From a virus, in IMG/VR virus record IMGVR_UViG_3300031707_002920, positions 1 through 64,000 of that record: 64,000 bases of DNA, one strand, 5' to 3'. Under the pieces are notes generated by a model. The model did no database searches and was not told the origin of the DNA. It was given only the letters and a program-made list of their open reading frames with translations. Positions 1-64,000 of the stretch are shown here, piece after piece. Within the stretch, counting starts at the first letter, position 1; each line of letters starts with the position of its first letter. A program made the position numbers and the translations under genes.

Positions 1-126
1 GTACATCACTGTCCTCACTGCGGTTTCAAAACGAGCAGAGATATGAACTCTGCTTTAGAGATACTCAGACTCGGGCTGGAGTCTGTTGAGCGACCTGTGC
101 CCCGCCGCAAGGCGAGACACGGGTGA
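1..126 (+). CDS. tnpB: TnpB C-terminal end (5' part outside window)
   Basis: The open frame from base 1 to the TGA at 124-126 reads CPHCG, the second half of a TnpB zinc ribbon, then RDMNSALEILRLG, which matches the RuvC-III D-x-N-[AS]-A motif of IS605-family TnpB RNA-guided nucleases. The reading frame overlaps the right-end RNA scaffold that follows, as is usual for these elements. Whether the upstream part is intact cannot be seen. Confidence 0.75.
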   Translation, partial: VHHCPHCGFKTSRDMNSALEILRLGLESVERPVPRRKARHG

Positions 127-168
127 GGGCTCATGGAAGCCCCCGACTTTAGTCGGGGGAGCAGTCAC
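1..168 (+). mobile_element. IS605-type right end with omega-RNA scaffold (family 1)
   Basis: Bases about 64-168 are nearly identical to the right ends of the two mini-elements at 14789-15143 and 25129-25462: a block starting CAGACTCGGGCTGGAGTCTG, a GC-rich hairpin, then a terminal hairpin with loop CTTTAGTC and the end GCAGTCAC at 161-168. In TnpB systems this region is the guide-RNA scaffold and the sequence after the end is the guide. The guide here would begin at 169. Confidence 0.75.
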
Positions 169-381
169 AATTAATAGTTTGAAATTACCATTTTCACTTT
201 GATACCACCAACCATACGTATCTTCACCTGTACTATCTTTATCAGTTTTAAATAATGTAAATTTAACCTTATTTCCAGTTTTTGGATTTCGCAAATATAC
301 TTGCTGTCCGGCACTCACACCGACGTCTGACACTTCAAAACTATAAACGATTAAATCAATTTGAAAGAGATTATTAAGCAT
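169..381 (-). pseudogene. Phage gene cut by the IS right end
   Basis: Minus-strand frame from ATG at 381 down to the element boundary at 169. The product is phage-like and globular (VSAGQQVYLRNPKTGNK, then EDTYGWWYQSENGNFK) and is not homologous to anything I recognise. The frame runs into the IS end, so the native C-terminus is lost or displaced. It diverges from the tag gene at 427. The start has no strong ribosome binding site, so the N-terminus is uncertain. Confidence 0.4.
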
Positions 382-426
382 GTAAAGAACATATTTCAAG
401 AAAAAACAAATCAAAAGGTATGTATT

Positions 427-1389
427 ATGAAACACAGTGCGACAATTCAGTGCGAGTTTTTAAAAGAAGCTCGTAAATGGAAAGATTTGTCATATGAAGA
501 TCAAAAGGGATATTTGAGACGACATCCTAAAAGTAAACGAAAACTCACGGCTAGACCAGATAGTGGACAGTCTTTAAGCGAATCTAGTGAGTCACATGGC
601 GATACGATTTTGGATTTTTATAATGATAATTTTAAAGGAATTTCAAGAACTAAAGCCGAAGCTAAAATCAGAAAGTTAAAACAGAAAATACAATCCATAA
701 TGGCTCGTGGTGAACGAGGTGCGAGACGATGGGAAGACGCAGGACCGATAGACATTGCTCGTGAATTAGCAGATCGCAAGCAAGCTATAATCGATGTATA
801 TGAATTTGCAATTAATAATCCGGATAGACAACCGCCACAAGAATTGCTTGAAAAGCTTGAACACATTAGATCTGAACAAAAATATAAAAAAGAACAAAAA
901 GAAGAACATCAGCATGAAAAAGAAGAACATGCAGATTTGATGGGCAAAATCATCACATGGACATCGCGAAAGAATTTTGGAAGAGAAATGACGGGTAGGG
1001 TGACGGGAGTTAAAGCAGGAAAACACGGTGCTTATGTTAAAACAGACAATGGATGGAAAGTGCCCGTATCATTGATTACTAAAACTAAGCAAGTTCCAAA
1101 AGAAGAACGAGGTAAAGTCCAAATTAAACCTGAAGAGCTCATTGGGAAAAGAGTATCGTGGAAAACAAAGTACAGACCTCAATCATTTAGAAGACGTTTA
1201 ACTAGAAGAACTTTTAGGCCAATTAGAGTGAAACAAGAACCGCCAGGATATGATCCAAGTAAAGGGACTGCGAGTGGAATTGTTGAAGGTACAAAGGGAT
1301 CGAAGGTAATAGTTGGCGGATGGAGAATACCTCTTACGTCGATTGAACAAGTAGATAATAAAGCTTTTGAAATGTGGAAAGATATATAA
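427..1389 (+). CDS. Tag-family protein with two KOW/SH3-like modules
   Basis: First of the tag family. Residues 1-45 carry the shared tag (MKHSATIQCEFLKEARKW, DLSYEDQKGYLRRHPKSKRK). A long, highly charged helical region follows (residues about 80-170, rich in K, E and R), then two small beta modules beginning LMGKIITW and ELIGKRVSW, each with turns like the end of a KOW/SH3 barrel (AGKHGAYVKTDNGWKVPVS and GSKVIVGGWRIPLTSI). The start at 427 is chosen because every family member begins with MKH/MKY at this point. Function unknown; the shared tag suggests common targeting (inference). Confidence 0.8.
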   Translation: MKHSATIQCEFLKEARKWKDLSYEDQKGYLRRHPKSKRKLTARPDSGQSLSESSESHGDTILDFYNDNFKGISRTKAEAKIRKLKQKIQSIMARGERGARRWEDAGPIDIARELADRKQAIIDVYEFAINNPDRQPPQELLEKLEHIRSEQKYKKEQKEEHQHEKEEHADLMGKIITWTSRKNFGREMTGRVTGVKAGKHGAYVKTDNGWKVPVSLITKTKQVPKEERGKVQIKPEELIGKRVSWKTKYRPQSFRRRLTRRTFRPIRVKQEPPGYDPSKGTASGIVEGTKGSKVIVGGWRIPLTSIEQVDNKAFEMWKDI

Positions 1390-1483
1390 AAGAGCGTGTT
1401 TTACTGTCAGAAAATCTATGATTTCACACGGTAGAGACACTAGTGCTGTCGTACAAGTTACCACGACTATGGGAATAGCAATC

Positions 1484-1840
1484 TCAGAAGATGACTAAGA
1501 GCGTTAGGGCATTTAACCAATTCCAATACAATCTTAATGCTTTGTCTTTTGGTCGGACTTTCTGCCAATCGCCAGTACAAAAGATGCGATAGCTGTCATT
1601 GGCATATTTACCAATGCCATATAATTCAATTGGTAATGTCCATTCTTTATTAACATATTCGCGACTGAATTTTTTTATTATTGTCGCTCGTCTTCTATAA
1701 AGACCGAGAGGTTTCAATAGTTTAATGAGATAATTTTTCTTCGTTTTTAATATATCTTGTGGCGATCTAAAGCGTTTGAAAAATTTTTTAGCTATAGGCT
1801 TAATTTGGGTGAACGGTGATTTTGGTGGTTTGTAGTTCAT
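1484..1840 (-). CDS. MBD4-like HhH-GPD DNA glycosylase
   Basis: 118 residues resembling the C-terminal glycosylase domain of MBD4 (thymine or uracil opposite guanine): F-x-SPQDIL near the N-terminus, PLGLYRRRATIIKKFS, then the helix-hairpin-helix stretch PIELYGIGKYANDSYRIFC, and RPKDKALRLYWNWL, in which the Asp sits where the catalytic Asp of MBD4 lies. It is shorter than most HhH-GPD enzymes because the N-terminal helices are reduced. It is one of very few minus-strand genes and stands alone between plus-strand genes. A role in base-excision repair or in attacking deaminated or modified bases is inferred. Confidence 0.65.
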   Translation of the reverse strand: MNYKPPKSPFTQIKPIAKKFFKRFRSPQDILKTKKNYLIKLLKPLGLYRRRATIIKKFSREYVNKEWTLPIELYGIGKYANDSYRIFCTGDWQKVRPKDKALRLYWNWLNALTLLVIF

Positions 1841-1938
1841 GGATTAGTAATCAGTAGCACTGTCAATGTCGTGTAAACTGTCTATTTATTTTATAAAAGC
1901 GCTATTACAGAATAGTTAAATAAAAAAAGGATTGTATA

Positions 1939-2313
1939 ATGTCAATTACAATTAGTGCTATAACTATAGTTTTAGTATGCATCATTTTAGTTATTTTTAG
2001 TATTAAAAATAGACAGGCGACAAAGAGAGAAATCGATAGTGAAGATCCAGAAATTGATAGGAATTCACCGCCTGACACTGATTGGCAACTTGAATCTGCA
2101 GCTGCAGTCGATAAAGTTTTAAAATTCACTTATCAAGAACATAATTTAGAGAAAACAGTTTATTGCACGGCCGTATTTTTCAATGCAAAAACTGGTCAAT
2201 ATAAATTAGATGTGCCATGGTCTAGAAGCTTGACACTCGAAAAATCTAGTATAAATAACAAAATGATCGTCGCTATTGATAAGTCAAAAGTATTTGCAGG
2301 TGATATTATATGA
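1939..2313 (+). CDS. Small membrane-anchored protein
   Basis: 124 residues with one N-terminal transmemb­rane helix (residues about 5-22, ISAITIVLVCIILVIFS) and a soluble tail containing a short beta-rich domain (KTVYCTAVFFNAKTGQYKLD). An AAAAAAGG-type site precedes the ATG. Its stop overlaps the start of the aminopeptidase by ATGA, so the two are translationally coupled. Family not recognised. Confidence 0.7.
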   Translation: MSITISAITIVLVCIILVIFSIKNRQATKREIDSEDPEIDRNSPPDTDWQLESAAAVDKVLKFTYQEHNLEKTVYCTAVFFNAKTGQYKLDVPWSRSLTLEKSSINNKMIVAIDKSKVFAGDII

Positions 2314-3773
2314 AATATAAGACTATACATAATGAGTTTATAAGGCTGGCGCTTGATAAGAGTGCGATGAATTTGTATTTAGTTGACCGGTCAAACTTCA
2401 AAAGCAAATTGATGTTTTTTAGAACGGTTGACAATCGTTTTAACGATTTTAATGCCGAAGTGAATGAAGTTAATGTTCGCACTGATGGTAATGATTTGAT
2501 AGTCTGCTGTGGTTGTGGTGAAGAAGTCTCTGCGAATGTCATTAGGACTACGACTGCTCACGGCATACAAAAAACTGAATATCTTAAATGGCCGAAAATA
2601 TCTATAATAATACCCGCGTGGTTCAATAAACGATTAACTATTGCTTGTGTTGAAGGAATAATTTTAGGTTCGTATAAATTTGATTTTTATAAGACAAAAA
2701 AATATCATCATCTATCAGCTATAGAAATTACTACTGATAAGATTACTGAAGATGATTTAAAAGAAATACAAACTGTTTGTGAATGCACTAATTTTGCTAG
2801 AGACATGGTTAATAAAAATGCAAAAGATAAATATCCTGAAATTTTTGCTAATTTTATTAAGAATGAATTAGTACCATTAGGATTAGACGTCACAATTCTT
2901 CCTGACGAAATAATGAAGCGATTTGGTTTAATACAAGCAGTTAGTAAAGGCTCACCATATCCTGCAAGAGTGGTCACAATTCAATACGCAGGTAATCAAA
3001 CTTCTACAGGTAAAATAGCGTTAATTGGTAAAGGTATTATTTTTGATACTGGTGGTCTTGTATTAAAAGAACCAGAACAAATTAAATCAATGAGAAAAGA
3101 TATTGCTGGCGCTGCGACAATGACAGCGCTAATGAAGGCTGTGGCTATATTGCAGTTGCCAATCAATATAGTTTGCGTATTACCGTTAACGTATAATTCT
3201 ATAGATGGTAAATCTTATTTCCCAGGTGATGTTTATACATCTTATAATGGTAAATCGGTGGAAATCGATAATACTGATGCAGAAGGTCGTTTGATTCTTG
3301 CAGATGCTATTTCTTATTGTATCGAGAATTTTAGACCGACAATGTTAATTGACATTGCCACATTGACTAGGACAATAATTAACATTTTTGGTAAATCAGC
3401 TGCTGGTTTATTTACTAACAACGATCAACTTGCTCGCGAACTGTATAAGGCGGGTAAACTCACTAACGAAAGAGTGTGGAAGTTGCCGCTGTTCAAAGAT
3501 TATAAGAAATCTGTAGAGAGCGATATTGCTGATTATAGGAATTCGTTTGAACAACAACAGGCAAAGTCAGCTATGGGGGCAGTGTTCATTCAACAATTTG
3601 TCAATGATGTCACGTGGGCTCATATCGACATGTCAAATGTAGCATTTAACGAAGACGTGCGAGATGAGATCGATCACTCGCATGGTGAAATTCCACATTA
3701 TGCTACTGGTTTTGGCGTGCGATTATTATATGAATTTTTAAAAAATAGATTAACTGAAAAGGAAAATTCATGA
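2310..3773 (+). CDS. M17-family leucyl aminopeptidase with tag-like N-terminus
   Basis: 487 residues. The C-terminal two thirds is an M17 (PepA/leucyl aminopeptidase) catalytic domain: LIGKGIIFDTGGL (metal-binding Lys and Asp), MRKDIAGAATM and the signature NTDAEGRLILADA. Metal and active-site residues therefore look intact. Known M17 enzymes remove N-terminal residues from peptides using two metal ions. The N-terminus, MKYKTIHNEFIRLA, is a divergent version of the tag shared by the following genes. It overlaps its neighbours at both ends by ATGA. In a phage it may process peptides or act as a virion cargo protein (inference). Confidence 0.85.
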   Translation: MKYKTIHNEFIRLALDKSAMNLYLVDRSNFKSKLMFFRTVDNRFNDFNAEVNEVNVRTDGNDLIVCCGCGEEVSANVIRTTTAHGIQKTEYLKWPKISIIIPAWFNKRLTIACVEGIILGSYKFDFYKTKKYHHLSAIEITTDKITEDDLKEIQTVCECTNFARDMVNKNAKDKYPEIFANFIKNELVPLGLDVTILPDEIMKRFGLIQAVSKGSPYPARVVTIQYAGNQTSTGKIALIGKGIIFDTGGLVLKEPEQIKSMRKDIAGAATMTALMKAVAILQLPINIVCVLPLTYNSIDGKSYFPGDVYTSYNGKSVEIDNTDAEGRLILADAISYCIENFRPTMLIDIATLTRTIINIFGKSAAGLFTNNDQLARELYKAGKLTNERVWKLPLFKDYKKSVESDIADYRNSFEQQQAKSAMGAVFIQQFVNDVTWAHIDMSNVAFNEDVRDEIDHSHGEIPHYATGFGVRLLYEFLKNRLTEKENS

Positions 3774-4123
3774 ATAAAGCTACATTATCAATGAAACATT
3801 TAGCAGCTATACAAAATGAATTTTTTAAAATGGCAATAAGTGATAAGAGTTCTAGTCATAAAAAACCCAGTTTTTTTACTGCAACTAAATATCGCGATCC
3901 GACTGATAAAGAGTTACAAGAGATTCATGATAGTAATCCTAATGCTGACGATTTGATACAAGGATTTGGATATTCTATTATTGGTAGAGGATTTGCGGCA
4001 TTTAAACATAAGTTGATGATAATTAATGCAATCGAACGGTTAAATAAATTAGATCCTGGCAACCAACAATATAAAATTGCATTAAAAAGAGCAAAAAGCA
4101 TGAAACTACACGGGCAGTTATAA
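3770..4123 (+). CDS. Tag-family protein, short
   Basis: 117 residues. The start at 3770 overlaps the previous stop and has AAGGAAAATTC upstream; a second ATG at 3791 would begin exactly at the tag (MKHLAAIQNEFFKMA). The second tag block (HPKSK) is missing. The remainder is a small alpha/beta domain with GFGYSIIGRGFAAFKHKLM and a basic C-terminus. No family recognised. Confidence 0.7.
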   Translation: MNKATLSMKHLAAIQNEFFKMAISDKSSSHKKPSFFTATKYRDPTDKELQEIHDSNPNADDLIQGFGYSIIGRGFAAFKHKLMIINAIERLNKLDPGNQQYKIALKRAKSMKLHGQL

Positions 4124-4564
4124 ATGAAACATTTCGCTAAAATACAAAATGAATTTGTTGAAGACAATATTTTAGCGCTCGCAAAAAAGTATCTTGAAAA
4201 TACTGAAGATGATTGGAATTATATCACGCCTGAAGAATTAAATAAAAAGATCGAAGCAAAGAAAAATCCGTTTGACTTAATGATTGATTTACGCGATAAA
4301 GACAGTTTTAAAAAGGGTCATATCAAAAATGCGATTAACATATTTTGGTTAGATATATTAAAAGAAAAAAATTTAGAATCGCTTCCAAAAGATAAAAAGA
4401 TCTTAGTTTATTGTTATGTGGGTCATACGTCAAGCCAGATCATGACGTTGCTTAAATTATTAGGTTATGATGTGGTAAGCTTAAAGTTTGGTATGGGCAT
4501 TTCACCAGTCAAAGCAGTGCCGGTCGCAGGATGGACAAATTTTAATTTTGAATTAGAAAAATGA
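4124..4564 (+). CDS. Tag-family protein carrying a rhodanese domain
   Basis: Tag (MKHFAKIQNEFVEDN) joined to a complete single-domain rhodanese: DLMIDLRDKDSFKKGHIKNA, then the active-site loop CYVGHTSSQ with the catalytic Cys, and the LLGYDVVSLKFGM ending. Rhodaneses move sulfur as a Cys persulfide, or act as Cys-based phosphatase-like folds. The first base follows the previous stop directly, so it lies in the same operon. Sulfur chemistry in tRNA modification or host takeover are possible roles (inference). Confidence 0.85.
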   Translation: MKHFAKIQNEFVEDNILALAKKYLENTEDDWNYITPEELNKKIEAKKNPFDLMIDLRDKDSFKKGHIKNAINIFWLDILKEKNLESLPKDKKILVYCYVGHTSSQIMTLLKLLGYDVVSLKFGMGISPVKAVPVAGWTNFNFELEK

Positions 4565-4568
4565 TTTT

Positions 4569-4832
4569 ATGAGTCATGTAGCATTGATACAGACTGAATT
4601 CTTGAAATTTGCAAAACAATATAGTCGTCGTTGGATGAAAATGAATATGCAACAACAACGACAATATTTAGAAGATCATCCGGGATCAAAGAAAGTTGTT
4701 ACGGGTAAACCTCACGATTTTATAAAAAGAAAAAGATATAGATTAAAACCCAAATTTAGACGAATTAAGAGATATGAAAAAACACGGCACATGAAAGATC
4801 AACATTCAATGCAAACATTGCAAGGAGCATAG
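4569..4832 (+). CDS. Tag-family protein, basic
   Basis: 87 residues that are little more than the tag: MSHVALIQTEFLKFA, RRWMKMNMQQQRQYLEDHP, GSKK, followed by a very Lys/Arg-rich tail. Useful because it shows the tag as a free-standing unit. Four bases separate it from the rhodanese gene and one from the next. Confidence 0.75.
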   Translation: MSHVALIQTEFLKFAKQYSRRWMKMNMQQQRQYLEDHPGSKKVVTGKPHDFIKRKRYRLKPKFRRIKRYEKTRHMKDQHSMQTLQGA

Positions 4833-4833
4833 C

Positions 4834-5952
4834 ATGAAGCACTTATCTGCGATTAGTAAAGAATTTATGAAATTAGCATTATCTGATCCATATTGGAATG
4901 ACTTGAATTATTTTGAACAACGTAAATATATTCAACAACATCCAGGTACTAAAAAGCGAATAACAGTTCAACCACCAATGTCAGATACTAGTTTTCAAGT
5001 CTGTCCTTTGTGCGATCGAAAATTTGTAGATAAAGATAAAGTCTTAACACACATTAAAGCCGATCATTCTTTTGCCGACACGACGCCAGAAGCTATGCAG
5101 ACTTATACACGATTCAAAAAGATATACGACAATGCAAAGAAAATGCGAACCGTAGATGTTATAAATGAATTGCCGCCATTAGAACCCCAAGAAGAAGACA
5201 TTCATAAAACATTGTTTATGCATTATGGTTCAAAAATCCGTCAAGAAATAAATGGATTAAAAGAGCCTATTAGACATATAATTATAAGCGAAGATGCTGA
5301 AACTCAAGACATTGATGCTAATGAAAATCATGATCTTTATAAAAATTTAGTAGAAAAGTTAAAGCTTACTCCAATATTTGATGAGTCGTCAGGTGAAGAA
5401 TCGAAACCGGTCGTATTAGATTTATCAGAAGGCGGAAAAGAACAGGCGTATACTGGTAAATCATTAGGCGAACGATTAGAAATGCAAATAGCAAAAGGCA
5501 CGATCGATAATATTCCAGTAATAGTAAGTAATTTTTATCGTTCGGGAACATCAAAAGGAACGCCTCATCCATACGAAGATTCAGGCGTTGAATTGTTCTT
5601 TGGTGCTACCAAAGAAGAAGAAGCTGCTTTTCAAAAAAGAATGCAAGAACGACAACTGAGGCGCGAAGAACGCAAATTACAGCGGTCGAAAGAGCCAAGA
5701 GGACAACGAAAGAAAATATGGACAGACCGCAAAGTTAAAAGGCTCGGTCGTCAAATAGCTAGAGACTTAAAAAGCAGCGGCATGCTTGAAAATGATGATG
5801 CTGTATATGATACTGTTAGAAATCGCTTAGAACAAGATCCTACGTTAAAGGAATTTTTTAAAGCAAAAGGTATAAGTGATGATAATATAGTATTTGCTTT
5901 TGCAGATTATATACCCGTTAGTTATAAGCGAAAACACAAATCAATGGAGTGA
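4834..5952 (+). CDS. Tag-family protein with C2H2 zinc finger
   Basis: 372 residues. Tag at 1-48 (MKHLSAISKEFMKLA, YFEQRKYIQQHPGTKKR), then a classical C2H2 finger at about 53-78 (CPLCDRKFVDKDKVLTHIKADH). The middle part is acidic and unrecognised, and residues about 255-300 form a charged coil. The C-terminus is a small helical module (DPTLKEFFKAKGISDDNIVF). Start follows AAGGAGCATAGC. Nucleic-acid binding is likely from the finger. Confidence 0.75.
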   Translation: MKHLSAISKEFMKLALSDPYWNDLNYFEQRKYIQQHPGTKKRITVQPPMSDTSFQVCPLCDRKFVDKDKVLTHIKADHSFADTTPEAMQTYTRFKKIYDNAKKMRTVDVINELPPLEPQEEDIHKTLFMHYGSKIRQEINGLKEPIRHIIISEDAETQDIDANENHDLYKNLVEKLKLTPIFDESSGEESKPVVLDLSEGGKEQAYTGKSLGERLEMQIAKGTIDNIPVIVSNFYRSGTSKGTPHPYEDSGVELFFGATKEEEAAFQKRMQERQLRREERKLQRSKEPRGQRKKIWTDRKVKRLGRQIARDLKSSGMLENDDAVYDTVRNRLEQDPTLKEFFKAKGISDDNIVFAFADYIPVSYKRKHKSME

Positions 5953-5957
5953 TCTTC

Positions 5958-7088
5958 ATGAAGCATTTAGCCGTTATACAAGCTGAATTTGTTAAAACAG
6001 CGAGAAAGTGGAAAGATTTGTCGTATGATGAGCAAAAGCGGTATATTAAGAGACATCCAAAAACTAAACGTAGATTGACGGCAAAGCCGAGAGCAAAAGG
6101 AGTTGAGACCGATTTTAATGAAATGATTGGTTCAAAACGAATAGTCGTCGGTGTGAAGAAGTTAAATAGACTGCTCGACAAAATTAATAAAAATTACATT
6201 AAAGTCCCAAGAGCAAAAGTTAGCTGGGTTTTAGAAAAAGCTTTAAACGGCACACCTCCGCGTAATAATCCTAAAACGTATGATTTGAGAGAGCACGATC
6301 TAACAGCACCGAAAACACAGAAAATAGTAAATGCTCTTAACAGACGAGTAAATAGATTAGTCAGATCGTCAAATAAACTTATCGCTAGACAAAGGTCATC
6401 AGGCGAGGCTGTTGAAGCAGTTAACAATTATATTAAGCAAAATTTTGTAGTGCTCAAGGACGCAAAACCTGTTAAAAGTCTTAGAGAAATGCGAGAATTT
6501 AAAGCGCCAAAAGTAAAAGTTGAAAAAGTTAAACGGCCAACAGGATCACATTTTAGTACAGGTGATCGAGTTAAACTTAGAAATGGCATCGAAGGAACTA
6601 TTGTTCGCATTAAATATGGACATAAATGGACGACGATAAACGTCACGACAGATGACGGCAAGCATTGGCATACTAAACATTCGGGCACGTATGGTCCCGG
6701 CTTAACATTTATAGGTAAAACTTCAGAAAAGGATGCCCAGAGGATAAAAAAGGTACGACAAGATTTTGATCAAGCTATTAACAATAGAAAACAACGACGC
6801 ACTGAAGAGGGTCGAGAAAAAATTAATTTAATGAGTATTCATCCAGGCGATACTATAATGATTAAAGGTCATGACTATAATTGGTCGGCAGAAGTTGTCA
6901 GTGTAGATTATCGCAAGGGCGGCGTTAGGATCAATCAACTGAGATCGAGAAGACAACGACCATCAATTTTTAACAGTGGATTTGGGTCTGCAGTTCTACA
7001 GCCAGGGCGTGTAGTGTCTCAACACTATAGATTTATACCTGCAGTTTATATCGTAAGTAAATCTGGCAAAGGAGCATCACATTCATGA
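5958..7088 (+). CDS. Tag-family protein with two KOW-like modules
   Basis: Full tag (MKHLAVIQAEFVKTARKW, DLSYDEQKRYIKRHPKTKRR). A central basic helical part follows, then two SH3/KOW-like modules: FSTGDRVKLRNGIEGTIVRI and IHPGDTIMIKGHDYNWSAEV. Start 5958 is preferred to the upstream in-frame TTG/ATT region because it gives the family N-terminus. The last bases overlap the next gene. Confidence 0.75.
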   Translation: MKHLAVIQAEFVKTARKWKDLSYDEQKRYIKRHPKTKRRLTAKPRAKGVETDFNEMIGSKRIVVGVKKLNRLLDKINKNYIKVPRAKVSWVLEKALNGTPPRNNPKTYDLREHDLTAPKTQKIVNALNRRVNRLVRSSNKLIARQRSSGEAVEAVNNYIKQNFVVLKDAKPVKSLREMREFKAPKVKVEKVKRPTGSHFSTGDRVKLRNGIEGTIVRIKYGHKWTTINVTTDDGKHWHTKHSGTYGPGLTFIGKTSEKDAQRIKKVRQDFDQAINNRKQRRTEEGREKINLMSIHPGDTIMIKGHDYNWSAEVVSVDYRKGGVRINQLRSRRQRPSIFNSGFGSAVLQPGRVVSQHYRFIPAVYIVSKSGKGASHS

Positions 7089-8221
7089 AACATTTGGCAA
7101 CTATTCAGACAGAATTTTTGAAAGAAGCTCGAAAGTGGGACGATCTCTCTTATGAAGAACAGAAGGGCTATCTCTCGAGACATCCAAAAACAAAAAGAAG
7201 ATTAACAGCCAGACCTGAACAAGCTAGTGTACAGAAGTCACAATCTAAAGAATTAATCGGTAAACAGGCAATCTTTGATCTTCATACTGATAAAGTTAGA
7301 GCAGATTTTACTGCTGAAGATTTTGGTATAGACCAACAGACATTTCAAAAATTATTTGACCATCAAGGTCAGAAAGCAACAGTCGAAGCCATTGAGGTCG
7401 ACAATGGTAAAGTTGCTACAAGTTATTATAATATATCATTCGGAGATGGTTTTAAAGCTAATGCTATTAGCGGATCATATTTAACAGCTGTAGAACCAGA
7501 AACACAGCTTGTAGAATCGAAAAAATCTGGACCAGTTAAACAAAAATTGCCAGAAAAATTGAAAGAGCGCAAACTTTTTCCAGCAGACGCAATTAAAAGT
7601 TCTTTAGAATCACTAAATTTAGGAGGAGAGAGGTACGATTCAGATGAAAGAGAAAGAGTACATGTACAAAAAAATCATAAAGGCGAGGTCAAATATCTTG
7701 AAGTTGATTTTAGGCATTTAGGCACTTGGCATAGCAGGCCGGGCGAAGAAGACGATGATTATCCGAGATGGGATGAAGGGTCAGAGAAAAAATATACGAA
7801 AATATTTGAAAGTTGGGCGCGATCAAAACCGTGGTTTGATGAAGATACGATGAAAACATATGTGAGGACCGATGAAAAAGCATACGTGTCTTTTGGAATT
7901 AAAAAGCGTATGGAACCAGAAAAGAAAGAAGCTATAAAGAATTATTATACGAATTTAGTAGATGAAGTACGAAAAATAATTGATAACATTAAGCCTTTTA
8001 ATATGCGTGATATGTATCCAAGAATGCAAGAAATTTCAAGCAAATTAGGTGAAAATAGAGAATTAATGTCTCAGAAGAAAACGTTAGAAGACGATTATAA
8101 GATGATACTTGATAAATCAAACAATTTCTATACAGTAAAAGCTGCTGAAGGTGGATTAAATAAATTCATCATTGATGAATCTAGATTGAAAAACATCAAA
8201 GAAGAAATAGACAATAGTTAA
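7085..8221 (+). CDS. Tag-family protein, unknown cargo
   Basis: 378 residues with the clearest tag (MKHLATIQTEFLKEARKW, DDLSYEEQKGYLSRHPKTK). The cargo has an acidic WHSRPGEEDDDYPRWDEG stretch around residue 218 and a helical C-terminal 100 residues. No enzyme motif recognised. Coupled to the previous gene through an ATGA overlap. Confidence 0.75.
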   Translation: MKHLATIQTEFLKEARKWDDLSYEEQKGYLSRHPKTKRRLTARPEQASVQKSQSKELIGKQAIFDLHTDKVRADFTAEDFGIDQQTFQKLFDHQGQKATVEAIEVDNGKVATSYYNISFGDGFKANAISGSYLTAVEPETQLVESKKSGPVKQKLPEKLKERKLFPADAIKSSLESLNLGGERYDSDERERVHVQKNHKGEVKYLEVDFRHLGTWHSRPGEEDDDYPRWDEGSEKKYTKIFESWARSKPWFDEDTMKTYVRTDEKAYVSFGIKKRMEPEKKEAIKNYYTNLVDEVRKIIDNIKPFNMRDMYPRMQEISSKLGENRELMSQKKTLEDDYKMILDKSNNFYTVKAAEGGLNKFIIDESRLKNIKEEIDNS

Positions 8222-8260
8222 AAATCTTTGTCATCAATGATTGACGAGAAGTAAAGGCAT

Positions 8261-8896
8261 ATGAAACATGTAGCTATTATTCAATTAGAATTTTTGAAAA
8301 AAGCCCGTAATTGGGATGATCTGTCTTATGAAGAGCAAAAGGCATATATTTCAAGACATCCTAAGACTAAACGCAGGATAACAGCTAGATATAGAGTGGG
8401 TGATAAAGTTCATATAGTTAATAGTAAAGGAAATAAAGAACCTGCAACTATTATTCGGGATTTAGAGTCTTCTGGAGTTCCTGGTAAGTATAGGTTTAAA
8501 CTTGATAATGAAAATATTGAAGGTCATGCTGCTCCCGATGAATTAGTTAAGCGCGAGTCAGTTACATCATCGGTCAGCGAACAGCTAGTACAGAAACCGT
8601 TGAAAAAAAGCAAGTTCACATTTAAGACTGAGAAACCTACAGGCAAGTGGCGCAGTTTTGCAGAAGATCACAACGCTATTAAATTCAGTGGAAAAGAAGT
8701 CGGTCTCATTACATCTAAGCCGCATCGTATTAAATTGATGGTAGAAAAAGCAGACATAATGGAAGATAAAAATCCCAATTGTAGTTGGAAGTGGATAACG
8801 TTAAAACCAGAGTTTAATACGATAGACGAAGCTAAGAATTTTATTATTAACTATGCTGATGCAATTACAAGTAAATGGGAATTAAAAAGTTTATAA
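8261..8896 (+). CDS. Tag-family protein with SH3-like module
   Basis: Tag (MKHVAIIQLEFLKKARNW, DDLSYEEQKAYISRHPKTK), then an SH3/KOW-like barrel starting YRVGDKVHIVNSKGNKEPAT, a basic linker with KKSKFTFKTEK, and a C-terminal alpha/beta part. A GAAGTAAAGG-like site precedes the ATG. Function not recognised. Confidence 0.7.
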   Translation: MKHVAIIQLEFLKKARNWDDLSYEEQKAYISRHPKTKRRITARYRVGDKVHIVNSKGNKEPATIIRDLESSGVPGKYRFKLDNENIEGHAAPDELVKRESVTSSVSEQLVQKPLKKSKFTFKTEKPTGKWRSFAEDHNAIKFSGKEVGLITSKPHRIKLMVEKADIMEDKNPNCSWKWITLKPEFNTIDEAKNFIINYADAITSKWELKSL

Positions 8897-8912
8897 GAAA
8901 AGAAAGGTATTT

Positions 8913-9365
8913 ATGAAATATGCAACTATTGTTCAATCAGAATTTGTAAAAGAAGCTCGTAAATGGAATGAATTGTCTCGAAAAGAGCAACAAGCATATC
9001 TTAAAGCTCATCCAAAATCGAAAAAACGATTAACTGCTGGTCCAAAAATAGGTGATCCTGGTGAAAAACGGCCAAAATATGGACCTGATAGTGTTGAAGC
9101 AGAAAAAGCAAGAGAAAAACACATATCTGAATTGCAATTTGCTGCTAAACTAAAGAAAATTATTTCTGATAGCAAGTCTGATATTGAAAAATTTCAAAAA
9201 ACAGGTGAATTATCAGACGAATTATATGAAAATTTGTTTGACTATTTTACCATGGAAACAAAAGAAATGCCATACGGAACAGCAAAAGCTAGGACGGGCG
9301 ATCCTTATGAATGGATCAGTGATAAATTGAATGAGACTTTAAAAACGAAAGGAAGTATTCAATGA
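8913..9365 (+). CDS. Tag-family protein, helical
   Basis: Tag (MKYATIVQSEFVKEARKW, NELSRKEQQAYLKAHPKSKK) and a short helical cargo. AAGAAAGG lies upstream of the start. The stop overlaps the decayed tag copy that follows. Confidence 0.75.
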   Translation: MKYATIVQSEFVKEARKWNELSRKEQQAYLKAHPKSKKRLTAGPKIGDPGEKRPKYGPDSVEAEKAREKHISELQFAAKLKKIISDSKSDIEKFQKTGELSDELYENLFDYFTMETKEMPYGTAKARTGDPYEWISDKLNETLKTKGSIQ

Positions 9366-9477
9366 ACATTTAGCCGTGATTCAAAATGAGTTCTTGAAAA
9401 TATCGGGTTTCATGGGATTAGGACATTGGAGTGACAGCGATGAAGCTGCTGATTTCTTCAACACTATTGAAAGGTGA
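9363..9477 (+). pseudogene. Tag gene with 1-base deletion
   Basis: ATGAA-CATTTAGCCGTGATTC would read MKHLAVIQNEFLK if one A were present after ATGAA; as it stands the ATG frame stops at TAG. The tag frame runs on for about 36 codons to TGA at 9475. Read as a frameshifted remnant; a sequencing error or ribosomal slippage on AA is possible. Confidence 0.55.
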
Positions 9478-9482
9478 AAGAT

Positions 9483-9680
9483 ATGAAACATCTTACAGTA
9501 ATTCAAACTGAGTTTTTGAAAGAAGCACGCAAGTGGGACGATCTCGATCAAGATCAACAACGCGCTTATCTAAAACGTCATCCAAAAAGTAATCATGGTA
9601 ACTGCTGCTATAATTGTAGCAATCGCAATCAGTCAGAAACCAGCAGCAAAGCAGTCAGTGACAGCTATTTCAAAAGCTGA
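9483..9680 (+). CDS. Tag only, frame-shifted tail
   Basis: Tag MKHLTVIQTEFLKEARKW, DLDQDQQRAYLKRHPKS, then a tail of low-complexity residues (NCCYNCSNRNQSET) that looks like out-of-frame translation of the overlapping ORF at 9595. Probably a tag gene whose original cargo is lost, or a tag that now precedes an overlapping gene. GTGAAAGAT precedes the ATG. Confidence 0.5.
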   Translation: MKHLTVIQTEFLKEARKWDDLDQDQQRAYLKRHPKSNHGNCCYNCSNRNQSETSSKAVSDSYFKS

Positions 9681-9771
9681 CACTGTCACGACTGTTGTTA
9701 AAGACACTACTAAAGTTGTCAACGACACAACAAAAGTTATTAAGGTCAAAGAAGTAGCTAAAAAGAAGTAA
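9595..9771 (+). CDS. 58-residue peptide overlapping the tag gene
   Basis: ATG at 9595 in another frame gives a hydrophobic N-terminus (MVTAAIIVAIAISQ) and a repetitive, lysine-containing amphipathic tail (VTTVVKDTTKVV, then NDTTKVIKVKE). It resembles a small exported or membrane peptide. No ribosome binding site beyond the overlapping translation; coding status is inferred from the regular composition. Confidence 0.4.
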   Translation: MVTAAIIVAIAISQKPAAKQSVTAISKADTVTTVVKDTTKVVNDTTKVIKVKEVAKKK

Positions 9772-9867
9772 GTAACATGGTTTATCTTCGCTTTTTCAAT
9801 TGATTATTGTTTTATATTCAGGAATATTTCAAGAAACTTGTTGTATATTATTTAATTGGAGCACGTA

Positions 9868-9993
9868 ATGCAAACCTTACAACTTCACACCACGCTATCA
9901 ATAGAACGTGTAAAGCACGTGGTAATGGGGTTGTCCTATTTATCATACCTTGGAAAAGAAGAAGGTTATGATATATGGACAGGCGGGGTTTGA
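9868..9993 (+). CDS. Leader peptide 1 of tRNA cluster 1 (41 aa)
   Basis: ATG at 9868 with TTGGAGC seven bases upstream; TGA at 9991-9993 falls inside segment A of the attenuator. The 41 codons include at least one cognate codon for every readable tRNA in the cluster: CAC, AAA/AAG, CTA, CTT, TTA, TTG, GAT, TGG, ATG, GGA/GGG, GGT/GGC, GAA, TAT/TAC, GTA, ATA and TCA. Ala, Asn, Cys, Phe and Pro occur in neither leader nor cluster. Gln, Thr and Arg occur in the leader without a recognised tRNA. Interpreted as a translated sensor for attenuation. Confidence 0.7.
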   Translation: MQTLQLHTTLSIERVKHVVMGLSYLSYLGKEEGYDIWTGGV

Positions 9994-10063
9994 GTGTATT
10001 AAAAAACAAAAATTAGCATACACAAAAAACCCCGCCGATCTAACCAATCGACGGGGTTTTTTT
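9982..10063 (+). promoter_or_regulatory. Attenuator 1 (A:B antiterminator versus B:C terminator)
   Basis: A = GGCGGGGTTT (9982-9991), B = AAACCCCGCC (10027-10036), C = CGGGGTTT (10052-10059) followed by a T run to 10063. A:B gives 10 perfect pairs with a nested GTGTAT/ATACAC stem; B:C gives an intrinsic terminator. A ribosome finishing the leader would cover A and favour termination, and one stalled earlier would leave A free and favour read-through into the tRNAs. Confidence 0.7.
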
Positions 10064-10081
10064 ATTTTAGGGAGGCTCGCT

Positions 10082-10243
10082 ATGGAAAAACTTGAAGTCT
10101 CAAAGTGCTTCCTTCCTAAAGATGTATTTGATGAATTCATGAACATGGCAAAAGAAGACAAACAAAAATGGGGCCGGAAACCAAAACCAATCACAAAATT
10201 GGTATGGCCAAATGACAAGGAAATTATGGTGGATGTAGCTTAA
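10082..10243 (+). CDS. Small protein, 53 aa, unknown
   Basis: ATG at 10082 with AGGGAGG upstream, just after attenuator 1. The sequence is lysine- and proline-containing (KWGRKPKPITKLVWPND). The last five codons and stop lie inside tRNA-His, so the gene and tRNA share 16 bases. No family recognised. Would be the first gene read when attenuator 1 is open. Confidence 0.6.
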   Translation: MEKLEVSKCFLPKDVFDEFMNMAKEDKQKWGRKPKPITKLVWPNDKEIMVDVA

Positions 10244-10304
10244 CTGGCTAAAGCGCTGGATCGTGACTCCAGAGACTGTGTGGGTTCGAGTCCCATCATT
10301 CACC
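10228..10304 (+). tRNA. tRNA-His(GTG)
   Basis: Acceptor GTGGATG/CATTCAC plus the diagnostic extra G at -1 (10228) opposite C73. Anticodon arm CTGGA-TCGTGAC-TCCAG gives GTG. CCA is not encoded. Confidence 0.95.
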
Positions 10305-10365
10305 CTTAGATAGTTGTATGATTCAATTGACGATGATGATTAATGATCTTTGAAATTAAGTAAAT

Positions 10366-10439
10366 GCCTGCATAACTCAGATGGTCAGAGTACGATACTT
10401 TTAATATCGGAGTCGTCGGTTCAAATCCGACTGCAGGTA
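10366..10439 (+). tRNA. tRNA-Lys(TTT)
   Basis: Acceptor GCCTGCA/TGCAGGT, anticodon arm CGATA-CTTTTAA-TATCG, T-arm GTCGG-TTCAAAT-CCGAC. CCA not encoded. Confidence 0.95.
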
Positions 10440-10512
10440 CTTACATTCTGATTGCACTTGCAAATGACTTATCTTTTTGTTTGATAGTTCATATCTATCT
10501 AAGGAGGTAGAT

Positions 10513-12261
10513 ATGAATGAATTACAAGAAGTTCAAGAAATTCGCAAGTTGTACAATGAAGGCGCATTTTTAGCGACTTTGCAAGAACGATTTGGTAAAC
10601 TTGTAGTTAAGCATGCATTGGCAGGTCATCGTCAAAGTAAAGGTGAACGTTGGCGATCACTTCGCAAGATGCATCCTGAAACTTTTAAGATGTCAGATGA
10701 AGCTAAACAACGAATTTCAATAGCAAGAAAGAAGTATTTAGACTTACACCCTGAAAAAGTACCATATAGATTAAATCATTCATCAAAGATAAGTTGGCCT
10801 GAAAAAATATTTGAAAGTGCACTTAAACGACATGATATTACAGGTTGGGTAAGAAATTACATGAATGGTCGATATGAATATGATTTTGCTTTTCCAATGT
10901 TGAAAATTGATGTTGAAATTGATGGCAATACACATTCACTAAGTAATGTAAAGAAGATTGATTGTGAGCGTGACAATTGGTCAAAGTCTCAAGGATGGAT
11001 TATATTACGATTTACAGCGAAACATGTACTAAGAGATGTAAATCAATGTATTGAATTGTTGCAAAAACAGATTAGTAATATGACATTAGATGTTAACGAT
11101 GAAATTAATGCGTCATTTTTAATGTTAAGAACAGCTAAAGATCGATATCGACACGCATTGAAAGAACGACGGCAACAACGCAGTGTTGAACGCGCTAAAA
11201 AAATTGAAGAGTTACAGCAAAATAGTATTCAGTTTAATGAAAATAAAAAAATTGCAGGTAATGAATTGTCATTAGAAACCATTTTAGATCGAGTAAATAT
11301 AGCTAAAAATAATGATCAAGAAAAACGAGGATACGTATCTGAGTTATCTGAATTGTGGAAAGTGTCTAGTACACAAGTTCGAAGATTTTTAAAGCAATAC
11401 TGTCCGGAATGCTTAAGATTACGTACTCGTGTTTTTTGTGAACAAGCTAAGTTTATTAAAACTGATGAGGTTGTTAAACAGATCATAAGTGACTATAAAA
11501 ATGGCGATTCTTTAAGTCAAATTTGTAAAAAATATATTGTATTAAAAAAAATTGTTAAGCAGTTATTACTAGATAATCATGTGGAAATAAGAGATAAAAG
11601 ATATTATGCTAAAAGAACACTAGCTGATCGACATCAAAAATATCTAATGTCATATAGTGACAAACTTACTGATATTGTCAAAGATCATGATAATGGTTGT
11701 ACAATTAGAGAACTTAGAAGAAAATACAATATCAGTAGAACGATAATTAAAAAATTGTTGAACTTGTCAGACAGTGATTATAAAAACCAATTACAACAAG
11801 AAAAATTAGATAAACTAGAAGCTAAGATCATACAAAAACAAAAGCTGCAAAATCAAATTAAGCAGCAGCAGCAGCGATTGTTAAAACAGAAAAGAAAACT
11901 AAAACGAAGATTAAGTCCTGAAAATCAACAAAAAATGCAAGATCGAATAAATTGCATACTCAAATCTGAGATAGATTATTCATCTTTTGGATGGGTAAAT
12001 AAAGTTTCAGTTCTTATTGGACTATCACCACAAAAGGTTAATGGATGGATGAAAAAATACATGTCAGATTTTTATGACAGTAATTGTTTCAAAAAAAGAG
12101 ATAGAAAAAATATATTGTTATCTAATGACGTCATTGAACAAATAGTTAGTGATTACAAAAATAGCAAATCATTACGTCAAATTTGCAAAAAATATGACGT
12201 GTCAAAGAATGTTGTTAAACTATTGTTGTTAAGTCGTCACATTGAAATAAGAAGTCGATGA
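10513..12261 (+). CDS. Vsr/EDxHD-type homing endonuclease with repeated HTH modules
   Basis: 582 residues from ATG 10513, chosen for the AAGGAGG six bases upstream. Residues about 100-190 hold a Vsr-like PD-(D/E)XK core: WPEKIFESAL, YEYDFAFPMLKIDVEIDGNTH and the following D-x-x-R-D-N-W-x-x-S-Q-G-W with ILRF. The C-terminal half contains at least three repeats of a helix-turn-helix module (I-x-x-Y-K-N-x-x-S-L-x-Q-I-C-K-K-Y) separated by a long coiled coil, as in DNA-recognition parts of free-standing phage homing enzymes. It lies between tRNA-Lys and tRNA-Leu, so it may drive spread of the tRNA cluster (inference). Confidence 0.75.
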   Translation: MNELQEVQEIRKLYNEGAFLATLQERFGKLVVKHALAGHRQSKGERWRSLRKMHPETFKMSDEAKQRISIARKKYLDLHPEKVPYRLNHSSKISWPEKIFESALKRHDITGWVRNYMNGRYEYDFAFPMLKIDVEIDGNTHSLSNVKKIDCERDNWSKSQGWIILRFTAKHVLRDVNQCIELLQKQISNMTLDVNDEINASFLMLRTAKDRYRHALKERRQQRSVERAKKIEELQQNSIQFNENKKIAGNELSLETILDRVNIAKNNDQEKRGYVSELSELWKVSSTQVRRFLKQYCPECLRLRTRVFCEQAKFIKTDEVVKQIISDYKNGDSLSQICKKYIVLKKIVKQLLLDNHVEIRDKRYYAKRTLADRHQKYLMSYSDKLTDIVKDHDNGCTIRELRRKYNISRTIIKKLLNLSDSDYKNQLQQEKLDKLEAKIIQKQKLQNQIKQQQQRLLKQKRKLKRRLSPENQQKMQDRINCILKSEIDYSSFGWVNKVSVLIGLSPQKVNGWMKKYMSDFYDSNCFKKRDRKNILLSNDVIEQIVSDYKNSKSLRQICKKYDVSKNVVKLLLLSRHIEIRSR

Positions 12262-12355
12262 GTTAAAAAAGAAGCTAGCTGATGCGCGCAAAAAACGTCA
12301 GACAATTAGAGCACGGTTGGAGCGTTCTTTGACATTGATGATGAAGCACATTTGA
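12257..12355 (+). other. Coiled-coil coding remnant
   Basis: Starting one codon before the endonuclease stop, another frame reads ELKKKLADARKKRQT and then RARLERSLTLMMKHI to TGA at 12353. It has no start codon of its own. Either a frameshifted end of the endonuclease or the tail of the gene it inserted into. Confidence 0.35.
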
Positions 12356-12367
12356 GAACGTAATTAC

Positions 12368-12451
12368 GCGAGGATGGCGGAATTGGCAGACGCACTGGGC
12401 CTAGAACCCAGCGGAAGAAATTCCTTGCGAGTTCAAGTCTCGCTTCTCGCA
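12368..12451 (+). tRNA. tRNA-Leu(TAG), copy 1
   Basis: Class II tRNA. Acceptor GCGAGGA/TTCTCGC, anticodon arm CTGGG-CCTAGAA-CCCAG, long variable arm, T-arm GCGAG-TTCAAGT-CTCGC. Confidence 0.93.
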
Positions 12452-12641
12452 GTTTATAGCAAGCAGTCATGGCATGATCTGAGACTACCATCTCTGAAAT
12501 CATAGGAGAATGGCAAGACTTGATTGTCAAACTGTTTGCAAAAAGGTCAAACTTAGAACTGGCAACGGTACCAGTTCCCAAGGCACTCGACAGTGTGCCG
12601 GCAGGACTGGTCGTAGGAATGATCAACTGTCAGAATTTCTT
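12452..12641 (+). other. Spacer with open but startless frame
   Basis: 190 bases between two Leu tRNAs. One frame is open and protein-like (LATVPVPKALDSVPAGLVVG) but has no start codon and runs into the next tRNA, so it is probably a gene remnant. No hairpin terminator seen. Confidence 0.3.
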
Positions 12642-12724
12642 GCGGATGTGGCGGAACGGCAGACGCACTACTTTGAGGTGGTAGCGAGAGCAATCTCGTG
12701 TAGGTTCAAGTCCTATCATCCGCA
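12642..12724 (+). tRNA. tRNA-Leu(GAG)
   Basis: Acceptor GCGGATG/CATCCGC, anticodon arm CTACT-TTGAGGT-GGTAG, long variable arm GAGAGCAATCTC, T-arm GTAGG-TTCAAGT-CCTAT. Confidence 0.92.
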
Positions 12725-12755
12725 TTAATTGTAAATGATTGTAGAATAGCAATAC

Positions 12756-12829
12756 GGAGTATTAGTCTAGTGGTAAAACCACGGTTTGTCGAACCGTTGT
12801 CAGCAGTTCAATTCTGCTATACTCCGCCA
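12756..12829 (+). tRNA. tRNA-Asp(GTC)
   Basis: Acceptor GGAGTAT/ATACTCC, G73 as usual for Asp, CCA encoded. Anticodon arm ACGGT-TTGTCGA-ACCGT. Confidence 0.93.
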
Positions 12830-12836
12830 GATTTTT

Positions 12837-12909
12837 GGGAGCGTCTGCTAATCTGGTAAGCTTCTAGTCTCCAAAACTAGCAATACACGTTCAAATCGTG
12901 TCGCTCCTG
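12837..12909 (+). tRNA. tRNA-Trp(CCA)
   Basis: Acceptor GGGAGCG/CGCTCCT, G73, anticodon arm CTAGT-CTCCAAA-ACTAG, T-arm ACACG-TTCAAAT-CGTGT. Confidence 0.93.
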
Positions 12910-13016
12910 TAATTTTGAAAACTAAATGAAAGTGTTTGCTTAGTGGCACTACAGATCAATTTTTAACATCTAACAAAGGAGGTTCTCATGATGTAAAACT
13001 TAACAAGGAGTGCATC

Positions 13017-13271
13017 ATGAGCAGATCGTATCGTGAACCGTATTTCACGAGCACAGGTTCAAAGTATCGGACATTTGCGAAACGCTATGCGAACAGGATC
13101 GTGCGAAAGACAGACGATGTCCCTGACGGTAAGGCGTACCGTAAATTGTATTGTTCGTGGAACATTAGCGATTTCAACGTCCGGTGGAATCCAAAGCCAA
13201 GAATCTGGTGGATCAATGGCAAGCAGCAAGTCATTGAACCGACACCGGAGTGGAAAGCAAGAATGAAATGA
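13017..13271 (+). CDS. Conserved phage protein, 84 aa, basic
   Basis: ATG at 13017 with ACAAGGAG upstream. Starts MSRSYREPYFTSTGSKYRT and contains DVPDGKAYRKLYCSWNISD, a pattern I know from small uncharacterised phage proteins that lie near tRNA genes (MSRSYRKPY..., GKAYRK..CSW). Basic, Trp-rich, possibly RNA-binding. Function unknown. Confidence 0.7.
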   Translation: MSRSYREPYFTSTGSKYRTFAKRYANRIVRKTDDVPDGKAYRKLYCSWNISDFNVRWNPKPRIWWINGKQQVIEPTPEWKARMK

Positions 13272-13332
13272 GTTTAAAGGAGGTTATAATCAATCGTATA
13301 ATTGCATAAGATAAGTTTCTATAGAAATGAAT

Positions 13333-13633
13333 GCTCGGATGGTGGAATTGGTAGACACAAGGGACTCTGTAAAAGGGTCGTATATCTTGGAAACAAGTAT
13401 ATTGTAAACTGTCAAATTCGGTGGACGGTGTAAAATCTCAACGCCGAGCCAAGCTTTAGGTAACTAAAGAAGGTGTAGAGACTAAACGGCAGTCACCTAA
13501 AAGTTAACAGTTGACTCATGGTGAAGACATAGTCCAGACTACAAACAATGCTTGTTGACGATGAAAATCGTAGTAGTAAGTAAAATCCCTCGGGAGCGAT
13601 CCTATACCGGTTCAAGTCCGGTTCCGAGCACCA
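13333..13633 (+). tRNA. tRNA-Leu(TAA) interrupted by a group I intron
   Basis: Exon 1 13333-13366 ends GGGACT; exon 2 13581-13633 begins TAAAATCCCT. Joining gives anticodon arm AGGGA-CTTAAAA-TCCCT (anticodon TAA), acceptor GCTCGGA/TCCGAGC, a class II variable arm, A73 and encoded CCA. Confidence 0.88.
13367..13580 (+). ncRNA. Group I intron in the anticodon loop of tRNA-Leu
   Basis: 214 nt. Exon GACT pairs with intron GGTC, giving the canonical U-G pair at the 5' splice site (P1). The core contains GGTGTAGAGACTAAACGG (P3/P7 region, as in tRNA-Leu introns of cyanobacteria) and GAAGACATAGTCC (3' strand of P7). The last intron base is G, as group I introns require. No ORF inside, so mobility would need help in trans. 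Confidence 0.85.
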
Positions 13634-13661
13634 TTATGAAAAGAAAATCTTTAATACTATT

Positions 13662-13735
13662 GCCGGATTGGTGTAATTGGTAAACACGCTTATTTCAAAA
13701 GTAAGTCTTTGAGAGTTCAAAACTCTCATCCGGTA
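13662..13735 (+). tRNA. tRNA with anticodon CAA on a class I body
   Basis: Acceptor GCCGGAT/ATCCGGT, D-arm GTGT/ACAC, anticodon arm CTTAT-TTCAAAA-GTAAG, five-base variable loop, T-arm GAGAG-TTCAAAA-CTCTC. CAA is a Leu anticodon, but bacterial tRNA-Leu has a long variable arm and this one has not. Leu, or a recoded identity, is open. Confidence 0.75.
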
Positions 13736-13744
13736 TATGAAAAT

Positions 13745-13826
13745 TGCGGCGTACAGTAGCGGTCTAACTGGGAAGCCTCATAAGCTTCTGGCGCAAGCCT
13801 CATGAGTTCAAATCTCATCGCCGCTA
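13745..13826 (+). tRNA. tRNA with anticodon CAT, T1-T72 mismatch and long variable arm
   Basis: Acceptor TGCGGCG/CGCCGCT with a 1-72 mismatch, D-arm CAGT/ACTG, anticodon arm GAAGC-CTCATAA-GCTTC, variable arm with stem GGC-GCAA-GCC, T-arm ATGAG-TTCAAAT-CTCAT. A 1-72 mismatch is an initiator hallmark, yet the three G-C pairs of initiator anticodon stems are missing and the variable arm is class II. Assignment as Met is by anticodon only. Confidence 0.7.
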
Positions 13827-13832
13827 ATTTAT

Positions 13833-13904
13833 GTGAGTGTAGCCTAGCGGTCAGGCACCTTCCTTCCAAGTAGGTATACGCGGGTTCGATCCCCGTCACT
13901 CACT
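13833..13904 (+). tRNA. tRNA-Gly(TCC)
   Basis: Acceptor GTGAGTG/CACTCAC, anticodon arm CCTTC-CTTCCAA-GTAGG with one T-T mismatch, T-arm GCGGG-TTCGATC-CCCGT. Confidence 0.88.
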
Positions 13905-13907
13905 TAT

Positions 13908-13984
13908 AGTGGCATCATCTAACGGCTTTAGGATGCGCGGTTTTCAACCACGCAATCGGGTTTCGACTACCCGTGCCACTACCA
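13908..13984 (+). tRNA. tRNA-Glu(TTC)
   Basis: Acceptor AGTGGCA/TGCCACT, anticodon loop TTTTCAA between CGCGG and CCACG (one mismatch), T-arm TCGGG-TTTCGAC-TACCCG variant, encoded CCA. Confidence 0.85.
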
Positions 13985-13993
13985 AATAGAATT

Positions 13994-14077
13994 GGGTCGG
14001 TCGCATAGCGGCAAGTGCACCTGATTGTAGCTCAGGCGTCTTACGACTATTCGTTGGTTCGAGTCCAGCCCGGCCCA
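13994..14077 (+). tRNA. tRNA-Tyr(GTA)
   Basis: Class II. Acceptor GGGTCGG/CCGGCCC, anticodon arm CCTGA-TTGTAGC-TCAGG, long variable arm, T-arm GTTGG-TTCGAGT-CCAGC. Confidence 0.93.
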
Positions 14078-14179
14078 TTTACAATGTGACTCTCTTAGAG
14101 GGTCTTACACATACCCTAAAAAATTGAGAGAGTTATATTTTCACTTCACAAAATTTGAAGTTTATTTGATAAGTGCTAT

Positions 14180-14249
14180 GGTGAGTTCGGATAATGGTAG
14201 ATCGAGCGCCCGGAAGGGTATGGGAGTTCAAGTTTCTCACTCACCGCCA
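14180..14249 (+). tRNA. Degenerate tRNA, anticodon arm not foldable
   Basis: Acceptor GGTGAGT/ACTCACC, G73, encoded CCA and a T-arm (GGGAG-TTCAAGT-TTCTC) are present, but only 67 bases precede CCA and the anticodon region folds as CCC-GGAA-GGG with a four-base loop. Probably a decayed tRNA; identity not assigned. Confidence 0.5.
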
Positions 14250-14256
14250 AAATTAT

Positions 14257-14331
14257 GCGGCAGTCGCTAAGCGGTTTAGCACATCATTGCCTATGATGTC
14301 TACGCCAGTTCGATCCTGGTCTGCCGCACCA
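14257..14331 (+). tRNA. tRNA-Gly(GCC)
   Basis: Acceptor GCGGCAG/CTGCCGC, anticodon arm CATCA-TTGCCTA-TGATG, T-arm GCCAG-TTCGATC-CTGGT, encoded CCA. Confidence 0.93.
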
Positions 14332-14349
14332 TTTTTTCAAAGGAGGTAT

Positions 14350-14514
14350 ATGAATTATTTACTAACTATTAGAGTGCCTTTTACTGATATTGATGATGTC
14401 ATTGCCAGACAAAAAGCATTAGAAATTTTAGAAAAAGTAAATATTTCTAATGAAAAAGTGGTCAAATTACAAAGACTGCAAGAAAATGCAGAACCTGTCA
14501 AAGTTAATTTGTAG
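14350..14514 (+). CDS. Small protein, 54 aa, unknown
   Basis: ATG at 14350 with AAAGGAGG upstream. Begins MNYLLTIRVPFTDIDDVIAR and ends in a short helix. Its stop TAG shares two bases with tRNA-Val, so gene and tRNA are packed as tightly as possible. Resembles small phage proteins with a ferredoxin-like beta-alpha-beta start, but I cannot name it. Confidence 0.65.
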   Translation: MNYLLTIRVPFTDIDDVIARQKALEILEKVNISNEKVVKLQRLQENAEPVKVNL

Positions 14515-14588
14515 GCACTTATTTCAGCGGTAAGAATAGCTGGCTTACGTCCAGCAGGTCGACAGTTCGAGTCTGTCAGTGCCTACCA
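14513..14588 (+). tRNA. tRNA-Val(TAC)
   Basis: Acceptor AGGCACT/AGTGCCT, anticodon arm GCTGG-CTTACGT-CCAGC, T-arm GACAG-TTCGAGT-CTGTC, encoded CCA. Confidence 0.93.
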
Positions 14589-14661
14589 TTTTTCAAAGTA
14601 AAAAGCAATAAGATAAATCTATTGATAAAACATGTATAGTATATGTCTATAACAAACTTTC

Positions 14662-14743
14662 AGGAGAGTATCGGTACACTCTTATAAGGTGTATACCCGT
14701 AATTGGTTCATTGAAAATGAGGGTTCAAGTCCCTCCTCTCCTA
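14662..14743 (+). tRNA. tRNA-Ile(TAT), D-arm missing
   Basis: Acceptor AGGAGAG/CTCTCCT, anticodon arm ACACT-CTTATAA-GGTGT, T-arm GAGGG-TTCAAGT-CCCTC. Only TCGGT lies where the D-arm should be, while about 26 bases separate anticodon and T stems. The alternative loop TTGAAAA (Phe) would overlap the T stem, so Ile is preferred. Confidence 0.6.
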
Positions 14744-14788
14744 TAATTAAATTAAGATCATGGCAATAATAATTGATTATCACTTTAT

Positions 14789-15143
14789 GATCCTGTGAGC
14801 GAGAAAACCCACGGTTGAAACCGTGGGATGAAAGCGAGCCGTAATATATATTCTAAATGACAGGCTCAGTTCTGAACTCTTCAAGGCTGAAAGTGCCGGT
14901 TGAGTTCCATAAAAAAATGAACTGAATCACCGTCAAAAGCTCCTTGCTTCAGGGCCAGATGTAAAAAGCACCACGGTATCATCCTGGTTTTCTGGAAAAG
15001 CACTCTGATTCGGAGATTCATAAAATTTCGTTTCATACCCAGACTCGGGCTGGAGTCTGTTGAGCGACCAGTGCCCCGCCGCAAGGCGAAAGCACCGGTG
15101 AGGGCTCATAGAAGCCCACGACTTTAGTCGTGGGAGCAGTCAC
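14789..15143 (+). mobile_element. Non-autonomous IS605-type mini-element (family 1), copy A
   Basis: 355 bp without an ORF. Left end GATCCTGTGAGCGAGAAAAC with hairpin CCCACGGTTgaaACCGTGGG, right end identical in design to 1-168, ending GCAGTCAC. Preceded by TTTAT, the same left flank as copy B, taken as the target/TAM. It keeps the omega-RNA scaffold, so with a TnpB in trans it could express a guide starting at 15144. Confidence 0.8.
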
Positions 15144-15259
15144 TATATTTACAATACCATTCAGTCTTCGATTTGTCTTTGATAATTGAATTTAGAATAT
15201 GTGAAAGAGTTAGATGATGATGCTATTCTTGAAAGATTAAATATTGATGATGAACTAAA
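15144..15259 (+). other. Gene remnant downstream of mini-element
   Basis: From about 15188 one frame reads NLEYVKELDDDAILERLNID and continues DELKEE into tRNA-Ser, without a good start. Looks like the end of a gene truncated by the tRNA or by the IS insertion. Confidence 0.3.
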
Positions 15260-15345
15260 GGAAGAGTCGCTCAATGGTAGAGCATCTGATTTGAGATCAG
15301 ACGCCTCAAAAGGGTGTGCGGGTTCAAGTCCTGCCTCTTCCGCCA
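15260..15345 (+). tRNA. tRNA-Ser(TGA)
   Basis: Class II. Acceptor GGAAGAG/CTCTTCC, G73, encoded CCA, anticodon arm TCTGA-TTTGAGA-TCAGA, long variable arm. Confidence 0.93.
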
Positions 15346-15350
15346 ATCTT

Positions 15351-15377
15351 GGGCCTGTGGCTTAGTTGGTTAATGAA
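15351..15377 (+). pseudogene. 5' tRNA fragment
   Basis: GGGCCTGTGGCTTAGTTGGT is a perfect tRNA 5' half (acceptor strand, T8, D-arm) that stops before the anticodon arm. No matching 3' acceptor strand nearby. A recombination scar upstream of the next CDS. Confidence 0.6.
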
Positions 15378-15404
15378 TGGTAATGTTTAAACAAAGGACT
15401 AGAT

Positions 15405-15614
15405 ATGAGTTTTGGATTGAAGAAGTCTTTTGGCAGGTTCGTTAAAAAACTACCGGATTTTATTGTAATAAAATATGATGACTATTTTAACGTTATTTAT
15501 AAAGATGGGCGTCAAAGCAATGAATATGAAACAGACAGATATATTTTTGGCAAAAGTGATGAAGGATTTTATATGATAAATAAGAAAGCAATAGTTTATG
15601 GAATAAGAGTATAA
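15405..15614 (+). CDS. Small protein, 69 aa, unknown
   Basis: ATG at 15405 with AAGGACTAG upstream. Basic N-terminus (FGLKKSFGRFVKKLPDF) then beta-rich, aromatic sequence (YDDYFNVIYKDGRQSNEYET). Not recognised. It begins just after one tRNA fragment and ends just before another. Confidence 0.55.
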   Translation: MSFGLKKSFGRFVKKLPDFIVIKYDDYFNVIYKDGRQSNEYETDRYIFGKSDEGFYMINKKAIVYGIRV

Positions 15615-15616
15615 GT

Positions 15617-15663
15617 GGAGAGTTAGCATAACTGGTAATGCAGTCGATTTGAGGTCGACCGCT
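15617..15663 (+). pseudogene. 5' two thirds of a tRNA-Ser(TGA)-like gene
   Basis: Acceptor 5' strand GGAGAGT, D-arm GCAT/ATGC and anticodon arm GTCGA-TTTGAGG-TCGAC are intact, then the sequence runs straight into the start of the next CDS. Variable arm, T-arm and 3' acceptor strand are missing. Confidence 0.6.
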
Positions 15664-15664
15664 C

Positions 15665-15883
15665 ATGTTTGATAAGACATTTGAACTTTTTGATCGAACC
15701 ATGCAAATGCTTGACAGAGAAATGAAATGTCTGTTTATGCGCCCTACGAAGTCGAATACGAGGGTGAGGGTTAAGATCAAGGCTGGATCTAAAGTTTATG
15801 TGAATGGTGTGATGGTTGAATTAGTTAATGATGCTATTGTTTTAACATCTGAACTTGACAGATTGATGAATACGAAAAAATAA
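15665..15883 (+). CDS. Small protein, 72 aa, unknown
   Basis: ATG at 15665 directly abuts the broken tRNA, so its native promoter and 5' end may have come with the tRNA. N-terminal amphipathic helix (FDKTFELFDRTMQML) and a beta part (AGSKVYVNGVMVELVNDAIV) like small phage scaffold-type or DNA-binding peptides. Not recognised. Confidence 0.5.
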   Translation: MFDKTFELFDRTMQMLDREMKCLFMRPTKSNTRVRVKIKAGSKVYVNGVMVELVNDAIVLTSELDRLMNTKK

Positions 15884-15910
15884 ATGAATTTAAAAAAGGT
15901 GGATTGAAAA

Positions 15911-16252
15911 ATGTTAGATGAGTTTTTGAAAACTGATAATACAGTAAAAGTCGCATTATATAAAATTGGTCGAGTGCTAGGATTTTTTTCGGAAAATTCT
16001 TTTAAGCAATACGAATATCTGTTAAATGACGAGTCAGATAACGATGTTCGAAAGTTGTTATCGTCTATTTTAGCCAGTTTGACTCACTGTGGTGCAATTG
16101 TATCGACTGACGAAAATCGAGTGAAGTGGAATGAAAATTTTAAAATCGATTCATATTTAGAGATGATGCAGCAGAAAAAAGCTTCACGAGCTAGACAAGC
16201 ACAAGACAGAGCAGCTATTAAGAATATATTGCGAAAATTTGCAACTGAATGA
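15911..16252 (+). CDS. Helical protein, 113 aa, unknown
   Basis: ATG at 15911 preceded by AAAAGGTGG. Mostly alpha-helical with a basic C-terminal helix (QQKKASRARQAQDR). Same strand and close to its neighbours. No family recognised. Confidence 0.65.
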   Translation: MLDEFLKTDNTVKVALYKIGRVLGFFSENSFKQYEYLLNDESDNDVRKLLSSILASLTHCGAIVSTDENRVKWNENFKIDSYLEMMQQKKASRARQAQDRAAIKNILRKFATE

Positions 16253-16279
16253 CGAGTAATAAACAATCCTGACGGATTA

Positions 16280-16516
16280 GTGCTCGAAATTAAATGCGTC
16301 GATTTAGATTCATTGTTTATTGTGACGATTGTAAAGAAAAATAATAAATGGGAGCACGTATTTAAGTGTGGACATGAAATCGTGTGGAGATGCAATAGTA
16401 GAATAGGTGATCAGACAGTTTTTGAGGCTGATTCACAGCTAATTAAGAACGACAGTACACAAAATTTGTGTTATTTATACGATGATGGCACAATTAGTAT
16501 AGATCGAGATTCTTAA
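16280..16516 (+). CDS. Small protein, 78 aa, GTG start, unknown
   Basis: Frame opens after TGA at 16250; the first plausible start is GTG at 16280. Beta-rich with two His/Cys clusters (EHVFKCGHEIVWRCNS), perhaps a metal site. Its 3' end approaches tRNA-Leu. Not recognised. Confidence 0.5.
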   Translation: MLEIKCVDLDSLFIVTIVKKNNKWEHVFKCGHEIVWRCNSRIGDQTVFEADSQLIKNDSTQNLCYLYDDGTISIDRDS

Positions 16517-16572
16517 GTGGAACAGAAATAGCATAAGAATGATGTCTCTTACTCAAAACGCTAACAGAAATT

Positions 16573-16656
16573 GCGGGAATGGTGGAATTGGTAAACACGT
16601 CGGTTTTAGAAGTCGATGGGAGAAATCCTTTGCAGGTTCAAGTCCTGTTTCCCGCA
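16573..16656 (+). tRNA. tRNA-Leu(TAG), copy 2
   Basis: Class II. Acceptor GCGGGAA/TTCCCGC, anticodon arm TCGGT-TTTAGAA-GTCGA (two wobble pairs), T-arm GCAGG-TTCAAGT-CCTGT. Last tRNA of cluster 1. Confidence 0.82.
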
Positions 16657-16669
16657 CTAGAGATTAAAT

Positions 16670-17194
16670 ATGCTATGTCCAATATGTAATTCTGATACTT
16701 TGGTCATTAATTCGAGGGTAGTAAATGCTTGTTGTAATGTCAGGCGTCGAAGAAAATGTATAAAGTGCGATTATCGATTCAATACCATAGAACGAGTAAG
16801 AATAGATATGAATGAAAAGTTAAAACAAGTTATCGTGATGCGATCAGACCTTAATATGAGAAAAGGCAAAATGATTGTACAGGGCGCGCATGCATCAATG
16901 AAAATATTTTTTGATAGAGTCGAATCAATTAATAAGAAGATGTGTTTGAATATTACGCAGGCAATGATGGAGTGGATGACTGGTATTTTTACTAAAATTT
17001 GTGTGAAGGTCGACTCGGAACGAGAGTTACTTGAGATTAGAGAGAAAGCTATTTCTTTAGGATTACCAGTAGCTTTGATTGAAGACAACGGGTTGACTGA
17101 ATTTAAAGGAGTAGTAACAAAAACTTGTCTTGCAATAGGGCCTGATGATTCGGAAAAAATTGATCAAGTTACAGGTCATTTACAATTATTGTAA
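16670..17194 (+). CDS. NrdR-like zinc ribbon fused to peptidyl-tRNA hydrolase Pth2
   Basis: 174 residues. 1-44 is an NrdR-type zinc ribbon (LCPICNSDTLVINSR, RRRRKCIKCDYRFNTIER) without the ATP-cone that normally follows in NrdR. 52-174 is a complete Pth2 domain (KQVIVMRSDLNMRKGKM, QGAHASM, then GLPVALIEDNGLTEFKG, LAIGPDDSEKIDQVTGHL). Pth2, typical of archaea and eukaryotes, releases tRNA from stalled peptidyl-tRNA. It sits at the end of tRNA cluster 1, matching a role in recycling tRNA. The fusion is unusual; the ribbon may bind nucleic acid. Confidence 0.85.
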   Translation: MLCPICNSDTLVINSRVVNACCNVRRRRKCIKCDYRFNTIERVRIDMNEKLKQVIVMRSDLNMRKGKMIVQGAHASMKIFFDRVESINKKMCLNITQAMMEWMTGIFTKICVKVDSERELLEIREKAISLGLPVALIEDNGLTEFKGVVTKTCLAIGPDDSEKIDQVTGHLQLL

Positions 17195-17218
17195 AGCTTT
17201 AAAAGAAATGGCAATCGT

Positions 17219-18031
17219 ATGGACACAACATTAGTTGAAAAGCAATTTAATGCGATCGGTGCTAGGGTTAAAGTGTCTGCACCTCGACAGGGTTCATTGC
17301 TTCTCGATGTTAAAAATGATAAAGAAGGTGAATTTTTTGACTTACAAGTCAAGAAAGGCATCGAACTTTTAATATTAGACTCACAAAAGAAAGATCGACA
17401 CCTTCTTTTAATGGCGCGCGATCCTGAAAATCCAAAAGCAAAATTCCTTTGCGGCCATGATGAGCGCCATTGGTTTACTTGTGCGATACCTGAACATATT
17501 TCTGTAACAAATGTCTTTCAAGCAAAGCAGGCGCTTAAGCCAAAAGAACTCCAAGATATCGAATCGCGAGAAGGTTTGAAAACAAAATATTTGCATAAAC
17601 GTCATCGTAAGCTTAAGTCAGGAAAGAAAATTCATCGTCAAGGTGAATTTATGTTTATACCACAGCTTAATTTTCAATTAAAAGAAAATTTCGAGACTGT
17701 TATTCATAAGAATGAACCGATGCGCGGTGGTGGATCTAATATGCACTATGCACAGTTTCTTTATCGCTGTGGAGGAGAATCTGTGATGGTTAATTCTCAA
17801 TTTGCGCGCAACGGTATATCACAACAACAATATGAAACATTGATTAAGAGTAATACTGCAGCAAAGGCAGCTAGTTGGCAATCAATGGTCCAAAATCCTG
17901 ACGTGTATGTTAAAGGTAAAATCTCTCACATTCAACATGAGACAGTTGAATTGGGAGATGTCTGGCATAAAGTAGTTTTGAATACAGAGTCGCAAGCAAA
18001 AGCGCGAAGACATGTGAAATTTCTTGATTAG
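17219..18031 (+). CDS. Conserved protein, 270 aa, unknown
   Basis: Contains LLLMARDPENPKAKFLCGHD followed by ERHWFTCAIPE, a motif I have seen in uncharacterised proteins of phages and plasmids, and a basic central part (YLHKRHRKLKSGKKIHR). Beta-rich. No enzymatic signature. The stop overlaps the upstream extension of the next gene. Confidence 0.65.
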   Translation: MDTTLVEKQFNAIGARVKVSAPRQGSLLLDVKNDKEGEFFDLQVKKGIELLILDSQKKDRHLLLMARDPENPKAKFLCGHDERHWFTCAIPEHISVTNVFQAKQALKPKELQDIESREGLKTKYLHKRHRKLKSGKKIHRQGEFMFIPQLNFQLKENFETVIHKNEPMRGGGSNMHYAQFLYRCGGESVMVNSQFARNGISQQQYETLIKSNTAAKAASWQSMVQNPDVYVKGKISHIQHETVELGDVWHKVVLNTESQAKARRHVKFLD

Positions 18032-18056
18032 GGATAGTAGTGAATGGAAATTAACA

Positions 18057-18989
18057 ATGAGTCAAGGAATTTATAGACGAGTTAAAGTGGCAGTAATTAA
18101 TACTTCATTAGAACGACCGTATCATTCATACGGTGATCATTGGCGCGATGGTTTTACTGATGCCGGTTGTATTGTGACAGTTTATCCGTATGATATGATA
18201 CCCCAAATATCTCAAGGTTTTGATTTATATTTCTTTGTTGAAATCCGATATAATCATTACATAATACCTCGAAATTTACATCCACGAGTACTTTATTCAT
18301 GGGATTCACATGTTGCACCGGTAGAGATGTATGAAGATGCATTATTGACATTTGATAAGATTTTTCTCGCATCGAAGATTGACGTTGAGTTTTTTCATAA
18401 AAAAAATATTAAAGAGTTTGTATGGATACCTGAAGCATGTAATCCAAGAATACATAAAAACTTACATAGAGATAGGATTTACAAATTGGGATTTGTTGGT
18501 AACAATAATGACTATTATTTTCGTAATGGTAAATCTAAAGATGAATTCATTGCATATTTTAAGCGAGAACCGTTTAATATGCTATGTAAACAGGGAATTT
18601 ATGGTGACGATTACACAGAAGTATTGAATAAAATTTGGATAATGTTTGATAGGACGATACAGCACAATATTGGCACGCGTATTTTTGAATCAGCTGCTTC
18701 AGGTTGTATACCGTTATGGTCAGACGCTAGTTATAATACAGGAATTAATGAGTTGCTTGTAAACGGTAAGCATTATTTGTCATACAATGACACAATAGGA
18801 GATGCGGAGAGAGTTATTAAATCATTATTTAACGAGCCAGAAAAAGCAAATAAGATCGCAGAGGATGCAGAATCGCATGTATTAGCCAATCACACTTATG
18901 CAAACAGAGCATTGATGATATTAGACGCGTTAAATATTGATTATATAAAAAGTGAAAATACTGAAAAAATGACAGTGTCTTTTACTTAA
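18057..18989 (+). CDS. CgeB/YkvP-like glycosyltransferase
   Basis: 310 residues from ATG 18057 (an upstream in-frame ATA/ATT extension is less likely). The C-terminal half has the GT-B pattern of CgeB-type enzymes: LGFVGNNNDYYF, TRIFESAASGCIPLWSD and the YNDTIGDAERVIKSL ending. The N-terminal half has the nucleotide-sugar fold features IPRNLHPRVLYSWDSH. A second glycosyltransferase of this type is at 37669. Sugar modification of phage DNA or virion is possible. Confidence 0.75.
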   Translation: MSQGIYRRVKVAVINTSLERPYHSYGDHWRDGFTDAGCIVTVYPYDMIPQISQGFDLYFFVEIRYNHYIIPRNLHPRVLYSWDSHVAPVEMYEDALLTFDKIFLASKIDVEFFHKKNIKEFVWIPEACNPRIHKNLHRDRIYKLGFVGNNNDYYFRNGKSKDEFIAYFKREPFNMLCKQGIYGDDYTEVLNKIWIMFDRTIQHNIGTRIFESAASGCIPLWSDASYNTGINELLVNGKHYLSYNDTIGDAERVIKSLFNEPEKANKIAEDAESHVLANHTYANRALMILDALNIDYIKSENTEKMTVSFT

Positions 18990-19014
18990 TTGATTGAGTT
19001 AATGGAAAAAAGTA

Positions 19015-19428
19015 ATGAATTATGATGACGAGTACGAGAGAGAAGTTGAAGAAATGGCGATTTTATTAAGAGAGAGATTTTGGGCAAGAATTCGTTCTGG
19101 TTTGTACAAACAAATTTGCAAAGGTAAAGGCGGTTTTTATCAATGGTCATATATAACGGGTATAAAATCAAAAGATTCTAAAGGTAATAAAATTCGTTTA
19201 TCAAAAGACAATATTGGTATTTTAGAGAAGACCGTCGACTATCTTAACTCTACTGAAGGTAGAGACGAATTAATGCAAATTGGACTATTAAATTCACCTG
19301 AAAATATAGACGAATTAATAGAAAATATACAAAGATCAAAAACAAAAGATGAAGTAAAAAAAGAAGAATTTCGAGCATTTTTAAAATATAAAGATAAAAT
19401 ATTGTCTTATTTAACAAAATTTTTATGA
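19015..19428 (+). CDS. Protein of 137 aa, unknown
   Basis: Acidic N-terminus, then IRSGLYKQICKGKGGFYQWS, and a charged helical C-terminus. Start preceded by GGAAAAAAG. Overlaps the next gene by ATGA. Confidence 0.65.
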   Translation: MNYDDEYEREVEEMAILLRERFWARIRSGLYKQICKGKGGFYQWSYITGIKSKDSKGNKIRLSKDNIGILEKTVDYLNSTEGRDELMQIGLLNSPENIDELIENIQRSKTKDEVKKEEFRAFLKYKDKILSYLTKFL

Positions 19429-19631
19429 AAAAAAATGAACTTATTCGCGTAGTAATTTGTTGGAAGTCGCATGCTTTATATGATATAGCGAGACAGACTA
19501 CATTCATTAGTAAAGAACATTTTTTGAAAAATAAAATCGTGCCCATCAAGCTTCGTAAAGATCAAGAAGTCGAGAGTATATCTTTAGAATTAATAAATTT
19601 GAAATTAAAGGCTAAACGTGAAAAAAGTTGA
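19425..19631 (+). CDS. Protein of 68 aa, unknown
   Basis: Starts MKKNELIRVVICWKSHAL; basic C-terminus. Overlaps neighbours at both ends, so translationally coupled. Not recognised. Confidence 0.6.
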   Translation: MKKNELIRVVICWKSHALYDIARQTTFISKEHFLKNKIVPIKLRKDQEVESISLELINLKLKAKREKS

Positions 19632-19791
19632 TCGTGTTATTTCTGAAGGTTTAAAATCAGGTTATACGTTACGCCTCTTATTTGTTAGATTTCTTAAGGG
19701 TATTGGGAAATGGATTTTATTTCCGATAGGAGCGATAATTTTGTTTCTTATTGCAATGGTCATTGCAATTTTACTAAAACGAAAAGATTAA
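19618..19791 (+). CDS. Small membrane protein, 57 aa, GTG start
   Basis: GTG at 19618 within the previous gene. Basic amphipathic N-terminus (KKVDRVISEGLKSGYTLR) and one C-terminal membrane helix of about 22 residues (WILFPIGAIILFLIAMVIAI), ending KRKD. Too short for many gene finders. Holin-like or membrane regulator; no specific family recognised. Confidence 0.6.
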   Translation: MKKVDRVISEGLKSGYTLRLLFVRFLKGIGKWILFPIGAIILFLIAMVIAILLKRKD

Positions 19792-19793
19792 AA

Positions 19794-19994
19794 ATGGAAG
19801 AACGAACAGTTGTTCAAATAACAGTCGATAATAATGACAGCATTAGGACTAGCATCGATTTAACGGATCTCGAAGAAAATGCCGTTCGATATATTCATTC
19901 AATTCTTGACGAGATGCGTTGTCAAGCTTTAGCTGCGCTTGCCAATTTTAAAGAACAGCGAGAAGATCACTTATTACCACCGGATGAATTATGA
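19794..19994 (+). CDS. Protein of 66 aa, unknown
   Basis: ATG 19794 immediately follows the previous stop. MEERTVVQITVDNND then an amphipathic helix (VRYIHSILDEMRCQALAAL). Stop overlaps the next start by ATGA. Confidence 0.6.
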   Translation: MEERTVVQITVDNNDSIRTSIDLTDLEENAVRYIHSILDEMRCQALAALANFKEQREDHLLPPDEL

Positions 19995-20533
19995 TAATTA
20001 GACCACCGATATATGAAGATATTTATGACGATGATTTTGTCATTTTTCTGGCCGGACCAATAATAGGAACGTATGATTGGCAACAGCAAGCTATTGCGAA
20101 TTTGCAATCATTGGCGGTCGTTCATAGAATAAATAATTTGCATATAGCATCACCTAGAAGGCTTGACAAGAGATCTGACAGCGATTTTTCTAAGAGCATG
20201 TTCGATGAGCAAGTAGATTGGGAAACTTTTTATTTGAATAGAGCTGCTGCTAAGCGAGGCGTAATATTATTTTGGCTAGCGAAAGAAATTGAGCATGACT
20301 GTCATCGCGTATTTGCACAAACTACAAGATTTGAATTAGGCGAATGGAAGACTAAACACGAGCATAATCCAAAAATACATATTACAATTGGTGTTGAACC
20401 TGGATTTACAGGTTATCTTTATATGAATCGTCGTATCCAGCAAGACTGTAAAGACATTGAAATTATGTATTCATTGGAAGATGAATGTGAATTTATAATG
20501 TTATTGATCGACCAATATCACAGGGCTAAATAG
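19991..20533 (+). CDS. Nucleoside 2-deoxyribosyltransferase-like protein
   Basis: 180 residues with the family layout: VIFLAGPI at the N-terminus, IASPRRL, WETFYLNRAAAKRGVILFWL and RVFAQTTRFELGEW with the expected glutamate. These enzymes exchange or hydrolyse bases on deoxynucleosides or nucleotides. In a phage it would feed nucleotide salvage. Confidence 0.75.
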   Translation: MIIRPPIYEDIYDDDFVIFLAGPIIGTYDWQQQAIANLQSLAVVHRINNLHIASPRRLDKRSDSDFSKSMFDEQVDWETFYLNRAAAKRGVILFWLAKEIEHDCHRVFAQTTRFELGEWKTKHEHNPKIHITIGVEPGFTGYLYMNRRIQQDCKDIEIMYSLEDECEFIMLLIDQYHRAK

Positions 20534-20728
20534 TTGATCAACTCGAATATTCGGCATTATAGTGGAGAAAAACTAAATTAGCTTATGAGTTTCTCTGGAA
20601 AGTATTTGTGATAAAGGCCTTGCCGACGAGTTAGTATCAACTGGGATTTCGTTGATTGAGCTTGGTTCTGTTATGGAAGTAATCAAAAAACGCCTAAATC
20701 GGAGTACCGACTTCACATAATTGTAGAC
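20534..20728 (+). pseudogene. Gene remnant before the isolated cassette
   Basis: From about 20589 an open frame reads VSLESICDKGLADELVST and ISLIELGSVMEVIKKRLNRS to TAA near 20718, but lacks a start in frame; the ATG at 20585 is in another frame and stops soon. A one-base frameshift would fuse them. Confidence 0.35.
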
Positions 20729-21053
20729 GTTGTAAGAAATGCGGTTGGCTCTGAAAATTATAGGCCGCCGCTAAACCAAAACAAGAAGTAGCCGTCATGT
20801 TGCGTGAACAATGTAAATTATGCTCCTATTTTCGTAAAGCAAATCCAACCTCGCATTTTCCTTACGAGCAGGCTGATTGGTGTTATAATTCTAATTGGAA
20901 CCCCACAGGGTATTATTCTAAAAATGATGGGGCTACAGTAAAATGTACATCATTTATTCCTAATACTTTGGTACAAAAAGTTGCGGCGGCTGGAAAGTAA
21001 GGAAGCCAACCGCACATCTTACAACAGTGCTATGCTAAAATACTTCAAGGTTG
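20729..21053 (+). mobile_element. Isolated integron-like cassette
   Basis: Begins GTTGTAAGAAATGCGGTTGG and its ORF is followed by the inverse AAGCCAACCGCACATCTTAC AAC (CAAC at 21022-21025). Both ends are almost identical to those of the cassette at 46564 in the main array, but the ORF between them is different. The right boundary is probably the next GTTG, near 21051-21054. Confidence 0.65.
20797..21000 (+). CDS. Cassette ORF, 67 aa, Cys-rich
   Basis: Starts MLREQCKLCSYFRKANP; Cys at residues 6, 9, 29 and 51 suggest a zinc site. AACAAGAAG lies upstream. Lies inside the inverted ends of the isolated cassette. Function unknown. Confidence 0.6.
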   Translation: MLREQCKLCSYFRKANPTSHFPYEQADWCYNSNWNPTGYYSKNDGATVKCTSFIPNTLVQKVAAAGK

Positions 21054-21117
21054 TTCGTCTTGAACGAGAGGTTGCCGCCTTAAAAGCGGAGTTGACTATG
21101 ATTCTTCTTTTATAATT
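21031..21117 (+). CDS. Possible 27-aa coiled-coil peptide
   Basis: ATG at 21031 in the cassette spacer gives MLKYFKVVRLEREVAALKAE and a hydrophobic end. Might be the tail of the gene in which the cassette landed. Low confidence. Confidence 0.25.
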
Positions 21118-21186
21118 TGATAATTTTATATTATTGTGAGCTTAATCTACGATATTTAACGTGATTATTAATTTAAAAGGATTATC

Positions 21187-21282
21187 ATGCATTTATTTAT
21201 ACGCACATCTACATGGCTTTATAATACTGCCAGTGATATGCGTTCAAATTTCTGTGCAACAATTAGAATGGAAATAACATAA
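21187..21282 (+). CDS. Leader peptide 2 of tRNA cluster 2 (31 aa)
   Basis: ATG at 21187 with AAAAGGA upstream; TAA at 21280-21282 lies four bases before segment A. Six of 31 residues are Thr, four Ile, three Arg, three Met, two Ala. The cluster 2 tRNAs are Met, Thr(TGT), Ile(GAT), Ala(TGC) and Arg(TCT), and their codons ATG, ACA (four times), ATT, GCA and AGA are all present. A further ten amino acids occur without a local tRNA, so the match is looser than for leaders 1 and 3. Confidence 0.6.
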   Translation: MHLFIRTSTWLYNTASDMRSNFCATIRMEIT

Positions 21283-21285
21283 TTG

Positions 21286-21344
21286 GCGAGGCTTAAAATA
21301 ATATTAAAAAAGCCTCGCTGATCAAAAGTCAACGAGGCTTTTTT
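21286..21344 (+). promoter_or_regulatory. Attenuator 2
   Basis: A = GCGAGGCTT (21286-21294), B = AAGCCTCGC (21310-21318), C = CGAGGCTT (21333-21340) with a T run. A:B has 9 perfect pairs; B:C is an intrinsic terminator just 13 bases before tRNA-Met. Same geometry as attenuators 1 and 3. Confidence 0.7.
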
Positions 21345-21356
21345 AATGCCGAAATT

Positions 21357-21429
21357 GTTGACGTAGCTAAATTGGTATAGCGTTGCTCTCATGAAGCAAA
21401 GTGTAGTGGTTCGAGTCCACTCGTCAACA
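21357..21429 (+). tRNA. tRNA-Met(CAT)
   Basis: Acceptor GTTGACG/CGTCAAC, D-arm GCTA/TAGC, anticodon arm TTGCT-CTCATGA-AGCAA. Elongator Met or lysidine-modified Ile cannot be separated from sequence alone. Confidence 0.9.
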
Positions 21430-21458
21430 TTAGTAATTTAAGTAGATTGGATAAATTT

Positions 21459-22052
21459 ATGATGGAGTCATTAGTATTAAATAGTTTTGCTATTCCAGTA
21501 TCTGTTATACCTATCAAGAGAGCTATCACGCTCGTCGCGACCAAAAAAGCAATTGCTCTTGCCAATTATGAAAATACTATAATACGGTCGTCGGGAATTG
21601 TCATACACGATTCGATACTCATGAGGTCTAAAAATTCTTTGATATCTATGGCTGTACCGTCTGTAATTCAGTGCGTACATTCCAACTACATGCCAAAAAA
21701 GTATGTCAATGTATTGCCGTTTAGCAGGCAGAATGTCTATATCAGAGACGGTGGATGTTGCATGTATTGCGGTAGAAAAGTTTCTATTTCTAATTTTACG
21801 TTCGATCACGTTATTCCACGGTGTGATGGTGGAAAAACTACTTGGGACAATATTGTTATCAGTTGTATGAAGTGCAATGCTCAAAAGGGTCGCAGGTCAG
21901 TTAATAATTACAAGAGAGCATTGATTCGCAAACCATTTGCTCCGAGATTAGATAAGGCAGCTCCGGCTCATTTGGTTAGTAAAATAGCTGCTGAAATTCC
22001 ACATAAGACGTGGATCGATTACATTTATTGGAACGTAATATTAGAGCCGTAG
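21459..22052 (+). CDS. HNH endonuclease
   Basis: 197 residues from ATG 21459. C-terminal HNH module: VYIRDGGCCMYCGRKVS (zinc Cys pair), FDHVIPRCDGGKTTWDNIV, CMKCNAQKG (second Cys pair). Such HNH proteins include free-standing homing enzymes of phages. Located between tRNA-Met and tRNA-Thr. Confidence 0.85.
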   Translation: MMESLVLNSFAIPVSVIPIKRAITLVATKKAIALANYENTIIRSSGIVIHDSILMRSKNSLISMAVPSVIQCVHSNYMPKKYVNVLPFSRQNVYIRDGGCCMYCGRKVSISNFTFDHVIPRCDGGKTTWDNIVISCMKCNAQKGRRSVNNYKRALIRKPFAPRLDKAAPAHLVSKIAAEIPHKTWIDYIYWNVILEP

Positions 22053-22058
22053 GTCAAT

Positions 22059-22130
22059 GCTGGTATAGCTCAATCGTAGAGCAATGGTATTGTAAACCAT
22101 AGGTTGTGGGTTCAAGTCCTGCTACCAGCT
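22059..22130 (+). tRNA. tRNA-Thr(TGT)
   Basis: Acceptor GCTGGTA/TACCAGC, anticodon arm ATGGT-ATTGTAA-ACCAT, T-arm GTGGG-TTCAAGT-CCTGC. Confidence 0.93.
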
Positions 22131-22150
22131 TTTTAGCAATTGGGGCTTAT

Positions 22151-22510
22151 ATGAATACTACGATAGTAAATCGACAAGTCAAGCCTATTGATAGTATTAT
22201 ATTTTCGATTAAACCTGTAGCTGAAAGACGAAAGCTTGTATTTAGAAAAAAGAAGAAGATTACAGTAGTTGAAGACTATATACAGACTATTGAGAAACGA
22301 ATTGAATTAGTAAATAAAGATTTTTTGCAAAAGAAACTACTATATAAGTTTGCATTATGCGAATTTGACGGTCAATTTCTACTATATATGGTAATTAATA
22401 ATGATAAAGGTGACGTCGTCATGTGCTATACACGCGAAGTCACTCGCGATAATTTTAAAAAAATTTTAGACGAAATGTTTCTAGGCACGGGCTTTATGTT
22501 CGATAGTTAG
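22151..22510 (+). CDS. Protein of 119 aa, unknown
   Basis: ATG 22151 behind TTGGGGCTTAT. Very basic middle (VAERRKLVFRKKKKITVV) and an alpha/beta C-terminus. Stop lies just before tRNA-Ile. Not recognised. Confidence 0.6.
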   Translation: MNTTIVNRQVKPIDSIIFSIKPVAERRKLVFRKKKKITVVEDYIQTIEKRIELVNKDFLQKKLLYKFALCEFDGQFLLYMVINNDKGDVVMCYTREVTRDNFKKILDEMFLGTGFMFDS

Positions 22511-22519
22511 ACAATAAAT

Positions 22520-22596
22520 AGGCGTATCATCCAAACGGTTCAGGATACATGTCTGATAAGCATGAAATAGTAGTTCAATTCTACTTACGCCTACCA
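22520..22596 (+). tRNA. tRNA-Ile(GAT)
   Basis: Acceptor AGGCGTA/TACGCCT, D-arm ATCC/GGAT, anticodon arm CATGT-CTGATAA-GCATG, T-arm AGTAG-TTCAATT-CTACT, encoded CCA. Confidence 0.93.
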
Positions 22597-22616
22597 TTTT
22601 TTACAAAGGATCAACA

Positions 22617-22826
22617 ATGGTTCGCATCTTGTGCGCTGTATGCTTATCGATGTCGTTTTTAAATTGCGCAGCTCATAAGTTGATCATTGATCCGGCAGAG
22701 TATAGCGTAGTAAAATTGTATATGATACCACATGCTATTATTATTAGAGTCGATACTATTAAAGTCGACAATTCAAAAATGTTGCAAATTAAATATTTTG
22801 GTAAAGAAAATAAATCAAGAGACTGA
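22617..22826 (+). CDS. Possible small lipoprotein, 69 aa
   Basis: ATG 22617 with AAAGGATC upstream. N-terminus MVRILCAVCLSMSFLNCAAH is a short signal peptide with a possible lipobox (F-L-N-C). The mature part is beta-rich. Exported function, unknown. Confidence 0.55.
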   Translation: MVRILCAVCLSMSFLNCAAHKLIIDPAEYSVVKLYMIPHAIIIRVDTIKVDNSKMLQIKYFGKENKSRD

Positions 22827-22830
22827 TCGA

Positions 22831-22903
22831 GGGGCTATAGCTCAATTGGGAGAGCCGGTGCTTTGCAGGCACAAGGTTGGAGGTTCAAATCCTCTTAGCT
22901 CCA
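22831..22903 (+). tRNA. tRNA-Ala(TGC)
   Basis: Acceptor GGGGCTA/TAGCTCC, anticodon loop TTTGCAG in a GGTGC/GCACA stem (one mismatch), T-arm TGGAG-GTTCAAA-type loop, A73. Confidence 0.88.
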
Positions 22904-23189
22904 TAAATATAAACTACAAATTCAATTTCTGTTATCATTTATATACAACTATGTCTTATAGAAAAGCAATTAAATCAGTTTATAGGGCAAACTGTCTCTG
23001 CTAATGAAGTTGATGACATTAAAAATGTCGTTAGTAATTTGTTACGATCGGGTGTTGGTTTAAGTCGATAGCAGAAAATTCTATTCATACAAATATATAA
23101 CAACAATGCGTGTTCAGTGCCACTAGAATTTATTGAAAGCGATGCAGGTTGTTACAACTGCTTAAGGACTAACTTTTTCAGGAGTGTTT
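22904..23189 (+). other. Spacer with frameshifted remnant
   Basis: No intact gene. A frame containing LIEKQLNQFIGQTVSANEVD and NVVSNLLRSGVGLSR ends at TAG near 23071 but has no start; a short ATG ORF (MSYRKAIKSVYRANC) overlaps in another frame. Suggests a decayed small gene. Confidence 0.3.
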
Positions 23190-23399
23190 ATGGCTACGAA
23201 GCACGTCTCTCGCTTACCTCTTTTAGGAAAGCCGCTGCCTGAGTTTGATTATCGAACCTCGCAATCTTCCATAATTGTTGTGGATGATCCTGGAGATAAA
23301 GATATGGTAATTGTTAAAAAAGGTGAAAAACCTGTTGGCAGATGTGCCTGCTTTAATAATGGATTCACCCGTGACGGATTACCACTTCCTTTAGAATAA
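23190..23399 (+). CDS. Protein of 69 aa, unknown
   Basis: ATG 23190 with CAGGAG upstream (TTCAGGAGTGTTTATG). Contains FDYRTSQSSIIVVDDPGDKD and ends in a Gly/Pro-rich tail with two Cys. Not recognised. Confidence 0.6.
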   Translation: MATKHVSRLPLLGKPLPEFDYRTSQSSIIVVDDPGDKDMVIVKKGEKPVGRCACFNNGFTRDGLPLPLE

Positions 23400-23468
23400 A
23401 TGAATAGAGCCTAACACAAAGCAGATGTAAAGAAATTATGATAGTTAAACGTTACAACAAAACGAAAG

Positions 23469-23672
23469 GTGAATCATGCGAGCAAAGGTCATGCAGATTT
23501 AAATGTCGATGCAATTGAATTCGATAAAAATCCTGAAGATACAACGGAACTTTTACTTGCGAATTTATACACATTACTCTTAATGATGAATATTTTTGTA
23601 AAATATGACGATGTAAAATGTAAAGAAGAATATAAATTAGAAAATGGAACAACAATTAAATTTATTCGATAA
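23469..23672 (+). CDS. Protein of 67 aa, GTG start, unknown
   Basis: GTG 23469 behind ACGAAAG. Mixed alpha/beta, ending EYKLENGTTIKFIR. No family recognised. Confidence 0.45.
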   Translation: MNHASKGHADLNVDAIEFDKNPEDTTELLLANLYTLLLMMNIFVKYDDVKCKEEYKLENGTTIKFIR

Positions 23673-23716
23673 TCTTTGAGGTTTATAAAAGGCACTTTCA
23701 CTCTCAACAAACCCTT

Positions 23717-23791
23717 GCCCCAGTAGCTCAGCTTGGATAGAGCCACAGTTTTCTAAACTGTACGTCATCGGTTCGAGTCCGATCTGGGGTT
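23717..23791 (+). tRNA. tRNA-Arg(TCT)
   Basis: Acceptor GCCCCAG/CTGGGGT, anticodon arm ACAGT-TTTCTAA-ACTGT, T-arm ATCGG-TTCGAGT-CCGAT. Last tRNA of cluster 2. Confidence 0.92.
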
Positions 23792-23795
23792 TTTT

Positions 23796-24002
23796 ATGAA
23801 AAAATACGGACGACAGAAACAACATCCAGGTAATTTACCTGACAATCATCCACCGAAAAGATTTCGAAATTGGTGGGAAATTGAATATCATAACGGTAAG
23901 TCAAAGAAGCGTGAATGCAGGCAAGCTGCCATTGATATCATCAAAGAACTAATTGAAAAATCCTCTCTTATTACGAACTTTGATAGTATTATTACTCTTT
24001 AA
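23796..24002 (+). CDS. Protein of 68 aa, basic, unknown
   Basis: ATG 23796 only four bases after tRNA-Arg, so the RBS (TGGGGT) would lie inside the tRNA. Starts MKKYGRQKQHPGNLPDNHPP; basic, possibly nucleic-acid binding. Confidence 0.5.
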   Translation: MKKYGRQKQHPGNLPDNHPPKRFRNWWEIEYHNGKSKKRECRQAAIDIIKELIEKSSLITNFDSIITL

Positions 24003-24056
24003 TTATTTTTCGTATGTTTGATAAAATGAACAATTTATATGAAGAGGTAAAAAATT

Positions 24057-24257
24057 ATGGACGAAATTAAAAGGACTCTCATAGAGAAAGCAAAAGAAGA
24101 ATATGGTCATATAAGACCAATTAGGGGTAAATTAGGACAACACATGTCTTTAAATGATTGTTTTACATTACATGATGGTAAACTATTGTTTTGGTTTAAT
24201 ACGTCAGATGATACTACTAGAATGTTAATTAAAGAGGTTGTAAATGGAAGTAATTGA
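24057..24257 (+). CDS. Protein of 66 aa, unknown
   Basis: ATG 24057 with GAAGAGG upstream. Contains HMSLNDCFTLHDGKLLFWFN and a short helix. Overlaps the acyl carrier protein gene by 14 bases. Coupling suggests a related function. Confidence 0.6.
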   Translation: MDEIKRTLIEKAKEEYGHIRPIRGKLGQHMSLNDCFTLHDGKLLFWFNTSDDTTRMLIKEVVNGSN

Positions 24258-24471
24258 TAAAATTAAACAAATAATAGCTGATCAATTATGTATAGAAGAA
24301 TCGTTTATATTAATGCGTTCAAAATTTGAAGACGATTTAGGATCGGATTCAGTAAGCTTAGTTGAAATAATAATTGCTGTAGAAGACGAATTTAATATTA
24401 GTATATCTGATGAAAGTCTTCAAAAGATGAAAACAGTTGAAGATTTAGTTAATCATGTTAAAAACATTTAA
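24244..24471 (+). CDS. acpP: Acyl carrier protein
   Basis: 75 residues of normal ACP length. The phosphopantetheine site reads FEDDLGSDSVSLVEIIIAVE (the Ser in D-S-V, usually D-S-L), with FNISISDE following. ACPs carry acyl groups as 4'-phosphopantetheine thioesters and also bind other bacterial proteins. Phage ACPs are known in several large phages; purpose unclear. Confidence 0.85.
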   Translation: MEVIDKIKQIIADQLCIEESFILMRSKFEDDLGSDSVSLVEIIIAVEDEFNISISDESLQKMKTVEDLVNHVKNI

Positions 24472-24491
24472 CGTTCATCAGAGGTGTTATT

Positions 24492-24983
24492 ATGAAAATA
24501 TTGTTGTTTGTATTATTACTTTGTATAGGCAGTAACGCTAGTGCTAGCGTTAGTGCTATTAACGACACAGTCGATTCATTAAGAACGTATTCGGGCGCTA
24601 TTAAAAAAATTGAAAAATTTTATGCTAAGCAACAACTTGATTATTCTGGTAGAATTTTAACACATGTACTAATTCCTGTTTCAATGTTTCCATTTTTATG
24701 TATGCCAGATTCGATCACAAAAAATTTGCAACGCGGACAATTAGTATGGATGAATTCATTTGAATTAAATATGAGAAAACGAGTTGATAAATCAAATGAA
24801 TATTTGCAAATTGCAACTGTTAGTTATGTCGGGCTGCCTAATGGGCATCCTGATTTTAAAACATATAGATTATTCTTTTTCGTAAAAAATGTAGCGATGG
24901 GAGATTGGGAAGAAACAAGAGATCCATTAGTAGTAATACTTGATCTTACAAGTAAATTAGAAGTCACTTATGGTTGTCATTAA
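24492..24983 (+). CDS. Exported protein, unknown
   Basis: Signal peptide MKILLFVLLLCIGSNASA with cleavage likely near residue 18-20. The mature part (about 145 aa) is mixed, with SMFPFLCMPDSITKNL. A second exported protein of similar design is at 30278. Not recognised. Confidence 0.65.
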   Translation: MKILLFVLLLCIGSNASASVSAINDTVDSLRTYSGAIKKIEKFYAKQQLDYSGRILTHVLIPVSMFPFLCMPDSITKNLQRGQLVWMNSFELNMRKRVDKSNEYLQIATVSYVGLPNGHPDFKTYRLFFFVKNVAMGDWEETRDPLVVILDLTSKLEVTYGCH

Positions 24984-25013
24984 TAATAATCTTATGATTT
25001 TTTAGACAAAAAT

Positions 25014-25716
25014 ATGAAACATCTAATGATAGTCCAAAAAGAATTCTTGAAATATGCGTCAGACGGTCGTTCTATTCCTGTGTCGCAACTTGGCATTCAT
25101 AGACCTGGATCATGGTGGGATGATTTATGATCCTGTGAGCGAGAAAACCCACGGTTTCAACCGTGGGATGAAAGCGAACCAGTACACATAAAAAATAAAT
25201 TACATTCTTTGTGAAAAATAATGTATATTTAAATCCAGACAGAGATTGTTCCTCAAAGCTGAAAATGCTGGTTGAACACTAAAAATCTCTATCTACTTTT
25301 CTCCTTGCTTCAGACCTAATAAATCTGATTCGGAGATCTCAAAGTTTTTAAAAGAACTCAGACTCGGGCTGGAGTCTGTTGAGCGACCCCCGCATCGCCG
25401 CAAGGCGGCAGCACGGGTGAGGGCTCATAGAAGCCCACGACTTTAGTCGTGGGAGCAGTCACCTTATAAAGAACAGATAGCATATCTTAGAAGACATCCA
25501 AAATCATTCTGGAAACGATATCTAAAAAAACCACCTAAAGAAGAAACTATTGAACTTTCTACTGAGCCTTTAATTCAACCTACAGACTATTATGGAGAAG
25601 ATTGGGACAGTCTAACACGAAAAGAACAACTACAGGAATTAGCTTATCATCAACGAAAACAACTTAAAAAACGACAAAACCTTCAACGGCAACTTATACT
25701 AAAGGGCATGATTTAA
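25014..25716 (+). pseudogene. Tag-family gene split by mini-element B
   Basis: Upstream part MKHLMIVQKEFLKYA...WWDDL, downstream part YKEQIAYLRRHPKS and a basic tail to TAA at 25714. Removing 25129-25462 restores the frame exactly and rebuilds the family motif D-D-L-S-Y-K-E-Q. Thirteenth copy of the tag, far from the main cluster. Confidence 0.85.
25129..25462 (+). mobile_element. Non-autonomous IS605-type mini-element (family 1), copy B
   Basis: 334 bp, no ORF. Left end GATCCTGTGAGCGAGAAAAC with a perfect hairpin, right end ending GCAGTCAC, flanked on the left by TTTAT (25124-25128). Insertion is precise with no target duplication, as known for IS200/IS605. The omega-RNA scaffold is kept; the guide would start CTTATAAAGAACAG. 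Confidence 0.88.
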
Positions 25717-25890
25717 CTAAGAAATTAGGGTTAAAGTAATCTTAAGATTAACTTATAATTAATGGTTTTACTACGATATTTATAATGATTATTTATAATA
25801 GAAGTGGTGCTTAGAAGAAAATTTCAGAATTTACTTAATCTCAATTTTCTTCGAATTTCATCCTTCTTTTAAACTAAAAAAGGTTTTAAA
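25717..25890 (+). promoter_or_regulatory. Upstream region of leader 3
   Basis: AT-rich, no gene. CTACGATATTTATAATGATTATT at about 25771 resembles CTACGATATTTAACGTGATT at about 21149 upstream of leader 2, so the two leaders probably share a promoter or regulator site. TATAAT-like boxes occur at 25779 and 25796. Confidence 0.4.
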
Positions 25891-25956
25891 ATGACGATTC
25901 GTAGGCAGCCGCAACAGCAACGTCGCCCTCAACCAGGACGGTGTATGCTCAAGTGA
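25891..25956 (+). CDS. Leader peptide 3 of tRNA cluster 3 (21 aa)
   Basis: ATG 25891 with AAAAAAGG upstream. Of 21 residues five are Arg, five Gln and three Pro. Codons used include AGG, CGG, CGT, CGC, CAG, CAA, CCG, CCT and CCA, that is, a cognate codon for each of the eight tRNAs downstream (Arg CCT, CCG, ACG; Gln CTG, TTG; Pro CGG, GGG, TGG). TGA at 25954-25956 lies inside segment A. Confidence 0.8.
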   Translation: MTIRRQPQQQRRPQPGRCMLK

Positions 25957-26016
25957 AGCTGTCGAATTAACGTTATATTTATTAAAGGCTTCACTTGAAA
26001 AAGTGGAGCCTTTTTT
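25950..26016 (+). promoter_or_regulatory. Attenuator 3
   Basis: A = CAAGTGAAGC (25950-25959), B = GCTTCACTTG (25988-25997), C = AAGTGGAGCC (26001-26010), then six Ts. A:B is 10 perfect pairs; B:C with a GAAA loop is a strong intrinsic terminator. Ends 16 bases before tRNA-Pro. Confidence 0.8.
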
Positions 26017-26032
26017 ATTGTTGAAATAAGCA

Positions 26033-26107
26033 CGGGACGTAATGCAGTGGGAGCATGCAACATTTGGGATGTTGTAGTCGTCGGTTCGAATCCGACCGTC
26101 CCGACCA
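26033..26107 (+). tRNA. tRNA-Pro(TGG)
   Basis: Acceptor CGGGACG/CGTCCCG, anticodon arm CAACA-TTTGGGA-TGTTG, T-arm GTCGG-TTCGAAT-CCGAC, encoded CCA. Confidence 0.95.
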
Positions 26108-26114
26108 ATTTTAT

Positions 26115-26189
26115 TGGAGTATAGCTCAATGATAGAGCACTGAGCTCTGGACTCAGATGTTTGAGGTTTAAATCCTCATACCCCAGCCA
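26115..26189 (+). tRNA. tRNA-Gln(CTG)
   Basis: Acceptor TGGAGTA/TACCCCA (one mismatch, weak U1-A72 as in Gln), G73, encoded CCA, anticodon arm CTGAG-CTCTGGA-CTCAG. Confidence 0.92.
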
Positions 26190-26194
26190 AGTTT

Positions 26195-26267
26195 CGGGAT
26201 GTATTTCAAATGGTAGAATTTCTGATCCGGGATCAGAAGGTTAGCAGTTCAAGTCTGCTCATCCCGA
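26195..26267 (+). tRNA. tRNA-Pro(CGG)
   Basis: Acceptor CGGGATG/CATCCCG, anticodon arm TCTGA-TCCGGGA-TCAGA, T-arm AGCAG-TTCAAGT-CTGCT. Confidence 0.93.
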
Positions 26268-26291
26268 TTACATAAGTGTCTGATTGTAAAA

Positions 26292-26366
26292 CGGAGCGTG
26301 GCCCAGTCGGTTCAGGGCTCCTGAACGGGGTTCAGGAGATCGGCAGTTCGAATCTGCCCGCTCCGA
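26292..26366 (+). tRNA. tRNA-Pro(GGG)
   Basis: Acceptor CGGAGCG/CGCTCCG, D-arm GCCC/GGGC, anticodon arm CCTGA-ACGGGGT-TCAGG. Base 33 is C instead of the near-universal T. Confidence 0.87.
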
Positions 26367-26371
26367 TTAAT

Positions 26372-26446
26372 GTTCCTATAGCTCAACTGGATTAGAGCAG
26401 TAGTTTCCGATACTACAGGTTAACCGTTCAAATCGGTTTAGGAACA
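26372..26446 (+). tRNA. tRNA-Arg(CCG)
   Basis: Acceptor GTTCCTA/TAGGAAC, anticodon arm GTAGT-TTCCGAT-ACTAC, T-arm AACCG-TTCAAAT-CGGTT. Confidence 0.93.
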
Positions 26447-26453
26447 ATAAATT

Positions 26454-26527
26454 AGGGGTGTAGCTCAGTTGGCTAGAGCAGCAGATTTTGATTCTGCGAG
26501 TCGTGGGTTCGAGTCCCTCCACCCCCA
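26454..26527 (+). tRNA. tRNA-Gln(TTG)
   Basis: Acceptor AGGGGTG/CACCCCC with 1-72 unpaired, anticodon arm GCAGA-TTTTGAT-TCTGC, T-arm GTGGG-TTCGAGT-CCCTC. Confidence 0.9.
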
Positions 26528-26534
26528 TTAACAT

Positions 26535-26608
26535 ATCTCTATAGCTCAATGGATTAGAGCAGCGATTTCCTACATCGCAGGTTGAGAGTTCAAATCTCTC
26601 TAGAGATA
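26535..26608 (+). tRNA. tRNA-Arg(CCT)
   Basis: Acceptor ATCTCTA/TAGAGAT, anticodon arm GCGAT-TTCCTAC-ATCGC, T-arm GAGAG-TTCAAAT-CTCTC. Confidence 0.93.
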
Positions 26609-26621
26609 CTATTTCAATATG

Positions 26622-26692
26622 CTTGTTTCTTAATTCAACGGTAGAATGCAAGCTTTGAAACTTGACACAGAGGTTCGACACCTTTTGCTATT
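26622..26692 (+). pseudogene. Degenerate tRNA
   Basis: D-arm ATTC/GAAT, anticodon stem CAAG/CTTG with an eight-base loop CTTTGAAA, and T-arm AGAGG-TTCGACA-CCTTT are visible, but the acceptor strands do not pair. Anticodon TTG or TGA depending on loop register. A decayed member of cluster 3. Confidence 0.5.
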
Positions 26693-26712
26693 GCTATTTC
26701 TAGTAAAATGAT

Positions 26713-27036
26713 ATGAACAATGTAATTCAGAAAAACTTGTACAAAACTTGTACAAGATGTAAATTAACAAAACCTATTGAAGAGTTTTATAAACAGGTTC
26801 AAGGAATATATGGTTGCAAGAGTGAGTGTAAAGAGTGTTCAAAAAAATTAACAAGCGACGATTATCAAATACATAAAAAAGAAAGAAATGCTACAAAAAG
26901 AAAATGGTGCATAAGAAATAGGAAAAGATATAATGAAGTCCATTTAAAATGGGTACACGATAATAGAGAGCATTACAACGCTTATCATAGAGAGTATAAA
27001 CAAAGACAAGCTCGTTTATTTGTGCCTGTTTCCTAA
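26713..27036 (+). CDS. Zinc-binding phage protein inside tRNA cluster 3
   Basis: 107 residues with CTRCKLTKPIEEFYK and CKSECKECSKK, two Cys pairs followed by basic repeats (NRKRYNEVHLKWV, REHYNAYHREYK). This layout is common in HNH-family and gene-49-like phage proteins, but no HNH catalytic triad is visible. The last five codons and stop lie inside tRNA-Arg(ACG). Confidence 0.7.
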   Translation: MNNVIQKNLYKTCTRCKLTKPIEEFYKQVQGIYGCKSECKECSKKLTSDDYQIHKKERNATKRKWCIRNRKRYNEVHLKWVHDNREHYNAYHREYKQRQARLFVPVS

Positions 27037-27094
27037 CAGGATAGGGGATCAGATTACGAATCTGATTGTGAGAGTTCGAATCTCTCCAGGCACA
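27022..27094 (+). tRNA. tRNA-Arg(ACG)
   Basis: Acceptor GTGCCTG/CAGGCAC, D-arm TCCT/AGGGG region, anticodon arm TCAGA-TTACGAA-TCTGA, T-arm GAGAG-TTCGAAT-CTCTC. Needs A34-to-I editing to read CGC/CGA. Overlaps the 3' end of the preceding CDS. Confidence 0.9.
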
Positions 27095-27230
27095 CTTTTT
27101 TCTTCATAGTTAATCTCACCTGATTGGTAAATTAAATTTAAAATTTATCATAAGATCAAATTTGAAGAACTGATTAGTTCGTGAAAAATGTATAGAAATT
27201 TATAAATGTACTAAACTAAAAAGGATCTTT

Positions 27231-28457
27231 ATGAAGAAAAATGTATTAATTATTGGTGCTGGCGGTGTTGCACAAGTAGCAGCTCATAAATGTGCACAAA
27301 ATAATGATATTTTAGGTGATATTTGTATTGCATCTCGTACTAAAAGCAAATGTGAAGAAATAATTAATGGTATTTATCGATTGAATAATTTAAAAGATAA
27401 GACAAAAATGATATGCTCACGACAAATAGACGCTCTAAACGTGCAGTCTACAATACAATTGATAAAAGATACGAATTCATCAATTGTACTGAATTTAGGA
27501 TCAGCGTTTATTAACATGTCAGTTCTTGAAGCATGTATTCAAGCTAAAGTAGATTATTTAGACACTGCGATTCATGAAGAACTTGATAGAGTAGCAACTA
27601 TTTGCGAACCACCGCCGTGGTACGCAAATTACGAATGGAAAAGGAAAGATCGTTGTACCGCTGCTAAAATTAATGCTATTTTGGGCGTAGGTTTCGATCC
27701 AGGCGTCGTCAATGCTTATTGTAAGCTTGCTGCAAATGAATATTTTGATAAAATTGATACTATCGATATTATGGATGTAAATGACGGTCGTCATGGTAAG
27801 TATTTTGCTACTAATTTTGATCCAGAAATTAATTTTAGAGAATTTGTTGGTACGGTATTAACGTGGGTCGATCAAAAATGGGTCCGTAAATCGATGCATT
27901 CTGAAAAAATGATTTATAAATTCCCGATAGTTGGTGAACAGACGATTTATCTTACAGGTCACGACGAATTACATTCATTGTCTAAAAATATAGATGCTAA
28001 TAGTATTCGATTTTGGATGGGATTTAGCGATCATTATATTAATTGTTTTACCGTGCTTAAAAATATTGGTCTGTTATCAGAAAAACCAGTAATTGTCGAA
28101 GGTTGCGAAATTAGACCGTTGAAAGTAGTTAAAGCTTGTTTACCTGATCCTAAGACATTAGCACCCGATTATAAAGGTAAAACATGCATCGGCTGTCTAG
28201 TGAAAGGCACAAGAGATAATCAAAATAGAGAATTGTTTATTTATAACATCTGCGATCACGAAGATTGTTATCGTGAAACAGCGTCGCAGGCAATAAGTTA
28301 TACTGCAGGCGTACCGATTGTAGCAGCTGCCATACTTGTTGCGACAGACGTGTGGAGTCCTAAAACCATGGTAAATGTCGAAGAATTGCAGCCTGACGTA
28401 TTTCTGCGATTGCTTGATAAGATGGGCCTCCCGACAACGCTAAGCTTTTTAAAATGA
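27231..28457 (+). CDS. Carboxynorspermidine/saccharopine dehydrogenase-like protein
   Basis: 408 residues. N-terminal Rossmann motif VLIIGAGGVAQVAAHKCAQN, then DYLDTAIHEE, LGVGFDPGVVNAYC and IDIMDVNDGRHGKYF, all characteristic of carboxynorspermidine (carboxyspermidine) synthase in the saccharopine-dehydrogenase family. The enzyme reductively joins aspartate semialdehyde to a diamine in polyamine synthesis, using NADPH. Full family length. Polyamines may neutralise packaged DNA (inference). First gene after tRNA cluster 3; AAAAAGGATC upstream. Confidence 0.85.
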   Translation: MKKNVLIIGAGGVAQVAAHKCAQNNDILGDICIASRTKSKCEEIINGIYRLNNLKDKTKMICSRQIDALNVQSTIQLIKDTNSSIVLNLGSAFINMSVLEACIQAKVDYLDTAIHEELDRVATICEPPPWYANYEWKRKDRCTAAKINAILGVGFDPGVVNAYCKLAANEYFDKIDTIDIMDVNDGRHGKYFATNFDPEINFREFVGTVLTWVDQKWVRKSMHSEKMIYKFPIVGEQTIYLTGHDELHSLSKNIDANSIRFWMGFSDHYINCFTVLKNIGLLSEKPVIVEGCEIRPLKVVKACLPDPKTLAPDYKGKTCIGCLVKGTRDNQNRELFIYNICDHEDCYRETASQAISYTAGVPIVAAAILVATDVWSPKTMVNVEELQPDVFLRLLDKMGLPTTLSFLK

Positions 28458-28467
28458 TTAGATTAAT

Positions 28468-29025
28468 ATGAATGTGTATGTGCTTTCTCGCCAAGAAATT
28501 GAACATATTATTACGTCGCATTATAAGAAATTTAATAAATGGGCATTGATTTCAATTTATAATATGTCAGGACCATTACTCAATGAGTGTACTAAAGAAA
28601 TATTACGTCTTATTGGTTGTCATAAAACGTTAAGCCTTAAGTTTTCTGATATTTCAAACACTGAATATTATAGATTAATAAATCAGTTTAAGACGAGAGC
28701 AGTCAATAGATTATTTTTATTTTCAACTGTTCAAGCGAAGAAAATAATATCTTTTGTAGATCGTATAAATACTAATACCACTGATCTAGTCGTCCATTGT
28801 GAGGCCGGAATAAGTAGATCTGGAGCTGTCGCATTATTTGCTTGTAGATATTTAAATTTAGATGAACAGCAATTTTGGCAATTAAATAAACGCAAAGGCA
28901 AGCATAAACAGATTCAGCCTAATCGATATGTGTATGACACGCTATATCACGTGTCGGGTATGAAGAAGTTATATCAAAGTTTTTGGCAAGGCGCTATAAG
29001 CGACAAACTTACAACAAAAACTTGA
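28468..29025 (+). CDS. Dual-specificity/tyrosine phosphatase-like protein
   Basis: 185 residues with the Cys-based phosphatase loop HCEAGISRSGA (H-C-x5-R-S) at about 110. The upstream FSDISNT could supply the general acid Asp. Likely dephosphorylates protein or RNA ends. Ends just before a zinc-binding gene. Confidence 0.8.
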   Translation: MNVYVLSRQEIEHIITSHYKKFNKWALISIYNMSGPLLNECTKEILRLIGCHKTLSLKFSDISNTEYYRLINQFKTRAVNRLFLFSTVQAKKIISFVDRINTNTTDLVVHCEAGISRSGAVALFACRYLNLDEQQFWQLNKRKGKHKQIQPNRYVYDTLYHVSGMKKLYQSFWQGAISDKLTTKT

Positions 29026-29042
29026 CTAAACAAGGAGGAGTC

Positions 29043-29258
29043 ATGTTTTGTGCATCATGTAATATTGAAGTAGACAATGATGATTTTACATGTGAAGAGT
29101 GTGGTAGCGCTTTATGTGAAACTTGTTATAAAGAAAATGATAGTTTATGTAAAGATTGTGTAAATACATTAGTTAATGATGACGAAGAAGTTAGTGAGTT
29201 GGGAAAATCTAAAAATACAACATTTGATTACGACGCCGCTTTTAACGAAGATGAATAA
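29043..29258 (+). CDS. Small zinc-binding protein, 71 aa
   Basis: ATG 29043 with AAGGAGGAGTC upstream. Four Cys pairs (CASC, CEEC, CETC, CKDC) in the first 40 residues make a B-box or RING-like double zinc site; the C-terminal half is very acidic. Function unknown. Confidence 0.65.
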   Translation: MFCASCNIEVDNDDFTCEECGSALCETCYKENDSLCKDCVNTLVNDDEEVSELGKSKNTTFDYDAAFNEDE

Positions 29259-29260
29259 TT

Positions 29261-29926
29261 ATGAATTTTGCGAATTTTATTGAAACATGTCGAGTATTGA
29301 GGGCAACGTCGACTGCAGCTATTGTTAGTTTAGTGTTTGCAGACATCGAGCACGAATATAATATGTCATACAGACATTATCACAACAAATCGCATATTGA
29401 AGATTGCCAGGCTGAATTAAAACAAATTATAGCAGATGATGCTAAATTGCTTGATTTGTATGAAATAGCAATTATCTCATTTGCGATTTATTATCACGAT
29501 ATTGTTATGTTATATCAAAACTACGTGTGTTCTTGCGAATGGTTGTCAACGCAACGTTCAGAATATGATTGTTTGCGGTTAGGCATAGACTCCAATGTAC
29601 AGCGCGATGCTAGGCTGCTTATATTAGCAACAGAATTAAGTAGGCAAACGACACAATTATTTTTAACATCGTCTAAGCAAAAGATTATAGCTGACATTGA
29701 TATTTCAGTGTTTGGTAAAAATATGCAAGATTTACTAGAAGTAGAGCAACAAATTAGACAAGAACATTTTTACGTACCAAATGATTTATACATTAAAGAA
29801 CGAACTAAGATATTACAATCATTTTTAGATCGACCACATGTTTATCACACTCCATATTTTTGTGAAAAATATGAGAAAATTGCGATTGATAATTTGAAAG
29901 AACTAATCATTAGTTTAAAAGAGTAA
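29261..29926 (+). CDS. HD-superfamily metal-dependent phosphohydrolase
   Basis: 221 residues. The family pattern is YRHYHNKSHIEDC and FAIYYHDIVM, with His and the HD pair in place. Likely a nucleotide or phosphate-ester hydrolase. Two bases after the previous stop. Confidence 0.75.
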   Translation: MNFANFIETCRVLRATSTAAIVSLVFADIEHEYNMSYRHYHNKSHIEDCQAELKQIIADDAKLLDLYEIAIISFAIYYHDIVMLYQNYVCSCEWLSTQRSEYDCLRLGIDSNVQRDARLLILATELSRQTTQLFLTSSKQKIIADIDISVFGKNMQDLLEVEQQIRQEHFYVPNDLYIKERTKILQSFLDRPHVYHTPYFCEKYEKIAIDNLKELIISLKE

Positions 29927-29927
29927 T

Positions 29928-30281
29928 ATGCGAGGTTACATACGAGTATATGATTGTGAAAATAATATTAGTGTACAATGGACACGATATCCAATAACAC
30001 GTTTAAAAATACCGTTTGAAACAGGCATCGCAGAAGCTAACACTATAAATGATAAAGATTGGTGGATTACTCGCGTATTAGTTAATCCTAAATCGCTTCG
30101 AAATAAAGGTATTGGTTCTCGGATTTTAACTCGATTATGTAAAGAAATTAGAAAGAAGAATTATAAATCAATATCTGTAGCGCCCGGTGGATATGATAAC
30201 GATAAATCTCGACAATTTAAGTTTTATCAAAAAAATGGTTTTCGTATTTCTACTACATCAAAAGAATTATTATTATTATGA
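29928..30281 (+). CDS. GNAT-family acetyltransferase
   Basis: 117 residues with the GNAT core: ITRVLVNPKSLRNKGIGSRI (acetyl-CoA loop R/Q-x-x-G-x-G), then FKFYQKNGFRIS. Substrate unknown. Overlaps the next start by ATGA. Confidence 0.8.
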   Translation: MRGYIRVYDCENNISVQWTRYPITRLKIPFETGIAEANTINDKDWWITRVLVNPKSLRNKGIGSRILTRLCKEIRKKNYKSISVAPGGYDNDKSRQFKFYQKNGFRISTTSKELLLL

Positions 30282-30748
30282 AAACGCTTGTATTTATATT
30301 TTTAATAGTACTGTGTTGTAATGCATCTGACTCATTAGCTGACTCAATTACAAGTATAATTAATAAAAAAGGTGAAAATTTTATTATCAATTGCTTAGCT
30401 GATAGGGTCAAATTAGACCTTGATACTATAGACGAGTTTGAATGGACGTATCAATCTTTAAGGACATTTCCTATTAAAACCGGTGATACATTTAATATTC
30501 CTGGTTGCGATGAAGATAAAAATTATAAAACCATTGTAGGATTCAACAATATTATTTATTTATTTGATAATAAAACTGCTATAATTGGTATTAAATATCG
30601 GTATGCATCATTTAATGATGATGAGCCTTATATATATACGACACTTAAATATGAGATTAAGACAGTTTTAAGTCAATGGCCAATGTGGAAATTTGTAAAA
30701 TGTTATTATACGGTGACGTCAAAAAATCAAATTATGGGAATTCAATGA
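30278..30748 (+). CDS. Exported protein, unknown
   Basis: Signal peptide MKTLVFIFLIVLCCNASDSL, mature part about 135 aa with aromatic beta strands. Similar in plan to 24492. Not recognised. Confidence 0.6.
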   Translation: MKTLVFIFLIVLCCNASDSLADSITSIINKKGENFIINCLADRVKLDLDTIDEFEWTYQSLRTFPIKTGDTFNIPGCDEDKNYKTIVGFNNIIYLFDNKTAIIGIKYRYASFNDDEPYIYTTLKYEIKTVLSQWPMWKFVKCYYTVTSKNQIMGIQ

Positions 30749-30795
30749 CAATAATGTTGATTATTTAATTGATAATCACTTTAACACGATAGACC

Positions 30796-31207
30796 GGGGG
30801 TGTAAGGTTTCGACAGATTGGGTGAAGTAACAGTTGCATGTAGAGGAAATCACTGGTTGGCCTCTTAAATCATCCGGTGAACTTTAACTGCCAACACAGG
30901 TGCAGTTCTGGGTGCAAAATTCGCAACACAGTTTGCTGTTCTTTGCGGATTGACCTCCCAGGTCAGCGTTGCTTAATTTAAAAGCAACAGAGTTTTAGTG
31001 AGAGCCACGGTAGCTAAAACTTCAAGTAGTGTGGATAGGACAACCGAATCGCAGTAGAGAAGGGGACCGAAATGACGTCTGCGCCTCTTACTTGTGAAGC
31101 TTGCTGATTCTTAGTAATAAGATAAGAGGAAGTTACAGAATCAGATAAACATGTAGTAACTGTTATAGAGCACATTCTGGACAGGGGTTCAATTCCCCTC
31201 ACCTCCA
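30796..31207 (+). ncRNA. ssrA: tmRNA (ssrA)
   Basis: 5' GGGGGTGTAAGGTTTCGACA pairs with 3' CACCTCC; T-arm GGACAGGGG-TTCAATT-CCCCTC; PK1 (AGAGG/CCTCT and TCACTGG/CCGGTGA). The resume codon is probably GCC at 30890 after AACTTTAACT; the tag frame then runs 28 codons to TAA, inside a GTTGCTT/AAGCAAC hairpin (H5). The tag starts A-N-T-G and ends V-S-V-A, longer than most and without the usual A-L-A-A end. Followed by a T run (31208-31213). Confidence 0.92.
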
Positions 31208-31224
31208 TTTTTTCTAAAAATCAA

Positions 31225-31923
31225 ATGATTAAAGACATTCGATTTTTGTCATTCGAAATTGGTACTACTTGTAATCTTTCTAATAAGCATTCTTGGTGCC
31301 CTATCAACGATCAATTACGATATCCTCTGCACGAATCAAAACTACTCTTAAATGATAATGACATTGTAAAGTTCGCTAAATCAGTGATAAGTCGAGGATT
31401 CAATGGTGAAATAGCGTTTCATTACTACAACGAACCATGTTTATCGCCCGATCGCATGAAAAATATCATGAATCAATTACCGGTAGCAAAATTTATATTG
31501 TGGACTAATGGTCTTTTATTAAGAAATCTTGATCAAAAATTAATAAAATCTATGAATCGCGTATGCATATCAATCTACGAACTTGATAAAATGGACTACT
31601 TCAACAACTTTTGTAAGCAATTTTCTAATATGACAGCATCACTGGCTCCCCACGATGCTCGCGCAAATGTTTATAAAGCGCCCGCTGCTAATCCGGGATT
31701 TTGTATACGACCATCACAGACTGAAATAGCTATAAATGCCTATGGAAACTTAAGGATGTGTTGCTCAGATTTTAGAGGCCAAGTAAGCTTAGGAAATATC
31801 ACTCTTGAAGATCATAATTTTTTATTAGATGCTTGGGAAGAAATGGCTATTTTAATACAAGAATATGGATCTCATCTATGTTCTCAGTGCCGTAGCATTC
31901 ATTCACCCTGTATAATGACATGA
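31225..31923 (+). CDS. Radical-SAM/SPASM-like protein, degenerate
   Basis: 232 residues. GTTCNLSNKHSWCPIN lies where radical SAM enzymes have C-x3-C-x2-C, but only two Cys, eight residues apart, are present. FHYYNEPCLSPDRM matches the G-G-E-P-like strand. The C-terminus (LRMCCSDFRGQVSLGNI, LCSQCRS) resembles a SPASM cluster. Possibly inactive or using another cluster. Coupled to the glycosyltransferase that follows. Confidence 0.6.
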   Translation: MIKDIRFLSFEIGTTCNLSNKHSWCPINDQLRYPLHESKLLLNDNDIVKFAKSVISRGFNGEIAFHYYNEPCLSPDRMKNIMNQLPVAKFILWTNGLLLRNLDQKLIKSMNRVCISIYELDKMDYFNNFCKQFSNMTASLAPHDARANVYKAPAANPGFCIRPSQTEIAINAYGNLRMCCSDFRGQVSLGNITLEDHNFLLDAWEEMAILIQEYGSHLCSQCRSIHSPCIMT

Positions 31924-32699
31924 AAATCGGTGCTACTTTACTTGTATATAATGAAATTGATGTAATACATCAAGTAATGCGTCATTATATTCCCGTGCTC
32001 GATTATTTTATCGTGCTTAACAATATGAGCACAGATGGAACTCGAGAAGCTGTTCAATCGTACACGCAGTGTTCTAATGTGACTAATGTAATATTATTGG
32101 ACGTTATATCGAAGACTTATTGGCAAAAAGAATGGGTGACTCGTGCATGTAAGCATCTCATTCAATTGGGCGCAGACTGGATAATTAATTTGGACGCAGA
32201 TGAAATTTATACTGGCAGTATTAGAAATGTTATAGAGCAAGTAGACGCTCAGGGATTTAATCAAATTTATGCGACAGGCGCTTTTTATTATCCTACCATA
32301 TTTGACGACGCGTTTGAATTAAATCCGTTTAAACGTATAACTTATCATGATTCATTTGATATTAAGTATAGTAACGATAAGATGATATTTAAAAAAGATG
32401 GATTTTTGTCTGTCTGTCAAGGCAATCATTGGGCATTCTTTGATGGTATGATAAAACCACGCATGATGCGAACTCAAAATATATTATTACACCATTATCC
32501 AGATAGGTCGGCGCAGCAATTTGCTTCTAAGTATCGGGGTAAATTCTCTGAACAGAAATTGAAGAATATGGGTGTCGGATGGCAAGCTAAAAATCGTATT
32601 TGGTTAGAAGGAGGCGATGAAGCTTTAATACGATATTATAACGACAATGTTGTCTTGAAAGAGAGGGATATAGTAGAAAGGAAATTAATAAATGATTAA
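31920..32699 (+). CDS. Glycosyltransferase family 2-like protein
   Basis: 259 residues: GATLLVYNEIDVIHQVMRHY, NNMSTDGTREAV and WIINLDADEIYTG, the nucleotide-sugar and D-x-D motifs of GT2-type folds. ATGA overlap with the previous gene and overlap with nadD-like gene downstream. Confidence 0.8.
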   Translation: MKIGATLLVYNEIDVIHQVMRHYIPVLDYFIVLNNMSTDGTREAVQSYTQCSNVTNVILLDVISKTYWQKEWVTRACKHLIQLGADWIINLDADEIYTGSIRNVIEQVDAQGFNQIYATGAFYYPTIFDDAFELNPFKRITYHDSFDIKYSNDKMIFKKDGFLSVCQGNHWAFFDGMIKPRMMRTQNILLHHYPDRSAQQFASKYRGKFSEQKLKNMGVGWQAKNRIWLEGGDEALIRYYNDNVVLKERDIVERKLIND

Positions 32700-33285
32700 T
32701 ATAGCTATACTTGGTGGAGCATTCGATCCAATTACTAATGGGCATGTTAAAATTGTCGAGGTCGTTTTAAATTCAAATTGTGCCGACGAAGTCTGGATAA
32801 TGCCTTGTTATAGACATAAATATAATAAGCAAATGGTGACTGCTAATGATCGTTTAAACATGTGTAAGTTGGCTGTAGGACTTAATACCAGGATTAAAGT
32901 ATCAAGTTTTGAGATTCGTTATAGATTTACTGGTGAAGTTTATAATATGTTTAAATTTTTACAATCTAAATTAAGCAGATTAGGGACGTATAGTTTTATT
33001 ATAGGTACGGACAATGCTAATACGATTGATCAATGGTTTAACTATCAAGAGCTATTGACTATTGTTAGATTTATCGTCGTCTCGAGACAAGGTGAGATAC
33101 AAGATCCAAAAGTCGACTGGTATTTAAAACGACCTCACATTTATTTACAGAGTAATGATATACCTGAAATCTCATCAACTCAAATAAGAAATGCTATAAA
33201 GTCGCACGATGATGTATTTGTTAGAAAAAATGTAAATCCTGAAGTTTTAGATTATGTTCATAAGAATAAATTTTATATTAGTTAG
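32692..33285 (+). CDS. nadD: Nicotinate-nucleotide adenylyltransferase-like protein
   Basis: 197 residues: AILGGAFDPITNGH (G-x-F-D-P-x-x-x-G-H), FIIGTDNANTIDQW and the I-S-S-T-x-I-R motif, all in NadD order. NadD adenylylates nicotinate mononucleotide in NAD synthesis. NAD-restoring genes are now known as phage counters to NAD-depleting defence; that role here is inferred. Confidence 0.85.
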   Translation: MINIAILGGAFDPITNGHVKIVEVVLNSNCADEVWIMPCYRHKYNKQMVTANDRLNMCKLAVGLNTRIKVSSFEIRYRFTGEVYNMFKFLQSKLSRLGTYSFIIGTDNANTIDQWFNYQELLTIVRFIVVSRQGEIQDPKVDWYLKRPHIYLQSNDIPEISSTQIRNAIKSHDDVFVRKNVNPEVLDYVHKNKFYIS

Positions 33286-33336
33286 ATAAAAGCATTAATT
33301 ACAGGACCTTTTTAAAAATTTAATTAGGAGGATCAC

Positions 33337-33666
33337 ATGGCTATTAAGAAAGCAGTCGTATTACCGAGCGGTGTTGAATTGCCTGAAGCGTACCATAAAG
33401 TTATTGCTATAAACAATATTCGAAATGGTACTGACAATCGAGTATTGTACGAAGTAGCAGTGTACAAAGATAGCACTGCAAGAACAGCTAATAGAGGATC
33501 TGTTTTACAATTTACTATTCCAGTTACTGGTGACGATACTGCTAGATTTTTTGGAATTGATGTATTGAGTGTTGCGGGCGTTAATCAAGTTAAACAATGT
33601 TACGAACATTTAAAAACTCAAACAGCTAGAGATATTGATTATAGAGTCGATACTCTTGATGTATAA
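33337..33666 (+). CDS. Protein of 109 aa, unknown
   Basis: ATG 33337 with TTAGGAGGATC upstream, the strongest RBS in this part, suggesting high expression. Beta-rich, no motif recognised. Followed directly by a terminator. Confidence 0.7.
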   Translation: MAIKKAVVLPSGVELPEAYHKVIAINNIRNGTDNRVLYEVAVYKDSTARTANRGSVLQFTIPVTGDDTARFFGIDVLSVAGVNQVKQCYEHLKTQTARDIDYRVDTLDV

Positions 33667-33694
33667 AAAAACTAAATAAAATCAATTTTAATGT

Positions 33695-33727
33695 AAGCTG
33701 TTTGTCTAAAGATAAACAGCTTTTTTT
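33695..33727 (+). terminator. Intrinsic terminator
   Basis: AAGCTGTTT, loop GTCTAAAGAT, AAACAGCTT and seven Ts. No upstream competing segment, unlike the three attenuators. Confidence 0.85.
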
Positions 33728-34036
33728 ATGTTAGCTCTCTTAACTATAAAGTTATGTATTTAATCATAATAAAATTTGTTATATAAATTTAATACTGATA
33801 AGCATTTTCGTATGTCTGTAGTCACGAAACAATTATTTATTTCATCTATATGGCGACATATATGCAAATATGACATGTATATATTTTTAGATTAGCAGAG
33901 AGTGTTTTCAATTTTACAATTACATCTTCGCCAAACTGTCGAGTAAAATACACAATTAAAACTCACAAGTATTAACAAATATTATTATTAGCGATTAATA
34001 TAGTCGGTCTTCAAGTTTTAAATTGACAATATAATT
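33728..34036 (+). promoter_or_regulatory. AT-rich intergenic region before the primase
   Basis: About 300 bases without a gene. Contains several TATA-like boxes and AATTGACAATATAATT just before the primase start. Probably carries the promoter of the replication block; no precise site can be fixed. Confidence 0.35.
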
Positions 34037-35173
34037 ATGTATTACTCTAAGTTAGAGTTACAAAAGATTTATCAAAAGATAGATATCGATAAATTTTTTA
34101 AACATTACAATACTAAGATAGATAGTCAATTTGGCGATGAACTTAGAATGTGCTGCATCTTACCAGGTCATAAAGATAATTCACCGTCTGCAAGTTTTAA
34201 CGTAAAGAAGGGCATATATAATTGTTTTGTTTGTGGTGGAAAAAATTTTTTTACGCTAGTTCAAGAATTAGAAAGTTTGAAATCTTTTAAGAATAGTGTT
34301 GAATTCGTTAAAAAAATGATCGGTTATGATAGTGATGAGACTACTCAAATAGATAATTTATTAGACGAATTGAAAGATATAAGAAATGAAGAAGACATTG
34401 AATTAGAAAAACTAGAATATATAGAAATAGATTTTGTCAAGCACTTAGAATTCGAAAATGCTTTTAAATACTTTAGTAAAGTTAAAAAACGCGTTAATAA
34501 GCAAATGATAGATTTTTGGCATTTAAAATATGCAACGAGTGGTTATTACAAGGGTAGATTAATCGTTCCAATTACTGTCGACAATAGAGTCATGTCTTTT
34601 GCAGCTCGTGATATGACCGGTAAAGCAAATAGGTGGTTAAAGTTATTAAAACAAGCAAAAAAAGATAGGCTGACTATAACAGAAATCGCAGAATTAAAAA
34701 TAAAGTATGAGTGTAAAAAGATATTATATCCGCCCGTCATCGATAAGGATAGTGAAATAGTTCATAAAGATAACATAATTTATGGTACTCATGTAAAATT
34801 TCTATTGTTTAATTTTGACAATGCAGTCGGCACAAATAAAGATTATGTTATTTTAGTTGAGGGTGTTTTTGATTGTATGAGATTGTTTTCGTGGGGATTC
34901 AATGCTGTCGCTCTATGTGGTACAAAGTTGAGTTCATACAACAGGTCATTATTACTCAGACATTTTGATAAAATATTCGTAGCACTCGACAATGATGCTG
35001 ATAAGACAAAGAATGCGGGACAAGTGGCTGCACAATCAATTATAGACAGTCTTAAAGCTGAAGTTGATGTTTATAATATAGTTTTACCGTCAAACAAAGA
35101 TCCTGATGAATGTACTCTAGAACAATTTACACATTGTTTTAATGAGTCAATGAATGAAAAAATAATTTTTTGA
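34037..35173 (+). CDS. dnaG: DnaG-type DNA primase
   Basis: 378 residues. N-terminal zinc motif (CCILPGHKDNSPSASFNVKK, then YNCFVCGG), RNA-polymerase-like middle, TOPRIM domain VILVEGVFDCMRLFSWGFNA with the D-x-D-like FVALDNDAD. Shorter than bacterial DnaG, lacking the helicase-binding C-terminus. Starts the replication/transcription block. Confidence 0.88.
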   Translation: MYYSKLELQKIYQKIDIDKFFKHYNTKIDSQFGDELRMCCILPGHKDNSPSASFNVKKGIYNCFVCGGKNFFTLVQELESLKSFKNSVEFVKKMIGYDSDETTQIDNLLDELKDIRNEEDIELEKLEYIEIDFVKHLEFENAFKYFSKVKKRVNKQMIDFWHLKYATSGYYKGRLIVPITVDNRVMSFAARDMTGKANRWLKLLKQAKKDRLTITEIAELKIKYECKKILYPPVIDKDSEIVHKDNIIYGTHVKFLLFNFDNAVGTNKDYVILVEGVFDCMRLFSWGFNAVALCGTKLSSYNRSLLLRHFDKIFVALDNDADKTKNAGQVAAQSIIDSLKAEVDVYNIVLPSNKDPDECTLEQFTHCFNESMNEKIIF

Positions 35174-35291
35174 AAAAAAGTATGTACATCGAACAATTTA
35201 TAAATTATTTATAATTAGTATAGGTTATTTTTGTTTAAATGGATTCTCGCTTCGTCGACTCATTAACAATCTACTGTCGGGAGGGGATTTC

Positions 35292-36038
35292 ATGCCGATT
35301 ATAACTGATGAATCTTTGATTGCACAATACAGATTGCCACAGACTACAGAAACGAAGCAAACACGAATTTTTAAAATATTATTAAATCGCAGACGCGAAA
35401 ATGATAGTAAAAATTCATGGCATATAGTCATTAAAAAATACGTTAAATGGCGCATATCGAAATCAAAACACGGATTTGATATATACGATGAAGACGATCT
35501 GTACCAGCGCTGTCTATGCTGTTTATACAAGGCTGTATCTGAAAAATTTGATTTCGATTACGGCGTAAAGTTTTCTACTTATATGTACACAGCATTGGAG
35601 AAGACAGTTAATAGAGTTATGGTCGAACTTCGAAAAAAGAAGCGCACAGTCGAAGTCAATTTTGAAATTGACGGTAAGATCGTCAGTAAACGATTAAGTC
35701 CTCGATCTTTTACGGATAGCTTACAAGAGCCTGTTAATAGCGATGAACATTCAATAACATTGAGCGAAGTAATACCTGACAAAAGTGATGATATATCTGA
35801 AGATGAAGGCGAAATTGCAGAAGCTATACTTGATAAATGTAAAAAATATCTATCGCCGATGCAATATGACATATTTATAAGAAGTAATATTCAAGGTTTA
35901 ATTTCTGGTAAAGAATTGGCAAAAAAATATAATAAATCAGAACCCACAATATCAGCTATTAAAAAACGAAAAATCGCTAGAGCATTAGAGAAAATTAGAA
36001 ACGAAACCATTGAAGAGTTCAATCTTGCAGTTCATTAA
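35292..36038 (+). CDS. RNA polymerase sigma-70-like factor
   Basis: 248 residues. Region 2-like stretch (DIYDEDDLYQRCLCCLYKAV, then FDYGVKFSTYMYTALEKTV), basic linker, and a C-terminal region-4 helix-turn-helix (SGKELAKKYNKSEPTISAIK). Probably directs transcription of phage late or middle genes. Confidence 0.8.
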   Translation: MPIITDESLIAQYRLPQTTETKQTRIFKILLNRRRENDSKNSWHIVIKKYVKWRISKSKHGFDIYDEDDLYQRCLCCLYKAVSEKFDFDYGVKFSTYMYTALEKTVNRVMVELRKKKRTVEVNFEIDGKIVSKRLSPRSFTDSLQEPVNSDEHSITLSEVIPDKSDDISEDEGEIAEAILDKCKKYLSPMQYDIFIRSNIQGLISGKELAKKYNKSEPTISAIKKRKIARALEKIRNETIEEFNLAVH

Positions 36039-36081
36039 CAATTTCGTAAATCAATGAAGAAATTTTGTTAATGAATTATAT

Positions 36082-36594
36082 ATGAGTAAAAACAAAAATT
36101 GGTTCGTTCTTTTCGTAATGCAAGGTAAAGAATTTTATATTAAAGACAAACTTCTCCAACTAGTAGAAGATAAAAAAATTGACGATGTTTTATTACCAAC
36201 AATTAAAGAAATATCTGAAGTCCGCAGGAAGAAAATAGTCAGAAACCTTCCAGTATATCCAAGCTACTTGTTCATCCACGCTTGTCTTACAAGTGACATC
36301 AAATCAGCGATCCTCGAAACAAACTTCGTAGTAAAATTTTTAGGCGTCAACCATCCACGACCAATTAAAGATGAAGAAATGGACATTGTAAGAGCTATTG
36401 CCGGAAATTGTAAAATTAATAGCGCGTTCAAATTTAAGATCGGTGATATGATAGAAATATTAGGCGGTCATTGTAAAGGACTATCGGGTAGAGTGGTTGA
36501 TATCCTCAACGTCAATAACTTAAAAATAGAAATTCAAATTTTTAATAGGGCTATTTATACTGATTTACGAATAGAAGACGTCAAAGTGGCATAA
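36082..36594 (+). CDS. NusG/RfaH-like transcription factor
   Basis: 170 residues: N-terminal NGN domain (WFVLFVMQGKEFYIKDKLLQ, VYPSYLFIHA) and C-terminal KOW domain (FKIGDMIEILGGHCKGLSGR). NusG proteins bind RNA polymerase and change pausing and termination. A phage paralogue could change read-through at the three attenuators; this link is inferred. Confidence 0.88.
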   Translation: MSKNKNWFVLFVMQGKEFYIKDKLLQLVEDKKIDDVLLPTIKEISEVRRKKIVRNLPVYPSYLFIHACLTSDIKSAILETNFVVKFLGVNHPRPIKDEEMDIVRAIAGNCKINSAFKFKIGDMIEILGGHCKGLSGRVVDILNVNNLKIEIQIFNRAIYTDLRIEDVKVA

Positions 36595-36732
36595 GACATC
36601 TCACAGTCATCAATTTGATAAAAAGAAAATTATACGCATAACACACGATCTTATACTGACTCTTCGATAATTCATTCTAAACTTATAAAAACATTGTAAG
36701 ATTTAGTATATACTTTACTTAAGAGGTGTTGT

Positions 36733-37617
36733 ATGAGAATTAAAAAAAAATTAGCTTGCAAAATTTGTAGTGGATTAAATTTTCATCCTGATCAAGTTGA
36801 AATTTTACTTGAAAAAGCATTTAAGTGTGAATATTGTAATGAGACATTTTTTGACAAAATTAACAAAGATCGAAAATATTGTAATGAATGTCAGTTATTA
36901 GCTAATAATAAAATCACAGGTAGATCACAATGTAGAAATAAAACAACGTCTAATTTCATAAAATATAATGGTATAACATTTAGAAGTTCTTGGGAAGCGC
37001 TAGTCGCACAACGCTTGCATAAATCACTATTCAAATATGAATATGAAAAATATAAGTTTTTTCTTAATGACAAGTTAGGTCACTATATACCTGATTTTTA
37101 TATTCCAGAAAAAGATGTATTTATTGAAGTAAAAAGTCAATGGTTATATAATTCAAGACAAAAAGTTGTAGAATTTAGAAAAAAATATCCTGAAAAAAAG
37201 TTATATGTTATTGAACCAATGGACGAATTTAGCATGATGATGATGATGCAATATTTATATGGATTATCACATTATGATTTTAATTCAATTGATGAAAAGT
37301 ATATTGAAGATAAAATAAAATATACATGTATGTTAATGATTGATGAGATAATAGAACTTCTTCGTGAAACGAATTATAAAGAACATAAAGAACGCAAACC
37401 CATTGATAAACAACACTTAATAGAAGAAACAACAGATGTTTTTATTTTTTTAATGAATATATTACACTTATTAAAAATTGATCCTAAAACGTTCATTCAT
37501 ACAGTTAAACAAAAATATACATTAAATAGATTTAGAATATTGTTTCCAAAAATTAAATTCAAATCAATTTCTTCTTTTGCAACAGATTTTCATATAAGTT
37601 CTTTAAAAAGACAATGA
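36733..37617 (+). CDS. PD-(D/E)XK endonuclease fused to MazG/dUTPase-like domain
   Basis: 294 residues. Zinc ribbon (CEYCNETFFD, YCNECQ), then an endonuclease core GITFRSSWEALVAQRL, YIPDFYIPEKDVFIEVKSQW (D-x-E-x-K), and from about residue 195 an all-alpha NTP-pyrophosphatase-like domain (MLMIDEIIELLRETNYKEH, LIEETTDVFIFLMNILHLL). Could be a homing endonuclease fused in frame to a dimeric dUTPase-type enzyme. Confidence 0.65.
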   Translation: MRIKKKLACKICSGLNFHPDQVEILLEKAFKCEYCNETFFDKINKDRKYCNECQLLANNKITGRSQCRNKTTSNFIKYNGITFRSSWEALVAQRLHKSLFKYEYEKYKFFLNDKLGHYIPDFYIPEKDVFIEVKSQWLYNSRQKVVEFRKKYPEKKLYVIEPMDEFSMMMMMQYLYGLSHYDFNSIDEKYIEDKIKYTCMLMIDEIIELLRETNYKEHKERKPIDKQHLIEETTDVFIFLMNILHLLKIDPKTFIHTVKQKYTLNRFRILFPKIKFKSISSFATDFHISSLKRQ

Positions 37618-37668
37618 ACTAACTTTTATTTTTAACAAGACATTGTAAATTTATAGGACTATATTATT

Positions 37669-38793
37669 ATGAGAATTGGCTATTCAGCATGGGGATTTAT
37701 AGGTGATGGACTCGTAGACTCTCCAGACGGTGGACGTTTAACAAGAGCATTGCTTATTGAACACTTACTTAAAGAAAACTACGACATTATGTGGTTACAA
37801 GAAAATCGTGATGTCGATTATCATAGCATGCCATTATTTAGGCTCTCAGTAAGTAAATCTTACAAAGATGAACAAAGACAAACGCTTTGTAAAATAAAAT
37901 ATGATAATGGTTTTCCACAAATTGATGTATTATTCCTTGAATGGCGATGGAAAATACCGGGCAGGAATTGTGACGTTTCTATTGAAGATGCTAAATACAC
38001 TCCAGATTATGATAGACAGACGCAATTACTATTACATTACATCAACATGTCAACTAAAATTATCATTTGGGATAAGGATGAAAAACTCACTTTTAATGAC
38101 GAACATTGGCTTGATCATCATAAGAAGCATCAATTTCAAGTCACAATATTGTCGCCTGCGATTTATCCTCCTAAGATAATCTTCGAACGAAAAACGCTAT
38201 TGTTTCCGTGTCAGTTAAGTAAGATAAAGGGCACTAAAATAAACAAACGATACGAATATCTTATTGGTTATGTTGGTTCTCAGTATGAGCGCGATGACCA
38301 GATCTATAAATATATCAATCCTTTTTCTTTTCAATGGGCTCAATTAACTAAACAACTGCAAGTGATATTTGTCGGCAATTGGTTAAAATATGATGATCAG
38401 GCTAAGAGAAATTTAGTCAATTTTCCGCATATTAAATTTGAAGATAGAATCTTACCAAAAGATATGGGAACTATTTATAGTAAATGTTTGGCTTCAGTCT
38501 TATTATGCAAACAAAACTATGCACGGCATTGTCACATAACACAGAGGATTTATGAACTTGCAATGAACGGCGTGATTGCTATCGGCCTTAAAGAGCAAAT
38601 AGACATTGATAAATTTATTAATAAGTCACTCATAATTTCAGATGCTTATGATCTTGTACAAGTGATCGACATGCTGCGCAGGTCGTCAATTGATTTTCGA
38701 CAGCAAATATTAGATGAGCATATCGAAAGATTAGAACCATTTGATATAAACAATGTCATGAACAAGTTTAGAGAAGTACTAAGCCATGCATAG
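37669..38793 (+). CDS. Glycosyltransferase-like protein
   Basis: 374 residues with a GT-B-like C-terminal half: YLIGYVGSQYERDD, VIFVGNWLK, ILPKDMGTIYSKCLASVLLC and ITQRIYELAMNGVIAIGLKE. Comparable with 18057. Overlaps the helicase start by eight bases. Confidence 0.65.
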   Translation: MRIGYSAWGFIGDGLVDSPDGGRLTRALLIEHLLKENYDIMWLQENRDVDYHSMPLFRLSVSKSYKDEQRQTLCKIKYDNGFPQIDVLFLEWRWKIPGRNCDVSIEDAKYTPDYDRQTQLLLHYINMSTKIIIWDKDEKLTFNDEHWLDHHKKHQFQVTILSPAIYPPKIIFERKTLLFPCQLSKIKGTKINKRYEYLIGYVGSQYERDDQIYKYINPFSFQWAQLTKQLQVIFVGNWLKYDDQAKRNLVNFPHIKFEDRILPKDMGTIYSKCLASVLLCKQNYARHCHITQRIYELAMNGVIAIGLKEQIDIDKFINKSLIISDAYDLVQVIDMLRRSSIDFRQQILDEHIERLEPFDINNVMNKFREVLSHA

Positions 38794-40405
38794 ATTTGAC
38801 CAAAAAAATGTGTCTGATTTCTTTCCGTATCCGACATATAGACAGTATCAATTAGAGACCATTAATAAAATTCAACAACATTTTGTTGATGGTGTTAAAG
38901 ACATTATTATAGAGATGCCTACTGGTTCTGGAAAATCGCCTGTAGCAATTGCATGTGGATTATGGTCAGAGAATTCTTATTGTTTAACTTCACAAAAAAT
39001 CTTGCAAGATCAATATATTAAAGATTTCACTGAAGATTACAGGATTTCTGTGTTGAAAGGTCGCAGCAATTATGAGTGCACATTTTTGGGTGATCCTGCA
39101 ATGTGTAACGAGTGCTATGAACCTGCCAGAAAGCAATGTTATAAAAACGGAACGTGCCTTTATCAGATTGCTAAGAAAAGAACAATTAATTCTATTATAG
39201 CGTTGATGAATTATTCATACTTTCTGAATGTGACAGATTGTGATCCTAATAAATCGTTCGGTAAGAAGAAATTGTTGATTTGTGACGAGTGTCACTCGCT
39301 TGAGGGCGAGCTTATGGGGCAGGTCGAGTTCATTTTATCAGAATTTATGTTTAAGCGATCAGGGTATCCTGTTGCTATTCCCACATATGAATCATTAGAT
39401 CAATATGAAGCGTGGATAAAAGAAAATATAGAACAAGTGCAAGCGATTTTAAAGAAAAAAAATGATGAGTTAGATAGTTTGAATAGACAGCGAGTGAGTC
39501 TTAGTCGTGAATCTTTTAATTTTAAAAAAATGTCAGGAGAGACGGCTGAACTAGTGTCGCAAGTTGAAGAAATTGATCGTCTTTATCGACGAATGAATAC
39601 GTTTTTGAATACTATAGGTTTAGTTGAATGGGTGTTTACGGTCGAAAGAACTGAAAAATTAAAGATGAAGAAAGTGATTTTTAAACCATTGACGATTAAT
39701 TTATTTGCACCCGATTGTTTATTAAATTACGGTGAACAACGACTTTACATGTCAGCTACTATTTTAGATAAAAAGAGTTTTTGTCATAGTCTTGGTATCA
39801 ATTGTGATGAAGCTGCTTTTATAAGAGTGCCATCAACGTTTCCTGCTAAAAATCGGAAGATATTTTTTACAAATTCTGGTTTTATGAACTTAGCGAATAT
39901 CGACGATACGTTACCAAATATTGTCAGAGACTTGAAAAAAGCACTGGCATATCATAAGTCTGAAAAAGCACTAGTGCATTGTCATTCATATAAGATTGCA
40001 AATTACATACAAGAAAATTGTCATGACCATCGGTTGATTTTTCATAATTCAGAGAATCGTGAAAAGATGCTTCAAAAGTTTATGCAATCGACAGATCCTA
40101 TGGTTTTAGTTTCGCCGTCTATGACTGAGGGTCTTGATCTTAAAGATGACTTAGCACGTTGGGAAATTATAGTCAAAGTACCGTATTTATATTTGGGTGA
40201 TAAACAAGTATCTAGAAGAATGGCAATTGATCCTGATTGGTACAATTGGCAAACATGCCTGACACTGGTTCAGAGTTACGGTCGCATTTTTAGATCAGAG
40301 ACTGATTGGGGAACAGTATATGTATTTGATAGTGGAGCAAGAGGATTTATACAACGTAATGTAAGTATTTTACCACAATGGTTTATCGACGCTTGTCAAT
40401 TTTAA
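38786..40405 (+). CDS. DinG/Rad3-type superfamily 2 helicase
   Basis: 539 residues. Walker A IIIEMPTGSGKSPVAIACGL, DEAH-type box ICDECHSLEGE, iron-sulfur Cys set (YECTFLGDPAMCNEC, CYKNGTC), motif V/VI TEGLDLKDD and QSYGRIFRS. Family members are 5'-3' DNA helicases. Its last nine codons (WFIDACQF and stop) are duplicated at 41379. Confidence 0.88.
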   Translation: MHRFDQKNVSDFFPYPTYRQYQLETINKIQQHFVDGVKDIIIEMPTGSGKSPVAIACGLWSENSYCLTSQKILQDQYIKDFTEDYRISVLKGRSNYECTFLGDPAMCNECYEPARKQCYKNGTCLYQIAKKRTINSIIALMNYSYFLNVTDCDPNKSFGKKKLLICDECHSLEGELMGQVEFILSEFMFKRSGYPVAIPTYESLDQYEAWIKENIEQVQAILKKKNDELDSLNRQRVSLSRESFNFKKMSGETAELVSQVEEIDRLYRRMNTFLNTIGLVEWVFTVERTEKLKMKKVIFKPLTINLFAPDCLLNYGEQRLYMSATILDKKSFCHSLGINCDEAAFIRVPSTFPAKNRKIFFTNSGFMNLANIDDTLPNIVRDLKKALAYHKSEKALVHCHSYKIANYIQENCHDHRLIFHNSENREKMLQKFMQSTDPMVLVSPSMTEGLDLKDDLARWEIIVKVPYLYLGDKQVSRRMAIDPDWYNWQTCLTLVQSYGRIFRSETDWGTVYVFDSGARGFIQRNVSILPQWFIDACQF

Positions 40406-40689
40406 GTAGAGCAGCTATATCAATCTACGCAAAGCAGGTTGATTATAAAAGTTATGAGAACTACAATTGAAGTAGCTCCTGATAAACGAAGAATTTGGCG
40501 ACAATGGTGTAAGAAATTTAAATTAAGTAGTGTAAAGTTATTTGATAAATTAATTGAGAAGATCGAGCAACGACAACAACAAGAGTTTTATAATTCATTG
40601 CCAAGACCTATAAAATATGTTAAGCCATTGGAAAATAAAAGAATTAGGAAATTTGTATACAAAAAATAGGTTCATATAATAACTAGTTG
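40376..40689 (+). repeat. 314-bp direct repeat, copy 1
   Basis: Identical, with no gap, to 41379-41692 (offset 1003 bases). Covers the end of the helicase gene, the 71-aa gene, and AACTAGTTG, where the two copies join different cassettes. Confidence 0.92.
40454..40669 (+). CDS. Basic protein, 71 aa, copy 1
   Basis: ATG 40454 (an in-frame TTG lies at 40439). MRTTIEVAPDKRRIWRQWCK, basic helical, ending RIRKFVYKK. Probably nucleic-acid binding. Duplicated exactly at 41457. Confidence 0.6.
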   Translation: MRTTIEVAPDKRRIWRQWCKKFKLSSVKLFDKLIEKIEQRQQQEFYNSLPRPIKYVKPLENKRIRKFVYKK

Positions 40690-40725
40690 CACGCAATAGG
40701 CCGCGAACCATGTTGGAGGTGAATT

Positions 40726-40959
40726 TTGGAAACGAGAATTATTCGTAACGCCAGTTGTAAATGTAGCGATTGCATGGGACCGGAGCGGGGTATCTGCCCT
40801 CGTAAGGGTTTCCAAAATTCACGGAGCACTAAGGAGTCGCGGCCTACAGTCCGGCGAAACGCCCGTGCAACAGACAAAGTGCGCCATGTAGATGATGGCC
40901 GTGTCGTTCCAGTAGATGGGTATGGTCAGCACAGCCACCCCGATTTTTTTCACGATTGA
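40726..40959 (+). CDS. Cassette 1 ORF, 77 aa
   Basis: TTG start 40726 behind TTGGAGGTGAA. Cys cluster near the N-terminus (CKCSDCMGPERGICP). The frame passes the CAAC box at 40868 and ends in the palindrome, so the last 30 residues may be attC-derived. Function unknown. Confidence 0.5.
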   Translation: METRIIRNASCKCSDCMGPERGICPRKGFQNSRSTKESRPTVRRNARATDKVRHVDDGRVVPVDGYGQHSHPDFFHD

Positions 40960-41025
40960 TTACGGCGCACGTTTGTCAACCGTTGTTTGCAATTGTCAAT
41001 TTCTCTTATATACTGAGGTGGCGCT

Positions 41026-41265
41026 ATGATGACAGAACGGTGCGGAAGGTGTGCGAATCTAAGTGGGTTATGTGCTATGGTCGGCTGTGGTGGCTTCGTC
41101 GAGAAAGCGCCACTGGAAGCTGTGGAAGAAATTGCCAACAGCACACAACAAACCAATGGCGCAGGGGCTGAAGCCACATTACCGCCCAGGTGCCTCATCA
41201 CTGGTTGTTACGACGATGCAGAACCTACATCTGTGTTCTGTGCGTGGCATAATATAGGGCGGTAA
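41026..41265 (+). CDS. Cassette 2 ORF, 79 aa, Cys-rich
   Basis: ATG 41026 behind TGAGGTGGCG. CGRCANLSGLCAMVGCGGF then CLITGC and C-A-W-H: two possible zinc sites. CAAC at 41146. Function unknown. Confidence 0.55.
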   Translation: MMTERCGRCANLSGLCAMVGCGGFVEKAPLEAVEEIANSTQQTNGAGAEATLPPRCLITGCYDDAEPTSVFCAWHNIGR

Positions 41266-41348
41266 CGTCGCCATTGGTCAAACGTTGTAAGAAATGCTGG
41301 CCGTTCTGAAATTATAGGGCGGCGGCAAAACCAAAACAAGGAGAAAAC

Positions 41349-41408
41349 ATGAAACGCATTATCGAGAAGTACGACCACCAATGGTTTATCGACGCTTGTC
41401 AATTTTAA
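41349..41408 (+). pseudogene. Cassette 3 ORF truncated and fused to helicase end
   Basis: First 11 codons equal those of the intact ORF at 43242 (MKRIIEKYDHQ), then the reading frame continues into the duplicated helicase tail (WFIDACQF, stop). The junction falls in the shared GTTTATC. Confidence 0.85.
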
Positions 41409-41692
41409 GTAGAGCAGCTATATCAATCTACGCAAAGCAGGTTGATTATAAAAGTTATGAGAACTACAATTGAAGTAGCTCCTGATAAACGAAGAATTTG
41501 GCGACAATGGTGTAAGAAATTTAAATTAAGTAGTGTAAAGTTATTTGATAAATTAATTGAGAAGATCGAGCAACGACAACAACAAGAGTTTTATAATTCA
41601 TTGCCAAGACCTATAAAATATGTTAAGCCATTGGAAAATAAAAGAATTAGGAAATTTGTATACAAAAAATAGGTTCATATAATAACTAGTTG
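41379..41692 (+). repeat. 314-bp direct repeat, copy 2
   Basis: Exact copy of 40376-40689. Left junction inside cassette 3; right junction at GTTG joins cassette 4. Confidence 0.92.
41457..41672 (+). CDS. Basic protein, 71 aa, copy 2
   Basis: Identical in DNA to the gene at 40454; no divergence, so the duplication is recent or maintained by conversion. Confidence 0.6.
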   Translation: MRTTIEVAPDKRRIWRQWCKKFKLSSVKLFDKLIEKIEQRQQQEFYNSLPRPIKYVKPLENKRIRKFVYKK

Positions 41693-41731
41693 TCGGAAAT
41701 TCCGCGCAGGTTTTATGATTGGAGGCGGCGC

Positions 41732-41962
41732 ATGAGAGATAGTGATTTCAAACGCAAATTGTTCTGGGAGTGCATCGACAATCTGGGATCGAAGGGGCGT
41801 AGCAGCGCCGCTAAACTGGCGGAACCTGCGCTCCACATCCCACAACAGGGCCAGCACAAAATTTGCCCTCAATGTGGTGGCAATCTTGTGGAGATGTATC
41901 AGGCTGATGTTTACATTTGCAATGATTGCGGTATCAAGGTTACGGGCAAACTTCGTGCGTAG
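41732..41962 (+). CDS. Cassette 4 ORF, zinc ribbon, 76 aa
   Basis: ATG 41732 behind GGAGGCGGCGC. C-terminal zinc ribbon CPQCGG...CNDCG. CAAC at 41843. Confidence 0.65.
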   Translation: MRDSDFKRKLFWECIDNLGSKGRSSAAKLAEPALHIPQQGQHKICPQCGGNLVEMYQADVYICNDCGIKVTGKLRA

Positions 41963-42015
41963 CCCGAACCGTTGTATGCAACCGGTCACGCGACCATATT
42001 GTAAAGGGGCGACAA

Positions 42016-42339
42016 ATGACAATCATCCAGGCGTTATCAAGCATTCGCGGTGAGTTGGAGGAAGCGGAGCGCAAGTTCCCCTCGTTTCCTACAGACCCGG
42101 TACACGCCGCCGCAATAGTGGTTGAGGAAGCTGGTGAGCTACAACAGGCAGCATTGCAGTTTACGTATGAAGGCGGCGGCTGGGCTGAGTTGCACAACGA
42201 GGCTGTGCAGGTTGGCGCGATGGCGCTCCGCTTTCTTTGTCACATAGATTCGATGAAGAGTCGTCCCTCCGAGCAGGTGGAGCGCGTGCCCGGCAGCATA
42301 CAACAGGGCCAGCACGAAACGGCGGCTGACAAGGGGTAG
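42016..42339 (+). CDS. Cassette 5 ORF, MazG-like, 107 aa
   Basis: ATG 42016 behind AAAGGGGCGAC. AAAIVVEEAGELQQAALQF and WAELHNEAVQVGAMALRFL match the E-E-x-x-E / E-x-x-x-D helices of MazG-like NTP pyrophosphohydrolases. The last 20 residues lie beyond the CAAC box. Confidence 0.6.
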   Translation: MTIIQALSSIRGELEEAERKFPSFPTDPVHAAAIVVEEAGELQQAALQFTYEGGGWAELHNEAVQVGAMALRFLCHIDSMKSRPSEQVERVPGSIQQGQHETAADKG

Positions 42340-42451
42340 GGGATTATAGGCCGCCGCATCGTGCGAGTGGCCCGGGACGTTGTAAGAAATTCGCCCCGCT
42401 TTGAGAATATTTAGGCGAGCGCGAAAACCAAAAACAAAAAAGGAGAAACAA

Positions 42452-42787
42452 ATGCAAGCAGGACCGGTATCGATATTTCAGTCCCCGAATATTGTAAGGG
42501 ACCTTCGTGTCTTGCCCGAGTTTAAGACCGTTGCACAACAATTTCGAGATGATTTAGGGCACAAAATGGTGGAGCACAAAAAGAAAATCAAAACTGACGG
42601 TAATAAACTGTGTGGATTTATTGTGTCTCCTGAGTACAAAGCTATGTTACTTACTTTTTGCCAGGACCTTGTTCAGCTACCTACTATTATGGGTGAGTTA
42701 CCTATGCTGTACGGGATGCCCATTGAAGATGGAGAGGTCTCAAATATCGCGTTCAAATTTGAAAAAGACGCGCTCGCAGGACACTAA
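42452..42787 (+). CDS. Cassette 6 ORF, 111 aa
   Basis: ATG 42452 behind AAAGGAGAAAC. Mixed alpha/beta, no motif recognised. Cassette ends match each other as GTTGTAAGA, TTCGCCCCGC and GCGAGCGCG. Confidence 0.6.
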   Translation: MQAGPVSIFQSPNIVRDLRVLPEFKTVAQQFRDDLGHKMVEHKKKIKTDGNKLCGFIVSPEYKAMLLTFCQDLVQLPTIMGELPMLYGMPIEDGEVSNIAFKFEKDALAGH

Positions 42788-42938
42788 GGAGGCGGGGCGA
42801 ACATCTTACAACACAGCAAGGGATGCCAGAAACGCAGGACATTAAGGATTGAATTTTATTATAGGCGTTTCCAGCACCCGTTGCTGAACGCGTTGGTTGA
42901 AATTCCAGTCGATTTATTTTATTGAAAGGTTGCGAATT

Positions 42939-43151
42939 ATGTTTGTTCCAATTTGGCTGCTTATCGTCTTATCGGGGTTTGGTTGCTGGGGCACACTTAT
43001 ATTCATCAATGCCATTCGCAACAGGAAATCTAAGGTGGTATCTCCTTCCGCATTCGCACAACAGGCAAAGTGTGCCATGCTTCCGTGTCTCGGCTATTTA
43101 GAATCTGAGTGTGAAAATTGTAGCAACTACAATCTGTACCGTAAACCGTAG
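42939..43151 (+). CDS. Cassette 7 ORF, membrane anchor and Cys motif, 70 aa
   Basis: N-terminal membrane helix (PIWLLIVLSGFGCWGTLIF) and C-terminal Cys set (CAMLPCLGYLESECENC). Passes CAAC at 43059. Confidence 0.55.
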   Translation: MFVPIWLLIVLSGFGCWGTLIFINAIRNRKSKVVSPSAFAQQAKCAMLPCLGYLESECENCSNYNLYRKP

Positions 43152-43241
43152 CGGCACGGCACACATTTGCCGAACCGTTGTAAGAAATGCTGGCCGTTCT
43201 GAAATTATAGGGCGGCGGCAAAACCAAAACAAGGAGAAAAC

Positions 43242-43592
43242 ATGAAACGCATTATCGAGAAGTACGACCACCAGTTTATCAAAGATGGTAAGCGCATTTT
43301 CTGTACCTATGTTACTGTGCCATTTTCAGAGTTGCCTGAAGACTGTGATTTTTCTGGATTGGATGTGTCTATTATCAACGTGCTGTATGATGACTGTCAC
43401 ATCGCTGTTACGGGGTTTGATAGCAATCAAAACGGTATCTCAGTAGAGATACCCCCTACGCTGAAATTTCTATTTTATAAGGCAAGGGAGCAAGGTCAAG
43501 CGGTGTGTGCTGAATTGCTGACGAAGCATAACTTTGAAACAAACTGCATCAAGTTCAAAAAGGATATAGGGTACAGTAACACGGTAGCATAA
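43242..43592 (+). CDS. Cassette 8 ORF, 116 aa
   Basis: ATG 43242 behind AAGGAGAAAAC. Intact form of the truncated ORF at 41349. DCDFSGLDVSIINVLYDDC; no family recognised. Confidence 0.62.
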   Translation: MKRIIEKYDHQFIKDGKRIFCTYVTVPFSELPEDCDFSGLDVSIINVLYDDCHIAVTGFDSNQNGISVEIPPTLKFLFYKAREQGQAVCAELLTKHNFETNCIKFKKDIGYSNTVA

Positions 43593-43750
43593 GAGAGCCG
43601 CCGCCAAGACATTAGGGATACGGCCAGCACATCTTACAACACAGCAAGGGATGCCAGAAACGCAGGACATTAAGGATTGAATTTTATTATAGGCGTTTCC
43701 AGCACCCGTTGCTGGGCGTTGGTGGAAATAAACTTTTCTTTGGAGGTTAT

Positions 43751-44017
43751 ATGTTTGCCGAATTTGACAAGGTGATTAGGTGCCTTGCGTTGGAGTTACC
43801 CGAGTCCGTACATGCCGATGTTGTGGCGAAGTACGGCAAACTGAAAGCTGAGGTGGAAAAGTTTACATCCACCAACAGCGCTATGGATGCAATAAACGCT
43901 TACATTAAGGAATATGATAGCAAGCTGATTACTACTCCCGATGAAAAATGTGCATTGGCGGTGTGTGAATTTACGGATAAGTATGCTAATATTTTTAGGC
44001 GTTTACTGCACCAGTAG
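43751..44017 (+). CDS. Cassette 9 ORF, 88 aa, helical
   Basis: ATG 43751 behind TTGGAGGTTAT. Helical, with FTSTNSAMDAINAY crossing the CAAC box, a phrase repeated in cassettes 11 and 12 because they share that palindrome type. Confidence 0.55.
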   Translation: MFAEFDKVIRCLALELPESVHADVVAKYGKLKAEVEKFTSTNSAMDAINAYIKEYDSKLITTPDEKCALAVCEFTDKYANIFRRLLHQ

Positions 44018-44068
44018 CGCAGACGTTGGGTGCAATTCGCGCCCGACCATATGATAGGCGGTTTCGCT

Positions 44069-44356
44069 ATGAAGATATGTCGAAAGTGTAGTATCGTTTA
44101 CGAGAATCGTACTTGCCCGCTGTGTAATCTGCGCAAGCACGATAATCTTGTCCACGACTTCATCGAGTCAAAGGGACGAAGTCTTGTTCGGGAGTTGGTA
44201 GCCTATTTGCAGCACCGCGAAACCGCAGCAGATAGCGGAGCGGGCGCGAACAGCACCCAACATTCGCAGCACAAAAGTTGCCCTACATTCAACCGAGATT
44301 GTCATTTCTCTGTTGTCAAGATACAGTGTACGAATGCCGGAGATTGTCCATGTTAA
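44069..44356 (+). CDS. Cassette 10 ORF, zinc ribbon, 95 aa
   Basis: KICRKCSIVYENRTCPLCNL at the N-terminus is a zinc ribbon. RBS weak (ATAGGCGGTTTCGCT). CAAC at 44258. Confidence 0.58.
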   Translation: MKICRKCSIVYENRTCPLCNLRKHDNLVHDFIESKGRSLVRELVAYLQHRETAADSGAGANSTQHSQHKSCPTFNRDCHFSVVKIQCTNAGDCPC

Positions 44357-44436
44357 ACGGGCAACCTTCGTGCGGTGCGGTGAACGTTGGTGTAAATTTC
44401 GGTCGCTCTAAAACACGAATTATAGGAGGCGCAAAA

Positions 44437-44712
44437 ATGTCAGGAACGATTTATCATACGTGTTCGGTATGTGGAAGCGAAATGTATCCGAAGATTGGAG
44501 GGCGATCAAACGGCGACACCATAACAGAGTTTGTCATGGTGCCGTGTAAGATTTGCGCCTCTGAAAAAGAGGAATCCGCTCCCTCCGCATCCACCAACAG
44601 CGCTATGGTGTCATTGTGCTTAAAATGTAAATATACTTTTTCTTGTATAATGGCTGGTGAACACGTGCGAGAATCTTGTCCTACAAATGAGTTCGCACAA
44701 CGGCACCAGTAG
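44437..44712 (+). CDS. Cassette 11 ORF, double zinc ribbon, 91 aa
   Basis: ATG 44437 behind ATAGGAGGCGC. CSVCG...CKIC and CLKCKYTFSC. Function unknown. Confidence 0.6.
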   Translation: MSGTIYHTCSVCGSEMYPKIGGRSNGDTITEFVMVPCKICASEKEESAPSASTNSAMVSLCLKCKYTFSCIMAGEHVRESCPTNEFAQRHQ

Positions 44713-44753
44713 CGCGGACGGTGGTGTAAATAAACCGCGCTTGGAGGTTATAG

Positions 44754-44990
44754 GTGGCCGCCGATGAAGTGCTTCGATTTATGATCCGATGGTTTGCGCG
44801 ACACGATACGCCGCCGACGGTTCGCCAGGTATGGAAAGCGGCCACGAAAGCAGCGGAGGCGCGGTTTACATCCACCAACAAAGCAAGTGCGCCATGCCCA
44901 CAGTGTGTAGATTTTGGCGCTATTCCGCCGCTTGTCAACTATTGTAAAACCTGTGGCCGTAAGCTACATGAGCACGGCGCACGTTGCTGA
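44754..44990 (+). CDS. Cassette 12 ORF, GTG start, 78 aa
   Basis: GTG 44754 behind TTGGAGGTTATAG. Helical N-terminal half with RHDTPPTVRQVWKAA (winged-helix-like) and CPQC...CKTCG ribbon at the end. Confidence 0.55.
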   Translation: MAADEVLRFMIRWFARHDTPPTVRQVWKAATKAAEARFTSTNKASAPCPQCVDFGAIPPLVNYCKTCGRKLHEHGARC

Positions 44991-45050
44991 ACCGTTGTAA
45001 GAAATGCTCACCATTTTTGAATTTATGGGTGGGCGCAAAAAGGAGACCTA

Positions 45051-45371
45051 ATGCAGAACGTTTACGATGTTTTAAAATACAGGTTGTCTTTTATCTATGT
45101 TGTGTTAGCCTACACCTATTTGGTGTTAGCCTACATTTTTTGTATCATCATTAGTCCTTTGGGATTATTTTTAATGCTTTTTGAAAAACCTAAAATATGT
45201 TGTGTATGTAATAAGCGTATTGGTAAAAAAGAAGCTTGGACAAGTTATATTCATAGACCTGCTCATTATTCGTGTGTAGAAAACAAATGGTCATACTGGT
45301 ATCAATTTGGCCCTATGGATAATCCTGATTATTGGCGTTATTTAGGTAGGAGTGCGCCCACAGAACAATAA
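45051..45371 (+). CDS. Cassette 13 ORF, membrane protein with zinc motif, 106 aa
   Basis: One long or two short membrane helices (residues about 12-45), then CCVCNKRIGKKEAW. Low G+C compared with its cassette neighbours, so of different origin. CAAC at 45393. Confidence 0.6.
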   Translation: MQNVYDVLKYRLSFIYVVLAYTYLVLAYIFCIIISPLGLFLMLFEKPKICCVCNKRIGKKEAWTSYIHRPAHYSCVENKWSYWYQFGPMDNPDYWRYLGRSAPTEQ

Positions 45372-45503
45372 GGAAATGGTGAGCACATCTTACAACAAAC
45401 AAATGGTGCCGAAGACTAAATCGTGAGTACACGACTTCACCATTTGTTGGACGTTGTACGCAAGTTTGGCGGTTCTGAATTTGATAGGCCGCCGAGGAGA
45501 AAT

Positions 45504-45872
45504 ATGGCATACCTTCATTGTCACAAGTGCGGCTGGTCACAGGATGATTTTTGGTATTGGCGGTGGTCTGGCCTCAAACAGTTTTGGAGGTGGCGGCATA
45601 TGCCATTTGGCTATAATCCCGTTTCTCTTATTCTCGAAGATTTTGCCGAATACTGGAAGCCGCGCATGATAGGAATGGACTGTGTTTGGGCGCGTGAAAA
45701 TGGTTTTAAAAGTAGTAATATTTTTCTTGGCATATTATGCTTTGGTCAATGGGTCGTCATGCGCGGCGTGTATTTAGTCAACGGTGGTGGTTTGACGATC
45801 AGTTTAAACGGGATTATAAAAACAATAAGGCCAAATGTCCTTCGTGCAAGTCACCAGATGATTTTGATATAG
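45504..45872 (+). CDS. Cassette 14 ORF, Trp-rich, 122 aa
   Basis: ATG 45504 behind GAGGAGAAAT. CHKCGW at the N-terminus, then DDFWYWRWSGLKQFW. The C-terminal third looks out of frame. Cassette ends match over three blocks. Confidence 0.5.
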   Translation: MAYLHCHKCGWSQDDFWYWRWSGLKQFWRWRHMPFGYNPVSLILEDFAEYWKPRMIGMDCVWARENGFKSSNIFLGILCFGQWVVMRGVYLVNGGGLTISLNGIIKTIRPNVLRASHQMILI

Positions 45873-46046
45873 ACTAATCGGCGGCAGAAGAATATTGAAA
45901 CCGCCAAACCAGACGTACAACAGCCGCAGCTTGAAACGGCTTTACACTAATGATTATGTTTTTGTAGGCCGCATCAAGCGTGCGGCAAACGTTGTAGTCA
46001 ATGCCGTGCCGAGTCTTTATTGTAGGTGCGGCCATAAGGAGCAAGT

Positions 46047-46274
46047 ATGTTTTCATGGATGCATCGTGGTAAAGTTGAACGACCTATGTCCGAATTTCAT
46101 GCCGAGTATATGGCCACACAGAGAGCAAAAGAGGAGTCGGCACGTCACAGCCTACAACAGCTAAAGGCTGAAATTGCCGCTACTATGCTTCCAGCTATTG
46201 TGGCATTAAGTAAAGGTGATATGATTACAGTCGCTAAATGTATTGACGAACTGCGGCAACTATCAGCCGTTTAG
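46047..46274 (+). CDS. Cassette 15 ORF, 75 aa
   Basis: ATG 46047 behind AAGGAGCAAGT. Ends SLQQLKAEIAA...ELRQLSAV, the translated form of its palindrome, shared with cassettes 24 and 25. Confidence 0.5.
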   Translation: MFSWMHRGKVERPMSEFHAEYMATQRAKEESARHSLQQLKAEIAATMLPAIVALSKGDMITVAKCIDELRQLSAV

Positions 46275-46323
46275 CGAACGTTGGTTGAAATTCCAGTCAT
46301 GCTTTTTATGTTTGGAGGCGAAC

Positions 46324-46542
46324 ATGCTGTACTTTATCATAGGATGTCTAATAATCGGGTTGTTTATCTCGTTTTCAATAGGTTGGTGGTGTGGCGAACG
46401 GCATGTTCGCAGAAACACTATGGTAGGCATTCCTTCCACATCAACCAACAGCAAAAGTACGCCATGTAAATGCACCTCAGTGCCGTTGGTAATATCTGAG
46501 AAGTGTAGATGTCGTATCTGTGGTCGAGTGTGGGTTCAGTAA
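46324..46542 (+). CDS. Cassette 16 ORF, membrane and zinc motif, 72 aa
   Basis: ATG 46324 behind TTGGAGGCGAAC. Membrane helix LYFIIGCLIIGLFISFSIGW; C-terminal CKCTS...CRCRICG. Confidence 0.55.
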   Translation: MLYFIIGCLIIGLFISFSIGWWCGERHVRRNTMVGIPSTSTNSKSTPCKCTSVPLVISEKCRCRICGRVWVQ

Positions 46543-46628
46543 CACGGCGTACATTTTGCGGACGTTGTAAGAAATGCGGTTGGCTCTGAAAATTATAAGC
46601 CGCCGCTAAAATCAAAACAAGGTATCAC

Positions 46629-47024
46629 ATGAAATTATCATCCTGCTCTCAAAAATTATATGGTAAACCTTTTTCAGATCTCACAGACTCTGAAAAAATA
46701 ACAGTTAGAAAAGAAACTGCAAAATTAACTGTAGAAGAAGAACTCGAAAAACAAACCAAACGCGAACAAGAGTGGCATGACAGAATCGAGGATCCTGGAC
46801 AATGGTTCTGCCCCCGATGCGGTCATAAACTAGAACCGGTAAGCAAGGACAATGAAGACTGGGGAGATTTTTGTAGCGGATACCATGAGGAGCACGGCAC
46901 TTTCTGGTTTCTATGCTCTAACAAAGACTGCACTTACAGTGAGGCTCCTCTTGTCGTCCATCATCCTGTTTATGGATGGCAATGCAGATCAGGAGATAGT
47001 TGGGCTATTGGTTACGTCAAATAA
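46629..47024 (+). CDS. Cassette 17 ORF, zinc-binding, 131 aa
   Basis: Charged helical N-terminus, then FCPRCGHKL and FLCSNKDC. Its termini are near-identical to the isolated cassette at 20729 although the ORFs are unrelated. Confidence 0.62.
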   Translation: MKLSSCSQKLYGKPFSDLTDSEKITVRKETAKLTVEEELEKQTKREQEWHDRIEDPGQWFCPRCGHKLEPVSKDNEDWGDFCSGYHEEHGTFWFLCSNKDCTYSEAPLVVHHPVYGWQCRSGDSWAIGYVK

Positions 47025-47169
47025 AGGCAGCGGCGGCGGGAAAGTAAGGAAGCCAACCGCACATCTTACAACAAATGCATGGCGGGGAGTACCCGCAAAT
47101 TTGGAGTACCAAACTTCGCCATGCATCGGACGTTGTAGTCAATTGTCGAGCGCAAAGAAAGGAAATTAT

Positions 47170-47400
47170 ATGCCCGCCGAAGAATTGCTTCCGTGTCGTA
47201 AATGTGGGGCTCCTGCTGCGCCGATAGCTCCACCGAAAGATGGCTGGTCGTGTTTAATACACTGTTCAAAGTTTTGCGGTTATCATGAGCATGAAGGAAC
47301 GGTAGAGAAAACGGTTCTTGCGTGGAATCGGCGGGCGGACACTAAGGAGTGCGCTCGCCAACAGCCTACAACAACCGTATGCCAAAATGTCGACGAGTAA
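47170..47400 (+). CDS. Cassette 18 ORF, Lar-like zinc protein, 76 aa
   Basis: LLPCRKCGAPAAPI, HCSKFCGYHEHEGT, VLAWNRRAD follow the pattern of Lar-family (restriction-alleviation) proteins, C-x-x-CG ... W-N-R-R. Lar modulates type I restriction in E. coli prophages; the role here is inferred. Confidence 0.65.
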   Translation: MPAEELLPCRKCGAPAAPIAPPKDGWSCLIHCSKFCGYHEHEGTVEKTVLAWNRRADTKECARQQPTTTVCQNVDE

Positions 47401-47411
47401 CCGACGTGACT

Positions 47412-47642
47412 ATGAACGCTCAGATTTTCAGTTCCCTGAGAAAACACGGAAAAGATATGTTGGATGTCTCCTGCTTAGCTAAAGAATTAAAAAAGGGTCT
47501 TATGGGGACGATGTGGGGTGCTCGCGTGTGGGTTCATAGAGATGCTACAGAAATTAGGTGTTACGGAGAAAATAGTGTTGAGTTTGAAAAGCAATTCCCT
47601 TTTCTCAAGGAGTCTAAAAGAGTTCTCAAAATTAAAGACTAA
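47412..47642 (+). CDS. Cassette 19 first ORF, 76 aa
   Basis: ATG 47412; MNAQIFSSLRKHGKDMLDVS, then a beta part. No clear GTTG precedes it, so the left boundary is eroded. Not recognised. Confidence 0.5.
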   Translation: MNAQIFSSLRKHGKDMLDVSCLAKELKKGLMGTMWGARVWVHRDATEIRCYGENSVEFEKQFPFLKESKRVLKIKD

Positions 47643-47673
47643 AAGCCACAAACGAAGAGAGAGGAGGGATGTG

Positions 47674-48063
47674 ATGAGCCGGTCGTACTTTACAACACAG
47701 AAAATTTCACGTAAGATATTTCCTAATAAAGTGGGAGATAGCATCCTACTTAAAAATGGAGAAAAACTAACTATTGGATCAGATAGAAAGGATATATCTG
47801 GATCATTCTATCTGACGGATGGGATAGCAAGTGTGTGGTTGTATTTCGATAAGGGCCTTCTCTCTATGTACGATATAAACAATACATTTGCATGGAATGG
47901 TACTGGAGAGCCATTGCTGAAAAAAATCCGATCATACGTGCGCAAACCAAAAGCAAAAGAGGCACGTCCTGTGCCTAAGAGCCGCCACAAGGACACTATG
48001 GTAGCGCGAAAAATAGCAGCCAACAGCCACAGCCCAAAACAGTGGAAGTTGACTAAGGACTAA
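47674..48063 (+). CDS. Cassette 19 second ORF, 129 aa
   Basis: ATG 47674 behind GAGGAGGGATGTG. Beta-rich (DSILLKNGEKLTIGSDRKD) with a basic tail. CAAC at 48021. Confidence 0.58.
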   Translation: MSRSYFTTQKISRKIFPNKVGDSILLKNGEKLTIGSDRKDISGSFYLTDGIASVWLYFDKGLLSMYDINNTFAWNGTGEPLLKKIRSYVRKPKAKEARPVPKSRHKDTMVARKIAANSHSPKQWKLTKD

Positions 48064-48160
48064 TTTTATTATAGTCCGCTGCATCGGGCGTGCGGCGGAC
48101 GTTGTACAAAATTTAACCGCGTCTTGGATTTATAGCCGGGGCGCAAAACAGGAGAAAAAC

Positions 48161-48382
48161 ATGAAAGACACAGAGTTGAGAATTATCAGCGACGGTACTG
48201 TTGCTGGCACACAGGTGGTGGATTCTAAAGGTAACAGGGTCAAATTAGTACAGAAAATAAAATGGGAGTTATCCCTATCGTCTGGTATATCTAAAGTTAC
48301 ATTGGAAATTGCCAAAACACCTATTGATGTCATCGCCAAAAAAGCAAGAGCGCCCCGGAGGAACATTAAGGAACGCGGTTAA
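48161..48382 (+). CDS. Cassette 20 ORF, 73 aa
   Basis: ATG 48161 behind AGGAGAAAAAC. RIISDGTVAGTQVVDSKGNR: small beta barrel-like. Function unknown. Confidence 0.58.
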   Translation: MKDTELRIISDGTVAGTQVVDSKGNRVKLVQKIKWELSLSSGISKVTLEIAKTPIDVIAKKARAPRRNIKERG

Positions 48383-48492
48383 ACTTCGTACAACAAATGC
48401 ATGGCGGGGAGTACCCCCAAATTTGGAGTACCAAACTTCGCCATGCATCAAACGTTGTGCGAAATAACCGGCGAACCATATTGGAGGCGCGA

Positions 48493-48822
48493 ATGATTCA
48501 CAAACACGATCTGCGTACCGCTATCAGCGATCTCGGGCAGGCTCTGGAGCATGTCGAGCACTATAGTGGTAGGCCGGAAGTTTTTTGCCTTAAGCAGCTT
48601 TTGGTCAATCCACTTTCGTACGCGCAGAACAATGGGAGTCGCCGGTTACATCGCACAACAGCGAAAGTGCGCAATGTCAACACAATTTTCAAGAGTCTAT
48701 TTGTATTCGCTGTGGTAAAAAATTGTGATGCCACAGCGCACGTTTCGCGAGACGTTGGTTGCAATGGTCTTCTTAAATTTATTATAGGCGGCGCAAATGG
48801 CAATTCCATTTTTCAAATGTAG
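48493..48822 (+). CDS. Cassette 21 ORF, 109 aa
   Basis: ATG 48493 behind TTGGAGGCGCG. About 55 residues precede the CAAC box (48656); the rest reads through the palindrome and next cassette start and may not be functional. Confidence 0.45.
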   Translation: MIHKHDLRTAISDLGQALEHVEHYSGRPEVFCLKQLLVNPLSYAQNNGSRRLHRTTAKVRNVNTIFKSLFVFAVVKNCDATAHVSRDVGCNGLLKFIIGGANGNSIFQM

Positions 48823-49033
48823 TAAACATGGTGTTGTGAAGTTCAGGGTTATTCACGAGTGCGAGGTATGCGCCGCTGAAAACCGCTGTACTCAGCCCAC
48901 AGACAACCAACATACGCAGCTTGCAATTGCAGCTCTTCGCGGCGCGTTGTCTCGGTTGCCCGTCAATCTTGGCATGGTAGATCAGATATTGGTTGCCTTC
49001 GAGGAAGAGCTGCAACAGCAAGCGAGTGCGTAA
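48797..49033 (+). CDS. Cassette 22 ORF, 78 aa
   Basis: ATG 48797 behind ATAGGCGGCGC. FKCSKHG...CEVC zinc-like, then helical. Confidence 0.52.
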   Translation: MAIPFFKCSKHGVVKFRVIHECEVCAAENRCTQPTDNQHTQLAIAALRGALSRLPVNLGMVDQILVAFEEELQQQASA

Positions 49034-49036
49034 AAC

Positions 49037-49119
49037 GTTGGCCGAAACTCCACGGCCAAAACGAATATAGATAGGCGGCATTATGCGGCCAAAGCGCCGC
49101 ACTGCGCATAATCGCGGGC
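49037..49119 (+). other. Cassette 23, ORF-less remnant
   Basis: 83 bases from GTTG to the next GTTG, holding only a GCGGC palindrome. A cassette deleted down to its recombination site. Confidence 0.5.
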
Positions 49120-49163
49120 GTTGTACGCAATGGGCTTCTTAAATTTATTGGAGGTGGTTGCTT

Positions 49164-49400
49164 ATGTCAAAATGCAATAGTTGCGGTCGTGAGCCTCTTG
49201 AATATGTAACAAGGTGTGTGCGTTGCGGAGCGGCGCAACCACTGGAAAGCAGCGGTACTCAGCCCACAGACGTACAACAGCTAAAGGCCGAAATCGCCAT
49301 GTGTGCGGCGTTGCTTGAGCCTTTATTCGGGGCGACTGAGGAACAAAGTAAGGTCATTACCGATGTCACGCAAAGACTGTGGCGACTATCAGCCGTTTAG
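49164..49400 (+). CDS. Cassette 24 ORF, zinc ribbon, 78 aa
   Basis: ATG 49164 behind TTGGAGGTGG. KCNSCGREPLEYVTRCVRCG ribbon; C-terminal half is palindrome-encoded. Confidence 0.58.
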   Translation: MSKCNSCGREPLEYVTRCVRCGAAQPLESSGTQPTDVQQLKAEIAMCAALLEPLFGATEEQSKVITDVTQRLWRLSAV

Positions 49401-49444
49401 CAAACGTTGTATGCCATTTACATTTTCTCGGAGGTTATAGGCAC

Positions 49445-49666
49445 ATGGCTATATGCGGTACGAATCAATGCGTAGAGTGCGAGCTGTATATACACTGCAT
49501 ACGACATGTGCGCGACGTAGTTCCGCCATGTGCAAAAAATGTAAACCAGCTAAAAGCCGAAATTCGCGCATTGCTAAACGACAATTGTGAGTTTTACGAA
49601 AGTAACGCTTCGTTAAGTAACATTAGCGCGTTTTTGTTCAAATTGCGCGAACTATCGGCTGTTTAG
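49445..49666 (+). CDS. Cassette 25 ORF, Cys-rich, 73 aa
   Basis: ATG 49445 behind TCGGAGGTTATAG. CGTNQCVECELYIHCIRH. The CAAC box has decayed to ACCAG. Confidence 0.52.
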   Translation: MAICGTNQCVECELYIHCIRHVRDVVPPCAKNVNQLKAEIRALLNDNCEFYESNASLSNISAFLFKLRELSAV

Positions 49667-49715
49667 CAAATCGTTGTGCGCCATTAGAACCAGTCTTTAT
49701 ATCGAGAGGTAAAAC

Positions 49716-49949
49716 ATGTTTGCTTTGCAGTTAGTAGCACTCGTGCTGATTCTGTCTGCCGCTGCCCTCATAGTTACGATGCTTTTATTGGGTGTCGTAA
49801 GTTCGTTTTCGTCAAGTAAATGGTTCTGTACATCAATGGGTTGGCATCGTCAGCCAGACTCCATAGGCTTTGATGGCTGCTCGATGCTTGGTTGCTGTCC
49901 TCGGTGCGGCAAACATGTTTTACTGGATAGTCAAGGTAACTGGTTCTAA
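49716..49949 (+). CDS. Cassette 26 ORF, membrane and zinc motif, 77 aa
   Basis: ATG 49716 behind GAGAGGTAAAAC. Membrane helix LVALVLILSAAALIVTMLLL, then CCPRCGKHV. Confidence 0.57.
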   Translation: MFALQLVALVLILSAAALIVTMLLLGVVSSFSSSKWFCTSMGWHRQPDSIGFDGCSMLGCCPRCGKHVLLDSQGNWF

Positions 49950-49980
49950 CAGCGCACAACAAATAGACAAGGAGATTTAT

Positions 49981-50289
49981 ATGGCGCGCAAGATTGTAAA
50001 GTTCGATGTTCAGCAGGTGCCGAATGATTATTGGAGTCAGTGTCACTACATATCGTGGTGTCTGTGCGACGACGGTACTATGTGGGAATTGCAAGATAAT
50101 GAAAGCGCGTGGCGTCAGTTGCCTGTACCGGGGTGCGCGCCGGACACTGTGGAAGGCGCAAATTTACATCCACCAAGTGTGCCAGTTTGCCCTTCATGGT
50201 GTAAGGATACGTCAAGTGGTACGTGGGGGTGTTTGAAGGGCAAACCAGCACACATTTTGAAAGGTGGCGATCATGTCAACAGACATTAA
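49981..50289 (+). CDS. Cassette region ORF, 102 aa
   Basis: ATG 49981 behind AAGGAGATTTAT. Alpha/beta with CHYISWCLCDDGTMWELQD, a beta-propeller-like strand. Boundaries of this cassette are unclear. Confidence 0.55.
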   Translation: MARKIVKFDVQQVPNDYWSQCHYISWCLCDDGTMWELQDNESAWRQLPVPGCAPDTVEGANLHPPSVPVCPSWCKDTSSGTWGCLKGKPAHILKGGDHVNRH

Positions 50290-50626
50290 CGTAGGTTTGG
50301 GAGAGTTTAAACTATTAGAGAGATTTGTGGTAGCTATGGAGCGAATCGCCACCAAACTGGAGGAAATCGCTCCTTCCACACCAACTAACAAAAGTGTGCC
50401 ATTATCTAAAACTAGTTATAAATTTCCAGAAACTGGAGTCTTTTTGGATATCCCTGTCAAAGCTCATTGGGTTCATAAAAATGTTAGTGAGATGAAAGAG
50501 GTCCGTATTTTTGGTAACATTTTAAAACTGGCTGAAACTTATGACATAATGATAACGCGGTCAGATTCTGAAAAATTGGTAATTTATATCGATGAGCCAG
50601 GAAAAAAATTCCGAATAAGAGGTTAA
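50273..50626 (+). CDS. Cassette region ORF, 117 aa
   Basis: ATG 50273 behind AAAGGTGGCGATC. Helical N-terminus, then beta-rich. Lower G+C than other cassettes. Not recognised. Confidence 0.55.
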   Translation: MSTDINVGLGEFKLLERFVVAMERIATKLEEIAPSTPTNKSVPLSKTSYKFPETGVFLDIPVKAHWVHKNVSEMKEVRIFGNILKLAETYDIMITRSDSEKLVIYIDEPGKKFRIRG

Positions 50627-50716
50627 AAGGATATTTTATGATCTGGATAGAGGTAAACAATTTGGAATTATTGTCAATGTGGAAACAATGTGTACTTTTT
50701 AGAATTGGAGGGTGCA

Positions 50717-50992
50717 ATGAAAGTTTTGCCGTTGTGTGATACGTCTGGACACGATATGGAGATTGTTGCTGAAACAGACTTTGAGGCGGAGTGGCTTAAA
50801 TGTCATTTCAAGGTTTGGCGCGGTGTAGATGGATTTGTTGATGATACAACAGTAGGTGGTGTTCGCCTCAAAGTCAAGAGCGCATGGTGGGATTGCACTA
50901 GAGCACTGGCGGAAGCGCACACACAGCCTACAACAGCGCCATGCGGTACGGGGCAGAAGCCCCAAATTGCCGAAGCGTCAACTTCCGCATAG
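50717..50992 (+). CDS. Last cassette ORF, 91 aa
   Basis: ATG 50717 behind TTGGAGGGTGC. Followed by CAAC at 50931 and a palindrome whose right side reads AAACTTGG rather than AACGTTGG, marking the eroded end of the array. Confidence 0.55.
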   Translation: MKVLPLCDTSGHDMEIVAETDFEAEWLKCHFKVWRGVDGFVDDTTVGGVRLKVKSAWWDCTRALAEAHTQPTTAPCGTGQKPQIAEASTSA

Positions 50993-51000
50993 CGCAAACT

Positions 51001-51275
51001 TGGAAGAAAAATGAAACTTACATCGTTTGCGTAACTCAGGCCGGTTCGTGATGCAGCGATGCGTGTCGTTGAGGCTCAAACAGCGCCTCAATGCCGCTAT
51101 TGTTTAAGCTTCATTGATGATTCTCATAAATTTATAGTTTTAAACTGTATATAGTAGCTAAAAATGTGTACAATATAAACTAATATCCCACTCAGGTATG
51201 TCGTATTTAAATACTCTGTTTGTGGTAGTTTTTAATGTAATCACATGAATATGAAAAACAAAACAGAAGAAGAAA
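51001..51275 (+). promoter_or_regulatory. Junction region with promoter-like block
   Basis: No gene. A stem TTGAGGC...GCCTCAA lies at about 51070-51095. From 51150 the sequence ATATAGTAGCTAAAAATGTG, then TACAATATAAAC resembles the block before the polymerase gene at 57370, so it is probably a phage promoter. Confidence 0.4.
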
Positions 51276-52535
51276 ATGAAACTCGTACACAAATTTAACT
51301 ATAGAAAGAAAAACATTGAGCTGGATACTTTGTGTAGAGTGTCTAATGATATCTATAATCAAGCGAATTATACCATAAAACAGGAGCTAAATAAATCTGG
51401 TAAATGGATACGATATAACGAGCTAGACCAAATAATGAAAGTCACAGAGAATCTAGAGCACGAGATAAATTATAGGAAACTAAAAGCACAGGCGGCTCAG
51501 CAAACATTAAGGATGCTGGATAAAAACTGGAACTCTTATTTCAGAGCACTCAAACCGTTTAAAAAGGATCCCAATAAATTTACCGGTCAACCGAGACCTC
51601 CTAGATTTCTAAAACGTGGGAGCATAAATTTACTAGTTTATACTAATCAATGCTCCCAAATAAAGGATAATAAAATAGTATTAGAAGAAAACATATCCAT
51701 AGGAATACCCGAGGTAGATAAAGATTTTAGTAAATTTAATCAGATAAGAATTTTGCCGAGAAAAAATAGATATGAGATAGAGATAGTCTATAGCGTAGAT
51801 TGTGCCAATTTAGAACTAGATCAGAACAATTATTTATCAATAGATTTGGGAGTCAACAATTTAGCGGCTTGTATTTCTAAAGATAAATCTTTTCTTTTAG
51901 ACGGCAAACCTATTAAGTCTATAAATCAGTTTTTTAACAAAACTCTTGCAAAGAATAGATCTTTCAGAGACAAAAAAGGAGGCGGAGCATGCCGTAGAAA
52001 ATCAAACGAACTAAGTAATTACAGAGAGTTTTTTATCAGGGATCAGTTTCATAAAATGACGAGGCTTCTTGTAAATTATTGCATAGTGAAAAACATTGGT
52101 ACTATAGTTTGTGGGTATAATAAGCGATGGAAAGACTCCATCGATATTGGTAAAGTTTCGAATCAGAAGTTTACCAACATACCTCATAAACTATTTTTGA
52201 AGATGTTAAAATACAAATGTAATTTAGTAGGCATTGTGTTGATTTGTAAAGAGGAGTCATACACATCTAAGTGCGATGGACTAGCATTAGAGCCCGTAAA
52301 AAAGCACAAAGTTTACTTGGGCAAGAGGATTAAGAGAGGGCTTTTTCAGAGCTCTGTTGGAAAGCTTATCAATGCTGATATTGGTGGGTCTTTAAATACA
52401 CTTAGAAAAGTAATCGGTGATGGTTCCTTTATCAGGGATCTAATCGATAGTGTGGTTCTGTTTAACCCAGTGAAGATAAGGTTTGCGGATTTAAGCTGCA
52501 AGCAGACTCTTTCAAATTTTTTGGTTAGATGTTAA
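51276..52535 (+). CDS. tnpB: TnpB (IS1341-like, without TnpA)
   Basis: 419 residues. RuvC-I SIDLGVNNLAA, then YNKRWKDSIDIGKVSNQKF and the E-containing EESYTSKCDGLALEP, RuvC-III INADIGGSLNTLRK. This is the TnpB subfamily in which the catalytic Glu precedes S-Y-T-S-K. Only one Cys of the ribbon is visible, as in that subfamily. Low G+C, unlike the cassettes. Unrelated in sequence to the other two TnpB families here. It may sit between a promoter block and the next gene. Confidence 0.85.
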   Translation: MKLVHKFNYRKKNIELDTLCRVSNDIYNQANYTIKQELNKSGKWIRYNELDQIMKVTENLEHEINYRKLKAQAAQQTLRMLDKNWNSYFRALKPFKKDPNKFTGQPRPPRFLKRGSINLLVYTNQCSQIKDNKIVLEENISIGIPEVDKDFSKFNQIRILPRKNRYEIEIVYSVDCANLELDQNNYLSIDLGVNNLAACISKDKSFLLDGKPIKSINQFFNKTLAKNRSFRDKKGGGACRRKSNELSNYREFFIRDQFHKMTRLLVNYCIVKNIGTIVCGYNKRWKDSIDIGKVSNQKFTNIPHKLFLKMLKYKCNLVGIVLICKEESYTSKCDGLALEPVKKHKVYLGKRIKRGLFQSSVGKLINADIGGSLNTLRKVIGDGSFIRDLIDSVVLFNPVKIRFADLSCKQTLSNFLVRC

Positions 52536-52577
52536 AAGGTGAATACATTTTTTAACATTATTAACGAAAAGGATAAC

Positions 52578-52727
52578 ATGTCTAAAAGATATCGCAAATG
52601 TGATGATCACGATATAAAAGATTTTTCATATCTTCTACAAACTTACGGGATTCATTGGGAAAATGCTGATAAAATTCTCAAAGCAAAGACGGCGCATGAA
52701 AAAGAAAAAAATGAAGTAAATAAGTAA
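52578..52727 (+). CDS. Protein of 49 aa, unknown
   Basis: ATG 52578 with CGAAAAGGATAAC upstream, identical to the sequence before the polymerase gene at 57454. MSKRYRKCDDHDIKDFSYLL, charged helix. Not recognised. Confidence 0.55.
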   Translation: MSKRYRKCDDHDIKDFSYLLQTYGIHWENADKILKAKTAHEKEKNEVNK

Positions 52728-52740
52728 GAAAGATTGTGCT

Positions 52741-53709
52741 ATGCTGCGTTGTCAAGAATCTGCGAAGCTTCAGCTCAAGCAAAGTTTCAAAAAAGTCATT
52801 CTGATAGATGCAAATCATTTATTGAGCAGGACATTTCATGTACCGTCATTTCAAAATTTAAAAGCTACAATTGATGGCAATGAAGTGTTCACTGGCGCTA
52901 CGTACGGTTTCTTATGGTCGCTCAAAAAAATAGTAGATACACATAGGCAACTTAATGATGTATTAATAGTCGTCTGGGACGGTGGCGGTAAAAATTTCAG
53001 GCACGAACTTAGTGCAGACTATAAAGCTACTAGGGCTAAAAAAACACCAGAATTCTTGTTCCAAGTCGGTCTGACTAGGGACGTACTGAAAACATTAGGA
53101 ATAATGCAGTGTCAGATGCCTAATACAGAAGCTGATGACATTATCGGCGTATTGACAAAGCAAGCTAGATTGAAAGGTTATAAAGTCCTCATCATTTCGG
53201 GCGATAAGGATTTCAACCAATTAGTCAGTAACAATGTTTCAGTATTACATCCCGGTTCTGGTCAAAGTGAAGATAAATTGATGACCCCTGATGTGATTAA
53301 AGAAGAGTATGGTATTTCGCCCAATCAATTTATCGATTGGTTAACTTTACAAGGAGATGGTTCGGATAATATCGCCGGAATCGAGGGTATAGGTAAAAAG
53401 ACTGCGTCAGAATTGATTCAATGTAATGGTACGATAGAGAATATAATTAGTTCTGATATTCATTACAAGTTTAATCGGAAAGGGTTAAAAAAAGAAATAA
53501 GTGATAACTTGCAACAAAAGATAAACGCATCTAAAGATAAGCTTAAATTATCAAAACAATTAGTGACAATTAAGACGGATATAAAAGATTTAGACGTTAA
53601 TGTAGAACAAAGTAAGCCAGACTTCTCTCATTTAAGAGATTTATTTAAGACGTATAAGTTTTCTACGATCTTGCAAAAATTCAATGAATTCATAACTACG
53701 TTTTCATGA
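52741..53709 (+). CDS. 5'-3' exonuclease (FEN/PolI N-terminal type)
   Basis: 322 residues: VILIDANHLLSRTFHVPSF, DYKATRAKKTPEFLFQ, EADDIIGVLTKQA, ISGDKDFNQLV and the helix-hairpin-helix GDGSDNIAGIEGIGKKTASE. The acidic metal-binding residues are in place. Such enzymes remove RNA primers (as T4 RNase H). Confidence 0.9.
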   Translation: MLRCQESAKLQLKQSFKKVILIDANHLLSRTFHVPSFQNLKATIDGNEVFTGATYGFLWSLKKIVDTHRQLNDVLIVVWDGGGKNFRHELSADYKATRAKKTPEFLFQVGLTRDVLKTLGIMQCQMPNTEADDIIGVLTKQARLKGYKVLIISGDKDFNQLVSNNVSVLHPGSGQSEDKLMTPDVIKEEYGISPNQFIDWLTLQGDGSDNIAGIEGIGKKTASELIQCNGTIENIISSDIHYKFNRKGLKKEISDNLQQKINASKDKLKLSKQLVTIKTDIKDLDVNVEQSKPDFSHLRDLFKTYKFSTILQKFNEFITTFS

Positions 53710-53738
53710 TACAATGTTTGATCTAATAAAGAAGAAAA

Positions 53739-53930
53739 ATGTCAGAAATAATTTGTAAAGGATGCAATAGAAGAACAATAACATCACTATCTATAGGGCC
53801 CTTTGAAAAAGAAGCCATAGAATGTTATGTAGCTCTTGAAAATGGACAAATTGTTAAAGGATGTGGCTACGAACGTGCGGATATTTTTTATAAAGAACTT
53901 GCTGATAAATATTTGAAAGATAATGCGTAG
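53739..53930 (+). CDS. Small zinc-ribbon-like protein, 63 aa
   Basis: ICKGCNRRTITSL at the N-terminus and ALENGQIVKGCGYERADIFY at the end; three Cys. Not recognised. Confidence 0.6.
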   Translation: MSEIICKGCNRRTITSLSIGPFEKEAIECYVALENGQIVKGCGYERADIFYKELADKYLKDNA

Positions 53931-54111
53931 TTAAGTGCATTCAAATATTTTTTTGCGAGAATATTATCTGCATGACATCTTTGAAGCTGTTAACACTTAC
54001 TACTACGATGCAATAAAATATGTAAAATTTATAGCGCAAGCAGTATAGAATAAAACCGTAGTATAAAAGTTGGTTGTAGTATAACTTTTAACTTAACAGC
54101 AGGAGGTTTTC

Positions 54112-54489
54112 ATGGCTAAAGAAGGGAAAGTCAAGAAACAACGTCGGTCAAAGGCTGAACAATTCCGTATGCCTGATCTCATTACGGTTGTTCAAGATGT
54201 AACCAGTCTTTCACGTCGTGAGTCGAAAGTAGCTATTCAGGCTGTGGTTTATGCTATTAAGAAAGGTTTGATAGAGAAAGGTTACGTAAAGATCCCAGGT
54301 TTTGGCAAGTTTGTCAAGATTCATAAGAAAGCTACAGAGCGCAAATCATTCGGTAAAATGACCAAGATTCCTGAAAAAGATGTTGTGAAATTCCGCCCGC
54401 TAAAGAGTCTGAAGCTGCTTGTCAACGGTGCTATTGAGCTTGAAAAGTATGTTGAAGAAGAAGAGACAGCCGGCGACGACAAAAAGTAA
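54112..54489 (+). CDS. HU/IHF-like DNA-binding protein
   Basis: 125 residues with the HU fold order: LSRRESKVAIQAVVYAIKKG, KIPGFGKFVKIHKKA, then KDVVKFRPLKSLKLLVNG. Basic N-terminal and acidic C-terminal extensions. AGGAGG seven bases upstream and a terminator downstream: a highly expressed single-gene unit. Confidence 0.85.
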   Translation: MAKEGKVKKQRRSKAEQFRMPDLITVVQDVTSLSRRESKVAIQAVVYAIKKGLIEKGYVKIPGFGKFVKIHKKATERKSFGKMTKIPEKDVVKFRPLKSLKLLVNGAIELEKYVEEEETAGDDKK

Positions 54490-54520
54490 ATTGATCCTTA
54501 AAGATTAACATCGATTCACA

Positions 54521-54553
54521 AAGGCTGGTGCATTTTTGCATCAGCTTTTTTTT
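54521..54553 (+). terminator. Intrinsic terminator after the HU-like gene
   Basis: AAGGCTGGTGCA, TTTT, TGCATCAGCTT and eight Ts. Confidence 0.85.
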
Positions 54554-54652
54554 CGTAAAGTAGAAGACCAAAATTGTAAAGAATTTTCTTAAATTATGAA
54601 GCAGGAATCTTGAATGCTTCCAATAAGCACTTAGAAAGTAGCAGGTTTTTGA

Positions 54653-55657
54653 ATGAATGAATTTAATTGTACAATGGCAACTTCATTTGAGCACGCATAT
54701 ATTCAGGCAATTGATGCATTAATGAGACTAGGTCAGACGTCATATCCAAGAGGTTTGGAAACAAAAGAATTAATATCATATATGCTTGGATTTGAAAATT
54801 CTAGAAAACGGTTGATATTTAATCCTGAAAGAAAAATCAATTTGGCTTTTATGCTCGCAGAATGTTTATGGATTATGAACGGTCGCGAAGATGTCGACAT
54901 GATTTCATTTTATAATTCAAAAATTAGTCAATTTTCAGATAATAGTCACACTTTTCATGGTGCTTACGGACCAAGACTTCGAAGATTACCTGATAAAAAT
55001 CTAATACCTCTTGACCAATTTCGATTAGTCATTGATAAATTAAAATCTGATTCTGATAGTCGACAAGCTATTTGCAACATATTTTTAGCAGGATCAGATT
55101 ATGTTATTACAAAAGATGTACCATGCACGATAAGCTTTCAATTTTTACTTAGACGTAATAAATTGAACATGATAGCTAGCATGCGATCGAACGATGTACT
55201 TTTGGGGCTTAGCACTGACGTATATAATTTTTCGACAATTCAAGAAGTGATGGCTTCAGAGCTTGAAGTTGAACTGGGTTGGTATTATCACGTCGATGGT
55301 TCGTTACACATTTACAAAAAAGATTTTGAATGGGCGCAAAGAATATTAGCTAATAGTAGCAGAACAGTCAGCGAAATATTAGAAATGCCGCCGATGCCGA
55401 CACATTCTCTACAATATGTGAAAATGCTCGGCGAATTTGAAGAACAGTTAAGGACTCGGACTGTGTTTATGGACGATTTGCCAGAATATTGGCATAAATG
55501 GTTGTTAGTGTTTGCGTGTTATAAATATCTTAAAGAAAATAATATTGATAAAGCAGAAGATTGTAATGACCGTATTGGTAAAGATCATCCATTTTATGTT
55601 TTTATGAAGAGGAGTATTGATAGAAAACTTGCAAAACGAGCAGGTGAACATGAATGA
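54653..55657 (+). CDS. Thymidylate-synthase-family enzyme, dCMP-hydroxymethylase-like
   Basis: 334 residues. Catalytic Cys in DVPCTISFQFLL, then SMRSNDVLLGLSTDVYNFS and SLHIYKKD, the H-x-Y that binds the ribose. Where thymidylate synthases have Asn (L-G-x-P-x-N), this protein has Asp, the change known from T4 dCMP hydroxymethylase that switches specificity from dUMP to dCMP. The RxDRTGTG loop is not seen. Suggests modified cytosine in the phage DNA (inference). Confidence 0.75.
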   Translation: MNEFNCTMATSFEHAYIQAIDALMRLGQTSYPRGLETKELISYMLGFENSRKRLIFNPERKINLAFMLAECLWIMNGREDVDMISFYNSKISQFSDNSHTFHGAYGPRLRRLPDKNLIPLDQFRLVIDKLKSDSDSRQAICNIFLAGSDYVITKDVPCTISFQFLLRRNKLNMIASMRSNDVLLGLSTDVYNFSTIQEVMASELEVELGWYYHVDGSLHIYKKDFEWAQRILANSSRTVSEILEMPPMPTHSLQYVKMLGEFEEQLRTRTVFMDDLPEYWHKWLLVFACYKYLKENNIDKAEDCNDRIGKDHPFYVFMKRSIDRKLAKRAGEHE

Positions 55658-55851
55658 TTCATTTTTAACAGCACTTACAGCACTTTTTAAAAAATATTCA
55701 AAAAAACAATTAGCGACAATGTCATTTGTAGAATTTACGATCTTGCGAGCGGGAAAGCCCACGACTTCAGTCGTGGGATGAAAGCGAGCAATAGATAAGT
55801 CGAACTCTTCTATGAAAATATAGTATATTAGATAAACGGGAGGTATCTAAT

Positions 55852-56247
55852 ATGCCAAGATGGGACAAGTCAAACAAGGCGACCTATAATTTGGGATACC
55901 ACTTAATCTGGTGCCCCAAGTACCGACGCAAAGTCTTGGTTGGAGATGTAGAGAAAAGACTCAAAGAGCTGTTCCATGAAAAGGCAAAGGAGCTTTCTAT
56001 TTCTATTGAGAAAATGGAAGTCATGCCCGATCATGTTCATCTTTTCGTTAAATGCTCTCCAGTCAATTCTCCTCATCTGATCGTAAAGCACCTCAAGGGA
56101 TACAGTTCGAGAGTGATGAGGATAGAGTTCCCAAAATTGAAATCAAGACTCCCGTCACTGTGGACCCGATCCTACTACTGTGAATCGATAGGTCACATTT
56201 CAGAAGAGACAATCAAAAAGTACATCGACGACCAAAAGAACAAATGA
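55852..56247 (+). CDS. tnpA: TnpA, Y1 HUH transposase
   Basis: 131 residues, normal length. HUH motif PDHVHLFVKC and the catalytic Tyr in WTRSYYCESIGH. Cuts and joins single-stranded ends of IS200/IS605 elements. GGGAGGTATCTAAT upstream. Confidence 0.93.
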   Translation: MPRWDKSNKATYNLGYHLIWCPKYRRKVLVGDVEKRLKELFHEKAKELSISIEKMEVMPDHVHLFVKCSPVNSPHLIVKHLKGYSSRVMRIEFPKLKSRLPSLWTRSYYCESIGHISEETIKKYIDDQKNK

Positions 56248-57269
56248 TCCTCACAATCAAAATCAAACATGGAGTAGACCTATCTGTCGAGCTTGAAAAG
56301 GCTCGCCGGATAGCTGTGTTTGCTTTGAAGACTGGATCACGTAGCTCGAAGGACGTTAAACACTTCGGTCTGAAATCAGCGCTGTCAAATCAGGTGCTCA
56401 AAAAGTACAGCGCGAATAAAAAGCTCAAGAGAGTCAGTCGTGTCAAGCTCACGGTGCCTAACCAGTCTGTCAAGGCTGAATCTGAACAACTCTCTATCCC
56501 CTGTCTGAAGCTCAAACTCCCCACTGAGCACTTCAGGTATGAGTTTCAGAAAATCAACCAGATAGAACTCGACAAGACATACGCCTATATTACCGGAGAG
56601 GTCAAAGAGCCGGATCTGATTAAGTCTGAGAAGCACCTTGGTGTTGATCTGAATACCAAAGGCCACTGTGCTGTTATTGGAATTCCTTCTACTGGTGATG
56701 TTATTAAGCTTGGAAAGAAAGCTCTCCACATTCACACCAAGTACAAAAGCATCAGAAGGAAACTACAGAGCAAGAAGAAGTATAGGAAGCTCAATCAGAT
56801 CAAGCGAAGAGAGTCAAATATCGTCCGAGATTTGAATCACAAGATTTCAAAGAAGATAATCTTAACTGCAAAGGAGAATGGCTGCTCGATTAAGTTGGAG
56901 AATCTCAAGGGAATTCGAAACAACAAAAAACAAGCTCGATCTTTTAAGTACTCCTTATCCTCTTGGTCTTATTTCCAACTACTGACGATGATTCAGTACA
57001 AGGCCAAAAAGTTTGGAGTAGATGTAGGCTTAGTTGATCCCCGCTACACTTCAAAAACGTGTAGTAGATGCGGGACTATAGGCATACGGCAAGATAAGAG
57101 CTTCACGTGTCCGTCATGTGGGCACGTAGATCATGCGGATGCTAATGCTGCCTTTAACATTGCAGCATGGCCTCTAATTGATCCATTGCATACAGACAGA
57201 GATGTATGTAAAGGGAGCACTGATGCCCCGCAATGTGGAGTAGCCTTATCGAGCGGCGTAGCCGCATGA
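56244..57269 (+). CDS. tnpB: TnpB, RNA-guided nuclease of the IS element
   Basis: 341 residues. RuvC-I GVDLNTKG, RuvC-II IKLENLKGI, zinc ribbon CSRCG...CPSCG, RuvC-III HADANAAFNIA: all catalytic residues present. Shorter N-terminus than typical TnpB (about 370-400 aa). Overlaps tnpA by ATGA. Confidence 0.9.
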   Translation: MILTIKIKHGVDLSVELEKARRIAVFALKTGSRSSKDVKHFGLKSALSNQVLKKYSANKKLKRVSRVKLTVPNQSVKAESEQLSIPCLKLKLPTEHFRYEFQKINQIELDKTYAYITGEVKEPDLIKSEKHLGVDLNTKGHCAVIGIPSTGDVIKLGKKALHIHTKYKSIRRKLQSKKKYRKLNQIKRRESNIVRDLNHKISKKIILTAKENGCSIKLENLKGIRNNKKQARSFKYSLSSWSYFQLLTMIQYKAKKFGVDVGLVDPRYTSKTCSRCGTIGIRQDKSFTCPSCGHVDHADANAAFNIAAWPLIDPLHTDRDVCKGSTDAPQCGVALSSGVAA

Positions 57270-57361
57270 TGAGCGCAATGGACACAAGAACCCCACGACT
57301 TTAGTCGTGGGAGTACGTCAGATAAAATAACTAAGCGTATTCTTTTATTTAAGCAATATTT

Positions 57362-57453
57362 AAAAAATTATAGTAGATAAAAACGTATACTATATAAATT
57401 ATTATCATACTCAAGCGCATTACGTTCAGCATTCTGTTTGCGAAAAGGATAAC
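57362..57453 (+). promoter_or_regulatory. Promoter/leader block of the polymerase gene
   Basis: TTATAGTAGATAAAAACGTA then TACTATATAAAT; RBS AAAAGGA. Similar to 51150-51225. Confidence 0.45.
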
Positions 57454-59727
57454 ATGGACAAAGAAGAAATTAGACAGTTATTATATAAAACAGGCGATAA
57501 AAAAGATTTCGTCCATCTTCACTTACATAGTGATTTTTCGCTTAAAGATGGTATTGGTAAACCCAACCAATACGCTAAAAAAGCGCTTGAGATCGGAATG
57601 TCTGCATTAGCAATAACAGATCATGGTAGTATTGGCGCACATCCGTCATTTTTTATGTACTGTAGGTCGGTCAATTTGAAGCCGATTGTCGGTGTCGAAA
57701 TGTACATGCAAAATAGACGGTCAGAAGTAGAAGAATATGACAGGACGATTGATGAATTGAATAAAAAAATCAAGATTTTAAAACAATTTATCAAACGTAA
57801 AAGCGCGAGCAGACAAGTGTTTGAATCGTATGCTGATATCATTAGACAAATACTTGATATGCCAAGTGCTGAATTTGAAGATATTAATACATTAGATTTT
57901 TCAGAAGTTAAAGAAAAAATTAATGAGATAATTAAACATCGGCAGATCGAAGAAAAAGAGTATTCTAAAAATAGGGATATACTTAAGAAGAACCAGCATA
58001 TTATATTGATCGCCAAAAATGAAATTGGTCGAAAAAACATTACAAAAATCGTAAGCGATGCTGCCAGAAATGGATTTTATTATAAACCGCGTACTGCATT
58101 AGATTTTATAGTCGAAAATAAAAGCGGTATAATCGTTACCACTGCGTGTCTCGCAGGTATAATTAATAACGAGATGTTACAGTTTGAAGACGAAAAGGCA
58201 GCAAGGACAATGGGATTAAATGTAGCTAAAAAGTATAAAGACATTTTCGGCGATGATTTTTATATTGAAATAATGATGATTGATATCGACAAGCAACGAT
58301 TAGTAAATAAATTGTTATTAGAAATTGCAAAAGAATTAGATATAAAGTTTATCGTGACGAACGACGTCCACTACATTGACAAAGACGGCGCAAAAGCTCA
58401 AGAGATATCTTTAATGCTCGGCTCTAAAGATGAAGGCGAGCAGGTTACGATGAAAGATAAGAAGAGATTGAATGCCATGAGAGAGATATTAGATGCTATA
58501 GGAGAAAATAATTCGCCTGAACACGTTAGGGCAGTATATAACGATTTTATTGAGCTCGATCGGTTTAAAGAATTCAAGTCATCGAATAAAGAAACTAGTA
58601 TCGTTTTTGATGAAATAATGGATATTGTTGTTGGTAAGAAAAAATTTAAAAAAGTGTGGGAGTTTTCTACTAAAGATTTTTGGTTTAAAGATCGACATCA
58701 GATGATTGATGCTTATATAGATCAAGGTCATCATGAATATATTGAGATTGATGATTTTAGACAAGCGTTAGATAATACAATTAAAGTAGCAAATAAAGTC
58801 GAGACATGGGATTGGGATACTACGGAGAAGTTACCAAAAATAGATACTGGTAATTTAAGTAGTTACGATTTTTTAGTTTCACTAACTAGAGAAGGTTGGT
58901 CACGTAAAGCTGAAGAGCACTGGTATGATGAAAGTAGTGAATATGCTAAACGAGTTAAATATGAATTGAGCGTAATTAGACGGACGCAGATGGCAGATTA
59001 TTTCCTCATTGTTGCAGATTATATTAAGTATGCTAAGTCCCATAATGTGCTGGTAGGCGGAGCAAGAGGGTGTTTCGTTCCAGACTCTTTAATTAGAATG
59101 GCAGATAATACAGTAAAGTCAATTCAAGATGTGCAAGTTGGAGATAATGTAAAAAATCTTTTTTTGCACGATGTTGAAGTTTGTAATAAATTCATTTATG
59201 AAATCGAGGAAAATATTGTAGAATTAAAATTTGATGACAAGATCATTAAATGCACATGTGATCATAAGTTTTTAACTAAAAATAGAGGTTGGGTAAAAGC
59301 AATAAATTTAACTGACACTGATGAAGTAGTATTATTTGATTTAGGATTTAAAAATTTAAGTGAATTTCAACGAGAAATTGTTCCAATTTCAAAAACAATC
59401 AAATTAACATCTAAAAAAATAATTCCTTATAAAGGTAAAGTGTTTGATTTAGCTGTTAAATCAGATGATAAGTCTTATAATGTGCAAGATATTGTTGTTC
59501 ATAATTCTTCGTGCGGGAGCCTTGTCTGTTATTTACTTGATATCACGAACATTGATCCTTTGAAGCATGATTTGTTGTTTGAAAGATTTTTGAGTATGTC
59601 TAGGAGTATGGCTATATATGATTTAACAGTGTCTACATTTAAAGAAATAGATGACAAAGTTGAGTTATTTTTAGGCGATGACTTTGAAGATTGGTCGAAT
59701 AATAGACTTGTGAGGTTAAACGAATGA
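57454..59727 (+). CDS. dnaE: DNA polymerase III alpha, N-terminal piece (PHP), with intein 1
   Basis: 757 residues. PHP domain (VHLHLHSDFSLKDGIG, LAITDHGSIGAHPSFF). The polymerase part reaches the glycine-rich loop VGGARG, is interrupted by intein 1, and resumes SSCGSLVCYLLDITNIDPLK and FERFL. After that it departs from the family and stops about 45 residues later, before the P-D-I-D-x-D-F active site, which is on the next ORF. The replicase is thus in two polypeptides. Confidence 0.85.
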   Translation: MDKEEIRQLLYKTGDKKDFVHLHLHSDFSLKDGIGKPNQYAKKALEIGMSALAITDHGSIGAHPSFFMYCRSVNLKPIVGVEMYMQNRRSEVEEYDRTIDELNKKIKILKQFIKRKSASRQVFESYADIIRQILDMPSAEFEDINTLDFSEVKEKINEIIKHRQIEEKEYSKNRDILKKNQHIILIAKNEIGRKNITKIVSDAARNGFYYKPRTALDFIVENKSGIIVTTACLAGIINNEMLQFEDEKAARTMGLNVAKKYKDIFGDDFYIEIMMIDIDKQRLVNKLLLEIAKELDIKFIVTNDVHYIDKDGAKAQEISLMLGSKDEGEQVTMKDKKRLNAMREILDAIGENNSPEHVRAVYNDFIELDRFKEFKSSNKETSIVFDEIMDIVVGKKKFKKVWEFSTKDFWFKDRHQMIDAYIDQGHHEYIEIDDFRQALDNTIKVANKVETWDWDTTEKLPKIDTGNLSSYDFLVSLTREGWSRKAEEHWYDESSEYAKRVKYELSVIRRTQMADYFLIVADYIKYAKSHNVLVGGARGCFVPDSLIRMADNTVKSIQDVQVGDNVKNLFLHDVEVCNKFIYEIEENIVELKFDDKIIKCTCDHKFLTKNRGWVKAINLTDTDEVVLFDLGFKNLSEFQREIVPISKTIKLTSKKIIPYKGKVFDLAVKSDDKSYNVQDIVVHNSSCGSLVCYLLDITNIDPLKHDLLFERFLSMSRSMAIYDLTVSTFKEIDDKVELFLGDDFEDWSNNRLVRLNE
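59071..59505 (+). other. Mini-intein 1 in polymerase (G-G-A-R-G / S)
   Basis: 145 residues. Starts C-F-V-P-D-S-L (block A), contains CTCDHKFLT (block B, T-x-x-H-like) and ends V-V-H-N before Ser. No homing endonuclease domain. Confidence 0.88.
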
Positions 59728-59900
59728 AATTTCGTTTTTTAAAAGATGTCACAGTTTATAGTTGCATAATAATATAGATTTTAGTAAGTTATCATCATTT
59801 TTGAATAATTAAATTATGAACATGCGATGAGCCACAATTCACAAGGTTTTAACTCTCGATGGTTATGCTCACTAAAAATAATTGTTGACAATAAACTGGA
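59728..59900 (+). promoter_or_regulatory. Gap between polymerase pieces
   Basis: 173 bases without a clear gene. TTGACA at 59885 with TATACA downstream is promoter-like. No sign of a splice junction or an intron core. Confidence 0.35.
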
Positions 59901-62900
59901 GTGTTATACATTAAGATTATGAATAAAGCCATAACAAAATTAGATTATATACAATATCTTTGTGAGCGAAAGTTAAAAAATTTATCATTAGAAAACGATG
60001 AATACATTCAACAACTTGAAAGAGAACTTACAAATATTGACGTGCAAGATTTGCAAGATTATGTGATTAATTTGATTAAAAACAAGACAAAAATTGACAG
60101 ACATGGTTCGTTAATCTATTATCTTATTGGCGTGTCTGATATCGATCCAATTAAAAATAAAATACCTATTAAAGTTAAAAAACAGTCTTCGTTTCCCGAT
60201 ATTGACTCAGATTTTAGCATGAATGAAAGGGAAGAAGTCGTAAAGTATTTCATTAATAAATATGGAAGTGATCACGTCGCGCCGATTGGATCGTATGGTC
60301 AAATGAAAATGAAAATGGTTATGAGAGATATTGCTAGGATTTTTGATGTAGATTTAAATGACACGAATGAAGTTGTAAAAAATCTTGGCGAAGATGTTGA
60401 TGCAATGACAGAAGAAGAATTTGATGTAGCAATTGCTATCGAACCAGGCGAAGACGGTTTCAGGAACGATTTATATGAATTGAGAAAATATCTCGAACGA
60501 CATCCTGAAGTACGAGAAATATTATTCAAACTTAAAGGTCAATTGCGACATCTTACCAAACATCCTGCCGGCGTGGTTGCGACTCCTACCAAAATTGATG
60601 AGACGATTCCATTAATGAGGCACAAAGACGAACTTATAACTAGTTGGGTTGACGGCATTACTCGAAAAGATTTACAATCTTCGGGCTTCATAAAATTCGA
60701 TATTTTGGGACTTAAGACATTGACGATTATTAAAGAAATTCTTGAACTTATTAGGAATCGTAAGTCGTATAATAAAAATGCAGACTTTGATCTTCAGTCA
60801 ATTGATAGAGGTCAAATAACGTCATTACTTTATGAAGAATTTTCAAGCAAATTACCGTTAGACGGTAATGACATTATTTATGAAAGATTCAGAAATACAG
60901 ATACTAATGGCATTTTTCAATTTGAATGTATTGCCGGCGATTCATGGATCGGTAATTATAGAATAAAAGAGTTATACAAAGACTTTTTGAGAGGACCGGT
61001 ACATAAAATTGGATGTGTAGACATTAAGAAAAAAAGAAAAATTAGACAAATTGTTTACGCGATGAAGAAACAAGAAAGAGAAGTATATCGAGTGGTTGTC
61101 GATTATGATAATAGATGCATTGAAACTTCTATTTTGCACGAATATTATACTCCGAAAAGTTGGAAAAAGCTGCAAGATTTGAAAATCGGTGATAAGATAC
61201 TTATCGACACTGAAAGATGTAGGACTCAATATTATTGTCCTGTCTCACAAACAGTGATGGATGTGTTAGGCATTAAAACTGGTTGTGAAGAATGTATTAA
61301 AAACGGCAAGAGAATCTGTAAAACGCAAGTATTGAAAAAATTTAGACAAGTTAAAATTCGATATAAATTCGTTAAAATAAAGCAAATTGATTTTGTGGGC
61401 CTGAAAGAGGTTTATGATATTGGATTTTCAAACAAGCAACATCGCAATTACGTCGCAAATGGGTTCGTAGTTCATAATAGTAATTTAATGAAATCATTAC
61501 TCAGAGAGATTAAGCCGACTACATTTAATGATATTACTTCTACTACTGCGTTAGGTCGACCGGGACCTTTAGACATGGGCATGCATCATGAATATGCTCA
61601 GAGAAAAAATGGGAAAAAGTTTGATTTTGGATCGCCATTAATTGAAAAATGTTTAAAAGACAGTTTTGGCATATTAACATATCAAGAAGACGTAATGAGA
61701 CTATGCAACATCGTCGCAGGATTTCCATTAGATTTAACTGATACAGTTAGAAAAAATTTGATGAAATCTATCAGAGATAAAGATGCGAAAGATAAAGAAG
61801 CAAAACAGAGAAAAGAAATTCATGAAAAATTCATCAGAGGCTGTGTTGAGCGAGGCCTTAAAGAGCAAATTGCTGAATCGTGGTGGCAAAGTTGTGTATC
61901 ATTTGCTCGCTACGGGTTCAATAAGTGTTTAACTGGCGATACTGTTCTTACAAGATGTAACGGCAATCAACATACAAAAAGAAATATTACAATTAGAGAA
62001 CTATATTCAGCCTATAGATCAGACACAAAGGTCGGACAAAAGTATAGAAGATCTGGTTATCCAATAATACATTCAATGATTGATGGTAGAATTAAGATTG
62101 AAAAAATAAAAGATATAGTTTACAATGGTAGAAAGCCAGTATTTAGAATCACAACAGATAATGGGTTCAGTATTAAAGCTACTGACATTCATAGATTTTT
62201 AAGTGAGTTTGGTTGGAAGATGGTTAAAGATTTCAACATTAGTGATTTGATAGCAATTACATTACAAGAATATGATGACTATAAACGAATAGGTTATTAT
62301 GATATGGATCGAACAAAACGATATGAAAAAGGGTTTGAAGTAACTTATGCAAAAATTGTCAGTATTGAACTTGTTGGTATTGAAGATGTTTATGATGTTG
62401 AAATGTATGGCGATGAACACAATTTTGTAGCAAATGGATTTATAAGTCATAATTCTCACGCTGTAGCGTACACTGTTCTCAGTTATCAAATGATGTGGTT
62501 TAAAGTGTATTATCCGTTAGAATTTTATGTAGTGTTGTTATCAAATTCAATTAAAGAGAAGTTCGTCGATTATTTTTCCGAGATAATGGGTAAGGGCATC
62601 AACATTGTTCCGGCAAATATTAATAAATCAAAAGAAGGATTTACAATACACGGTGAAGATAATAGCATAATGTTTGGATTGGGATATGTCATAGGAGTAG
62701 GGCCGGCAATTATTAATGTAATCACTCAGACACAACCGTTTGATTCATTTATAGATTTTTGGCATAAAACAGAGAGGATTAAAAAAATTGGTAAATCTGC
62801 TATTGTCGCACTAATAAGTGCTCATGCATTTGATGACTTTGGAGCTCAAAATGAGATGTTAGAAAAGTATTATAAAGTCATTAGACAAGATACAAAATGG

Positions 62901-63431
62901 GAACGTGATATTGATTATAATGACCGTAGATATGAACACGAGCAATTTGTTGAAGCGTATAGTTTAGATTGGCGAACAAAATTATCAGATAAACAAAAGG
63001 CAGAAGTAACTAAGCTAAATGCTAAATTGTTGACAAAATTAGTGCAACCTAAAGCTAACATGAAAAAAACGATATGGGGCATTATTACTGGTATAATCGA
63101 AAAAACTAGTAAAAACGATAATAATTATTTTTATGTGATGTTGACAGATTCAAAATTTAATATTGTAAAAATCAGAATTCCTTGTTATAATAAAAGATGT
63201 AAATACGCATTTATTCTTAATCAAGAGTCAGGAAAATATAGGAAAGTACCAGTTCAAGACGTTATTAAAATGGATAATATTTTAGTAGGAGATGCCGAAA
63301 CAAGCGAATATATGGATAGAATATTTATTGATTTGTTTGACATTTGTTGCGTGGGTAACGTATATGAGAAAACGATAGAACAAATAGAAAAATTAGCAAA
63401 ATATGACAAGATAGCTGCAGAAGAAGAATAA
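59901..63431 (+). CDS. dnaE: DNA polymerase III alpha, catalytic piece, with inteins 2 and 3
   Basis: 1176 residues from GTG 59901 (ATG 59919 also possible). A second version of the boundary motif (HGSLIYYLIGVSDIDPI), then catalytic SSFPDIDSDF, KFDILGLKTLTII with the third Asp, GIFQFE/SNLMKSLL broken by intein 2, and ARYGFNK/SHAVAYTVLSYQ broken by intein 3. The C-terminal OB-like part (IWGIITGIIEKTSK) follows. Needs splicing and pairing with the N-terminal piece. Confidence 0.87.
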   Translation: MLYIKIMNKAITKLDYIQYLCERKLKNLSLENDEYIQQLERELTNIDVQDLQDYVINLIKNKTKIDRHGSLIYYLIGVSDIDPIKNKIPIKVKKQSSFPDIDSDFSMNEREEVVKYFINKYGSDHVAPIGSYGQMKMKMVMRDIARIFDVDLNDTNEVVKNLGEDVDAMTEEEFDVAIAIEPGEDGFRNDLYELRKYLERHPEVREILFKLKGQLRHLTKHPAGVVATPTKIDETIPLMRHKDELITSWVDGITRKDLQSSGFIKFDILGLKTLTIIKEILELIRNRKSYNKNADFDLQSIDRGQITSLLYEEFSSKLPLDGNDIIYERFRNTDTNGIFQFECIAGDSWIGNYRIKELYKDFLRGPVHKIGCVDIKKKRKIRQIVYAMKKQEREVYRVVVDYDNRCIETSILHEYYTPKSWKKLQDLKIGDKILIDTERCRTQYYCPVSQTVMDVLGIKTGCEECIKNGKRICKTQVLKKFRQVKIRYKFVKIKQIDFVGLKEVYDIGFSNKQHRNYVANGFVVHNSNLMKSLLREIKPTTFNDITSTTALGRPGPLDMGMHHEYAQRKNGKKFDFGSPLIEKCLKDSFGILTYQEDVMRLCNIVAGFPLDLTDTVRKNLMKSIRDKDAKDKEAKQRKEIHEKFIRGCVERGLKEQIAESWWQSCVSFARYGFNKCLTGDTVLTRCNGNQHTKRNITIRELYSAYRSDTKVGQKYRRSGYPIIHSMIDGRIKIEKIKDIVYNGRKPVFRITTDNGFSIKATDIHRFLSEFGWKMVKDFNISDLIAITLQEYDDYKRIGYYDMDRTKRYEKGFEVTYAKIVSIELVGIEDVYDVEMYGDEHNFVANGFISHNSHAVAYTVLSYQMMWFKVYYPLEFYVVLLSNSIKEKFVDYFSEIMGKGINIVPANINKSKEGFTIHGEDNSIMFGLGYVIGVGPAIINVITQTQPFDSFIDFWHKTERIKKIGKSAIVALISAHAFDDFGAQNEMLEKYYKVIRQDTKWERDIDYNDRRYEHEQFVEAYSLDWRTKLSDKQKAEVTKLNAKLLTKLVQPKANMKKTIWGIITGIIEKTSKNDNNYFYVMLTDSKFNIVKIRIPCYNKRCKYAFILNQESGKYRKVPVQDVIKMDNILVGDAETSEYMDRIFIDLFDICCVGNVYEKTIEQIEKLAKYDKIAAEEE
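60927..61478 (+). other. Mini-intein 2 in polymerase (F-Q-F-E / S)
   Basis: 184 residues from C-I-A-G-D-S-W to V-V-H-N before Ser. Block F/G-like YDIGFSNKQHRNYVANGFVV. No endonuclease motif. Confidence 0.9.
61926..62453 (+). other. Mini-intein 3 in polymerase (F-N-K / S-H)
   Basis: 176 residues from C-L-T-G-D-T-V to I-S-H-N before Ser. Block F/G-like VYDVEMYGDEHNFVANGFIS. FNK/SH is a known intein site in DnaE proteins. Confidence 0.9.
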
Positions 63432-63480
63432 TTTACTTTAACGTCTTAAATTTGATGTGTTTTTCTGTATATAATATATC

Positions 63481-64000
63481 ATGATGGGAAAAAAAGGCAA
63501 ACAAGTAGATTCATTTAAAGTACAATTGTCAGTTCGACAAGAGACATTAGAGATTGATATAAATGACAAATTATATATTCCATCAATCGATGTTTTAACA
63601 CCTGCAAAAGCATGTAATATGATGGCTGAGAATCCTGCATTACATGCAAGATGGAACGTGCTTGCTAACGAAGCAGCGATGGATTTTGATAAAGAAAAAA
63701 TGGAATTTGATATATGGGTTAAAGAAAGATCAAAACATTATAGAGAAGATTTAGCTGATGTGCTAGGTGGCAAAAGGATAACAGATAAAATGGTTGAAGA
63801 ATCTGTGATGACTGATCCAGAATACATGAGGCGTTATAAACAAGTTTTAGAGAAAAAGAAAGATGCTGCAAATATAAGGTCTATTTCATTTGGATTCGGT
63901 GAACGGGGCGAACGATTAGTCAACATTGTATCAATGATGAAGTCTGAAAAACCATCATCAAATATTAGAAGACAAGACGATGATGATAAAAATGCATTTA
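63481..64000 (+). CDS. Charged helical protein, runs off the window
   Basis: ATG 63481 (or 63484) to the window end, at least 173 residues. VDSFKVQLSVRQETLEIDIN, then W-N-V-L-A-N-E and long charged helices. Its layout recalls recombination mediators such as UvsY, but the resemblance is weak. TATAAT-like box at 63470. Confidence 0.6.
   Translation, partial: MMGKKGKQVDSFKVQLSVRQETLEIDINDKLYIPSIDVLTPAKACNMMAENPALHARWNVLANEAAMDFDKEKMEFDIWVKERSKHYREDLADVLGGKRITDKMVEESVMTDPEYMRRYKQVLEKKKDAANIRSISFGFGERGERLVNIVSMMKSEKPSSNIRRQDDDDKNAF

Follow-up and report, generated by a model that had tools for sequence, protein, structure and literature searches.

Why some phages carry so many tRNA genes has long been asked. 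The viral DNA analysed here (the window: 64,000 nucleotides, positions 1 to 64,000 of IMG/VR record IMGVR_UViG_3300031707_002920) belongs to one of a group of large phages. Three tRNA clusters in the window are each preceded by a short leader open reading frame (ORF) and by a set of alternatively pairing segments, A, B and C (Table 1). From sequence analysis, we propose, at a probability of roughly 0.85, that the tRNA clusters are operons, each controlled by ribosome-mediated transcription attenuation, in which the leader would serve as a checklist of the operon's tRNAs. The phage would then probably make extra tRNAs when a ribosome stalls for want of one.

Table 1. Positions of leaders, switch segments, tRNA clusters and adjoining features in the window
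Feature	Position	Strand	Remark
Promoter-like motif CTTCG-N10-TGATTA, ahead of leader 1	9786..9807	+	
Leader 1 ORF, 41 codons, catalogue of cluster 1	9868..9993	+	ATG...TGA; 16/16 anticodons covered
Segment A, switch 1, GGCGGGGTTT	9982..9991	+	overlaps final leader 1 codons and TGA
Segments B and C, putative intrinsic terminator 1, then T tract	10025..10061	+	
tRNA cluster 1 (His, Lys, Leu, Asp, Trp, Met, Gly, Glu, Tyr, Val, Ile, Ser)	10229..16657	+	
tRNA-Leu(UAA) with group I intron in anticodon loop	about 13333..13633	+	tRNA missed by ARAGORN
tRNA-Ile(UAU), not called by ARAGORN	14662..14743	+	Rfam 36.1 bits vs gathering score 29
PTH2 peptidyl-tRNA hydrolase fused to NrdR-like zinc ribbon	16670..17194	+	Pfam; directly 3' of cluster 1
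Promoter-like motif, ahead of leader 2	21147..21168	+	
Leader 2 ORF, 31 codons, MHLFIRTSTWLYNTASDMRSNFCATIRMEIT	21187..21282	+	5/5 anticodons covered
Segment A, switch 2, ATTGGCGAGGCTT	21282..21294	+	
Segments B and C, putative intrinsic terminator 2	21307..21343	+	A:B -18.0, B:C -19.1 kcal/mol
tRNA cluster 2 (Met, Thr, Ile, Ala, Arg-UCU)	21356..23791	+	ARAGORN
Promoter-like motif, ahead of leader 3	25771..25792	+	
Leader 3 ORF, 21 codons, MTIRRQPQQQRRPQPGRCMLK	25891..25956	+	8/8 anticodons covered
Segment A, switch 3, TCAAGTGAAGCT	25949..25960	+	includes leader 3 TGA
Segments B and C, putative intrinsic terminator 3	25984..26013	+	A:B -17.0, B:C -18.7 kcal/mol
tRNA cluster 3 (Pro x3, Gln x2, Arg x3)	26033..27095	+	ARAGORN

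Leader 1 and the tRNAs of cluster 1

Leader 1 (MQTLQLHTTLSIERVKHVVMGLSYLSYLGKEEGYDIWTGGV) has a GGAG sequence 5' of its ATG, and a ribosome-binding site is present at all three leader ORFs of the window. In cluster 1, ARAGORN called 15 tRNAs, i.e., His, Lys, Leu(UAG) twice, Leu(GAG), Leu(CAA), Asp, Trp, Met, Gly(UCC), Gly(GCC), Glu, Tyr, Val and Ser(UGA). To these are added tRNA-Ile(UAU), found by Rfam with its anticodon assigned by eye, and an intron-split tRNA-Leu(UAA), whose group I intron matches Rfam RF00028 (63 bits, 13357-13557) and whose two halves and anticodon were likewise assigned by eye. The preliminary description, made from the sequence alone, held that leader 1 contains a codon for every readable tRNA of the cluster, and indeed each distinct anticodon of cluster 1 has its codon in the leader (16/16, or 14/14 when the ARAGORN calls alone are counted). 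Ala, Asn, Cys, Phe and Pro are absent from both the leader and the cluster, as that description also stated, while the five Leu anticodons it counted are four distinct anticodons carried by five genes. The leader further contains Gln, Thr and Arg codons, one TCC and one GTT, none of which is read by cluster 1 tRNAs with the decoding rules applied.

A permutation test set beforehand, which asked how often random ORF stretches reach the same coverage, found 16/16 to be rare (p about 0.001-0.01); coverage common among random ORFs, the outcome that would have spoken against the claim, did not appear. Random 40-codon windows drawn from long ORFs of the same phage cover on average 10.9 of the cluster 1 anticodons, and full coverage has p=0.0011-0.0023 against these windows, p=0.0009 against independently drawn (iid) codon usage and p=0.0017 when the nucleotides of the leader itself are shuffled. 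If U34 is allowed to read A, G and U, the most permissive wobble rule, p rises up to about 0.01, and a strict rule gives 0.0001-0.0007. Cluster 1 also reads 31 of the 40 post-start codons of leader 1, compared with a random mean of 21.7 (p=0.004). With the amino acids held fixed, the synonymous codon choice of leader 1 shows no significant bias on its own (p=0.19). Taken by itself, the coverage of leader 1 is good, not overwhelming, evidence.

Other features of cluster 1 were recorded alongside. A CAU-anticodon tRNA at 13744-13827 has a long variable arm (identified by eye), which is unusual for tRNA-Met. Encoded among the tRNA genes at 10477-12261 is a large protein that combines helix-turn-helix repeats with a DUF559 endonuclease-like domain. 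The PTH2-zinc ribbon fusion 3' of the cluster, kept in at least G002 and G003 of the related phages described below, is linked to cluster 1 by association only.

Codon-anticodon matching across seventeen leaders

In the same phage, leader 2 coverage is weak taken singly (p=0.07, range 0.04-0.14). Leader 3 is rich in Arg, Gln and Pro, and its complete coverage compares with a mean of 1.9 and a maximum of 6 among 20,000 random windows. When the three leaders are pooled, 29/29 anticodons are covered, against a null of 15.7 ± 2.3 and a maximum of 24.

Relatives were found in IMG/VR via a marker protein encoded at 17219-18031, on contigs (113-416 kb) that share the arrangement: G001 (loci L004, L030-L032), G002 (L005, L033-L035), G003 (L006, L036-L038) and G004 (L007, L039-L041, L133). 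A scan of IMG/VR with the terminator pattern returned G001-G003 again and nothing else. Against the phage collection, the leader 1 peptide gave no match, and the leader 1 DNA region gave similarity at the His-tRNA only. Cellular homologues of the marker protein, in a scan of genome contigs, belong mostly to Planctomycetota.

Leader types 1 and 2 are present in 4/4 relatives, and type 3 also in G001 and G004. A fourth type, type 0 (MTSLTCNSNYFTSSFSNYGKTDQWGFA, MRITTSTFNNNTYSCCFNSNSKLVEFV, MRITTNNTFSNSNCTCNFCFSNSRNELVEFA and MKNYTKTCNNNMFSSFCFNSKNELVEFA), occurs in all four relatives and is absent from this phage's 86-kb record; it precedes tRNA clusters of Phe, Asn, Ser(GCU) and Cys, joined in two phages by Thr(CGU). 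Asn, Cys and Phe, missing from leader and cluster 1, are supplied by type 0, Ala by cluster 2 and Pro by cluster 3. The joint set comprises 17 leaders from five related phages (this phage and G001-G004). At 15 of the 17, an automatic detector reported both the switch and an ORF with a ribosome-binding site; the type 1 ORFs of G001 and G002, which have weak ribosome-binding sites, were picked by eye at detected switches.

Over this set, 143 of 151 own-cluster anticodons (95%) are covered, a count that is not fully independent because the five phages are kin. Random ORF windows cover 82.3 ± 5.3 of the same 151 anticodons (maximum 99), and synonymous recoding of the 17 leaders covers 120.4 ± 3.7 (maximum 131). 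The match is seen to be specific to each leader's own cluster, as the leaders cover only 148/360 (41%) of the anticodons of other clusters in the same phage. Under strict Watson-Crick reading, 142/151 are covered, compared with 115.0 ± 3.8 (maximum 126) for synonymous recoding; taken phage by phage, the strict comparison with synonymous recoding yields p=0.0005 for this phage (G000), G001 and G004, 0.005 for G003 and 0.06 for G002. The excess over synonymous recoding argues that the leaders list individual isoacceptors, not amino acids alone. Chance coverage was ruled out by four nulls.

That the leaders strictly follow the gain and loss of tRNAs from phage to phage was also considered and rejected as not clean: among 74 anticodons missing from a cluster and present in a relative's cluster, some of which may belong to tRNAs that exist undetected, 52 are still covered by the leader. 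Individual cases do fit, i.e., ACG in leader 0 is confined to the two phages whose cluster 0 includes tRNA-Thr(CGU), and leader 2 of G004 has three Val codons where Val(UAC) sits in cluster 2. Reassignment of a stop codon was likewise rejected, as reading TAG as a sense codon gave no clear gain in ORF coverage.

These data bear on whether codon content matters at all. A general sensor of translation slowdown, in which any pause in the leader would antiterminate and the codons would be incidental, could account for the long type 1 and type 2 leaders of broad composition; it is nevertheless highly improbable, given that leader content is own-cluster-specific and that, in several phages, type 3 leaders are rich in Pro, Gln and Arg and type 0 leaders in Phe, Asn, Ser and Cys.

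Several unusual tRNAs were observed in the relatives. CUA-anticodon tRNAs, possible amber suppressors, lie in cluster 0 of G001-G003 (L030:13441-13512, L033:7990-8063 and L037:16583-16657); leader 0 ends in TAG in these three phages and in TAA in G004, where the search of cluster 0 gave no CUA tRNA. Cluster 2 of G002 contains two adjacent tRNAs with 8-base anticodon loops (cttg, cttt; L035:5036-5185, equal to L005:18218-18367), and another 8-base-loop tRNA (cttg) lies in G001 at L032:2895. These may be frameshift-type tRNAs.

The A/B/C switch and the proposed attenuation

In line with the preliminary description, which placed the TGA of leader 1 in segment A, the stop codon (9991-9993) overlaps the 3' end of A. 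Within B, bases 10027-10036 are complementary to A, and the two pairings of switch 1 have predicted energies of -24.1 (A:B) and -18.4 kcal/mol (B:C). The alternative pairings, i.e., a putative antiterminator A:B and a U-tract intrinsic terminator B:C that are mutually exclusive, are seen in 17/17 units, with both forms stable (A:B -16 to -29, B:C -17.6 to -23 kcal/mol). Intrinsic terminator 3 was also found by a second, separate analysis. Measured from the first base of the stop codon, the start of A ranges from 18 nt upstream to 4 nt downstream throughout the 17 units, a placement that fits a terminating ribosome covering A.

Comparison between phages shows that A, B and C covary: at least 10 core A:B columns are changed on both sides, and several of these also change on the B:C side. 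Each of the four leader types has one recurrent B:C mismatch (mostly C-A) at a B base that is paired in A:B, so that the antiterminator would be favoured once A is free. Plain folding of whole leaders yields the terminator form in some and the antiterminator form in others, a mixed outcome that is expected if the switch is balanced. In type 0, the start of the ORF pairs with A as a protector hairpin (combined p 2.6e-4), and default termination in the absence of translation would follow from this pairing. A protector or pause hairpin from leader start to A is weak in type 3 and unsupported in types 1 and 2; in leader 1 a candidate (CAAACY at the start, pairing with GGGTTTG in A) is appealing on visual inspection and was rejected as not significant.

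The detector found exactly three sites in the window, all ahead of tRNA clusters. The same architecture was matched 0 times in 40 shuffles of the window, 0 times in 66 other IMG/VR phage loci, many of them with dense tRNA arrays, and not at all in 24 kb of Bacillus phage G. It could be argued that the ORFs and hairpins are unrelated, the former encoding small phage proteins and the latter being ordinary terminators that insulate the tRNA genes, and leader 1 peptides are in fact recognisably alike between phages and protein-like, with MQT at the start and GYDK near the end. However, the stop always lies at A, the three segments covary together, the combination occurs solely ahead of tRNA clusters, as the shuffles and other loci indicate, and type 3 leaders are alike in composition and not in sequence. 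We consider this explanation the least probable of all, close to negligible.

In the attenuation we propose, a ribosome that finds all listed tRNAs plentiful and charged would reach the stop codon and cover A; B would then pair with C as an intrinsic terminator, leaving the tRNA genes untranscribed. Scarcity of any listed tRNA would stall the ribosome upstream and leave A free to pair with B, and with A:B formed no terminator would arise and the operon would be transcribed until the missing tRNA is restored. The induced operon would in this way relieve the scarcity that triggered it. As nearly all tRNAs of an operon have codons upstream, running short of a single one should be enough to induce the whole operon. 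Translation of the leaders is suggested by their ribosome-binding sites, matched codons and stop positions, and stalling may, by the same pairing logic, cause antitermination.

The breadth of sensing envisaged at the outset, any of about 16 tRNAs by leader 1, is supported, much better than by leader 1 alone, by the cluster-matched leaders (17, in five phages) and the A/B/C covariation, with a reservation for Trp and Asp. In leader 1, TGG (codon 37) is separated from A by 3 nt and GAT (codon 35) by 9 nt, near enough that a stall there may itself cover A, and shortage of these two tRNAs may go unsensed. Such codons, near enough to A for a stalled ribosome to cover it, are few: those at least 12 nt upstream of A alone still cover 134 of the 151 anticodons of the 17 leaders.

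The natural signal would be loss of tRNA in infection, whether through host tRNA nucleases, host shut-off or rising demand. The same switch might instead read amino-acid starvation, i.e., charging level and not loss of tRNA molecules, with identical logic, as an uncharged tRNA stalls the ribosome like an absent one. Yet the operons encode tRNAs, which bring no relief for amino-acid starvation, and the leaders list isoacceptors beyond what their amino acids would need, so we regard starvation as an unlikely signal, if the strongest of the competing explanations. To return to tRNA loss, it is conceivable, at somewhat less than even odds, that the near-whole tRNA complement is divided among four operons, the attenuator of each reading all its own tRNAs, and that this arrangement provides isoacceptor-level sensing of the loss of single tRNAs and on-demand restocking, e.g., after a host tRNA-cleaving defence.

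A promoter-like motif is common to the leaders of all five phages, and CTACG-N10-TGATTA lies 5' of most of them. The motif, a putative promoter, occurs only five times in the window, three of these ahead of the three leaders. Exclusivity to leaders was ruled out, as the motif occurs elsewhere too. Two identical copies with the same flank, ~1 kb apart, lie away from the tRNA clusters at 40425 and 41428.

Relation to known regulatory systems and other features of the window

T-box riboswitches likewise respond to tRNA charging and act on transcription through antitermination, and they bind uncharged tRNA directly, with no need for leader translation. A T-box was looked for and rejected: cmscan gave no Rfam match at the gathering score, and none at E up to 1 over 9500-27300.

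The leader-peptide attenuators of bacterial amino-acid operons (trp, his and ilvGMEDA) likewise have a short translated leader with regulatory codons, a stop near the switch, and mutually exclusive antiterminator and intrinsic terminator. The leader-peptide model is described in PMC1183508. In those attenuators the leader names one or a few amino acids and the genes controlled are biosynthetic, whereas the phage leaders list up to 22 distinct anticodons and the genes they would control are tRNAs. Leader-peptide attenuation of tRNA genes or phage tRNAs was not found in the searchable literature, which is thin on subscription papers. As far as that literature extends, the mechanism would be classical and the phage tRNA target and multi-tRNA catalogue new, an absence of precedent that is weak evidence.

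Phage-encoded tRNAs replace host tRNAs depleted by tRNA-cleaving defences, according to the accessible portions of PMC10264068, PMC11555353 and PMC12409363, and such replacement would give a phage reason to sense tRNA loss. Those portions do not describe control of the tRNA genes by shortage; in the present phages, in contrast, supply would be turned on by the shortage itself. If this is true, phage regulation reveals what is being watched, namely shortage of exactly the tRNAs that the phage supplies, and both the codon-supplement and the anti-defence hypotheses become testable by asking which tRNA loss switches on which operon. The reach of leader-peptide attenuation would also widen, to tRNA supply beyond amino-acid synthesis and to lists of up to 22 anticodons beyond one or a few amino acids, and the leaders could serve as laboratory multi-tRNA sensors.

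Elsewhere in the window, a NusG-like phage protein and a weak sigma-70 region 2 match (36082-36594 and 35292-36038, respectively) are candidates, by their domain matches, for phage-specific transcription control. A phage-encoded tmRNA (30796-31210; 125 bits) has a 28-residue tag, and tmRNAs are likewise present in the related loci L010, L018, L025 and L029. Related repeat elements with inverted-repeat ends (CCCACGGTT...AACCGTGGG, then GCCCACGACTTTAGTCGTGGG) lie at 14790-15145, 25120-25470 and about 50-170; they resemble IS200/IS605 element ends, and two of them are inside or just before tRNA clusters.
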